From Chloroflexota bacterium (GTDB lineage Bacteria > Chloroflexota > Dehalococcoidia > Dehalococcoidales > RBG-16-60-22): a stretch of 35,671 nt of DNA. The DNA is taken from contig JACPQH010000103.1 of the NCBI GenBank assembly GCA_016190585.1, forward strand, positions 1 to 35,671. Direction: 5' to 3'. The number at the start of each line of letters is the position of its first letter. Positions within the stretch are counted from its first letter, which is position 1. Made by a program: the position numbers and the translations under genes. The notes under the pieces were generated by a model, which was given only the letters and a program-made list of their open reading frames with translations, was not told the DNA's origin and searched no databases. Below, in pieces: positions 1-35,671 of this stretch.

Positions 1-1274
1 ACACTTCCGCCACGAAGGAGCTTCGCGCCAGGGCGCAGGCCGCCCAGGACGCCGCCCGCCCCCTGGCCAACCTTCCCCCCGAGATAAAAAACCGGGCCCT
101 GGCGAAGGTGGCGGAGTTCCTGCACACCCGGCAGGCCGAGATTATCGCCGCCAACCGGCTTGATTACCAGGCGGCCGAGGCCGCCGGCATGGGCGCGGCC
201 ATGCTCGACCGCCTGATGCTGGACGCCGCCCGCCTCGAGGGCATGGCGAAGGACGTGATGACGGTGGCCGCGCTCCCCGACCCCGTCGGCGAGGTCTTCG
301 ACATGCGCACCCTGCCCAACGGGCTGCTGGTGGGACGGAAGCGCGTGCCCCTGGGGGTCGTCGCCGCCATCTACGAGAGCCGGCCCAATGTGACCGTCGA
401 CATCTTCTCGCTCTGCCTGAAATCCGGCAACGCCGTCATCCTGCGCGGCGGCAAGGAGGCCTTGAACTCGAACAGCGCCCTGGTCCGGCTGGTGCGGGCG
501 GCCTGCGAGAGCGCCGGCGTGCCGCGCGACGCGGTACAGTTCGTGGAAAATACCGACCACGCCCTGGTGAGCGAGATGGTCCACCTGAACGGCCTTATCG
601 ACCTGGTCATCCCCCGCGGCGGCGCCGGGCTTATCAGGTTCGTCAGCGAGAACGCCACCGTGCCGGTCGTCACCGGCGGCATCGGTGTCTGCCACCTGTA
701 TGTCGACCGCGCCGCCGATACAGAAAAGGCAACCGCCATCGCCTACAACGCCAAGGTACAGCGCCCCACCGTGTGCAACGCCCTGGACTGCGTGCTGGCG
801 CACAAGGATAGCGCGCCCCGCTGTCTCCCCGAGATAGCCGCCGCCTGGGCCAGGGCCGGGGTCGAGATACACGCCGACGAGCGCGCGCTGGCTATCCTCG
901 AAGGCAATCCGGCCCTCAAGCTCGTCCCGGCGGCGCCTGAAGACTGGGGCAAGGAGTTCCTGGCCCTGGTCGCCTCGGTCAAGGTAGTGGACTCCCTGGA
1001 CGAGGCCCTGGGGCACATCGCGCGCTACGGTTCCGGGCACTCTGAGGCCATCGTTACCGAGGAGTACGGCTCGGCGATGCGCTTCCTCAACGAGGTGGAC
1101 GCCGCCTGTGTTTATGTCAACGCCAGCACCCGCTTCACCGACGGCTCGCAGCTCGGGCTGGGGGCAGAGGTGGGCATCAGCACGCAGAAGATGCACGCTC
1201 GCGGCCCGATGGGGCTGAAAGAGCTGACCGCCTACAAGTGGATCATCTTCGGCAACGGGCAGGTCAGGGCGTAG
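1..1274 (+). CDS. proA: Gamma-glutamyl phosphate reductase, 5'-partial
   Basis: NADPH-dependent reduction of gamma-glutamyl phosphate to glutamate semialdehyde, the second step of proline synthesis in the cytoplasm. The reading frame is open from base 3 and already shows ProA-like sequence (KELRARAQ, then LPPEIKNRAL), so the true start lies upstream of the window and the GTG at 108 is internal. The aldehyde dehydrogenase-type fold is clear: cofactor-domain motif YESRPNVTVD, the RGGKEALNSN segment, and the catalytic cysteine in QRPTVCNALD at about base 775. The C-terminal motif FTDGSQLGLGAEVGIST is intact. It ends with TAG directly before a hairpin-repeat array. proB is probably upstream, but it is not visible. 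Confidence 0.96.
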   Translation, partial: TSATKELRARAQAAQDAARPLANLPPEIKNRALAKVAEFLHTRQAEIIAANRLDYQAAEAAGMGAAMLDRLMLDAARLEGMAKDVMTVAALPDPVGEVFDMRTLPNGLLVGRKRVPLGVVAAIYESRPNVTVDIFSLCLKSGNAVILRGGKEALNSNSALVRLVRAACESAGVPRDAVQFVENTDHALVSEMVHLNGLIDLVIPRGGAGLIRFVSENATVPVVTGGIGVCHLYVDRAADTEKATAIAYNAKVQRPTVCNALDCVLAHKDSAPRCLPEIAAAWARAGVEIHADERALAILEGNPALKLVPAAPEDWGKEFLALVASVKVVDSLDEALGHIARYGSGHSEAIVTEEYGSAMRFLNEVDAACVYVNASTRFTDGSQLGLGAEVGISTQKMHARGPMGLKELTAYKWIIFGNGQVRA

Positions 1275-1286
1275 ACGTTAATACCC

Positions 1287-1400
1287 ATTCCGTCGAAAGA
1301 CGGAATCCAGGCATACTTGGCTACCCCATTTGGTCTCCTGGATGCCGGTTGCCACCGGCATGGATGGATATTTACTGTCCATTCCGTCGAAACACGGAAT
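1287..1400. repeat. Hairpin repeat array, left part (A-B-A)
   Basis: Three short palindromes in fixed order. Type A, ATTCCGTCGAAAGACGGAAT, lies at 1287-1306: an 8-bp stem closed by a GAAA tetraloop. Type B, ATGCCGGTTGCCACCGGCAT, lies at 1342-1361: an 8-bp stem with loop TGCC. A second A copy at 1381-1400 has one changed base (GAAAC in place of GAAAG). A-to-A distance is 94 bp. The linker between A and B (about 1311-1340) is nearly identical to 1918-1948 in the right part, so the repeat unit is larger than the hairpins. It resembles REP/BIME-type intergenic elements and separates proA from the GIY-YIG gene. Confidence 0.85.
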
Positions 1401-1477
1401 CCAGGAGGCCTTACTGTCCGCTTGATTCTTAGATGCCCTTTTTCTGGGCCTGGAACATAGTGTGATAGGAATTAGAA

Positions 1478-1765
1478 ATGTTTGTTTACATTTTAGCCAG
1501 TAAAAGAAATGGGACGCTTTATGTTGGTGTCACCAATGACCTGCTACGAAGGGTATTTGAGCATAAAAACGACTTCGTCAGAGGTTTCACCGGTAAATAC
1601 AGGGTTCATGATCTGGTATACTTCGAGCTGCACGAAAGCCTCGAATCAGCAATCACCAGGGAGAAACAGATCAAGAAGTGGAGAAGGGAGTGGAAGGTCG
1701 AGCTAATTGAAAAACAGAATCCTTCTTGGAACGACCTCTATAACGGACTTATCAATTCGGGTTGA
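1478..1765 (+). CDS. Small GIY-YIG nuclease domain protein
   Basis: A 95-residue stand-alone GIY-YIG domain protein of the YhbQ/UPF0213 type. The two motif strands are VYILASK and TLYVGVTND, followed by LLRRVFEHK with the conserved arginine and histidine. The metal-binding glutamate is in ITREKQIKKWRREWK, and the conserved asparagine region is near PSWNDLY. These proteins are presumed metal-dependent DNA nucleases; the cellular role of the family is not settled. The ribosome site is weak (AGGA about 10 bases before ATG). The gene lies inside a hairpin-repeat array, with copies ending 78 bases before it and resuming 40 bases after it. It is less GC-rich than its neighbours, which fits acquisition together with the repeats. 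Confidence 0.88.
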   Translation: MFVYILASKRNGTLYVGVTNDLLRRVFEHKNDFVRGFTGKYRVHDLVYFELHESLESAITREKQIKKWRREWKVELIEKQNPSWNDLYNGLINSG

Positions 1766-1804
1766 TTCCTGTCCGGTATGCCGGATTCCCCCAGCATCAG
1801 GACA

Positions 1805-2007
1805 ATGTATTTTGCCGAAGGCGGAATACATGACTTAACGATCGGCATCCTGGATGCCGGTTGCCACCGGCATGAGATGGATATTTATTGTCCATTCCGT
1901 CGAAAGACGGAATCCAGGCACACTTGGCTACCCCATTTGGTATCCTGGATGCCGGTTGCCACCGGCATGGATGGATATTTACTGTCCATTCCGTCGAAAG
2001 ACGGAAT
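1805..2007. repeat. Hairpin repeat array, right part (C-B-A-B-A)
   Basis: First comes a distinct hairpin at 1805-1831: arms ATGTATTTTGCC and GGCGGAATACAT, 12 bp with two G-T pairs, loop GAA. Then type B hairpins at 1854-1873 and 1949-1968 alternate with type A hairpins at 1894-1913 and 1988-2007. B-to-B is 95 bp and A-to-A is 94 bp, the same period as in the left part. All four full A/B copies here are perfect palindromes. The array ends about 20 bases before the stop codon of rph, so it lies between the tail of the GIY-YIG gene and the tail of rph. Confidence 0.85.
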
Positions 2008-2027
2008 CCAGGTAGTACCCCCGGCGG

Positions 2028-2750
2028 CTAAATCCCCTTCAGGGCCTCTTCCTGGACCAGGAAAAGCTTCCTGATGCCCTTTTCGCCGAGCGCCAGCAGG
2101 GCGTCGACGCTCTCCTTGGAGAAGGGCTTGCCCTCGGCCGTACCCTGTATCTCGACGAACTCACCACGGCTCGTCATGACGACGTTGAAATCGACCGCAG
2201 CGTTGACGTCCTCGTCATAGCACAGGTCAAGCAGCAAGGTGTTGTTCACGATGCCCAGGCTGGTCGCCGCCACGGCGCTCTTCATGGGATTGGTGGATAT
2301 TATCCCCATGTTCACCATCGTTTTAAAGGCCTGGCGCAGCGCCACGTAAGCGCCGGTGACCGCCGCCGTCCGTGTCCCGCCGTCGGCCTGGAGCACGTCG
2401 CAGTCGACCATAAGCGTCCGCTCGCCCAGCGAGGGCAGGTCGATAACGGCGCGTAACGAACGCCCGATGAAGCGCTGGATTTCCTGGTTGCGGCCGCCTA
2501 CCCGCCCCAGCGTGGCATCGCGGGGACTCCGGGTAACGGTGGCGCGCGGCAGCATGGCGTACTCGGCGGTGACCCAGCCGGTGCCGGTGCCCTTAAGAAA
2601 GTTGGCTACCCTGCCCTCGACACTGACGGAGCACAGCACCCTGGTCCGGCCCACTTCCACCAGGGCCGAGCCCTCCGCAAACTTCTGTACGCCGGGCGTT
2701 ATCTTTACCGGGCGCATATCTTCCGGCACGCGGCCGTCAATTCTTTTCAA
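2028..2750 (-). CDS. rph: Ribonuclease PH
   Basis: Phosphorolytic 3'-5' exoribonuclease that trims tRNA 3' ends, normally as a hexamer in the cytoplasm. At 240 residues it has the full family length. Typical segments are RPVKITPGVQKFAEGS near the N-terminus, TEYAMLPRAT-type sequence (here TAEYAMLPRATVTRSPRD), GRNQEIQRFIGRSLRAV, and the phosphate/metal region DCDVLQADGGTRTAAVTGAY. The start is a TTG preceded by GGAAGG at a 6-base gap, and an extended -10 element lies further upstream. It is a single gene transcribed away from the alpha-mannosidase. Confidence 0.97.
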   Translation of the reverse strand: MKRIDGRVPEDMRPVKITPGVQKFAEGSALVEVGRTRVLCSVSVEGRVANFLKGTGTGWVTAEYAMLPRATVTRSPRDATLGRVGGRNQEIQRFIGRSLRAVIDLPSLGERTLMVDCDVLQADGGTRTAAVTGAYVALRQAFKTMVNMGIISTNPMKSAVAATSLGIVNNTLLLDLCYDEDVNAAVDFNVVMTSRGEFVEIQGTAEGKPFSKESVDALLALGEKGIRKLFLVQEEALKGI

Positions 2751-2775
2751 ACTATTACCTTCCTTTTCTCACCTG

Positions 2776-2784
2776 AGTATATCA
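2776..2784 (-). promoter_or_regulatory. Extended -10 promoter element for rph
   Basis: Minus-strand sequence TGATATACT matches the extended -10 pattern TGnTATAAT with one mismatch. It lies about 25 bases before the TTG start of rph in an AT-rich stretch. No good -35 is seen at 16-18 bases, as expected for extended -10 promoters. Transcription would start near 2769. Confidence 0.45.
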
Positions 2785-2914
2785 CAAAAGATATTAACAA
2801 AGTATAAAAAGAAGAGGCGCGGCGACAGCCCGCGCCGCCGTCACGTAGTCATGAACCGGACCCGGGTGGTGGGCCCATAGAAATCTTTATCATCTTTTAT
2901 AGCGTCATGCTAGA

Positions 2915-5698
2915 ATGTGGGTACAGGACAAAAGGGCGGGGTCTGATTTTTTGAACTCCCAATCAGCCGGGTACACGGTTCACGTAATATCGCACACGCA
3001 CTGGGACCGGGAGTGGTACCTGCCATTCCCCGGCTTCCAGGACAAGCTCGTCGAGGCGGTTGACCGGCTCCTGGCAATACTGGCCCGGAACCCATCCTAT
3101 ATCTTTCACCTGGACGGCCAGGTGGTGCTTCTGGAAGACTACCTGGCCAGGAAACCCGGCAACCGCGGCCTCCTGACCCGGTATATCGAGCAGGGCAACA
3201 TCGTCATCGGCCCGTGGTACGTCATGCCGGACGAGTTCCTGGTCAGCCCCGAGTCTCTCTACCGTAATCTCAGGCTGGGTATAAGCCTCGGCTCCCGTTT
3301 CGGGCCGGTGATGAAGATCGGCTACCTTCCGGACACCTTCGGCCATATCAGCCAGCTGGCCCAGCTACTGCGCCGGTACGGCATCAGCCGGGCGGTGGTC
3401 CGGCGCGGCATGACCGGCGCGCCGGAGAAGATCCGCAGCGAGTTCATCCTCGAAGCCCCGGACGGCTCCCGGGTGCTCTCATATTTCCTCGTCCACGGCT
3501 ATACCAACGCCAGGGCGCTCGGGATACCCAACAGGGCGCTGTCCTGGCTGTGCCGCCGGCTGCTATCGCTGCTGACCGGGCCGGCGTTTTCCGGGGACCG
3601 GACGAACGGCCTGAGGGACCACGTTTACCATTACCTCTCGTATCCGGCGACCTACTGGATTCTCCATTCCTTGGCGGCCCTGGAGGACTGCGCCAACCGG
3701 GAGGGGCTTGCCAGGAGGGAAACCGCCTCGCTGGCGCATTTCACGGCCGGCCGCGACCTGCTTTTTTTCAACGGGGGCGATCACCAGCCGCCGCGGGATA
3801 TCGCCGGAGACATCGAGGAGATAAACAGGCGCGGGGGAGACCGGTTACTCAAGCAGGACACCCTCGAAGGCTATTTCCGGTCGGTCGCGACAGACGATGC
3901 CGACCTGCCGGTCGTCCGCGGCGAGCTGAGGAGCAGTCACTATTCGCCCCTGTTATCGGGCACGCTATCGGCGAGGGTCTTCCTCAAGCAGACCAACCAC
4001 CGCATCGAGACGCTGGCGGAAAAATGGAGCTACCCCTGGGCCGCCATCGCGAGCCTGGTAACCGGGAAAAGCTACCCGCGCGAGAAACTTGAGGCTGCCA
4101 GCCGCCTTTATATCCAGAACCACGCCCACGATTCCATCTGCGGGTCAAGTATCAGCCAGGTGACGCGGGACATGACGCGCCGGTTTGACCGGGCGGAAGG
4201 CATGCTGCTGGAGGTGATGGAAGACAGCCTTAACACACTGACGGGCGGCCGGGCCGACGCGGCGCGCGTCCTGGACAAGGAACCCGCCCTGGCCGTCTTC
4301 AATCCAAGCCCGCACCCGCGCAGCGAGGTGGTGACCTTCCGCGCCGAGAACGCCGCCGGGCTGGTGGTGTGCGACGACCGGGGCGAACCGGCCCAATGCC
4401 AGACCGCCGGCCCCCAGGTGGAGTTCCTGGCGGAGTCCGTGCCGGCCCTAGGCTATAAGCTCTTTTATCCCCTCCCCAACGCGGGACCCGCGCTTCAGAC
4501 CCGGCAAGCCGCCTACCGCGGCGACGCCCTCGAGAACGAGCACCTTGTTCTCCGGGTGTTGGAGAACGGGACTTTCATGGTTACGCACAAAGCCAGCGGG
4601 CGCACCTATGGACCCCTGGGCTATTTCGAGGACGGGGGCGATGCCGGCGATACCTACAATTACGCCCCGCCGCGGGAGGACAGCGTCATTACCACCCTTG
4701 AGTCGAGGCCGCGTATCTCGCTGACCGGCACCGGCGCGCTGACGGCCGGCCTGAGAATCGAATACCGGCTGGACCTGCCAGAATCCCTCGGCATACGGGC
4801 CCGCTCAAGGCGCCGGAAGACGGCGCCAAACAGCATTGTCACGACGCTGACTCTGAAAAAGGCCTCCCCCCTGGTGCACATCCATACCGAGGTCAACAAC
4901 CGCTCCCGGGACCACCGACTGCGGGTCATATTCCCTACCGGTCTCAAGGCGGACAGGTGCTGCGCCGACGGACACTGGGATGTAATCACGCGGAGCGTTT
5001 GGCCCGAGCCTGAACTAGACAGGCAAGCTATCAAATCGGGCTGGTTCGACCCGGCGGCGGGCCAGGAAAGTGCGAGCCTGACACAGCCGCAGCGGCGGTT
5101 CGTGGACGTTAGCGACGGTTCCGGCGGGCTCGCGGTGATCAACCGCGGTCTCCCCGAATACGAGGTGAGACAGGACGGGGGCGCTACCATCGCGCTTACC
5201 CTGCTGCGCGGCGTCGGCTGGCTCTCACGGAGCGCCGTCGGCACGCGCCGGGGCTTCGCCGGCCCCGTGCGCAAGGCCGAGGACGCCCAGTGCCCGGGCA
5301 AATACAGCTTCGACTACGCCCTGATGCCCCATACCGGGGACTGGGAGCAGTCGGGAGCTTATATCGAGGCCGAGAATTTCAACGCGCCGTGCCGGGTGAG
5401 GTCCGTTCCCGCACCCGCTAGCCCGGCGCCGCCCGAGCGCGGCTTCCTCGAAGTAGCGCCGCGCTGCCTGATGCTGTCGGGCATGGAGCTTTCCGAGGCC
5501 GGCGAGCTTCTCGTAAGGGTCTACAACATCGGCGGGCGAGCGGTGCGAGGCAGTATCACGCCGAGTTTCACTCTTGAGAAAGCGGATATGGTGGATTTCA
5601 ACGAGAACCCGGTTAAAGAGGCTGCCGTGAAAGCCGGCAGCCTGGCTGTTGAGGCGCGAAGCCGGGAAGTAGTCATGCTCCGCCTGAAGCCGGGCTAG
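2915..5698 (+). CDS. Alpha-mannosidase, glycoside hydrolase family 38
   Basis: Zinc-dependent retaining exo-alpha-mannosidase of about 927 residues; no signal peptide is seen, so probably cytoplasmic glycan breakdown. The zinc motif HTHWDREW is at residues 27-34. The catalytic nucleophile is probably D140 in YLPDTFGH, with WYVMPDEFLVSPESL before it and the conserved NHAHDSICG near residue 407. The rest is the beta-rich C-terminal part of GH38. The ATG at 2915 has no ribosome site and sits on a -10-like TAGAAT, so TTG at 2951, preceded by a GGGCGGGG stretch, is a real alternative. It stands alone with no sugar transporter or other glycosidase beside it. Its last bases overlap the tail of the convergent DUF4342 gene. 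Confidence 0.93.
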   Translation: MWVQDKRAGSDFLNSQSAGYTVHVISHTHWDREWYLPFPGFQDKLVEAVDRLLAILARNPSYIFHLDGQVVLLEDYLARKPGNRGLLTRYIEQGNIVIGPWYVMPDEFLVSPESLYRNLRLGISLGSRFGPVMKIGYLPDTFGHISQLAQLLRRYGISRAVVRRGMTGAPEKIRSEFILEAPDGSRVLSYFLVHGYTNARALGIPNRALSWLCRRLLSLLTGPAFSGDRTNGLRDHVYHYLSYPATYWILHSLAALEDCANREGLARRETASLAHFTAGRDLLFFNGGDHQPPRDIAGDIEEINRRGGDRLLKQDTLEGYFRSVATDDADLPVVRGELRSSHYSPLLSGTLSARVFLKQTNHRIETLAEKWSYPWAAIASLVTGKSYPREKLEAASRLYIQNHAHDSICGSSISQVTRDMTRRFDRAEGMLLEVMEDSLNTLTGGRADAARVLDKEPALAVFNPSPHPRSEVVTFRAENAAGLVVCDDRGEPAQCQTAGPQVEFLAESVPALGYKLFYPLPNAGPALQTRQAAYRGDALENEHLVLRVLENGTFMVTHKASGRTYGPLGYFEDGGDAGDTYNYAPPREDSVITTLESRPRISLTGTGALTAGLRIEYRLDLPESLGIRARSRRRKTAPNSIVTTLTLKKASPLVHIHTEVNNRSRDHRLRVIFPTGLKADRCCADGHWDVITRSVWPEPELDRQAIKSGWFDPAAGQESASLTQPQRRFVDVSDGSGGLAVINRGLPEYEVRQDGGATIALTLLRGVGWLSRSAVGTRRGFAGPVRKAEDAQCPGKYSFDYALMPHTGDWEQSGAYIEAENFNAPCRVRSVPAPASPAPPERGFLEVAPRCLMLSGMELSEAGELLVRVYNIGGRAVRGSITPSFTLEKADMVDFNENPVKEAAVKAGSLAVEARSREVVMLRLKPG

Positions 5699-5946
5699 GA
5701 TTCCTCGGTCTTTTCGACCTCGACGGTGCACTCGGAGATCATGGTGGCGAAGGCGTTTATCGCTGCCATGACGGGGGCTTCCAGGGCGGTCGCCGGGGCG
5801 GCGGGGTCACCCACCGCGACCGGTATATCGAGCAGGTGCTTTTCCTCGCTGAGGAGGCAGATTCTCCTGGCATCCCCGCGGCTGGCAAGCTGTTTGACCG
5901 TTTCCACCAGACGTTTCCCGGGCACCTTTAGACGCTCTATAGCCAT
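5695..5946 (-). CDS. DUF4342 domain protein
   Basis: An 83-residue protein resembling the DUF4342 family: an N-terminal KVPGKRLVETVKQLASRGDARRI segment, EEKHLLDIPVAVG in the middle, and a hydrophobic stretch before the closing CTVEVEK. The family has no established function. The gene starts 57 bases downstream of the last gas vesicle operon gene on the same strand with no terminator seen, so read-through is possible. Nothing in its sequence ties it to gas vesicles. Its stop overlaps the tail of the alpha-mannosidase gene by 4 bases. Confidence 0.8.
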   Translation of the reverse strand: MAIERLKVPGKRLVETVKQLASRGDARRICLLSEEKHLLDIPVAVGDPAAPATALEAPVMAAINAFATMISECTVEVEKTEES

Positions 5947-6003
5947 GTCTCAGATTAACACAGCCGCCATTCAAAGACAATAAGCGGCGTAAAGAAGGCG
6001 GGT

Positions 6004-6693
6004 TCAGCCGGCAACCTGGACCGGGGCGGTAAGATACTCCGCAAGCTCCCGGAAAAGCCCCGGCTGCCGGCCGGGCTGCACCAGGAGATTGAGATAGCCT
6101 CTGACCATAGCAAGCTTTTTGACCTCTCTGACCGAAATCCCCGGCGGCAAACGGGATATAACGTCATGGTACGCCCCGATAAAAAGAACGCCGCGTCCAC
6201 CATGGCTTAGCTCGCCGGCGACTCTTCCGGCAATATAGGCGTCCCTTTCCCGTGTCAGCCGGACGAGGGCCCGCCGGTACCTGAGGGCGGCGGCCTCTCT
6301 CTCGCCGGGGGTCCGGGAATCACTAATATTGCGGAGGTAGTCCATTTCCTGCCTGACCGGCGCCGCCGCTTCGGTCGCCGCGATGACCGCGCCCCGCGCG
6401 ACGAGACCCTGGATTACGAGGAAGTTCGGGCTGCCCGCCGCGGCGCCTTCCCTGACAACGCGCTGGCCGGCATCGCCGCCGGCCACCAGACCGTCCTGGA
6501 AAACCACTAGCCCGGAGGCGTTTACCGAATCAAAGAACCGGGCGATTGATTGCCACAACCCGGCCACGGTCGCCCGGTGCCGCGCCCAGGTCTCCCCTCC
6601 GAGCAGCGTGACCGCCTTCCCCTCAAGACCCCGGGCCAGGGACCCCATATCCGGAGCGGCGTGAATTACCGGGACATACAGCAGGTCGCCCAC
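6004..6693 (-). CDS. Unassigned last gene of gas vesicle operon
   Basis: A 229-residue soluble protein that I cannot assign. An N-terminal region (DLLYVPVIHAAPDMGSLARGL) is followed by an alternating alpha/beta pattern. The C-terminal half has RERDAYIAGRVAGELSHGG and then VLFIGAYHDVISRLP. That arrangement loosely recalls the TraB/GumN and ChaN folds, where a conserved helix precedes a GAxH strand. This is only a resemblance, and catalytic function is not claimed. Its GTG start shares one base with the TAG stop of gvpO, so it is translationally coupled and belongs to the operon. It may act in vesicle assembly or be a passenger gene. Confidence 0.75.
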   Translation of the reverse strand: MGDLLYVPVIHAAPDMGSLARGLEGKAVTLLGGETWARHRATVAGLWQSIARFFDSVNASGLVVFQDGLVAGGDAGQRVVREGAAAGSPNFLVIQGLVARGAVIAATEAAAPVRQEMDYLRNISDSRTPGEREAAALRYRRALVRLTRERDAYIAGRVAGELSHGGRGVLFIGAYHDVISRLPPGISVREVKKLAMVRGYLNLLVQPGRQPGLFRELAEYLTAPVQVAG

Positions 6694-6950
6694 TAGGCGC
6701 TTTCCCCGGTGTCCCCCCGCTTGCGCAGCTTTTTACGCGCGAAATTGGTGATGTTACCCTCGCTGTCCAGGCGCACTTCGTACACGCCGAGGACGTCCAT
6801 GCAGTCCGGGATCGCCCGGCGCTCGAGCACCTCGAGACAGAGTATCCATTCGCCGTCCGACCGGCCGAAGCTGGTGATACCGTCAACCGGCGAGTTTGAC
6901 AGCAGGGTGAAATCGGCTTTGGCCCTCTCTATGATATCGTTCAGGTGCAT
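6693..6950 (-). CDS. gvpO: Gas vesicle protein GvpO
   Basis: An 85-residue protein with the GvpO signature: W35 followed by LCLEVLERRAIPDCMDVLGVYEVRLDSEG, which is the family pattern W-x-EVxE-xxRIPDxxDVLxxYEVxxDxxG, and a basic RKKLRKRG tail. GvpO is an accessory protein needed for vesicle formation in haloarchaea; its exact role is unclear. The ATG start lies inside the 3' end of the preceding gvpJ-like gene (10-base overlap), and its stop shares a base with the next start. Confidence 0.88.
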   Translation of the reverse strand: MHLNDIIERAKADFTLLSNSPVDGITSFGRSDGEWILCLEVLERRAIPDCMDVLGVYEVRLDSEGNITNFARKKLRKRGDTGESA

Positions 6951-7189
6951 ACCGCGTTCTCCTTCCTGGCCTCGGACCCGGTGTCAGCGCGCTGGGCCTC
7001 GGCCCAGTCGCTCCAGAGCCCGTACCTCAGCATCGTCTCAACGCCGGCCAGGGCGGCCCTGAGCTTGATGCCGAGCAACGGCACGCCGGATAAACCGATG
7101 ATGATATCGGCGTCCAGCACCAGCCCCTTGTCCAGCACGCGGTCCAGCAGGTCCACCAGCGTCGCCTGGGTATCACGCGACGGGATCAT
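6941..7189 (-). CDS. gvpJ: GvpA/GvpJ-family gas vesicle protein (second J-type)
   Basis: 82 residues from ATG 7189. That start is chosen because it has GGAGT 6 bases upstream and forms an ATGA overlap with the TGA stop of gvpL; the frame stays open to about 7246, but this extension is within gvpL. The core LVDLLDRVLDKGLVLDADIIIGLSGVPLLGIKLRAALAGVETMLRYG, interrupted here only for description, is the shared GvpA-fold helix-strand-strand-helix. The LDAD and SGVPLLG variants place it with the minor J/M/S members rather than the shell protein. Such minor proteins are thought to form nucleation complexes. The short acidic/basic tail is not conserved. Confidence 0.88.
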   Translation of the reverse strand: MIPSRDTQATLVDLLDRVLDKGLVLDADIIIGLSGVPLLGIKLRAALAGVETMLRYGLWSDWAEAQRADTGSEARKENAVCT

Positions 7190-8037
7190 GCCTGACTCCG
7201 TTCCAGCGCCGGCGAGGTCCGGCCGACGAAGGTATAAGGCGGCCACGGCCCGGAAAAATGCACGGAGAAGCCCTCCAGCCGGTTTATCATGTCCAGCTCC
7301 TCGCCCAGCTCGTTGACTGATTCGCGCGCCACGAGACAGGAAAGGTTCAGCAGCATCACTTTATCCTTGCCCATCTTCTTTATCTTGTCGAAAACGACCT
7401 CAACACAGAGCGGCCGTACCCTCCGGTACATATCCTGGAACCAACCGTCGGCCAGGCACCCCATCTCGGCGCGGAGCATCGTCTCCAGCCGCCGCCGGTA
7501 AAGGTAAGCCAGTCCGGGCGACATCACCTCTATCTGCGAGCGCACCGATTTAAGGTCTTCCTGCGCCATAAGCCTGACCCCGATGACGGCGGGGTCGTAA
7601 AATATCTGGAGGCCGTATTCGTCTTTGCCCCTCATGCGCTCCAGAAGGGCTTTAAGACGCGGGTAGTCTGCGCTCAGCCAGTCCGCCACGGCCGCGCCGG
7701 CCGGACCGCCGTCAGCGCCCCGGATGATGGTGTCAAAACCGAACGGTATCACCGTGTCGAACAGGGCACGCGCCTCGTCAAGGACTCCCTGGTGACTTTT
7801 CACCCACTCCCTCACGAGCTTCATATCCCAGGCGCTGTAGGGCTCCGCCGGGCAGTCGTGCACGACGGCCCCGATATCGGTGAAGGGGATGGTATAAACA
7901 CGGGTGTTGTTTATCCCCGGACCGGGCAGCGCTATCGGGCGGTCCATCGGGACCACGCCGTAGACGTAGCACCCGGCCAGGCCCGCCGTCGCCCTAGGAA
8001 TTCGCCGGTCCGGCGAGTCTATCTCTCTCATTTTCAC
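7186..8037 (-). CDS. gvpL: Gas vesicle protein GvpL/GvpF family
   Basis: 283 residues, GvpL/F family. It begins with the ferredoxin-like first domain after CYVYGVVP and ends with the diagnostic FSGPWPPYTFVG just before the C-terminus; the middle is helical. GvpF/L proteins bind GvpA and take part in early vesicle assembly. The GTG start has GGAAGGAG 6 bases upstream and lies 44 bases inside gvpK; an ATG two codons later has poorer spacing. The other copy in this operon is at 8949-9707, so naming F versus L is by position only. Its stop overlaps the next start as ATGA. Confidence 0.92.
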   Translation of the reverse strand: MKMREIDSPDRRIPRATAGLAGCYVYGVVPMDRPIALPGPGINNTRVYTIPFTDIGAVVHDCPAEPYSAWDMKLVREWVKSHQGVLDEARALFDTVIPFGFDTIIRGADGGPAGAAVADWLSADYPRLKALLERMRGKDEYGLQIFYDPAVIGVRLMAQEDLKSVRSQIEVMSPGLAYLYRRRLETMLRAEMGCLADGWFQDMYRRVRPLCVEVVFDKIKKMGKDKVMLLNLSCLVARESVNELGEELDMINRLEGFSVHFSGPWPPYTFVGRTSPALERSQA

Positions 8038-8344
8038 CGCGGTCTCCTTCCGGGCTCAGCAGTTTGTTGATGACGTCGTCGACCAGGCCGTCCAGCCCCT
8101 CGCGGAAGCTCTCGACGGACTCGCTCAGCCCCTGCTCTGCCTTGACCTGCTCGATGGCGCGGTCCAGTTCCATCAGGGCTCGACCCAGCCTCTCGCTCTC
8201 CTCCGGGCCCAGCCCGCCTTCCATCCTCTTTAGCGCCTGGATGCGCAGCGCATCCCGGATAATTTCCACCAGCGCCAGGACGAGGGTAAGGACGCCTGAT
8301 TTTAGATTATTTTCCTGGATATCAATGAGCACCTTTAGCCTCAC
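7994..8344 (-). CDS. gvpK: Gas vesicle protein GvpK
   Basis: 116 residues with the GvpK pattern: NNLKSGVLTLVLALVEIIRDALRIQALKRMEGG, with conserved leucines and the QALKRME segment, then LGPEESERLGRALMELDRAIEQV. GvpK is an accessory protein required for vesicle formation; its biochemical role is not established. The C-terminal tail (PEGDRGENERDRLAGPANS) is charged and encoded in the 44-base overlap with gvpL. The start may be GTG 8344, or GTG 8332, which has GAGG 6 bases upstream; both lie within the preceding gene. Confidence 0.9.
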   Translation of the reverse strand: MRLKVLIDIQENNLKSGVLTLVLALVEIIRDALRIQALKRMEGGLGPEESERLGRALMELDRAIEQVKAEQGLSESVESFREGLDGLVDDVINKLLSPEGDRGENERDRLAGPANS

Positions 8345-8708
8345 CGAGCGGCAGGTCCCATTCCAGGCGGGCTTTCCGGGCCCGGGCGCTTGCCCAGCCG
8401 CACCACGGGCAGGCTTCTTCCAGAAGCTCGGTAACGGGGACCCGCTTGCCGCACTGGGGACAGTCCTCGCGGCCTCCCGCCGCCTCTTTCCAGGCGGCCG
8501 TTTGCAGGTTAGTACCCCCGGGGAACTCCAACCCGTACCGGGCCGCCGTCTCGAAGGAGGCCAGCGCCGCCCGGACCTTCAACCCCAGAAGCTCCACCCC
8601 GGCCAGCGAAACCAGGATATCCGCGTTGATAACCAGCCCCTTGTCCAGTACCCGGTCAATCATGTCCGCCAGGGTTGCTTTCTCTTCCCTTGTCGCCGGT
8701 AAAGCCAT
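8322..8708 (-). CDS. gvpJ: GvpJ-type protein with C-terminal zinc ribbon
   Basis: 128 residues in two parts. Residues 12-60 are a GvpA-fold core (ADMIDRVLDKGLVINADILV, SLAGVELLGLKVRAALASFE), of the minor J type. Residues 80-106 carry CPQCG and CPWCG, with cysteines 83, 86, 100 and 103. This is a classic paired CPxCG zinc ribbon, followed by a basic helix and WDLPLGEAKGAH. Minor GvpA-like proteins take part in nucleation; the ribbon could bind a partner, metal or nucleic acid. The ATG start shares one base with the TGA of gvpG. The zinc ribbon is read directly from the sequence; metal binding is inferred. Confidence 0.9.
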   Translation of the reverse strand: MALPATREEKATLADMIDRVLDKGLVINADILVSLAGVELLGLKVRAALASFETAARYGLEFPGGTNLQTAAWKEAAGGREDCPQCGKRVPVTELLEEACPWCGWASARARKARLEWDLPLGEAKGAH

Positions 8709-8959
8709 CAGGCTTCCTCCTTTTCCGGTCGGTTGACCAGCCTCAGCCTCGCTATCAGGTAGGTTTCCAGCTCTTCGTAACGCTCCAGCGAGAGCTCGCC
8801 GTCCTGGAGCTCGATTTGAAGCTCCTGGAGCTTGAGTTTGATGGCATCCGGGGTTATCAACCGCTCGCGGTCTATCTCGTCCCGGAGACCAGCCATCACC
8901 TGTTTCCCGATGGCGGCGGGCATGCCGAACAAGAGCTGGTATACCAGGCTAAGCAGCAC
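8708..8959 (-). CDS. gvpG: Gas vesicle protein GvpG
   Basis: An 83-residue, mostly helical protein. The hydrophobic N-terminus (LLSLVYQLLFGMP) and the C-terminal LKLQELQIELQDGELSLERYEELETYLIARL match the GvpG family pattern, in which a short coiled-coil segment ends in E-xxLLxRL. GvpG works with GvpF/L in assembly. The start is GTG, overlapping the 3' end of gvpF by 11 bases. Gene order F-G-J-K is the usual one in bacterial and archaeal clusters. Confidence 0.87.
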   Translation of the reverse strand: MLLSLVYQLLFGMPAAIGKQVMAGLRDEIDRERLITPDAIKLKLQELQIELQDGELSLERYEELETYLIARLRLVNRPEKEEA

Positions 8960-9707
8960 GCCGCCCTGCCAGTCCCAGCTTCACGTTAACGAAGTTATAC
9001 GGCGGCAACGGCCCGATGTACTTGAAGCTGAGCTTGTCGCCGAACTTACCGTCCAGCCGGCGGACCTCCTCCTGAAAGCGCCCTTCTTCCGCGCCTTTTA
9101 TCAGGAACGAGGCGTTGAGCAGGCCTCTGACGCCGCCGTTTTCGCTCCTGACAGCGTCGATAGCGCCGGGCCTAAGGTGCTGGTAAACCTCGTCCGCCAG
9201 GAATATTTTCCACTCCCGCGCCACCTGCTCGACCTTATAGCCTATCCGCATGAGCAGTCCCTGGGCTTCCAGCGGCGAGCGGGTCGTCCTCAGCCTCTCC
9301 TTAAGCTGCACGAACTCGGGGTCTTCTTTTTCCAGGCAGGCGCTGACCGCCTCCTGGTTCCAGGAGACCTTGAGGGCGATCTCGACGCAGTCATGCAGCT
9401 TGTCCAACTGGCCGGCCAGCTCGGTGTAGTGCTCCCTCACCATGCCGAGCACTTCTTCACCGCTTCCGGCGATAAGCCCGAAGCTCGCCGGCAGTACCGC
9501 CGGGTACATCCTGAGGAGCCGGTCCTGGACCAGGGTGTGCGCCAGGACATTGCGGCGGGTAGGATCGATGTCGGCCAGCCCGGTATCGGTAACGGTGGCG
9601 GCCAGCTCGCGATAGCTCACGGTGTAGACCTCGGCGTCCTCGATGCCCGTAAACTCGAATTTTCGGGGCTGCGGCTCCCGGACAAACCCGTAAATGTATT
9701 TACCCAT
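8949..9707 (-). CDS. gvpF: Gas vesicle protein GvpF/GvpL family
   Basis: 252 residues. It starts with MGKYIYGFVRE, the usual opening strand of GvpF/L, includes the MYPAVLPASFGLI segment near residue 68, and ends with the family signature FKYIGPLPPYNFVNV. Two ferredoxin-like domains are joined by helices in known structures of the family. It is called F because it immediately precedes gvpG. Its ATG follows the TAG stop of the AAA ATPase gene with no base between, so the two are translationally coupled. Confidence 0.93.
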   Translation of the reverse strand: MGKYIYGFVREPQPRKFEFTGIEDAEVYTVSYRELAATVTDTGLADIDPTRRNVLAHTLVQDRLLRMYPAVLPASFGLIAGSGEEVLGMVREHYTELAGQLDKLHDCVEIALKVSWNQEAVSACLEKEDPEFVQLKERLRTTRSPLEAQGLLMRIGYKVEQVAREWKIFLADEVYQHLRPGAIDAVRSENGGVRGLLNASFLIKGAEEGRFQEEVRRLDGKFGDKLSFKYIGPLPPYNFVNVKLGLAGRRAA

Positions 9708-11825
9708 CTATCGCCTCTTAAACCATTGTATTGAACTGGTGAAATGCTCCCCGGAAATCTGAAGCTGGTCCGTTCCGGAGGCGACGCACTCCCGGATAGC
9801 CGTGCGGCCGGCTTCCTGGCAGATGGTGGCGATATCCGAGCCGGCCAGGCCTTCGGTGTCACGCGACAGGGCGGCCAGGTCTACGTCAACGAGGGGCCGG
9901 TTCCGGGTATGGACGGTAAATATTTCCCGGCGGGCCGCTTCGTCCGGCAGGGGGAACACGAGGATAAAATCGAACCGGCCCGGTCTCAGGACGGCGCTGT
10001 CGATCAGGTCCTTGCGGTTGGTCGCCGCCAGCACCAGCACGCCTTTGAGCTCCTCGAGGCCGTCAAGCTCGGTCAGGAACTGGCTGATGACCCGCTCCGC
10101 GGACTGCGAGTTATCGCTTAGACCGCGCTCCGGCACCAGGGAATCGAACTCGTCAAAGAAGAGGATGCAGGGGCTGGCGGCGCGCGCCTTGCGGAAGACC
10201 TCCCGGACGCCCCGCTCCGATTCCCCCAGGTACTTCGAGATGATTTCCGGCCCCTTCACCGAGATGAAGTTGACGCCGCTCTCGTTAGCCAGCGCCTTGG
10301 CTACCAGGGTCTTGCCCGTGCCGGGCGGCCCATCCAGCAGGATGCCTTTCGGCGGCCTTACCCCGGACTGCCGGAAGAGGTCCGGGTACATTATCGGCCA
10401 GGCGACGGATTCCTCGAGACGCTGCCGGATATCGCCCAGACCCCCGATGTCCGCCCACCGGACATCGGGTATCTCGACAAAGACCTCGCGAATGGCCGAC
10501 GGCTCGACCTCCTTGAGGGCCTCAGCGAAGTCGTCGCTGCCTACCTCGAGGCCGCGCAGGGTATCGTAAGGGACCTCATCCCGGCGGAAATCGAGGCGCG
10601 GCATCAACCGTCTCAGGGCGTTCATGGCCGCCTCGCGGCACAGCGCTTCCAGGTCGGCGCCGACGAAACCGTGGGTGATGCGGGACACTTTCTCCAGGTC
10701 AACCTCGCCGGCCAGCGGCATTCCCCTGGTATGAATCTGGAGGATGTGCAGCCGCCCCCGCTGGTCCGGGATGCTTATCGCGATCTCGCGGTCGAAGCGG
10801 CCGGGACGGCGCAGCGCCGGGTCAAGGGAGTTAGGGATATTGGTCGCGCCGATGACAATGACCTCGCCCCGCGACTCCAGCCCATCCATCAAGGCGAGCA
10901 GCTGGGCGACGACCCGCCGCTCTACCTGTTTTTCCCCGCCCATCTCTTCCCGCTTGGGGGCGATAGCGTCGATTTCGTCGATAAAGAGGATTGCAGGGGC
11001 TTTTGCCCTGGCGTCCTCGAAGACGCCGCGCAGCCGCCCCTCGCTTTCCCCGTAGAACTTGCCCATTATCTCGGGGCCGGTGATGTGCGTGAAGTAGGCG
11101 GCTGTCTCATGGGCGACCGCCCGGGCAATCAAGGTCTTGCCGCAGCCCGGCGGGCCGTGCAAGAGCACGCCCTTGGGCGGATCGATGCCCAGCCTCTCGA
11201 AGAGCTGCGGGTATTTCAGGGGAAGCTCGATCATCTCCCTGACCTTCTGGAGCTCCCGCGACAGGCCGCCGATATCCTCGTAGGCTATCTTCATGGCGCG
11301 GGGCGGGGCGCCGCCCTCTTTGAGCTCGACGCGCGTGCCGGGCCTGACGGTAACCGGGCCGCGGGGTGACGTGCCCAGGACGGTGAAGTCCTGGCTCCGC
11401 GTGCCGAAGAGGTTGGCGCGGACCCGGTCGCCTTCGACCAGCGGCAGGCCATCAAGCAGCGCGCTGATGTAGCCGGCGTCGTTGCGGCGGCCGGGCGCCC
11501 GGTTGGGCGAGACCGGGGCCAGCACGATCTTGTCGGCCGGCGACGATTCGATGCGGCGCAGCGTCACCCGCTCGTCCAGGGAGACCTGGGCATTCTCCCG
11601 GAGCAGCCCGTCAATCTGGACGAGGCCCCGGCCCCGGTCCTCAGGATAAGCCGGCATCACGCGGGCCGCGGTCTGGCGCTTCCCCGCTATCTGGACGATG
11701 TCGCCTACGGCCGCCCCGAGGGACGCCAATTCGGCCGGGTCGATCCGGGCCAGGCCGCGCCCGACGTCCTTCGGGCGGGACTCGGCGACTTTCAGATTGA
11801 CCGTGCCGGCCTCGGGACTAGCCAC
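9708..11825 (-). CDS. CDC48/VAT-type two-ring AAA ATPase
   Basis: 705 residues with the full CDC48 layout. An N-domain at residues 1-170 comprises a double-psi barrel start ([27 protein letters not shown]) and a second half. D1 has Walker A GPPGCGKT at 224-231, Walker B ILFIDEID at 279-286 and arginine finger [10 protein letters not shown]2 has Walker A GPPGTGKT at 499-506, Walker B ILFFDEFD at 554-561, then LRPGRFD. All catalytic residues look intact. Such ATPases unfold or extract protein complexes. Inside a gas vesicle operon it may remodel or take apart assembly intermediates; that is inference from context. The GTG start overlaps the GvpH-like gene by 8 bases. Confidence 0.95.
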
Positions 11826-12345
11826 CGTTCCCCCGCTCTTTTTCCAGGGTAATCTCCAAAATCCCGTTCCGGTATACTTTCTGCATTACGCCGGGTTTTA
11901 CCCGGGCGGGCAGCAGTATCTCGCGAGCGTACTGCCGGTTCTTGCTGCTGGCCGTGAGGTTCATAATATCGCCCGATACCTCGACCTGGATATCGTCCTC
12001 GGCGGCGCCCGGCAGCTCGGCGATGACCAGCACCCTTTCACCTTCATCGAAGACATCGACCATCGGCTCCCAAACCGTCCTCACCTCGGGCCCCCGCGCG
12101 CCCTCGCTGACATTGCCGAAGGTCTCGATAACGGGCTTGCCGGACAGCGTCCGGATACTGAACCCGTAAACCCCCCGGGCGTCTTTCGGCAGGCCTTTTA
12201 TCGCCCCGCTTTTCTTGATGCCCTCCTGGTCCAGTTTCGATACCAGGTCGATCAGGCTGCCTATCCCCTTGAACATGCCGGAGAAGCTCACCTTGCCGAC
12301 GCCGAAATCAACCTCGATATGCTCTTTGTCTTCCCTGTCAGTCAT
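11818..12345 (-). CDS. gvpH: Hsp20-type gas vesicle protein (GvpH-like)
   Basis: 175 residues. The C-terminal part (about 90-172) is an alpha-crystallin/Hsp20 domain: [31 protein letters not shown], and the closing strand pattern [12 protein letters not shown]. The N-terminal 85 residues contain [14 protein letters not shown], a short helical segment also found in archaeal GvpH. Small heat-shock proteins in these clusters likely keep the very hydrophobic GvpA soluble. It is distinct from the cytosolic Hsp20 at 25511-25975. Start and the gvpN stop overlap as ATGA. Confidence 0.9.
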
Positions 12346-13247
12346 AAAGCCACTTCCTCAGTCATTTCCTGAATCACCCGGAGCGCCCGCTTTTTCTCAC
12401 GGGGTGGTATCTCCGGCATCAGGATGTCAAGGCAAATCTCCCGGTAGCTGCCGGTCAGCCCGTCGCCGGCTTCCCGGGCGAGCCGGAGCAGCTTGCCTAT
12501 CATGATGCATGCCCGGACGGTGGGGACCAGCTTGTTCGCCTTGACCGCCCTTACTTTTCTCACGAGGCCCGTGATGCGCTCGGCGTCTCCCGGGCCAAGC
12601 CGGCACTTCCGGCGCACGATAGCGGTCTCGGTCGCCTCGTCGAAGTTGCCCAGCTCCATGGTTATCATGCGGTCGCGCAGGGCGTCCTGGCTCTTCTGCA
12701 CGCCGGCGTACTCCTCCGGGTTCGAGGTGAAGATGATGGAGAAATCCGGGTGTACCCGGAGGTAATCGCGCCCGCCCCTCGCCGCGGGCAAGGGCAGTAT
12801 CCTCTCTTCCAGGACGGACAGCAAAATGTTGTTGGCCTCGGCCCGGGAGCGGGTGAATTCGTCATAGATGAGGGTCAATCCGTGCTCGCAGGCGGTCGTC
12901 AGGCGGTTGTCGATCCAGCGCTCGGTCATGCTCTCATCGGTCTTTACCACGGAGCGGATAAAGTTATCCGCGATGTGCTGCTTGCGGTAGCCGCAGACGC
13001 CGCCGACCAGGTCCGAGGTGCCGAACTCGAAGTCGCCGCACAGCAGCACCGCCGGCCTGTCCAGCCGTGAAGCGATATGGAAGGCCAGGGTGGTCTTGCC
13101 GACACCGGTGGGGCCGCTGAGATGCAGAGGGAACCCGGCCCGTAAATAACCCAGGGCCCGGCCGGTCAGGAAGCGGACATAGTCTGTCTCCACGAAGGTC
13201 TCACCCTCACGGGGCAGGAGGACGCCCGCTTCCTTCAGCCTCGCCAT
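12342..13247 (-). CDS. gvpN: Gas vesicle ATPase GvpN
   Basis: 301 residues, a MoxR-type AAA+ ATPase of the GvpN family. N-terminal FVETDYVRFLTGRALGYLRAGFPLHL leads into Walker A SGPTGVGKTT (44-53). Walker B is LTLIYDEF (124-131), and sensor 1 is IIFTSNPEEYAGVQ; the RDRMITMELGNFDE segment contains the arginine finger region. GvpN promotes vesicle growth and is widely conserved with gvpA. The ATG shares one base with the stop of the upstream 125-residue gene and has GAGGT 5 bases before it. Confidence 0.96.
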   Translation of the reverse strand: MARLKEAGVLLPREGETFVETDYVRFLTGRALGYLRAGFPLHLSGPTGVGKTTLAFHIASRLDRPAVLLCGDFEFGTSDLVGGVCGYRKQHIADNFIRSVVKTDESMTERWIDNRLTTACEHGLTLIYDEFTRSRAEANNILLSVLEERILPLPAARGGRDYLRVHPDFSIIFTSNPEEYAGVQKSQDALRDRMITMELGNFDEATETAIVRRKCRLGPGDAERITGLVRKVRAVKANKLVPTVRACIMIGKLLRLAREAGDGLTGSYREICLDILMPEIPPREKKRALRVIQEMTEEVAL

Positions 13248-13624
13248 CAGTACCTCAGCTCCGTTGCCCCGAGCCGGTCAAGGCATTCCGGCTGCGGCGC
13301 GGGCTTCCCCGCAGGGGTCCAGTAGGACGCCTGTATCTGTTGTCGCAGCGCGCCCAGCGACCGGTTTCGGTCGATAATCGCCGCCAGCTTAGCCCGCATC
13401 TTGAGCAGCCGGCCGCGGGACTTCATAATGGAAGCTTCATAGTTCCGCATGCGGCGGCTCTCGCGGGCCAGCAAGATACTCAGCCGCGCATCAGGCGGCG
13501 CGACGGTATCGCCCTTTTTTACCGAGAGGGAGTTGGCGGCGGCCGGGCGCCGCCTTTTGGCGATATCCAGGCTGGTCGTCACCTGGCGCATGGTCCGGAT
13601 ATTTCTGAGGGCTTCGCTTTCCAT
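13247..13624 (-). CDS. Unassigned basic helical protein between gvpA and gvpN
   Basis: 125 residues, strongly basic (R/K-rich), with no family I recognise. Residues 45-100 look like one long helix (ARLSILLARESRRMRNYE, then LLKMRAKLAAIIDRNRSLGALRQQ). The tail is proline-rich with one cysteine. The ATG has only AAAGG upstream. It is 10 bases after its upstream neighbour and coupled to gvpN by a one-base overlap, so it is expressed with the operon. In many organisms the place between gvpA and gvpN is held by gvpC, the outer reinforcing protein; whether this is an analogue is unknown. Confidence 0.72.
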   Translation of the reverse strand: MESEALRNIRTMRQVTTSLDIAKRRRPAAANSLSVKKGDTVAPPDARLSILLARESRRMRNYEASIMKSRGRLLKMRAKLAAIIDRNRSLGALRQQIQASYWTPAGKPAPQPECLDRLGATELRY

Positions 13625-13634
13625 ACCGTTGCCT

Positions 13635-14249
13635 TTAAGACGGAAAGTAGAGCTTGTCTTCTTTACGGATCCGCCCGTTCTCCAGGAGGTTCTTTACGGC
13701 GCGGCCGAGCACGACGGGCGCGGTGCCCAGACCCTCGGCGACCGCCGCCAGGCTCACCCCTTCGGGATGGCCGCCGATGGCATCGAGGAGCTGCGACTCG
13801 AAATCCGAGACCTTCGGGGGGCGGGGGCAGGTCTCGCTTTCCTTTTCCCTAAACTCGACCGGCTCCCGGGCGCCGCTTGTCTCCGCCGGGTCCTGCCTGG
13901 CCGCATCAGGGCGGGCTTTCGCCGCAGCGCCCGTTTCGGACGGGTGCCGCGGTTGGCCGGCTTCTTCGGTATCCGTTCCCAGGGCCGCGCGCGACTCTTT
14001 GCGCCGCCGCGCCATGTCCCGGAGGGTATCCCGCGTTTCCTGCCGCAGCCGGCGGACCTCCTCCCGGTTCCGGGAGACGTATCCGGAAAACTGCCCGCCT
14101 GCCGCCCGGTTCCGGCGGGCCTCGCCGAGCTGCGATATCACGGCGGCGGCGGCTGTTCGCGACTGGCTAGCGGTCGCGGCCCGCTTGATTTGCCGGACAA
14201 CCCGGCGCCGCTCGCCCGCTGATTTGACCCTGTCATTCGTCGCTTTCAT
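13635..14249 (-). CDS. Unassigned protein: basic helix plus winged-helix-like tail
   Basis: 204 residues. Residues 1-90 are arginine-rich and helical with repeated R-x-x-R spacing (REEVRRLRQETRDTLRDMAR). Residues 91-145 are a Pro/Ala/Glu-rich linker. Residues 148-202 (DFESQLLDAIGGHPEG, SLAAVAEGLGTAPVVLGRAV, KNLLENGRIRKEDKLYFP) read as a winged helix-turn-helix with the usual K-L-Y-F wing. The same layout could bind DNA or serve as a protein-protein module. A clear AAGGAG lies 4 bases before ATG. It begins 8 bases after the preceding gene and is part of the gas vesicle operon. No function is known. Confidence 0.75.
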   Translation of the reverse strand: MKATNDRVKSAGERRRVVRQIKRAATASQSRTAAAAVISQLGEARRNRAAGGQFSGYVSRNREEVRRLRQETRDTLRDMARRRKESRAALGTDTEEAGQPRHPSETGAAAKARPDAARQDPAETSGAREPVEFREKESETCPRPPKVSDFESQLLDAIGGHPEGVSLAAVAEGLGTAPVVLGRAVKNLLENGRIRKEDKLYFPS

Positions 14250-14257
14250 TTTGCTCC

Positions 14258-14920
14258 TTAAGACGCCTCCCGGCTTTCGGAGAGGACCAGCAGCCGGCGC
14301 GCGTCTTTGTGCCGTGCCCTGCGGGAGGCCGGGGGTTTGTCGCCGGCACTGACGCCGCCGAGCTCTTTGATATGCTCGAACCGGAGAAGCTTACCTTTCT
14401 CCGTGGCCGATTTCATCTTCTGATTCAGGGACTCCTGTTCCCGGCGGCACCGCTGAAGGCTCAGCTGGAATTTATCCAGCCGGGCAAATATTTGCCGGCC
14501 GTCATCCTGAAAGCTGGACTTTATTTTTTCCAGGATAGATTCGATATCGCCGGCGTTCGCCAGGCCGGCGTCCAACCGGGTCAGTTGTTCCTTTAACAGG
14601 ACGGTCAGCCCTTTTTGCTTTCGCAGGTAGCACTTCAATAATTCCCTGACCAGTCTTCGCTCTTCATCAATCTGCCGTTTACTGGCATCCGTATCATTCA
14701 AAATGGCCTCCATGACCCGCTCGAAGTCCCTCTTTCTCAGGGAGCAGTTCCTGGCAAGCGTCTCGCCCAGATGGCTCTTCAGCTTGACCCTCTCCTCCAT
14801 AGCCCGGGACAGGCCTTCATCCGCGATTATCGTCGCCTCGTAAGCCGCGGCCACGACGTTCTCCACAACCACGATGCGCTCCTGGTATGCGCCGATCAGC
14901 TCCAGCAGCCGGTTTTCCAT
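14258..14920 (-). CDS. Unassigned coiled-coil protein directly after gvpA
   Basis: 220 residues from ATG 14920, chosen because GAGGTG stands 4 bases upstream; an open frame continues to 14980 but would run through the stem-loop behind gvpA. The sequence is almost entirely charged helix (KLKSHLGETLARNCSLRKRDF, LLKEQLTRLDAGL, ARLDKFQLSLQRCRREQESL), typical of a coiled coil. It ends in a basic tail with an RRARHKDARRLL stretch. No GvpC-type 33-residue repeat is obvious. Position suggests a vesicle-associated or assembly protein, possibly a GvpC substitute. I do not recognise its family. Confidence 0.78.
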   Translation of the reverse strand: MENRLLELIGAYQERIVVVENVVAAAYEATIIADEGLSRAMEERVKLKSHLGETLARNCSLRKRDFERVMEAILNDTDASKRQIDEERRLVRELLKCYLRKQKGLTVLLKEQLTRLDAGLANAGDIESILEKIKSSFQDDGRQIFARLDKFQLSLQRCRREQESLNQKMKSATEKGKLLRFEHIKELGGVSAGDKPPASRRARHKDARRLLVLSESREAS

Positions 14921-14937
14921 CAAACACCTCATATTCA

Positions 14938-14984
14938 GGGTTTGGCAAGGTACACTCGTTACCCGAGGGTGCCCTGGCAAACCC
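14938..14984 (-). promoter_or_regulatory. Large stem-loop behind gvpA
   Basis: Just 9 bases after the gvpA stop the transcript can fold into a 47-base hairpin. The outer stem is GGGTTTG with CAAACCC (7 bp), then CAGGG with CCTTG (5 bp, one G-U) after a C-C mismatch, then a 2-bp piece, and CTCG with CGAG (4 bp) closing a GGTAA loop. No U-run follows, so it is not a classic intrinsic terminator. A 3' stabiliser or partial terminator that favours gvpA over downstream genes fits best. The following gene's ribosome site starts about 10 bases later. Confidence 0.65.
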
Positions 14985-14993
14985 CGCTGTCCC

Positions 14994-15200
14994 TTACGCA
15001 GCGGGCGCGGTCAGGCCGATAGCTTCGGCGTACTTCAGGTAAGTCTCGACGCCGGCGATTACCACGCGGGCTTCGACCGCCAGGATCTCGAGACCGAGAA
15101 GAGAAACGCGCGCCCAGGCATCGATAACGATCCCATTGTCCAGGATGCGGTCCAGCACCTCGGCCAGACCAGACGGCGCAATTGAAGTCTGTACTGCCAT
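14994..15200 (-). CDS. gvpA: Gas vesicle structural shell protein GvpA
   Basis: 68 residues, essentially canonical Gvp[21 protein letters not shown], then [20 protein letters not shown] and [14 protein letters not shown]. This small hydrophobic protein polymerises into the gas-permeable, water-excluding vesicle wall. It is the only canonical A-type copy in the window; the two others are J-type minor members. A near-perfect Shine-Dalgarno (GGAGGTGA, 15204-15211) precedes ATG, the strongest in the operon, as expected for the most abundant product. A large stem-loop follows the stop codon. Confidence 0.98.
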
Positions 15201-15203
15201 TTG

Positions 15204-15211
15204 TCACCTCC
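15204..15211 (-). promoter_or_regulatory. Consensus ribosome binding site of gvpA
   Basis: Minus-strand GGAGGTGA is an uninterrupted 8-base match to the 16S rRNA 3' end. The GGAGG core is 6 bases from ATG. No other gene in the operon has an equally long match, which points to translational boosting of the shell protein. Confidence 0.85.
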
Positions 15212-15223
15212 TTTTTCCAAAAT

Positions 15224-15436
15224 TCAGGACTCTAAGAGCTCCCGGGAGACGGGGATGGCGTAGCGCTCCAGGAAAGCCCTGAAATCCTCGTTCTTGACCC
15301 GGTAGTGGCCGCCGGGCAGCTTCACCGCCAGGAGCCTGCCGTCCTTTATCCAGCGCCTGACGGTAGTCCGGCTGACCAGGCAATATTCGGCGATGAATTT
15401 CACCGGGACTGATTTGGTTTTGCTTAATTGTCGCAT
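15224..15436 (-). CDS. Excisionase/MerR-like HTH regulator of the gas vesicle operon
   Basis: About 70 residues, one DNA-binding domain of the HTH_17 (excisionase-like) type: VKFIAEYCLVSRTTVRRWIK, then DGRLLAVKLPGGHYRVKNEDF. The pattern S-x-x-TVRRWI followed by a GGHYRV wing is typical. It is the first gene of the operon and only 23 bases before gvpA, so it probably controls its own promoter. Start choice is uncertain: ATG 15436 leaves a leader of roughly 18 bases without a ribosome site, while TTG 15451 would be almost at the transcription start (leaderless). It has no sensor domain. Confidence 0.85.
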   Translation of the reverse strand: MRQLSKTKSVPVKFIAEYCLVSRTTVRRWIKDGRLLAVKLPGGHYRVKNEDFRAFLERYAIPVSRELLES

Positions 15437-15460
15437 TTGCTTTTGTGCCAACTGTCAGCA

Positions 15461-15489
15461 ATTATACTAATCGTTCGTCCTATTGTCAA
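15461..15489 (-). promoter_or_regulatory. Perfect sigma-70 promoter of the gas vesicle operon
   Basis: On the minus strand, -35 TTGACA (15489-15484) and -10 TATAAT (15466-15461) are separated by exactly 17 bases, a full consensus match. The predicted start is near 15454. The surroundings are AT-rich, in contrast to the rest of the window. A second TGACA lies at 15457-15453, 31 bp (about three helical turns) after the one in the -35, a possible pair of operator half-sites for the HTH protein encoded next. Confidence 0.85.
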
Positions 15490-15579
15490 TACCTTATGGC
15501 ATTATTTCTTCCTTATTTATTGTCTTTTGTCGTTTTCAGGCAAAATGATTAAGCCGGGGATATTTCAGGAGGAGTGCCG

Positions 15580-16134
15580 CTAGTCCAGCAGGTGGTCCAG
15601 AAGAATCCTGAGACCGATGCCGATGAGGATGATGCCGCCGGCCAGCTCGGCACGCCGTCCCAGCCAGTCGCCGGCCCGCCGGCCGATTACGAAGCCGGAG
15701 GCGCTGACGACGAAGGCGGTGGCGCCGATTACGCCGCTGGCCAGCCAGATGTTCATGCGGAGGAAGGCGAAGGTCAGCCCGGCGGCCAGCGAGTCGATGC
15801 TGGTGGCCACCGCGAGGGTGAGCAGGACGACGATGCCCAGCCTGGCGACCGGTCTCTCCGCCTTTTCGTGGAAGGCGTTCCACACCATCCGGCCGCCGAT
15901 AAGGCCCAGCAGCCCGAAAGCCACCCAGTGATCGTAGCCGGCGATGATGTCGGTCAGGGCCCGGCCGGCCAGGTACCCGATGGCGGGCATCAGCGCCTGG
16001 GCGAGACCGAATGAGAGCGCCACGGCCAGGGCCTCGCGGAGGCGGCTCTGCCGCGTGATGCTGATTCCCAAGGCCACGGCAAAGCAGTCAGCGGACAACC
16101 CGAGGGCGATAACCAGGATAGAGACGAAGTCCAT
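15580..16134 (-). CDS. mntP: Manganese efflux pump MntP
   Basis: 184 residues, a six-helix integral membrane protein of the MntP (YebN) family exporting Mn(II). Diagnostic are the two internally related motifs: ALGLSADCFAVALGISI near residue 12 and LAVATSIDSLAAGLTF near residue 106, with their conserved aspartates. It starts 2 bases after the stop of the CinA-type gene, so the two are co-transcribed. About 90 bases separate its stop from the gas vesicle promoter, and no clear terminator lies between. No yybP-ykoY-type leader is possible right before it, since the gap is too short. Confidence 0.94.
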   Translation of the reverse strand: MDFVSILVIALGLSADCFAVALGISITRQSRLREALAVALSFGLAQALMPAIGYLAGRALTDIIAGYDHWVAFGLLGLIGGRMVWNAFHEKAERPVARLGIVVLLTLAVATSIDSLAAGLTFAFLRMNIWLASGVIGATAFVVSASGFVIGRRAGDWLGRRAELAGGIILIGIGLRILLDHLLD

Positions 16135-16136
16135 AG

Positions 16137-16613
16137 CTAGAGGCCGGTCAGGTACTTCTCTAGCCAGTCAAGAGCGGCGAGGGCGGCGCCCATCTTGTTC
16201 GCCTCGCGTTCGCCGTGGAAGATATGACGCTGGCTGAAATTCCCGCCCTTATGGGCGAGCCCCAGGTAGAAAAGGCCAGTCGGCTTTTCGGCCGTCGCGC
16301 CGCCCGGCCCCGCGACGCCGGTATCGGCCAGGCAGATATCGACGGCCAGGACGCGCCGGCCGCCCGCCGCCATCTCCTCGGCCACCGGGGCGCTGACCGC
16401 GCCGAATGATGCGATAGATGCCTGGCTGACGCCCACGATGCGTACCTTGATATCGTTGCTGTAGGCCGTTACCGAGCCCTTGTAGTAGTCCGAGCTGCCC
16501 GGCACATTAGTGATCAGGTGGGATACCAGGCCACCGGTGGCCGACTCCACCACGCCCAGGGTCAACCCGCCGCGCCTCAGCAGTTCGCCGACAGCCCATT
16601 CCGGACCGGGCAT
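16137..16613 (-). CDS. CinA C-terminal-type nicotinamide-nucleotide amidase
   Basis: 158 residues covering only the CinA C-terminal (PncC) domain, which hydrolyses nicotinamide mononucleotide to nicotinate mononucleotide in pyridine nucleotide recycling. Motifs are LGVVESATGGLVSHLI with the proposed catalytic serine, YYKGSVTAYSNDIK, and TGVAGPGG. The length agrees with stand-alone PncC. The ATG at 16613 has only a weak GGGATA upstream. It leads a two-gene unit with mntP. The AT-rich gap to the divergent DUF1284 gene contains TATAAT-like sequences on the minus strand but no convincing -35. Confidence 0.93.
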   Translation of the reverse strand: MPGPEWAVGELLRRGGLTLGVVESATGGLVSHLITNVPGSSDYYKGSVTAYSNDIKVRIVGVSQASIASFGAVSAPVAEEMAAGGRRVLAVDICLADTGVAGPGGATAEKPTGLFYLGLAHKGGNFSQRHIFHGEREANKMGAALAALDWLEKYLTGL

Positions 16614-16741
16614 TATCCCGGCTCCGGCTGGCAGGATTTAAGCTCTTCGATTGGTCTGGCCGCAGACTTCATGATAATATGAACAAAATGATTATATAAC
16701 AAGACCGGCCTTTTGGATAACCAGGCCCACAGGAGCCAATG

Positions 16742-17146
16742 ATGTCGCTGCCAGAGATAAAGCTGCGCCCGCACCACATCTGCTGCACGCCCTACACCAC
16801 GATGGATTTCGCCGAGCGCGACCCGGACTTCCAGAAGCTGGTGGACCGGACCAAGAACCTCCTGCTCACGAGCCAGGAGCAGCCGGTGGTCATCAGCGAA
16901 AACCCCGACGGGCTGTGCTACAAGTGCCCGCACTACAAGGACGGGGCCTGTACCTCCTCCGACGGCCAGGAGGCCGAGGTCAGGAAATGGGACGCCATAC
17001 TGCTCCGGGAGCTGGGCGTGCCGTTTGACACCCGCCTGACGGCGGCGGAATGGAAGGAGCTGGTGCGGCGTAAATCCCCGTTCCGGCTATGCCAGCGCTG
17101 CCGCTGGGCCCGTTACTGCACCATCGCGAAACCCCGGCCGGCCTGA
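16742..17146 (+). CDS. DUF1284 cysteine-rich protein
   Basis: 134 residues. The N-terminal LRPHHICCTPY and the region DGLCYKCPHYKDGAC match DUF1284, a family of unknown function with conserved cysteines that might bind an iron-sulfur cluster or zinc. A further cysteine set, LCQRCRWARYC, lies near the C-terminus, giving at least nine cysteines. ATG 16742 is preferred over 16739 because AGGAG is then 6 bases away. It is translationally coupled to the DUF167 gene by a TGATG overlap. Confidence 0.85.
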   Translation: MSLPEIKLRPHHICCTPYTTMDFAERDPDFQKLVDRTKNLLLTSQEQPVVISENPDGLCYKCPHYKDGACTSSDGQEAEVRKWDAILLRELGVPFDTRLTAAEWKELVRRKSPFRLCQRCRWARYCTIAKPRPA

Positions 17147-17451
17147 TGGCGGAGGCCAGGCTCCCGGTACACGTCTACCCCGCCGCCCCCCGCAGCGAGA
17201 TTACCGGGTTCCGGGGTGGCGTCCTGGAAATCAGGGTCGCCGCGCCGCCGGTCAAGGGCAAGGCCAACCGGGAGCTGGTTGCCTGCCTCAGCCGCGCCCT
17301 CGGCGTCAGCAAGGGCTCGGTCTCGCTCCTGAAGGGCGCCGCCGCCCGCAACAAGCTCATCGCCATCCAGGGCCTGGACCTCGCCGAGGTTTTCAGGCGG
17401 CTCGGCGTGAGCCCTTCCGCCGGCGGTACCAGAGAATGCCCAGGAGGATAA
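17146..17451 (+). CDS. DUF167 (YggU) family protein
   Basis: 101 residues. The family core is clear: PVHVYPAAPRSEI, GGVLEIRVAAPPVKGKANRELVACLSRAL, and KGAAARNKLIAI; the PVxGKAN motif is diagnostic. The family (YggU/C15orf40) is of unknown function and often lies near YggT genes, which are not visible here. ATG 17146 overlaps the upstream TGA by one base. Its last 59 bases overlap the 3' end of the convergent DUF4349 gene; both tails look coding, so the overlap may be real. Confidence 0.87.
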   Translation: MAEARLPVHVYPAAPRSEITGFRGGVLEIRVAAPPVKGKANRELVACLSRALGVSKGSVSLLKGAAARNKLIAIQGLDLAEVFRRLGVSPSAGGTRECPGG

Positions 17452-18475
17452 CAATCCAGACCGGGCTGAATATCCCCACCCAGATGAGGACGTTGAACAA
17501 CGCCTGGCCGAAGACAACCAGCCCGTTCCAGGCGGTCCCGGCGATGTTGCCCGGGTTCCAGCCGGCCTCGACGCCGACATAGCGGGTGCGCGTCTCGGCG
17601 CCGGTGTTGCCGCGGTCATCGGTCACGGTAAGAGAAACCGTGTAGTCGCCGGCGCTGGTATAGGCGTGAGAGGGGCTGACCTCGTTGCTGGTGTTGCCGT
17701 CGCCGAAGTCCCACTGGTAGCTGTACGGCGGGAAACCGCCGCTTACCTGGGCGGTGAACCTGATGTTGTCTCCCGTTTTGACGCGTGACTTGTCCGCGGT
17801 CAGCGCCACGTCGAGCCGGCCCTGCTCGAGCTTGACATCGATCAGCGAGGTGGCTGACGTCCTTTCCAGGTAGAGCATCCGGCCCTTGGTCTGCTCAATC
17901 TCGCCCCGGGTGCGCGTCAGCTCCCGCTGGATGGCCAGGATGTCCTCGATCTTCTCAGCCCGTTCCATCAGGCGCAGGAGCTGGGCCTCGGCCGCCTCCA
18001 GGTTCTTGAGCTTGGACTGGAGGTCGGTATATTCCTCGGTGACGTCCTTGCTCGAAGTCGTCTCGGAGGTGACTTCGACCGCCATGCCGCGCAGGGTCGC
18101 CATGGCCTCGCCGAAACGCTCGGCGGGCACCCTAATGGTGATCGCCCCGACCAGGCGCCGGCCATCCCGCCAGCTCCGCGACGAGACGACATACCCCTGG
18201 AGCGTCTCCGCCAGGCGGGTTATCTCCCCGATGGAAGCGGCGACATCTTCCACCACCAGGTCGAGGTTGCCGGTGCGCACGATCATCCGGTCGATGTCCC
18301 CGATTAAATCGTCGCCGGCGTCAGGCGCCGAAGGAACGACCGTGGTCATGGGCGGCGCCGGGGCGGGGACCGCGCCGGGAACCCCCACGGTCGGGCCTTC
18401 CTTGGACGCGGGCGCGGCGCATGCCCCGAACAGCAGCACGCCCAGCACCGCGATAACCAGCGCCAGCTTTTTCAT
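17393..18475 (-). CDS. DUF4349 lipoprotein with PKD domain
   Basis: About 360 residues. A lipoprotein signal (MKKLALVIAVLGVLLFGAC, lipid-anchored cysteine) is followed by a Pro/Ala linker. Then comes DUF4349: IVRTGNLDLVVEDVAASIGEI, VSSRSWRDGRRLVGAITIRVP and a coiled coil (LKNLEAAEAQLLRLMERAEKI). A PKD domain follows (GGFPPYSYQWDFGDGNTSNE, with the WDFGDG motif), then a membrane helix (LIWVGIFSPVWIVILLGILW) and a basic tail. The protein is probably extracytoplasmic and anchored at both ends. GGAGG stands 7 bases before ATG 18475. Function is unknown; PKD domains commonly mediate surface protein contacts. Confidence 0.9.
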   Translation of the reverse strand: MKKLALVIAVLGVLLFGACAAPASKEGPTVGVPGAVPAPAPPMTTVVPSAPDAGDDLIGDIDRMIVRTGNLDLVVEDVAASIGEITRLAETLQGYVVSSRSWRDGRRLVGAITIRVPAERFGEAMATLRGMAVEVTSETTSSKDVTEEYTDLQSKLKNLEAAEAQLLRLMERAEKIEDILAIQRELTRTRGEIEQTKGRMLYLERTSATSLIDVKLEQGRLDVALTADKSRVKTGDNIRFTAQVSGGFPPYSYQWDFGDGNTSNEVSPSHAYTSAGDYTVSLTVTDDRGNTGAETRTRYVGVEAGWNPGNIAGTAWNGLVVFGQALFNVLIWVGIFSPVWIVILLGILWYRRRKGSRRAA

Positions 18476-18600
18476 CATCAGACCTCCGGCAGGAATCACC
18501 TCACTATACTACACAACGTATCATCAAGGGAAAGGTTAGCTTCAGGCCCCCGTACGCGGGCTAATTGTACGCCGCGCTCAAAAAAGATACACTAAGACCG

Positions 18601-19785
18601 GTGACCGCACTGGAAAACATCATAAGGGAACGCATCGCCGCCCAGGGCCGGATAACCTTCGCCGAGTTCATGGAGGCCGCGCTCTATTACCCGGGGCGGG
18701 GCTACTATACATCCGAACGGGACAGGGTGGGGGCGGCGGGGGACTTTTACACCAGCCCGGCCACCCACCCGGTTTTCGCGGCGCTTATCGGGCGGCAGCT
18801 CGAGCAGATGTGGCGGCTCCTCGGCTGCCCGGCGAGCTTCGGCGTGCTGGAAATGGGCGCGGGCAGGGGGCCGCTGGCGCGTGACCTGCTCGGCTATCTG
18901 CCGGAGCTTTCCCCGGAGTTCGCTAGCGCCGTCAGCTACGCCGCCGGGGAGAAAGATTCCTTAACGGTGCTTCAAGGCGCGGCGGACTTCGATAATATCA
19001 CCGGCTGTATTATGTCAAATGAGCTGCTCGACGCCCTGCCGGTGCACCGGGTAACGGTCCGCGGCGGCCTCCTGCAGGAAATCTACGTGACGCTCAGGGG
19101 CGATGAGCTCGTTGAGGCCCTTGACGGGCCTTCCACGCCGGAGCTGGCCGGATACCTCGCCGCCGCCGGGGTGGAGCTGCCCGAGGGCTACCGGACGGAG
19201 ATAAACCTGAACATCAGGCCCTGGGCGGGTGAGGTCTCGCGCCGCCTCAGCCGGGGTTTCGTGCTGACGATTGATTACGGTTTACCCGCCCGCCACCGGT
19301 ACTCCCCGGAGCGACGAGGGGGCACGCTCGCCACCTGCTACCGGCACACCAGCGGCAGCAACCCTTACATCCATATCGGCGAGCAGGACATCACCAGCCA
19401 CGTTGATTTCTCCGGCGCCGCCCGCTTCGGCGAGGAGAAGGGCCTTGACCCGGTGTGCCTGATGCCGCAGCGCGACTTCCTGCTGAACCTGGGGCTGGAC
19501 TCTTATATCCGGACGCTGCCGCGAGAATCGCTCAGCTACGATGAGTACCTGGCCAACCGTATGGCGATGCTCGAACTGGTCAAACCGGAGGGGCTGGGGG
19601 GCTTCGGCGTGCTCATCCAGAGCCGCGCCGCCCGGGGGGAAGACCTTTACTGCCTCCGGCCGGATAACGCGCTGAAGGCGCAGGACGGTCCGGCGCACCG
19701 CGCCGCGCCCCTCCTCAGGGACGAGCACACCCCCCTCCTGCGCGGCAAATACCCGCACTACCAGTCTCTTGACGGGGGCGGGTAA
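18601..19785 (+). CDS. MidA/NDUFAF7-type SAM-dependent methyltransferase
   Basis: About 394 residues, COG1565 family. Typical are FAEFMEAALYYPGRGYY, GAAGDFYTSPATHPVFAALIGRQLEQMW, the SAM-binding FGVLEMGAGRGPLARDLL, and MSNELLDALPVHRV. In mitochondria the family member methylates an arginine of complex I NDUFS2; the bacterial substrate is not known. GTG 18601 is preferred: the conserved domain begins right after it, and a TTGTAC-17-TACACT promoter-like pair at 18565-18593 would start transcription at about this codon (leaderless). TTG 18565 is the alternative. It is a single gene with no nuo genes nearby. Confidence 0.9.
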   Translation: MTALENIIRERIAAQGRITFAEFMEAALYYPGRGYYTSERDRVGAAGDFYTSPATHPVFAALIGRQLEQMWRLLGCPASFGVLEMGAGRGPLARDLLGYLPELSPEFASAVSYAAGEKDSLTVLQGAADFDNITGCIMSNELLDALPVHRVTVRGGLLQEIYVTLRGDELVEALDGPSTPELAGYLAAAGVELPEGYRTEINLNIRPWAGEVSRRLSRGFVLTIDYGLPARHRYSPERRGGTLATCYRHTSGSNPYIHIGEQDITSHVDFSGAARFGEEKGLDPVCLMPQRDFLLNLGLDSYIRTLPRESLSYDEYLANRMAMLELVKPEGLGGFGVLIQSRAARGEDLYCLRPDNALKAQDGPAHRAAPLLRDEHTPLLRGKYPHYQSLDGGG

Positions 19786-19801
19786 GGGCCGGACGCGCGG
19801 G

Positions 19802-20044
19802 CTAAGTTTTCGGTTTCCGCAGGTTATCCGGCGCCCTGACGACGGGCAGGTTGGTTGATTTTATCTGGTAGACCGGTCTGCCATCCTCGTCATAGAGGCC
19901 GTCTATCCTGAAAAAGCCGCTGACTACCAGCTTTATCTTGATAACCGCGCCGTCCATTAGCTGGTACTCGTTCCAGTCCTCACGCCGGGTCTGGAAATCA
20001 ACTTCGGTAGCCTCGACCTCACGTCCCTGAAAGTTAATCTTCAT
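19802..20044 (-). CDS. Small conserved hypothetical protein
   Basis: 80 residues, predicted mostly beta strand: MKINFQGREVEATEVDF, then WNEYQLMDGAVIKIKLVVSGFFRIDG and GRPVYQIKSTNLPVV. It resembles short uncharacterised proteins that I recall from anaerobic bacteria (the D-W-N-E-Y-x-L-x-D-G pattern), with no known function. AAGGTGG lies about 5 bases upstream of ATG. It starts 22 bases after acyP and probably ends the rnc-led operon. Confidence 0.75.
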   Translation of the reverse strand: MKINFQGREVEATEVDFQTRREDWNEYQLMDGAVIKIKLVVSGFFRIDGLYDEDGRPVYQIKSTNLPVVRAPDNLRKPKT

Positions 20045-20066
20045 TATGCCACCTTCTCGACGGCCG

Positions 20067-20345
20067 CTATCTCACCCGGAAATCCGGGAAAGCGCCCGCC
20101 CTCTCTGACCAGACCGTGTCGACCCGCTCGACCTTCGCCGCCGGCGGCCCGCGCCTGAGATGCTCGAGCAGTTTCTCAAGCTGGCCCCTCTCGCCCTCGG
20201 CATACACCTCGACCGCGCCGTCCGGCGTGTTGCGGACGAAGCCCCGGATATCCAGTTGGGCGGCGTGGCGGGCCACGAAAGAGCGGTAGAAAACACCCTG
20301 CACCCGGCCGTGAATGACTGCCTGAAGCGCGGCCAGCTCAGCCAT
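20067..20345 (-). CDS. acyP: Acylphosphatase
   Basis: 92 residues. It hydrolyses carboxyl-phosphate bonds of acylphosphates. The signature VIHGRVQGVFYRSFVARHAA holds the catalytic arginine, and GFVRNTPDGAVEVYAEGE holds the catalytic asparagine. It has the single-domain length of the family. There is no strong ribosome site, so it may depend on coupling with the 50-residue gene 23 bases upstream. Confidence 0.95.
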   Translation of the reverse strand: MAELAALQAVIHGRVQGVFYRSFVARHAAQLDIRGFVRNTPDGAVEVYAEGERGQLEKLLEHLRRGPPAAKVERVDTVWSERAGAFPDFRVR

Positions 20346-20368
20346 AACGCCAAACGCGTCCGGCGAGG

Positions 20369-20521
20369 CTATTCTTCTTCGCCGGATTCCCGGGGCTTCT
20401 TGCCTTTTTTGATGACTTCCACGTCAACCGGACTCGGGGGCAGAATTGCGGCATTCAGCGACCGCTGGGGATCTTTTTTCGGTTTTTTTGTCTCCCTTCG
20501 CCTGACATCCTTGGAACCCAT
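20369..20521 (-). CDS. Lysine-rich 50-residue protein
   Basis: A short frame (ATG 20521 to TAG 20369) beginning MGSKDVRRRETKKPKKDPQ and containing LPPSPVDVEVIKKGKKP, ending in an acidic GEEE. A good GAGGTG stands 5 bases before the ATG, and it sits neatly between rnc and acyP with no overlap. I recall similar MGxKDxxRRExKKPKK proteins in Chloroflexota and other anaerobes, with no known function. The high positive charge would suit nucleic acid or ribosome contact, which is speculation. Confidence 0.72.
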   Translation of the reverse strand: MGSKDVRRRETKKPKKDPQRSLNAAILPPSPVDVEVIKKGKKPRESGEEE

Positions 20522-20551
20522 ATGAACACCTCTAGAGATTTTTCTTGCAGT

Positions 20552-21256
20552 TTAGTCCGAGCGCAGGGTAAAGTCAAGACGCTCTAGCGCCAGGCGCGCC
20601 GCTTCGACCTCGGCCAGCTTCTTGCTGCGCCCGGAGCCGGTACCGAGCACGGCGCTGCCCGCCAGCACCTCGACGGTAAATATCTTTTCGTGGTCGGGAC
20701 CAACAGCTTCGACGATACGGTAGACCGGAGTTACCTGCCTTCTGGACTGTATCATCTCCTGAAGGCACGACTTGTAATCAAGGCCCTCCGCCCGGCAACT
20801 GAGCCGGTTAATCTCGGACCCGGACAGCCTCAGGATAAAGTCCCGGGCCGTTTCCAGCCCGCGGTCGAGAAAAACGGCGGCGATCAAGGCTTCCAGCGCC
20901 CCCGCCAGGTTCACGGTTTTCTCCCGGCCGCCGCTGGTCTCCTCGCCCCTGCCCAGGTAAAGAAGGCCGCCCAGCGAGATGGACCGGGCGAACCCGGCCA
21001 GCGTATCCCGGCGGACCAGGGCGGAGCGGAGCTTGGTCATCTGCCCTTCGGAAATCTCGGGGAAATCACGGTAAAGCTTTTCGGCGATGACCAGTCCCAG
21101 CACGGCGTCGCCCAGGAACTCCAGCCGCTCGTTTGAGCCAGCCGCGAACCCGGGATTTTCATTGACATAGGAGCTGTGCGCCAGGGCCTGCTGGAGCAGG
21201 GAGACGTCCTTGAAGCTCACGCCGAGGGCGGTCTGGAAGTTATCTAAGTCCTGCAA
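20552..21256 (-). CDS. rnc: Ribonuclease III
   Basis: 234 residues. Double-strand-specific endoribonuclease for rRNA and mRNA processing. The catalytic signature SNERLEFLGDAVLGLVIAE is present, the second catalytic glutamate is in AGALEALIAAVFLDRG, and a dsRNA-binding domain spans about 160-230 (DYKSCLQEMIQSRRQ to SKKLAEVEAARLALERL). The frame starts at TTG 21256, with AGAGG about 10 bases upstream. The lysine-rich gene begins 30 bases after its stop, so they are probably one unit. Confidence 0.96.
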   Translation of the reverse strand: MQDLDNFQTALGVSFKDVSLLQQALAHSSYVNENPGFAAGSNERLEFLGDAVLGLVIAEKLYRDFPEISEGQMTKLRSALVRRDTLAGFARSISLGGLLYLGRGEETSGGREKTVNLAGALEALIAAVFLDRGLETARDFILRLSGSEINRLSCRAEGLDYKSCLQEMIQSRRQVTPVYRIVEAVGPDHEKIFTVEVLAGSAVLGTGSGRSKKLAEVEAARLALERLDFTLRSD

Positions 21257-21352
21257 CCGTATGGAACCTCTGCTTTAAGCATAGATTCCGCTCCGCAGGC
21301 TTGTCAACTTTGATTGAAATGGGGGGGGTCAGGACGGCGAGGCAAGCCGGGC

Positions 21353-22543
21353 TCAGCCCGCTTTGACGATCCGTCCCACGGTCGCGCCGAGGGTACGGCA
21401 GCGCTCCAGGTCTTTCGACCCCGGATGCCACTTGACCTGGACGCCCTCGGCCACCAGGGGGATTTTCGCCCGGGCCAGGTGGTCTTCGATGATTTTTACC
21501 GCGTCGCCGCTCCAGCCGTAGGTGCCGAAAGCCGCCCCGATCTTGTTGAGGAACCTCAGACCACGAATATCTTCCAGCACCGGGCTGATGGTGGGCAGGA
21601 TACCGTTGTTCAGGGTGGGCGAGCCGATGAGCAGAGCCTTGGTCTTGAATATCTCGGTGAGAACGTCGTTGCGGTCGGTGATGGCCATATGATAGAGACG
21701 GTACGGCACGCCTTCGGCGGCGAGGCCTTCCCCGACCGCTTCGGCCATCAGCCGGGTACCCTGCCACATGGTGTCGAAGAGGACCACGGCGCTTTTCTGC
21801 GGTGTCTGCGCCGCCCATTCCTGGTAGCGGCGGACTATCTGCAGCGGGTCCTTGCGCCATATCACGCCGTGGCTGGGCGCGATGATGCTTACCGGCAGGT
21901 CAAGGGCGAGCACCTCCTGGATTTTCTTGGCGACCTGACCGCTGTACGGGGCCAGGATATTGGCGTAATACTTGATGGCTTCCTCATACAGCTCCCCCTG
22001 GTCTACCTCGTCGTTGAACCGCCCGCCGGTGGCATAGTGCTGGCCGAAGGCGTCAGTGGACATCAGGATATTGTCGCCGGTCAGGTAGGTAAACATGGTA
22101 TCGGGCCAGTGCAGCATCGGGGCTTCGATGAAGACCATCTCGCGCTTGCCCAGGCTTATCCGGTCTCCGGTCTGCACCGGCTTGAAGTTCCAGGACTGGT
22201 GGTAATGGCCTTCGACGCTCTCCCGTCCCCGCCGGGAGACGATGAGAGTGGCGTTCGGCGCGGCGCTTACGACGGCCGGCAGGGTGCTGGAATGGTCGAC
22301 CTCGGCGTGATTGACCACGATATAGTCAATCCGGGCCGGGTCAACGACCTGGCGGATATTATCAAGAAAGTCGTCCTGGAAGGGGTGCCATACCGCGTCC
22401 ACCAGCGCGATTTTTTCATCGACAATGAGGTAGGAGTTGTAGCTTGAGCCCCGGTGGGTGGACAGTTCGTAGCCGTGAAAGTACCGCAGCGCCCAGTCGA
22501 CCACCCCTACCCAGTAGAACCCCGGTGCCATCTCGGTTATCAT
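21353..22543 (-). CDS. Flavodiiron protein (A-type flavoprotein)
   Basis: 396 residues. It reduces O2 to water and/or NO to N2O, drawing electrons from rubredoxin, for protection of anaerobes. The N-terminal metallo-beta-lactamase-like domain has the diiron motif HAEVDH (H79, E81, D83, H84), and other ligands lie in MLHWPD, MSTDAFGQH and APSHGVIW. The C-terminal flavodoxin domain has the FMN loop FDTMWQGTRLM and GSPTLNNGILP. It lacks a C-terminal rubredoxin domain, so a separate donor is needed; a rubredoxin gene lies at 27228. ATG with AAGGAG overlaps the preceding hydrolase stop (ATGA). Confidence 0.96.
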   Translation of the reverse strand: MITEMAPGFYWVGVVDWALRYFHGYELSTHRGSSYNSYLIVDEKIALVDAVWHPFQDDFLDNIRQVVDPARIDYIVVNHAEVDHSSTLPAVVSAAPNATLIVSRRGRESVEGHYHQSWNFKPVQTGDRISLGKREMVFIEAPMLHWPDTMFTYLTGDNILMSTDAFGQHYATGGRFNDEVDQGELYEEAIKYYANILAPYSGQVAKKIQEVLALDLPVSIIAPSHGVIWRKDPLQIVRRYQEWAAQTPQKSAVVLFDTMWQGTRLMAEAVGEGLAAEGVPYRLYHMAITDRNDVLTEIFKTKALLIGSPTLNNGILPTISPVLEDIRGLRFLNKIGAAFGTYGWSGDAVKIIEDHLARAKIPLVAEGVQVKWHPGSKDLERCRTLGATVGRIVKAG

Positions 22544-23232
22544 GTCGTGCTCCTTTCCGTCTCCGCCCGCACCTCCCCGCTTCCCAGGTAATTTTCAAAC
22601 CAGTTTACCGCAAAACGGGCCACCTGTTCCAGTGCCCCCGGCTCCTCAAAGAGATGGGTCGCCCCGGGAACAATGACCAGCTTTTTCTCGCCATTCAGCT
22701 TTTCCAGCGCCTTGCGGTTAAGGTCGATGACGGCATCGTCCAGCCCGCCGACGATGAGCAGCGTGGGGGCCTTCACCAGCGGGAGCGCCTTGAAAGCGAG
22801 GTCGGGCCGGCCGCCCCGCGAGACGACGGCGTAAACCGTGTCAGGCCGTTCCGCGGCGGCAACCAGGGCGGCGGCGGCGCCGGTACTGGCGCCGAAATAG
22901 CCGGGCCTTAAAGCCGCCGTCTCCGGGCCTTGCTGCGCCCAGTCAGTAGCCTGGACCAGCCGGCGGGAAAGGAGCTCGATATCGAACCGTAGCCGCGCGG
23001 TATGCATGTCTTCCGCCTCCTCGGCGGGCGTGAGCAGGTCGAAAAGGAGGGTAGCGATGCCGGCGTCCCGCAGCACCCGGGCCACCGAGCGGTTACGCGG
23101 GCTGAAACGGCTGCTGCCGCTGCCGTGAGCGAAGAGGACGAGGCCCCGGGCGTGCGGCGGAACACCGAGGTTGCCTTCCAGCTTCAATTTTCCCGCCGGG
23201 ATACTGACGGGCTCCTCCCCCGTTTCCGGCAT
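22540..23232 (-). CDS. Alpha/beta hydrolase (dienelactone hydrolase-like)
   Basis: 230 residues. Features are an oxyanion-type LVLFAHGSGSSRFSPRNRSVA, a nucleophile elbow GYFGASTGAAAAL with the serine in GASTG, a catalytic aspartate region IVGGLDDAVID, and histidine in PGATHLFEE. This subfamily is often fused to or placed beside COG1926 phosphoribosyltransferases, and one is encoded two genes upstream here. The substrate is unknown. ATG directly follows the stop of the PNPOx-like gene, and its own stop overlaps the flavodiiron gene start. Confidence 0.9.
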   Translation of the reverse strand: MPETGEEPVSIPAGKLKLEGNLGVPPHARGLVLFAHGSGSSRFSPRNRSVARVLRDAGIATLLFDLLTPAEEAEDMHTARLRFDIELLSRRLVQATDWAQQGPETAALRPGYFGASTGAAAALVAAAERPDTVYAVVSRGGRPDLAFKALPLVKAPTLLIVGGLDDAVIDLNRKALEKLNGEKKLVIVPGATHLFEEPGALEQVARFAVNWFENYLGSGEVRAETERSTT

Positions 23233-23640
23233 CTAGGCCTCCTCGATGTCGTTATGCGACGCCCGCCGGAACTCCAGGACCCGGTCGACATGCACCAGCA
23301 GCCGCCTCTCCGCCTGGAGGATACCGCCTTTGCGCTCGATATCGGGCACGAAGCCGTTAATCAGGCTGGTCTCCTTGATTTCCTCAAGCTCACCGAGGAA
23401 CTGGTAACCGGTGTCCGAGACCGGGTCCCAGACGATCACCGCGAGGCGGGGGTTGCGCTGGAGGTTGGCGACGGTCGTCGGGCAAAACCACTCGGCGAGA
23501 ACAATGTGGCCGGGCTCGGAAAAAGCGGCGTGTCCGGCGGCTGCCAGATGGGGCCAGCCCCGGTCATCGGCCGTGGCGATAAAGGCATGCCCCAGTTCCG
23601 CCGCCAGGGCCGCCGCGTTTTCCAGGGTTCCCGGTCTCAT
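23233..23640 (-). CDS. Pyridoxamine 5'-phosphate oxidase-like flavoprotein
   Basis: 135 residues of the PNPOx-like split-barrel type: GHAFIATADDRGWPHLAA, then HIVLAEWFCPTTVANLQRNPRLAVIVWDP, and GYQFLGELEEI. These proteins bind FMN or related flavins and are oxidoreductases of varied function; true pyridoxine oxidation is unlikely given the small size. It is coupled at both ends (ATGA with the phosphoribosyltransferase, no gap to the hydrolase). Confidence 0.9.
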   Translation of the reverse strand: MRPGTLENAAALAAELGHAFIATADDRGWPHLAAAGHAAFSEPGHIVLAEWFCPTTVANLQRNPRLAVIVWDPVSDTGYQFLGELEEIKETSLINGFVPDIERKGGILQAERRLLVHVDRVLEFRRASHNDIEEA

Positions 23641-24368
23641 GCCAGTCGTTTCCTCACCTTCTCCTCTTCGAGGATCCTGAGGACGTCATCATCTTCTACC
23701 TGGTTGAAACGTAGATAGAACTGGCCCACGGCGAAGAAAAAGGGCGGCAGGCGCAGGCAAAAGACCTCATCCGCGTCCCCGGCCAGCCGGTTGACGGCTT
23801 CCTCGGAAGCCACCGGCACGGCGACCACCAGCTTCCGGGGCGACTCCTGGCGGAGCGACCACAGGGCGACCTGCATCGTCGCGCCGGTGGCAACGCCGTC
23901 ATCGGTGAGAATCGCGATGCGGCCTGTCAGCGGGACCTTGGGCAGTATCCGCCGGATAAGCTCGCACCGCCGGGCGATCTCGCCTAGCTGCCTTTCCTTT
24001 TCCTGCTGGATGTAGACCTGGTCGACGCCCAGCTCCCGGATAACGCCCTCGTTCAGGAAGATGGCGCCATCTTCAGCGATGGAACCCATGGCAAGCTCGG
24101 TGTGGCCCGGGCTGCGCAGCTTGCGCGACAGCATGATATCCAGGTCGGCGTCCAGGGTCCGGGCAAGCTCGCGGGCGATAACGATGCCGCCGCGCGGTAT
24201 GCCCAGGACCACGGCCCGCTTCCCTCGGTAATCGCTCAGCTCCAGGGAAAGCAGCTCTCCCGCCTCTTGCCGGTCCCGGAAGGGCGTGGCGGCGCGGGAC
24301 TGCACATGGACCTTCCCGGCGGTCCCGCGCCCTGGTGCCGGATAGTCATTCCGCGCCACCTCAAACAT
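23637..24368 (-). CDS. Phosphoribosyltransferase, COG1926 type
   Basis: 243 residues. The PRPP-binding motif is AILTDDGVATGATMQVAL, and the N-terminal VVLGIPRGGIVIARELA is typical of the COG1926 group; DIMLSRKLRSPGHTELAMGSIAEDG follows. The substrate of this group is unknown. A 34-residue N-terminal stretch before FRDRQEAGELL is unusual, so the true start could be later, but no better codon with a ribosome site is seen. It lies upstream of the PNPOx, hydrolase and flavodiiron genes, and 34 bases after the GYD gene. Confidence 0.9.
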   Translation of the reverse strand: MFEVARNDYPAPGRGTAGKVHVQSRAATPFRDRQEAGELLSLELSDYRGKRAVVLGIPRGGIVIARELARTLDADLDIMLSRKLRSPGHTELAMGSIAEDGAIFLNEGVIRELGVDQVYIQQEKERQLGEIARRCELIRRILPKVPLTGRIAILTDDGVATGATMQVALWSLRQESPRKLVVAVPVASEEAVNRLAGDADEVFCLRLPPFFFAVGQFYLRFNQVEDDDVLRILEEEKVRKRLA

Positions 24369-24402
24369 GGCTTAATCCGTTAGCTGCCGCCCCGGCCACG
24401 GA

Positions 24403-24693
24403 CTAAAGGCCGGCCAGGAACTCCTTCCAGGGCGTTGCCGGCATCGTCTCGGTAGTGGAGTGGCCCTGGGTGCGGATTATCAGGGCGGCGCGCTCGACCT
24501 GCTTGATATCATCGGATTCCAGGATGTCAACCACGTCGAAACGCCCCAGCGTCACGAAGCTCTCTTTCCAGTGCACCCCGGGGCATTCCTTCCTGATCTT
24601 TTCGCTGACCTTGTCGGCAAACTCCCGGAACTCCTCCGGTTTTTTAAAATCGGAGCTCGGCGCGATACGGCTCAACATGATATAGACGGCCAT
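24403..24693 (-). CDS. GYD domain protein
   Basis: 96 residues, a small ferredoxin-fold protein of the GYD family: AVYIMLSRIAP at the start, then VTLGRFDVVDILESDDIKQVERAALIIRTQG, which contains the family's G-x-(Y/F)-D motif as GRFD. The function of the family is unknown. A strong GAGGAGG stands 5 bases before ATG. The end of the gene overlaps a short hairpin (24392-24413) without a U-run. Confidence 0.85.
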   Translation of the reverse strand: MAVYIMLSRIAPSSDFKKPEEFREFADKVSEKIRKECPGVHWKESFVTLGRFDVVDILESDDIKQVERAALIIRTQGHSTTETMPATPWKEFLAGL

Positions 24694-24728
24694 GTCAACC
24701 TCCTCGGGAGAGTCCCGCGGCCCGCGGC

Positions 24729-24971
24729 TTAATCAGGCAGTTTCTTGTTGCCCTTCCACTGTTTGAAGCTGTCTATCTCTTTCTGCAAGGAGCTTGCCAG
24801 CGGGCGCCCGTGGGATTCCGCCAGCGAGCGGTACATCTCCAGCGCCGCCCCGGCGAGCTTGTCCTGGGCGCGCAGGATAAATACCGGCTCATCATCGCCA
24901 ATGCGGGGAATGCTAATCTTGCCGTACTTCCCTGATACCGCCACCGCTATCGCCTCCTTACCAGCGTTCAC
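24729..24971 (-). CDS. Small hypothetical protein coupled to ferritin-like gene
   Basis: 80 residues: a beta-type start (IAVAVSGKYGKISIPRIGDDEP), then FILRAQDKLAGAALEMYRSLAE, a helical segment, and EIDSFKQWKGNKKLPD. I do not recognise a named family, though the FxLRAQDKLA motif followed by a helix recurs in short proteins of anaerobes. GTG overlaps the ferritin-like stop by 4 bases (GTGA), preceded by AAAGGGG, so it is translated after that gene. Confidence 0.72.
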   Translation of the reverse strand: MNAGKEAIAVAVSGKYGKISIPRIGDDEPVFILRAQDKLAGAALEMYRSLAESHGRPLASSLQKEIDSFKQWKGNKKLPD

Positions 24972-25456
24972 CCCTTTAACGCGCGCATCTTCATCAGGTG
25001 CAGTTCGGAGAGGTGTTTCTTCTCTTCGTGGGTTATCATGTCAATCAGCGGCTGGTCATCCCGCGGCAGCATGCCCCTCATGTCCGAGTAAAAAAGGATG
25101 GAATCCTTCTCGAAACCCAGGCCCAGCTCCACGGCTTCGATATCTGTCATGGTTTTCCGGTTCAAGGCATCCAGGGCGCGCTCCCCGGTGAAGATGCTGC
25201 TCGCCGCTACATCCTTGATAAACTGGTAGTCCTCTTTCGAGAACCCTTTAGGCGGCGAGGTCTGCGCGCTGACGCGCTTGAGCATGTCGCTGAAGGTCTT
25301 TTCATGCAGGTGTTCCTGGTCGGCCAGGTAGCTGAACTTGTCCTTCACGTCGCCGTCCCTGGCGCGCCGGGCTATCTGGGAATAAAACTCCCGCCCGTTC
25401 TTCTCGATCTCCACGGACAGCTTGAGCAACTCTTCGGTGATGGCCGTTTGCGCCAT
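24968..25456 (-). CDS. Rubrerythrin-like ferritin-family protein
   Basis: 162 residues from ATG 25456, preceded by a GGGGGAA stretch. It is a four-helix ferritin-like fold with paired carboxylate/histidine helices: LLKLSVEIEKNGREFYSQIA, then LADQEHLHEKTFSDML, AVELGLGFEKDSILFYSDM and ITHEEKKHLSEL. The E-x6-Y and E-x2-H spacing are those of rubrerythrins. It lacks the C-terminal rubredoxin domain. The likely role is peroxide or iron handling. A further upstream in-frame start (25489) lacks a ribosome site. It sits 22 bases upstream-to-tail from hsp20. Confidence 0.92.
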   Translation of the reverse strand: MAQTAITEELLKLSVEIEKNGREFYSQIARRARDGDVKDKFSYLADQEHLHEKTFSDMLKRVSAQTSPPKGFSKEDYQFIKDVAASSIFTGERALDALNRKTMTDIEAVELGLGFEKDSILFYSDMRGMLPRDDQPLIDMITHEEKKHLSELHLMKMRALKG

Positions 25457-25510
25457 ATTATTCCCCCGTTTTATTCGTTCGGGCGGCATTCCGGGAGCGA
25501 AGCGGGTGCT

Positions 25511-25975
25511 TCAGGTGGCCTTGGCTTGTTTTGCCTTGACCTGGATCTTCGCGGGTATCTCCTCGGGGGACTTCGGCAGCTTTATCTCGAGGATGCCATT
25601 CTCCAGCATGGCCTCGATCTTGCTCCGGTCGATCCGGGAAGTCAACGTAATCGAACGTGAGAAAGGCCCGTAGCAGACCTCGCAGCAGGATAACTCTTCC
25701 TCTTTGACGCCCTCCGGCGCTTTGCGCTCGCCCTTGATTGTCAGGGTGTCTCCCGTCAGCGAGATGTCAATTTCGTTCATGGTGAGACCGGGGACCTCGG
25801 CGCGCACGGTAAAGCCATCCTCTTTTTCGTACATGCAGACTGCCGGCGACCAGGAAATACCTTCGCTCGGCGTCCGCCGCCACCAGACGACGCGCGGCGA
25901 TTCGCTAACGCCCTCCATCATGCGCTCGGCCTCATCGAAAACATCCAACGCTCGCGGCATCCATCTCTCCATCAT
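25511..25975 (-). CDS. Hsp20 family small heat-shock protein
   Basis: 154 residues. The alpha-crystallin domain spans about 45-145: PAVCMYEKEDGFTVRAEVPG, LTMNEIDISLTGDTLTIKGERK, and the ending LENGILEIKLPK. An unusual CCEVCY lies in the middle. Hsp20 proteins form oligomers that hold unfolding proteins. ATG 25975 (or 25972) has AGGAGG 9 bases upstream. The divergent gap to 26225 is AT-rich. It is a general stress protein, separate from the gas vesicle Hsp20. Confidence 0.94.
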   Translation of the reverse strand: MMERWMPRALDVFDEAERMMEGVSESPRVVWWRRTPSEGISWSPAVCMYEKEDGFTVRAEVPGLTMNEIDISLTGDTLTIKGERKAPEGVKEEELSCCEVCYGPFSRSITLTSRIDRSKIEAMLENGILEIKLPKSPEEIPAKIQVKAKQAKAT

Positions 25976-26224
25976 CTTTATTTACCTCCTAACTTGCTAC
26001 TTAACGGTAACAACATCCGGCTTCGCTCCCTGCCGACCTTGATACCAGTATGCTCCACGGGCACGGCTGATGGTATTCGTAAAGATACCTAATTGAATGG
26101 CCAAACCCCCTGATTTTGTCAGGCAAGCTAGCCCCCAGGTGTAAATTTATGCTTAAATAAATACGTAGCCTTACGGATTCTATGTCGCGGCTCTCTCCGT
26201 TAGAATAGGAGTGCTCGGTTCGAG

Positions 26225-27169
26225 ATGGATATATCTATTGGCCTCATAATCGCATCTGCCATTGCCGGCCTGGCAGTGATTTACCTGACGGCGTCAGGCA
26301 TCCTGGCCGGGATACTGGCTTCCCCGGCTCCTTCCGCTGCAACCCGCGATCCGGCTTCGCTGGGGACGAGCTACGAGGATGTGTCTTTCCCGAGCCGGTG
26401 TGACCGGCTGCTGTTGCGGGGCTGGCTTATGAACTCCGGCCACCGGGGTACCGTGGTTGTCAGCCACGGCGGCAAGTCTAACCGGGCCGACCAGGGTATA
26501 CGGCTGCTTGAGATGTGCGTTGACCTGGTGAGGCGCGGTTTTAACGTGCTGACGTATGACCGGCGAAGCTGCGGCGCCTCCTCGGTGGCTTCAAGAAGGT
26601 GCCGCGCCGGCCTGGATGACGACCTGGCGGGGGCAGTGGACTTTGTTCGCCGGCGGAACGGCGCCGGGGAAAACATCTTCCTGCTCGGCATCTCCCTGGG
26701 AGCCGTGGCGACCATCCTTTTCGCTTCACATGAGGAAGGCATCCAGGGTATCGTCCTGGACAGCGGCTTCGCCCGGATGGTGGAAACCGTCGGCCGGGTG
26801 CTGGCCGGGGTCAACCGGCTGCTGCCGCTTTTCCTCCCGGGGGCGCTGCTCATCGGCAGGCTGATGTACGGCCTCCGGCCGGCCGACGCTATCAGCCGGG
26901 TGGAACAGGTGGCCTGCCCGGCGTTGTTCATCCACGGAGAAGACGACAGGGACATCCCGGCGTGGAACGCGGGCGACCTCTATCAGGCTGCCGGCCATCC
27001 CCTGAACGAGCTCTGGACGGTGCCCGGGGCCGGCCACGCCCAGTCATACATGACCGACCCGGGGCGGTACATCGGGCGGGTCAACGATTTTTTGGAAAAA
27101 TGCGCGAGCGAAGCGAACACCCCCCGGAAAAGAGCGGAGCCGCCTGACAAGATGGTGATACAGGTATAA
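26225..27169 (+). CDS. Membrane-anchored alpha/beta hydrolase
   Basis: 314 residues. An N-terminal membrane helix (IGLIIASAIAGLAVIYLTAS) precedes a serine hydrolase domain. It has GTVVVSHGGKSNRADQG with an oxyanion HGG, a nucleophile elbow IFLLGISLGAVATILF, acidic residue in HGEDDRDIP, and histidine in VPGAGHAQSY. It resembles FrsA/YqkD-type hydrolases; the substrate is unknown. The ribosome site is weak: AGGAG lies about 15 bases before ATG. It is followed by rubredoxin after 58 bases on the same strand. Confidence 0.9.
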   Translation: MDISIGLIIASAIAGLAVIYLTASGILAGILASPAPSAATRDPASLGTSYEDVSFPSRCDRLLLRGWLMNSGHRGTVVVSHGGKSNRADQGIRLLEMCVDLVRRGFNVLTYDRRSCGASSVASRRCRAGLDDDLAGAVDFVRRRNGAGENIFLLGISLGAVATILFASHEEGIQGIVLDSGFARMVETVGRVLAGVNRLLPLFLPGALLIGRLMYGLRPADAISRVEQVACPALFIHGEDDRDIPAWNAGDLYQAAGHPLNELWTVPGAGHAQSYMTDPGRYIGRVNDFLEKCASEANTPRKRAEPPDKMVIQV

Positions 27170-27227
27170 AGAAGGCGCGCCCCGGAGGCGTGCACCAAAT
27201 ACGGCGAAAGGGAGGTAACCGGGCCGA

Positions 27228-27389
27228 ATGAGCAAGTACGAGTGCAGTGTCTGCGGTTACATCTATGACCCGGCCCTGGGGGACCCGGATAACGGCGTCA
27301 AGCCGGGCACCGGCTTCGAGCAGCTCCCGCCGGACTGGGTCTGCCCCGTTTGCGGCGCCGCGCAGAGCGAGTTTAACAGGCTGGACTAG
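27228..27389 (+). CDS. Rubredoxin
   Basis: 53 residues, too short for a default frame search but unmistakable: [16 protein letters not shown] at the start and [13 protein letters not shown] near the end. The two CxxCG knuckles (cysteines 6, 9, 39 and 42) bind one iron. It is the likely electron donor to the flavodiiron protein and the rubrerythrin-like protein encoded on the other strand. GGAGG stands 11 bases before ATG. It ends 19 bases before korA, so it may be co-transcribed with the 2-oxoacid oxidoreductase. Confidence 0.97.
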
Positions 27390-27408
27390 CTTGCCGGGGA
27401 GGACCGAG

Positions 27409-29145
27409 ATGGTAAAAGAGCTGAATTTCATGGTCGGGGGCGAGGCCGGACAGGGCGTCCAGACCATCGGGTTTGTCCTGGCCAAGGCCATGACGCGCTT
27501 CGGTTTCCACGTGTTCGCCGACCAGGACTACGAATCCCGGATTAGAGGCGGGCACAACTTCTTCCGGATACGCATGAGTCTCGACCCGGTGCAGGCTTTT
27601 ACCGAGAAGGTGGATATCCTGATAGCCCTGAACCAGGAGACCATCGATCTGCACCGGAACGAGGTGCGGGAGGGCGGCGCGGCTATCTTTGATGAATCCC
27701 GTATCAAGCTCGAAGGGAACCGGATAAACTCGCTGAAGATACCGCTGGAGCGGCTGGCGGTGGATACCACCTCGAACAAGCTGATGACGAACTCGGTAGC
27801 CATCGGCGCCGCCATCGCCGCGGCCGGGTACGACTTCGACACCCTGGCCCGGATCCTGACGGAGCACTTCGCCGGCAAGGGGCTGGCCGAGCCGAACGTC
27901 ACCGCTGCCCGGGCCGGCTATGACCACGCGCGCCGGCAGCCGGGAAACGGCCTTGAACCGCCGCCGCCGCCCGGTCTCGCGGACAAGCGGATGCTCCTGA
28001 ACGGCAACGAGGCGCTGGCGCTCGGGGCGATGGCCGCCGGCTGCAAGTTCGTGGCGGCCTATCCCATGACGCCGACCTCCTCCATCATGGAGTACATCAC
28101 CGAGAAGGGCCGCAAATATGACATCATTACTGTACAGCCTGAGGACGAGATAGCCGCTATCAACATGGTAATCGGCGCGGCGTTCGCCGGGGTGAGGGCG
28201 ATGACAGTCACCTCCGGCAGCGGCTTTGCCCTGATGGTGGAGGGGCTGGGGCTGGCGGGCATCACCGAGACGCCCCTGGTAGCGGTGCTGGGGCAGCGGC
28301 CGGGCCCGGCGGTCGGCCTGCCGACCCGGACCGAGCAGGGTGAGCTCGCGTTCGCCCTCCACGCCGGTACCGGCGAGTTCCCCCGCGCCCTGCTGGCCCC
28401 GGTGGACATCGAGGACAACTTCGCCACCGCGGTCACGGCCTTCAACCTGGCGGAGCGCTACCAGACGCCGGTCATCATCCTGACCGACCATCACCTCGCC
28501 ACCTCCTACCAGGACGTGAAGGCTTTCGACCTGTCCACGGTAAAAATCGACCGGGGCGAGCTGCTGACCGATGAAGAGCTTGGCCGGATTAGCGACTACA
28601 AACGTCACCGGTACACGGATTCGGGCATCTCGCCGCGCGCCTATCCCGGCCAGGGCAGGGCCCTGGTGGTCACCGATTCCGACGAGCATGACGAGGCGGG
28701 CCACCTGGTCGAGGACGCCGAGACCCGGTCGAAGATGGTGCTGAAGCGCATGAAAAAGCTGCAAGGCTTGAAGGGCGAGCCCGCGCCGCCGCGTCTCGAG
28801 GAAACGCCAGGCGCGCAGGTCACCTTCATCGGCTGGGGCAGCAGCTACGGGGCGATTAAAGAGGCAGTCACGTTGCTGAAGGGCGAAGGCGTCAAGTGCA
28901 ACATGGCCCACCTGAACCAGGTCTACCCCTTCCCGGCGAAGGAGGTCGCCATGGCCCTCGGCAAGACCGGGAGGAGCCTGGCGGTGGAGATGAACGCCAC
29001 CGCGCAACTGGCCCGGCTGATACGGACCGAGACCGGTATCGAAGTGAGCGGCTCGATCCTGAAGTTTGACGGGCGCCCCTTTTCCGCGGCGCATATTATG
29101 AGCGAACTCAAGAAGGAGGTGGCCTACGCCCCATGGCAGCGGTAA
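27409..29145 (+). CDS. korA: 2-oxoacid:ferredoxin oxidoreductase, gamma-alpha fused subunit
   Basis: 578 residues. Residues 1-190 are the gamma-type domain (NFMVGGEAGQGVQTIGF, SRIRGGHNFFRIR). Residues 200-560 are the alpha/pyrimidine-binding part, with NGNEALALGAMAAGCKFVAAYPMTPTSSIMEY, interrupted here only for description, and VTSGSGFALMVEGLGLA. With KorB it converts 2-oxoacids plus CoA to acyl-CoA, CO2 and reduced ferredoxin. The substrate (2-oxoglutarate or branched chain) cannot be settled by eye, so the symbol is by type. ATG 27409 has GGAGG 7 bases upstream. The longer open frame from 27247 runs through rubredoxin and is rejected. Confidence 0.93.
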   Translation: MVKELNFMVGGEAGQGVQTIGFVLAKAMTRFGFHVFADQDYESRIRGGHNFFRIRMSLDPVQAFTEKVDILIALNQETIDLHRNEVREGGAAIFDESRIKLEGNRINSLKIPLERLAVDTTSNKLMTNSVAIGAAIAAAGYDFDTLARILTEHFAGKGLAEPNVTAARAGYDHARRQPGNGLEPPPPPGLADKRMLLNGNEALALGAMAAGCKFVAAYPMTPTSSIMEYITEKGRKYDIITVQPEDEIAAINMVIGAAFAGVRAMTVTSGSGFALMVEGLGLAGITETPLVAVLGQRPGPAVGLPTRTEQGELAFALHAGTGEFPRALLAPVDIEDNFATAVTAFNLAERYQTPVIILTDHHLATSYQDVKAFDLSTVKIDRGELLTDEELGRISDYKRHRYTDSGISPRAYPGQGRALVVTDSDEHDEAGHLVEDAETRSKMVLKRMKKLQGLKGEPAPPRLEETPGAQVTFIGWGSSYGAIKEAVTLLKGEGVKCNMAHLNQVYPFPAKEVAMALGKTGRSLAVEMNATAQLARLIRTETGIEVSGSILKFDGRPFSAAHIMSELKKEVAYAPWQR

Positions 29146-29990
29146 CCGATTATAAAGAAGCCGTGCCCATCGCCTGGTGCCCGGGCTGCGGCAACTTCGG
29201 CATCCTGACGGCGATGCGGCGGGCGCTGGTGGAGCTGGGCCTGGAGCCGCACCAGGTCCTCATGGTATCGGGCATCGGCCAGGCGGGCAAGTTCCCGCAC
29301 TACCTGCAAGCTAACGTGCTTAACGAGCTGCACGGCCGGGCGCTGCCCGCGGCGGCGGCGGCCAAGCTGGTGAACCCGGAGCTTACGGTGATCGCGGTGG
29401 GCGGCGACGGCGACGGCTACGGGGAGGGCGGCAACCACTTCATCGCGGCGATGAACCGGAACGTCGACATGACCTACATGGTCCATGACAACCAGGTCTA
29501 CGGGCTGACCAAGGGCCAGGCCTCGCCGACCTCCGACCCCGGTTTCGTGACCAAGACGACCCCCGAGGGCGTCTCGGCGCGCCTCAACCCTATCGCCCTG
29601 GCGGTCGCCTGCGACGCCAGCTTCGTGGCACGGAGTTTTTCTCTGGAGCTGGAGCACCTTGCCTCGATGATAAAGCAGGCCGTCCTGCATAAAGGCTTTG
29701 CCCTGGTTGACGTGCTACAGCCGTGCGTCTCCTTCAACCACCGGAACACCTTCGCCTGGTACAAGCAGCGCGTCTACAAGCTGGAAGACGATAAAAGCTA
29801 TGACCCCACGGACAGGCCGGCCGCCTTCGCCCGGTCTTTGGAGTGGGGTGACCGCATTCCCATAGGCGTCATCTACCGCCACGACCGCCCTGTCTACGGC
29901 CCGGAGGCGCTGGGTGTAAAAGGAGTCCCCCTGGTAAGGCAGCCCCTCGACCCGCTAAGGTTCCAGGAGCTGATAGAAGAGTTCGTGTAG
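29133..29990 (+). CDS. korB: 2-oxoacid:ferredoxin oxidoreductase, beta subunit
   Basis: 285 residues. The TPP/iron-sulfur subunit: AWCPGCGNFGI holds two cluster cysteines, the TPP motif is VGGDGDGYGEGGNHF, and GLTKGQASPTS and LQPCVSFNHRN follow. The usual third cysteine (GIGC) is replaced: the protein reads SGIGQAGKFPHY. I recall this GIGQ form from related KorB proteins of anaerobes. It overlaps korA by 13 bases, with AAGGAGG further upstream within korA. The acyl-CoA synthetase gene follows 3 bases after it. Confidence 0.93.
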   Translation: MAAVTDYKEAVPIAWCPGCGNFGILTAMRRALVELGLEPHQVLMVSGIGQAGKFPHYLQANVLNELHGRALPAAAAAKLVNPELTVIAVGGDGDGYGEGGNHFIAAMNRNVDMTYMVHDNQVYGLTKGQASPTSDPGFVTKTTPEGVSARLNPIALAVACDASFVARSFSLELEHLASMIKQAVLHKGFALVDVLQPCVSFNHRNTFAWYKQRVYKLEDDKSYDPTDRPAAFARSLEWGDRIPIGVIYRHDRPVYGPEALGVKGVPLVRQPLDPLRFQELIEEFV

Positions 29991-29993
29991 GCC

Positions 29994-32705
29994 ATGCAGG
30001 TAAGAACGGAATCCGAATACCCCTCCCGGTTTGAGAACGAGCTGGTGCTGCGGGACGGCTCAACTATTCTGTTGCGGCCGATACGGCCGGATGACGCGGA
30101 AAAGTGGGTGTCTTTCGTCTCCAAGCTCAGCAACCACACCCGCTACATGCGCTTCCATCACGTGACCAAGGACTTAACGATGGATGACGCCATGCGGTTC
30201 TGTGACGTGGACTACATCAACACGTTCGCTTTTGTGGCCGAGGCCTCCCGGGACAACCGGCGGAACATCGTGGCGGTGGGGCGCTACTTCCGCTTGCCGG
30301 GTAAGAACACCGCCGAGGTGGCCTTCGTTACCGACGACGCCTACCAGCGGCGGGGTATCGGGACGGGGCTGATGAAATGGCTGGTCGATGTCGCCCGGAG
30401 CAACGGCATCACCACCTTCGAGGCCGATGTCCTGTCAGCGAACGAGCCGATGCTGTCGGTGATACGGGACTACGGTTTCCACGTGCTCACCACCCAGGAA
30501 GGGGGCATCTCCCACGTGAGCTTTCCGCTGACCAGAACGCGGCGGATTATCAAGAGGGAGGAAGAGAGGGAGCGCGTCGCCACGGTGAAATCGGTCCGCG
30601 CCATCCTCTACCCCCGCTCGGTCGCCATTATCGGCGCTTCCCGCGAGCCGGGCACGCTGGGGCAGCTCCTGTTCGAGTGCGTCCTGGATGGACGCTTCCG
30701 GGGGACGGCCTATCCGGTTAACCCGAACGCCGAGTCCATACTTTCCGTCAAGGCTTACCCCTCCGTGCTCGATATTCCGGGCGAGGTTGACCTGGCCGTT
30801 ATCGCGGTACCGGCGCCGGTGGTCGGGCGGATCGCCGATGAATGCGGGCGCAAGGGTATCCACGCCATTATCGTCATCTCGGACGGCTTCAAGGAGCGGG
30901 GACCGGAAGGGGCCATCCGCGAGAAGGAGCTGAGGGATATTACCTTCTGCCACGGCATGCGCCTCATCGGACCGAACTGTATGGGCATCATCAACACCGA
31001 CTTTCCGGTGAGCCTGAACGCCACCTTCTCGACGGTCTACCCGATCCCCGGCAACGTCGCTTTTCTTTCCCAGAGCGGCGCGATGGGGTTGGTTATCCTG
31101 GAGTACGCCAGCTCGCTGAACATCGGCATTTCGCACTTCGTCAGCGTGGGCAACCGGGCGGATATATCGCCCAATGACCTGCTCCAGTACTGGGAGGCGG
31201 ACCGGAACACCCGGGTCATCCTCCTCTACCTGGAATCGCTGGGCAACCCAATCAAGTTCGGGCATATCGCGCGGCGGACATCCGCCAGGAAGCCCGTTTT
31301 CGTAGTCAAGGGGGGAATGACGCCGGCCGGCTCGCGCGCCGCCACGACGCACACCGGAGCCATGGCCACCTCGAACGTGGTTACCGACGCGCTTTTCCGC
31401 CAGGCCGGCATTATCCGGGTGAACACCATCGAAGAGCTTTTTGACGTGGCCGCGCTGGCGTCCAACCAGCCCCTCCCCCGGGGACGCCGCCTCTTCATCG
31501 TCACCAACGGCGGGGGGCCGGGCATCACGGCCGCGGACGCCTGCTCCGACCACGGCATCCTGCTCCCCGAGCCGAGCAGCGCCCTGGTCGAGGCCATGAG
31601 GCCGGGTATCCGGCGCGACATCCGGTACGGCAACCCGCTGGACCTCACGGCGGGCGCGACCGCCGACGAGTTCGAGGCCTCGCTCCGGGCGGTCGCCGAC
31701 GACCCGGACAATGACGGCGCGCTGTTGATTTTCATACCCCCGGTAGTGGTGCAGGCGGAGTCGATCGCCGGCGCCATCGCCCGGGTCGCGCCCCTTTTCC
31801 GGCGCCAGCGTAAACCGCTGATGGCCTGCTTCATGGGCCAGCAGGGTTTCAAGACACAGCTAGCCGAGCGGGGCGGTTTCGTACCGAGCTACCTGTTCCC
31901 GGAAAGCGCGGTGGCGGCGCTGGCCCGGACGGTGGAGTACACCGAGCTCAGCCAGAAGCCGCGCGGCGTCATCACCCGGCTGCGCGGCATCAACCGGCGT
32001 CAGGCGCACGACATCATCAGCCGGGCATTGAAGGCCTCGGTGCAGCGGCCGCTCTGGCTGACGCCGGAGCAGATCGACGGGCTGCTGCGCGCTTACGGGA
32101 TTCGCTCCGTAGCGACCATGTTCGCCTCCGGCGCTGATGAAGCCGCGGCGCTGGCCGCGAAGATCGGCTTCCCCGTGGCCGTGAAACTGGCGTCCGCCAC
32201 CATCACTCATAAGAGCGATGTCGGCGGCGTTGTCCTTAACCTGGACTCGGCGGAAGGGGTTAAAAAGGCTTACCAGGGTATTCAACAAAGGCTGACCGAG
32301 CTTGGCAAGCCGGCCGAGATGCAGGGCGTCGTTGTCCAGGAGATGGTCGCCGAGGGCATCGAGACGATCGTCGGCGTGACCCAGGACCCCACCTTCGGCC
32401 CGCTGGTCCTGTTCGGGCTGGGGGGCGTCTACGCCGAGATGCTGCAGGACGTGGTGCTCAGGCTGCCGCCGCTGAGCAACCTGGACGCCCGGGAGATGAT
32501 ATCCTCGGTGAGGATGTCGCGTATTTTCGAGGGCTTTCGCGGCTCGCCGCCGAGCGACACCGCCTCCCTCCAGGACCTTTTGCTGCGTGTCTCGACCATG
32601 ATCGAAGACATGCCGCAGATACTGGAGATGGACCTGAACCCGGTGAAGGTGCTGCCCAGCGGGCGCGGCTACCGGGTGGTTGACGCCAGGATCATGGTGC
32701 GCTAG
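29994..32705 (+). CDS. GNAT acetyltransferase fused to ADP-forming acyl-CoA synthetase
   Basis: 903 residues. An N-terminal GNAT domain (about 15-185) contains the acetyl-CoA loop RRGIGTGLM and FEADVLSANEPMLSVIRDYGF. Then come a CoA-binding domain (205-300, VAIIGASREPGTLG), a ligase region with FLSQSGAMG and THTGAMA (H453, likely the phosphohistidine), and an ATP-grasp domain (680-900, KSDVGGVVLNL). The order GNAT-first differs from Salmonella Pat, where GNAT is C-terminal. The intact histidine argues for real ATP formation. Its position 3 bases behind korB suggests substrate-level phosphorylation from acyl-CoA; protein acetylation is an alternative or added role. Confidence 0.92.
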   Translation: MQVRTESEYPSRFENELVLRDGSTILLRPIRPDDAEKWVSFVSKLSNHTRYMRFHHVTKDLTMDDAMRFCDVDYINTFAFVAEASRDNRRNIVAVGRYFRLPGKNTAEVAFVTDDAYQRRGIGTGLMKWLVDVARSNGITTFEADVLSANEPMLSVIRDYGFHVLTTQEGGISHVSFPLTRTRRIIKREEERERVATVKSVRAILYPRSVAIIGASREPGTLGQLLFECVLDGRFRGTAYPVNPNAESILSVKAYPSVLDIPGEVDLAVIAVPAPVVGRIADECGRKGIHAIIVISDGFKERGPEGAIREKELRDITFCHGMRLIGPNCMGIINTDFPVSLNATFSTVYPIPGNVAFLSQSGAMGLVILEYASSLNIGISHFVSVGNRADISPNDLLQYWEADRNTRVILLYLESLGNPIKFGHIARRTSARKPVFVVKGGMTPAGSRAATTHTGAMATSNVVTDALFRQAGIIRVNTIEELFDVAALASNQPLPRGRRLFIVTNGGGPGITAADACSDHGILLPEPSSALVEAMRPGIRRDIRYGNPLDLTAGATADEFEASLRAVADDPDNDGALLIFIPPVVVQAESIAGAIARVAPLFRRQRKPLMACFMGQQGFKTQLAERGGFVPSYLFPESAVAALARTVEYTELSQKPRGVITRLRGINRRQAHDIISRALKASVQRPLWLTPEQIDGLLRAYGIRSVATMFASGADEAAALAAKIGFPVAVKLASATITHKSDVGGVVLNLDSAEGVKKAYQGIQQRLTELGKPAEMQGVVVQEMVAEGIETIVGVTQDPTFGPLVLFGLGGVYAEMLQDVVLRLPPLSNLDAREMISSVRMSRIFEGFRGSPPSDTASLQDLLLRVSTMIEDMPQILEMDLNPVKVLPSGRGYRVVDARIMVR

Positions 32706-32716
32706 GTCGCGCATTG

Positions 32717-32831
32717 AGGCTGTCCAAAAATCCTTGTGTCATCCTGAAGTTACGAAGTGCCCGAAGGGTCCGTATTTCCGGGATCAGACGGATGCTGCGC
32801 TGCGCTCAGCATGACATTTTTGAGACAGCCT
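32717..32831. repeat. MITE-like inverted-repeat element
   Basis: A 115-bp stretch bounded by imperfect inverted arms: AGGCTGTCCAAAAAT (32717-32731) and ATTTTTGAGACAGCCT (32816-32831). An inner pair follows: GTCATCCTGA (32738-32747) with TCAGCATGAC (32806-32815), one mismatch. No coding frame. The inner GTCATCCTGA...CAGCATGAC motif is common among intergenic repeats of many genomes. No target-site duplication could be confirmed. Confidence 0.6.
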
Positions 32832-32888
32832 TGTATGGGGGATGGTTAGACCGGGTTTGCGCCGGCGGAACCACATTGAAACAGGTCA

Positions 32889-32945
32889 ACCGTCATCACG
32901 AGCGGCGCCCTTGCGGGTTGGCTGCGCTTCGCTCGCGATGACGGT
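32889..32945. repeat. Second palindromic element behind glnA
   Basis: Arms ACCGTCATCACGAGCG (32889-32904) and CGCTCGCGATGACGGT (32930-32945) are inverted copies, 15 of 16 matching, around a 25-base loop. It is unrelated in sequence to the element at 32717. It lies 23 bases past the glnA stop and could form a transcript-ending hairpin, but no U-run follows. Confidence 0.6.
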
Positions 32946-32968
32946 CAGACACTGAGACAGAGCTTAAG

Positions 32969-34315
32969 CTAAAGTACCGGCAGGTACTTCTGTATCTCGT
33001 ACTCCGTAACCTGGGTCCGGTAGTGGTCCCAGTCGATCTTCTTGTTCTTGATAAAGGCGTTGAAGAGGTGGTCGCCGAGGGCTTCTTTTACCAGCTTGCT
33101 CTTCTCGGTAAGCAGGGTGGCCTCCAGCAGGCTGGCCGGCAGGCTGCCGATGCCCCGCCGGAGTCTTTCCTCCTCGGACATGTGGAAAACATTCTCCTCG
33201 ACCGGCTCGGGGGCCTGGAGCCCTTCCTCGATACCGGCCAGGCCGGCGGCCAGCATGACGCTGAAGGTCAGGTACGGGTTGCAGGCCGGGTCCGGCGAGC
33301 GGAGCTCGAACCTGGTGGCCTCCTCTTTACCGGGTTTGTACTCCGGCACGCGGATAAGGTCGGACCGGTTGCGGTTCGCCCAGGAGAGATAGACGGGCGC
33401 TTCGTAGCCCGGCACCAGCCTCTTGAAGGAGTTCACCCACTGGTTGGTCACGGCGGTAAACTCGGGCGCGTACTTCAGGAGACCCGCCAGGAAGCCCCGC
33501 GCCACATCGGAGAGGTGATACCTGCCGTTCGAGTCGAAAAAGGCGTTGCGCTCGCCGCGGAACAGCGACTGGTGGACGTGCATACCGCTGCCGTTGGCGC
33601 CCAAGATGGGTTTCGGCATGAAGGTCGCGTAGACGCCGTGGCGGAGCGCGATCTCCTTGACCACCAGGCGATAGGTCATTACATTGTCCGCCATGGTCAG
33701 GGCGTCGGTGTAGCGCATGATTATCTCGTGCTGGCTGTTGGCGACCTCATGGTGCGACTTGTCGACGCCGATGCCCAGTTCTTCCAGGGTGATAACGGTC
33801 TCCCTTCTCAGGTCATGGGCGGCGTCGGGCGGGGTCATGTCGAAGTAGCCGCCCTTATCCAGCGGCTGGCAGCCGTTGGAGTCCCTGAAGTAGAAATACT
33901 CGAGCTCCGGGCCGACATAGTAGGTGTAGCCCAGATCGGAGGCGCGCTTCAGGTTCTTCTTCAGGACGAAACGGGGGTCGCCTTCGAAGGGCTCGCCGCC
34001 CGGCCGGAGGACATCGCAGAACATGCGCGCCACCGAGGGTATCCAGGGCAATAGCTGGAAGGTATCCGGGTCAGGCATGGCCACCATATCGCTCTCGTCG
34101 ATGCGGGCGAAGCCCTGAATCGAGGAGCCATCGAAGCCCATGCCGTCTTCCAGGGTGCTTTCCAGCTCCTGAATGCCGATAGAGAAGCTCTTGAGGAATC
34201 CCAGGATGTCGGTGAACCACAGCCAGACAAATTTGACATCGTGCTCCTTGGCCAGCTTGAGAACATATTCCCGGCGCTCGCCAAGACTCTTAGCTGCCGT
34301 ACTTTGTTTTGCCAT
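32969..34315 (-). CDS. glnA: Glutamine synthetase, type I
   Basis: 448 residues. ATP-dependent ammonia assimilation into glutamine, a dodecamer in the cytoplasm. Motifs are DGMGFDGSSIQGFARIDESD near residue 58, metal/glutamate site GPELEYFYF, ANSQHEIIMRY, KPILGANGSGMHVHQSL, and NRSDLIRVPEY. The length fits the GSI-alpha type, which lacks the adenylylated tyrosine loop, so control is probably transcriptional or by feedback. AGGAG lies 6 bases before ATG. An atypical OmpR-type regulator gene lies 74 bases upstream on the same strand, with a GlnR-like site in the gap. Confidence 0.97.
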   Translation of the reverse strand: MAKQSTAAKSLGERREYVLKLAKEHDVKFVWLWFTDILGFLKSFSIGIQELESTLEDGMGFDGSSIQGFARIDESDMVAMPDPDTFQLLPWIPSVARMFCDVLRPGGEPFEGDPRFVLKKNLKRASDLGYTYYVGPELEYFYFRDSNGCQPLDKGGYFDMTPPDAAHDLRRETVITLEELGIGVDKSHHEVANSQHEIIMRYTDALTMADNVMTYRLVVKEIALRHGVYATFMPKPILGANGSGMHVHQSLFRGERNAFFDSNGRYHLSDVARGFLAGLLKYAPEFTAVTNQWVNSFKRLVPGYEAPVYLSWANRNRSDLIRVPEYKPGKEEATRFELRSPDPACNPYLTFSVMLAAGLAGIEEGLQAPEPVEENVFHMSEEERLRRGIGSLPASLLEATLLTEKSKLVKEALGDHLFNAFIKNKKIDWDHYRTQVTEYEIQKYLPVL

Positions 34316-34362
34316 ATTCCGCTCCTTAATATTTATTTATGGCAACAGTTTACACGGCTTTT

Positions 34363-34378
34363 GTTACGGGGATATTAC
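34363..34378 (-). promoter_or_regulatory. GlnR-like tandem operator before glnA
   Basis: On the minus strand, GTAAT-6 bases-GTAAC lies in the 74-base gap between the regulator and glnA. The actinobacterial GlnR box is two 11-bp units of roughly GTnAC-n6-GAAAC, so both the half-site and the 11-bp spacing agree. A weaker GTAAA follows at 34353-34349. The match is short, and chance is not excluded. Confidence 0.4.
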
Positions 34379-34389
34379 GGAAAGGACGG

Positions 34390-35058
34390 CTAGTCAGGGG
34401 TGACGACCTGGGGCTGGAAACGGTAGCCGATGTTCCGTACCGTCTCGATAAAGCTGTGGGTCGGGTCCTCGATCTTGCTGCGGAGACGCCTGATGTGCAC
34501 GTCGACCGTGCGGTCGCCGCCGAAGTAGTCGTAGCCCCAGACCTTGTCGAGAAGGAAATCACGGGAGAAGACGCGCCCGGGGTTGCTGGCCAGAAAAAAC
34601 AGGAGCTGGAACTCGCGGAAGGTCAGGTCAATTGCCTTGCCCTTTAACGAGACCTCGCTCTTGTCCCGGTCAACCAGCAGGTCGCCGCAGGTTATCACCT
34701 GACCGCGGGCGGTTTCCTTCAGCAAGCGCTTGATACGGGCGGCCAGCTCGTCAGCGTCGCCGGGCAGCAGCGCGAAATCGTCCACGTTGAGCTCGGCCAG
34801 CCGGGCGATGCTGCCCCGGTCCACGAGGGCTATCAGGGGCAGATAGGCGGGTAGGCCGGCGCGGGAAAGACGCTGCGCCACCGCGTCCGTTGACTGCCCG
34901 TCAAGCTCGAGCAACACCAGGCTCGGCGTCTTGCCGGGCGGCTCGCCCTCCACCCCCTCGAGCAGCACGGCGCAGGGAAAGCCCCGCCGGGAAAGCTGGC
35001 GCTGAAGGTCTTTCGCCCACTCCCCGCCCTGCCGCGCTAACAACACAATCCGGGGCAT
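34390..35058 (-). CDS. Atypical OmpR-type response regulator (GlnR-like)
   Basis: 222 residues. The receiver (1-110) is degenerate: MPRIVLLARQGG lacks the acidic pair found in typical ILVVDDE starts, and the phospho-acceptor position reads SLVLLELDG with glutamate E51 where aspartate is expected. The C-terminal winged helix (125-220) is normal: LTFREFQLLFFLASNPGRVFSRDFLLDKVWG, interrupted here only for description, then TVDVHIRRLRSKI and TVRNIGYRF. No histidine kinase is nearby. The architecture and the neighbouring glnA recall GlnR, the orphan nitrogen regulator of Actinobacteria. It starts 8 bases after hisF. Confidence 0.9.
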   Translation of the reverse strand: MPRIVLLARQGGEWAKDLQRQLSRRGFPCAVLLEGVEGEPPGKTPSLVLLELDGQSTDAVAQRLSRAGLPAYLPLIALVDRGSIARLAELNVDDFALLPGDADELAARIKRLLKETARGQVITCGDLLVDRDKSEVSLKGKAIDLTFREFQLLFFLASNPGRVFSRDFLLDKVWGYDYFGGDRTVDVHIRRLRSKIEDPTHSFIETVRNIGYRFQPQVVTPD

Positions 35059-35066
35059 ATGCTGGA

Positions 35067-35671
35067 TTACAACCGGACGGGTACGCCCCTGCCGGCGAGG
35101 TAGTCTTTGGTCTCGCGGATGGAGTAGGCGTCATAGTGGAAGATGCTGGCGGCCAGGACGGCGTCAGCTTTGCCTAAAGCCAGCGCCTGGTAGAGGTCGT
35201 CGAGCGACCCGGCGCCGCCGCTGGCGATGACCGGCACTTCGACGGCCTCGGATACGGCCCGCGTCAGCTCGATGTCATAGCCGGAGCGGTGTCCGTCGGA
35301 GTCGATGCTGGTGAGCAGGATTTCGCCGGCGCCGAGCCGGACGGCCTGCCGGGCCCACTCCAGCGCGTCAAGACCGGTCGGTTTATGGCCGCTGTAGATG
35401 TAGACCTCCCACGCCGCGCCGTTACGCTTGGCGTCGATGGCGATGACGATACACTGGCTGCCGAACCTGGCGGCGGCTTCCCGGACCAGCGCCGGCTCCA
35501 GGACGGCGGCGCTGTTAATGGAGACCTTGTCCGCGCCGGCGCGGAGCAGCCGCTGCACGTCGTCCGGGGTGCGGATGCCGCCGCCGACCGTCAGCGGCAT
35601 AAAGACCTTTTTCGATATGCGCTCGACGATGTCCGCCATGGTGTCCCGCCCTTCCGGGGTGGCGGTGATGT
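35067..35671 (-). CDS. hisF: Imidazole glycerol phosphate synthase subunit HisF, 5'-partial
   Basis: Cyclase subunit of histidine biosynthesis, working with the HisH glutaminase. The visible 201 codons cover most of the TIM barrel: [19 protein letters not shown] at the window edge, [41 protein letters not shown] with the second catalytic aspartate, and [18 protein letters not shown]. The frame continues past the last base, so the start and the first catalytic aspartate lie outside the window. The ATG at 35639 is internal. It heads a minus-strand run into the regulator and glnA. Confidence 0.97.

Follow-up and report, generated by a model that had tools for sequence, protein, structure and literature searches.

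A predicted gas vesicle operon with an archaeal-type Hsp20–Cdc48 gene pair on a Chloroflexota contig

Background

Gas vesicle clusters have been described in Serratia ATCC 39006, Anabaena, Bacillus megaterium and Halobacterium, and the genes gvpA, gvpN, gvpF/L, gvpG, gvpJ and gvpK, together with the gvpO that Halobacterium also has, recur in the locus analyzed here. This locus differs from all four in the addition of a Cdc48-type ATPase gene and of genes for four further proteins, P3, P4 (which carries a winged helix), P5 and P6. Cdc48 is not among the gene names in the passages on these four clusters, nor was it seen in the available parts of the published gene lists for Serratia, Anabaena and Bacillus; since those clusters work without a listed Cdc48, it is therefore not needed for every vesicle. 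The literature, as far as its available sections go, presents GvpN as the gas vesicle assembly ATPase, to which some clusters add an ArsA homologue, and the relevant part of a 2022 review likewise gives GvpN as the AAA ATPase of gas vesicles (PMC9501494). Passages on Serratia report that small bicones remain when gvpN is lost (PMC4982088), and GvpN would therefore act at another step than Cdc48. The cluster of Pelodictyon luteolum, according to the sections available, resembles ours in having gvpN, L/F, G, J, K and hsp20, and in those sections no cdc48 is named (PMC2963123). In Halobacterium, cdc48d (gene 6199) and hsp5 (6201) are described as heat-induced (PMC1971269, in part). In the Chloroflexota, gas vesicles have already been published for Chloroflexales, and MAGs of Anaerolineae have been reported to carry gvp genes (PMC7332563, PMC11650866; available passages).

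Gene content and layout of the operon

The window, that is, the whole stretch of 35,671 nucleotides that was analyzed, contains a minus-strand run of 16 genes from 15451 to 6004, and ORF analysis found all of the frames open. The original prediction of a 16-gene gas vesicle run is thus borne out, and the count holds when it includes the HTH gene at the head of the run, the three ORFs that separate gvpA from gvpN, the Cdc48 ATPase and the last ORF, none of which was in its gene list. Most of the genes overlap or touch, as it had also claimed; the widest gap separates gvpA from the start codon (ATG) of its downstream neighbour by 73 nt. Family profiles recovered the predicted core set of GvpA, N, F, G, J, K, L, a second J and O plus Hsp20, with GvpG scoring below its cut-off, and these matches ruled out a chance run of ORFs as the origin of the operon.

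The run, in which all features lie on the minus strand, opens with a small excisionase/MerR-like HTH protein (15224..15451; HTH_17 45 bits, TIGR01764 47 bits, over cut-off; alternative start ATG at 15436), which is likely the regulator of the operon; a similar gene also lies upstream of gvpA in the related loci L001, L003, L004 and L133. It is followed by gvpA (14994..15200), which encodes a shell protein of 68 aa (Pfam Gas_vesicle 50 bits; NCBIfam GvpA 118 bits against a cut-off of 100). Beyond P3, P4 and P5 come gvpN (12342..13247), encoding a MoxR-type AAA ATPase (TIGR02640, 319 bits against 267), and a gene for an Hsp20-type chaperone (11818..12345), whose product scores 25 bits with Pfam HSP20 (cut-off 20.8) and 131 bits with an archaeal Hsp20 model, just below its cut-off of 140. 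After the Cdc48 gene, the first gvpF/L-type gene (8949..9707; GvpL_GvpF 191 bits) is followed by gvpG (8708..8959), which is assigned by position and length with a sub-cut-off score of 23 bits against 30.6. Next are a gvpJ-type gene with C-terminal zinc-ribbon-like cysteines in a C..C-C..C pattern (8322..8708; Gas_vesicle 59 bits), gvpK (7994..8344; 57 bits), the second gvpF/L-type gene (7186..8037; 189 bits), the second gvpJ-type gene (6941..7246; Gas_vesicle 58 bits; likely start at the ATG at 7189) and gvpO (6693..6950; 67 bits), all of the Pfam scores of gvp genes other than that of gvpG being over cut-off. The assembly genes gvpN, F/L, G, J and K thus stand side by side, GvpG by its sub-cut-off score only. 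The last gene encodes P6 (6004..6693). A DUF4342 gene at 5695-5946 was rejected as a member of the operon, since among 80 GvpN loci it was matched only in the window.

The consensus promoter that had been claimed upstream of the run is present. The sequence TTGACA-17-TATAAT at 15489-15461 (minus strand) matches the sigma-70 consensus at 12/12 positions and is predicted as a promoter by this consensus alone; a scan of 5400-15700 revealed six promoter-like sites against 1.7 (sd 1.4) in shuffled sequences, the other five scoring 9/12. The ribosome site of gvpA is AAAGGAGGTGA.

Host and spread of the cluster

The claim of a complete gas vesicle operon in a Chloroflexota-like genome agreed with the flanking genes and with the neighbours of GlnA, GvpN and Cdc48. 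GlnA showed 68-77% identity to matches in nine of 12 Chloroflexota MAG genomes and 52-53% in two, with no match in the remaining one (G002), and the nearest loci for both GvpN and Cdc48 come from Chloroflexi/Dehalococcoidales MAGs. By these sequence comparisons, the operon is placed near Dehalococcoidia-type Chloroflexota MAGs. Several of the relatives are of groundwater origin according to their record titles.

That the host group would be a surprise did not hold. Gas vesicle genes in Chloroflexota are not new, and the titles of the 80 retained GvpN loci span over 20 phyla or candidate groups. Nor is this exact cluster unique to the window: gene order is identical in L005 from gvpA through to the final gene, and also in L004 and L132, where it is split over two contigs of one genome. 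Viral carriage of the operon was considered and rejected, as none of 10 pattern-matching viral contig stretches encoded a GvpN relative.

Proteins encoded between gvpA and gvpN

P3 (14258..14920), a helical protein adjoining gvpA, and P5 (13247..13624), a small basic protein, had no Pfam match over cut-off; P3 has matches of 30-41% in L001-L005, and P5 has matches of 44-49% in L001, L003, L004 and L005. A large search with P3 returned two proteins, one of which was P3 itself.

P4 (13635..14249) occupies the gvpC position. In its AlphaFold model, a long helix (residues 2-97) is joined by a loose, low-confidence linker to a C-terminal winged helix (147-203); Foldseek found winged-helix matches (best E 1.8e-3), and a PDB sequence search gave an uncharacterized protein (7e-5) and weak matches to apolipoprotein, MarR and others. 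P4 resembles GvpC in that its gene lies between gvpA and gvpN and encodes a long helix, and in that its relatives carry 33- and 40-residue repeats; it differs in ending in a winged helix and, in the window copy, in being without repeats. The available part of a review describes a globular C-terminal part of haloarchaeal GvpC that binds GvpN and GvpO (PMC9501494), and no GvpC with a winged helix was found in the open-access literature that was searched. The window P4 gave no signal of GvpC-type tandem repeats of about 33 residues, whereas 40-residue repeats were detected in P4 of L001, L003, L004 and L005 (scores 100-271), and the repeat score exceeded that of shuffled sequences in 91 of 118 P3/P4-type ORFs. 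DNA tandem repeat analysis of L001 was uninformative. The Pfam repeat model of GvpC is, we presume, PF01304. Pfam GvpC did not match the window P4 at E<=0.1 and, at E<=1, matched none of 16 of the 18 P3/P4-type relatives, the other two being covered by the best 25 matches listed. Helical periodicity was clear for P4 of L001, L003, L004 and L005, just above the shuffle limit in L049, at the wrong angle in L030 and not significant in the window P4; for P3, it exceeded the shuffle limit in the window and fell below it in L001 and L003. Because the iterated profiles catch helical proteins broadly, the P3 and P4 counts that they gave (125 and 117 ORFs) were not taken as homology.

These results bear on the further claim that the core genes are intact and that vesicles are probably made. 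The first part stands, with no broken frame; the second is qualified by a gene in the gvpC position that is without the repeats of its close relatives, and vesicle formation is predicted here from the genes. The missing repeat signal in the window P4, set beside the 40-residue repeats of four relatives, might mean that the operon is decaying or yields only weak vesicles in this lineage, and the use of floating in the groundwater from which several relatives come is uncertain. We nevertheless consider this very unlikely, given that all of the frames are open, that GvpA is 80-89% identical in L001-L005 and that the predicted promoter and ribosome site are strong. In addition, the available passages report that Serratia itself keeps its vesicles on deletion of gvpC, although in E. 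coli such a deletion lowers or abolishes the acoustic signal (PMC10344784).

Cdc48 and its link to gas vesicle genomes

The cdc48 gene (9708..11825, minus strand) lies directly downstream of the Hsp20 gene and encodes a complete N-D1-D2 AAA ATPase, with CDC48_N, CDC48_2 and two AAA domains and a TIGR01243 score of 919 bits against a cut-off of 803. Its best match among solved structures is the VCP-like ATPase 5g4f, an archaeal Cdc48/VAT, with which it aligns from residue 9 to residue 691 (9-691), sharing the N domain, both AAA rings and the aromatic pore loops (KFYGESE and KYLGESE in the window). It differs from the archaeal enzyme in being bacterial and encoded within a gvp operon, and in its tail, as the HbYX motif was found in none of 72 gvp-linked Cdc48 rows. 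By an NCBIfam model and a solved-structure match, respectively, the Hsp20 and Cdc48 of the operon are both of archaeal type; this and the heat induction in Halobacterium fit a chaperone pair.

Close relatives of this Cdc48, defined by a 59% identity line that was chosen after the list was seen, occurred in 19, 11 and 15 genomes of three samples of 245, 192 and 198 genomes, whose members are related and not independent. GvpN was also present in 18/19, 10/11 and 15/15 of these genomes, while overall it occurred in 20, 12 and 16; the GvpN genomes without Cdc48 were G046 (and, for the close form, G017), G414, G431 and G611. At the level of loci, Cdc48 was found in 53 of the 80 GvpN loci, and in 47 of these 53, Hsp20 was the nearest listed same-strand gene upstream of it. 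Among GvpN loci with long flanks, 30/35 contained Cdc48, and L004 carries it on another contig.

In a tree that left out rows shorter than 600 aa as well as L081, L112 and L122, the gvp-linked Cdc48 rows grouped together (3 changes, against 12.3 in shuffles), the gvp label for L081-L122 being judged from about 1.5 kb on each side. In that set, a gvp gene was present in 15 rows; among those lacking one, eight had P6, whether or not Hsp20 was there too, and four had Hsp20 alone. In the third sample, Cdc48 of four genomes (L147-L150) had neither a gvp gene nor Hsp20 within about 1.5 kb. Locus L151, which is probably the Pelodictyon luteolum strain whose cluster was introduced above, contains both Cdc48 and P4 with a winged helix. 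It differs from the window, which has no ArsA gene, in that an ArsA homologue separates its Hsp20 gene from its Cdc48 gene, and this ORF is 314 aa long, against a group mean of 637 aa given in the available part of the cluster description (PMC2963123).

It might be argued that both Cdc48 and Hsp20 serve protein quality in general, and that their genes sit in the operon for co-expression and have no special link to Gvp proteins. Consistent with this, ten of the 29 first-sample genomes with any full Cdc48 match had no GvpN, and the tree places rows that have no gvp gene close to the base of the gvp group. However, Cdc48 occurred outside GvpN genomes in only 1/11 and 0/15 cases in the other two samples. 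Cdc48 tracks gas vesicles closely, and a general role is therefore disfavoured and, in our judgement, improbable. From these comparisons, there appears to be a tie between a Cdc48/p97-type unfoldase and gas vesicles that spans several distant groups of bacteria. We found no such tie to gvp clusters in the open-access literature that was searched; subscription literature lay outside the search, and the tie may be in print there.

The last gene of the operon

P6 belongs to an unnamed family that is weakly TraB/ChaN-like, as judged from weak profile matches in its relatives: the TraB profile PF01963 matched 16 of 46 of them at E<=0.1 (best 3.4e-4). Unlike TraB/PrgY/ChaN-like proteins, the window P6 itself matched no Pfam family, PF01963 included, and Foldseek returned nothing at E<=0.001. 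The P6 family is found mainly in GvpN genomes. Strong matches fell in such genomes in 16/16 cases in the first sample and 8/9 in the second, where the first count takes only the 16 matches below 1e-28 out of 37/245 genomes at E<=1e-10, a cut that was chosen after the gap to 2.5e-16 was seen and that excludes 21 genomes, two of which have GvpN. In 13 of 106 Cdc48 places, the first classified gene to follow Cdc48 was P6, in seven of them within 10 bp, some places having been fetched twice.

This association with GvpN genomes, the adjacency to Cdc48 and the weak TraB matches would suit a machine for disassembly or recycling, in which Cdc48 strips GvpA off collapsed or unwanted vesicles and P6, as a TraB/TIKI-like hydrolase, cuts the extract, allowing sinking or reuse of the shell protein. 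In the window, however, P6 is the last gene, distant from cdc48, and its activity is guessed from weak fold and profile matches. We therefore regard such a machine as unlikely, although less so than a general role for Cdc48 and Hsp20.

Proposed role and implications

The reading that we prefer, with a probability of roughly 0.6, is a functional gas vesicle operon whose architecture is widespread and in which Hsp20 and Cdc48 form a dedicated module that remodels GvpA-family proteins. It starts from the computed gene content, open frames, complete Cdc48 and tie of Cdc48 to GvpN genomes in three groups, while we infer from the families that vesicles form, that GvpA is the substrate, that Hsp20 hands it over and what P3, P4 and P6 do. 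Transcription would begin from the promoter at 15489, and the first gene would supply the operon with its own HTH regulator. GvpA would form the shell, nucleated and fed by GvpF, G, L, K, J and O, with rib growth driven by GvpN; the helical P3 and P4, in the place of gvpC, would probably lie along the shell. Exposed hydrophobic GvpA-family proteins may be bound by Hsp20, and the Cdc48 ring may thread these proteins and return them to assembly, or extract faulty subunits from shells that are growing or have collapsed. In a wider version, which we advance only tentatively, many bacterial phyla would share an archaeal-type Hsp20–Cdc48 gas vesicle module together with a TraB-like hydrolase and a winged-helix shell-binding helix; by extracting and recycling GvpA, the module would make these vesicles actively remodelled organelles, and the Cdc48 of these bacteria would mainly serve a protein organelle.

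If true, a p97-type machine tied to gas vesicles across distant groups of bacteria would alter the GvpN-centred picture of these organelles and give bacterial Cdc48 a clear task. How cells repair or dismantle vesicles could then be tested by deleting genes one at a time in a cultured host, and Hsp20 and Cdc48 would be candidate chaperone genes for gas-vesicle ultrasound reporters.

The gas vesicle operon and its host

The operon is real and its core is ordinary. A single minus-strand run of 16 genes extends from 15451 to 6004, and the gene content, count and coordinates of the original prediction are correct. Matches exceeding the Pfam cut-off were obtained for GvpA, two further GvpA-family genes, Hsp20, two GvpF/L genes, GvpK and GvpO, whereas the GvpG match fell short of its cut-off. 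NCBIfam named GvpA and GvpN above cut-off; gene content, frames and domains are established. A promoter (TTGACA-17-TATAAT, 15489-15461, minus strand) lies upstream of a small HTH gene, which is followed by gvpA with a strong ribosome site. The novelty of the operon is its Cdc48-Hsp20 module, a winged-helix protein at the gvpC position (P4, 13635-14249, minus strand) and the last gene, P6 (6004-6693, minus strand), of an unnamed, weakly TraB/ChaN-like family.

Other features were observed in and around the operon. The bacterial gvpO (6693-6950, 67 Pfam bits) contrasts with a 2022 review in which GvpO is termed haloarchaea-specific (PMC9501494). GvpJ-type proteins with a C-terminal zinc-ribbon-like pattern, C..C-C..C, make up 19 of 155 GvpA-family ORFs (window 8322-8708; L038:7740-8831; L002:15163-15822, with a weak PH-like match too). 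Beside the operon end lie a GH38 alpha-mannosidase gene (2915-5698) and a DUF4342 gene (5695-5946), and ARAGORN reported a possibly false tRNA-Asp with the odd anticodon atc at 23535-23616.

A Chloroflexota-like host had also been proposed, and three proteins were compared to place the window. Glutamine synthetase (32969-34315) was matched in 18 of 24 genomes: among the 12 Chloroflexota MAG genomes searched, nine showed 77, 75, 73, 72, 70, 70, 69, 68 and 68% identity and two 53 and 52%, with no match in G002, while two Atribacterota genomes showed 64 and 62%, one Nitrospirota genome 52%, and others less or none. The acyl-CoA synthetase with an N-terminal acetyltransferase (29994-32705) was matched in 15 of 24 genomes, at full length in G005 (58%), G004 (51%) and G151 (50%) and partially in the rest. 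Among the matches listed, the nearest GvpN loci belong to Chloroflexi and Dehalococcoidales (62-65% identity). Judged from sequence, the host is best placed as a Chloroflexota of Dehalococcoidia kind.

Cdc48 in gas vesicle loci

The full Cdc48 gene (9708-11825, minus strand), identified by domain and curated model matches, shares 8 nt with Hsp20 and lies directly next to gvpF. Its best solved-structure match was the archaeal VCP-like ATPase 5g4f. Among 14 control genomes, CDC48_N rings occurred in four, each of them an archaeon.

From a GvpN scan, 80 of 563 loci encoding a relative were kept; by record title, fallible for MAGs, they include at least 21 Chloroflexota, 11 Thermodesulfobacteriota, 7 Planctomycetota and 6 Pseudomonadota, among others. 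The order from gvpA to P6 is identical in L005, is carried jointly by two contigs of one genome (L004 and L132), and is nearly the same in L002, where other ORFs replace P4 and two additional Hsp20-like ORFs occur. Cdc48 was present in 53 of the 80 loci; Hsp20 was its nearest listed same-strand upstream gene in 47, within 300 bp in 31. The wider gaps are compatible with an intervening ArsA ATPase gene, found in both loci tested (L151:9509-10453, 227 bits; L152:8417-9355, 260 bits) and absent from the window. Where at least 8 kb follow GvpN, 30 of 35 loci carry Cdc48; L004, among the five without it beside GvpN, carries it on another contig, and none was found in G046, the genome of L021.

Of two cultured genera with the cluster, one is Desulfoluna (L041, L057) and the other probably Pelodictyon. 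Pelodictyon luteolum makes gas vesicles, and the genome of L151 (G529) is presumably that of strain DSM 273; its cluster contains gvpA-type genes, P3, a winged-helix P4, gvpN, Hsp20, ArsA, Cdc48, gvpF/L copies, G, O, J and K. A published cluster listing for this strain names arsA and hsp20, and its text lacks the word cdc48 (PMC2963123). Chloroflexales gas vesicles and Anaerolineae MAG gvp genes already feature in published work (PMC7332563, PMC11650866). We met no mention of a link between Cdc48 and gas vesicles in the open-access papers searched, although it may still exist elsewhere in print.

Co-occurrence of Cdc48 and GvpN was established across genomes. In the class of G001 (n=245), GvpN occurred in 20 genomes, Cdc48 at E<=1e-100 in 29 and both in 19; at >=59% identity, 18 of the 19 genomes with Cdc48 had GvpN. 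The corresponding counts were 12, 11 and 10 in the class of G007 (n=192) and 16, 15 and 15 in the phylum of G448 (n=198). Fisher p values (4e-24, 5e-14 and 1e-21, respectively) ignore kinship and overstate the association because related genomes are not independent; a stronger argument is that three distant groups agree. By their listed positions, both genes lay on one contig in 10 of the 18, all 10 and 12 of the 15 genomes that have both. Counting against the association, at four loci of the G448 phylum sample (L147-L150) no gvp gene or Hsp20 was found within ~1.5 kb of Cdc48.

Mapping the gvp label onto an 85-row Cdc48 tree required 3 changes vs. 12.3 in shuffles; the tree's deep branching order is unsure because a quick method was used and long branches meet. 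Rows L099-L102 and L110, all five lacking gvp genes, fell close to the gvp group's unresolved base, and wider stretches around these rows (L123-L126, L128) still contained none. Seven others (L103-L109) fell far from it. The latter represent a second, distant Cdc48-like ATPase lineage in the same genome class, with no gvp gene within ~1.5 kb.

P4 and its relation to GvpC

In AlphaFold models of six P4 sequences, a helix (2-97) is joined through a linker (pLDDT <50) to a winged helix at the C-terminus (pLDDT 86-93); Foldseek returned winged-helix matches (best E 1.8e-3). A profile built from 8 tails matched 41 ORFs, in 38 of the 80 GvpN loci (18 Chloroflexota), L131, L133 and the window; in 4 of the 41, the printed stretch is short and internal. 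Repeats in 91 of 118 P3- and P4-type ORFs (top period 33 in 25, 40 in 15) and the place in the cluster are reminiscent of GvpC; in that protein, the number of repeats is linked to how wide and strong the vesicle is (PMC9501494). No repeats were found in window P3 and P4, and because the window P4 fails both repeats and the Pfam model, it is not classed as GvpC here. The globular end of haloarchaeal GvpC docks on GvpN/GvpO; by analogy, the winged helix may bind either of these proteins, or it may instead bind DNA.

A possible role in vesicle assembly

Halobacterium offers a precedent for the Hsp20-Cdc48 pair, by analogy: cdc48d and hsp5 (genes 6199 and 6201) are jointly up on heat shock (PMC1971269). 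The main rival reading is recycling, in which the weakly TraB/ChaN-like P6 would act as a hydrolase. The best-supported model is that, in assembly or repair, Hsp20 would hold GvpA-family proteins and Cdc48 would thread them. GvpN, because its loss leaves bicones (PMC4982088), would drive rib growth.
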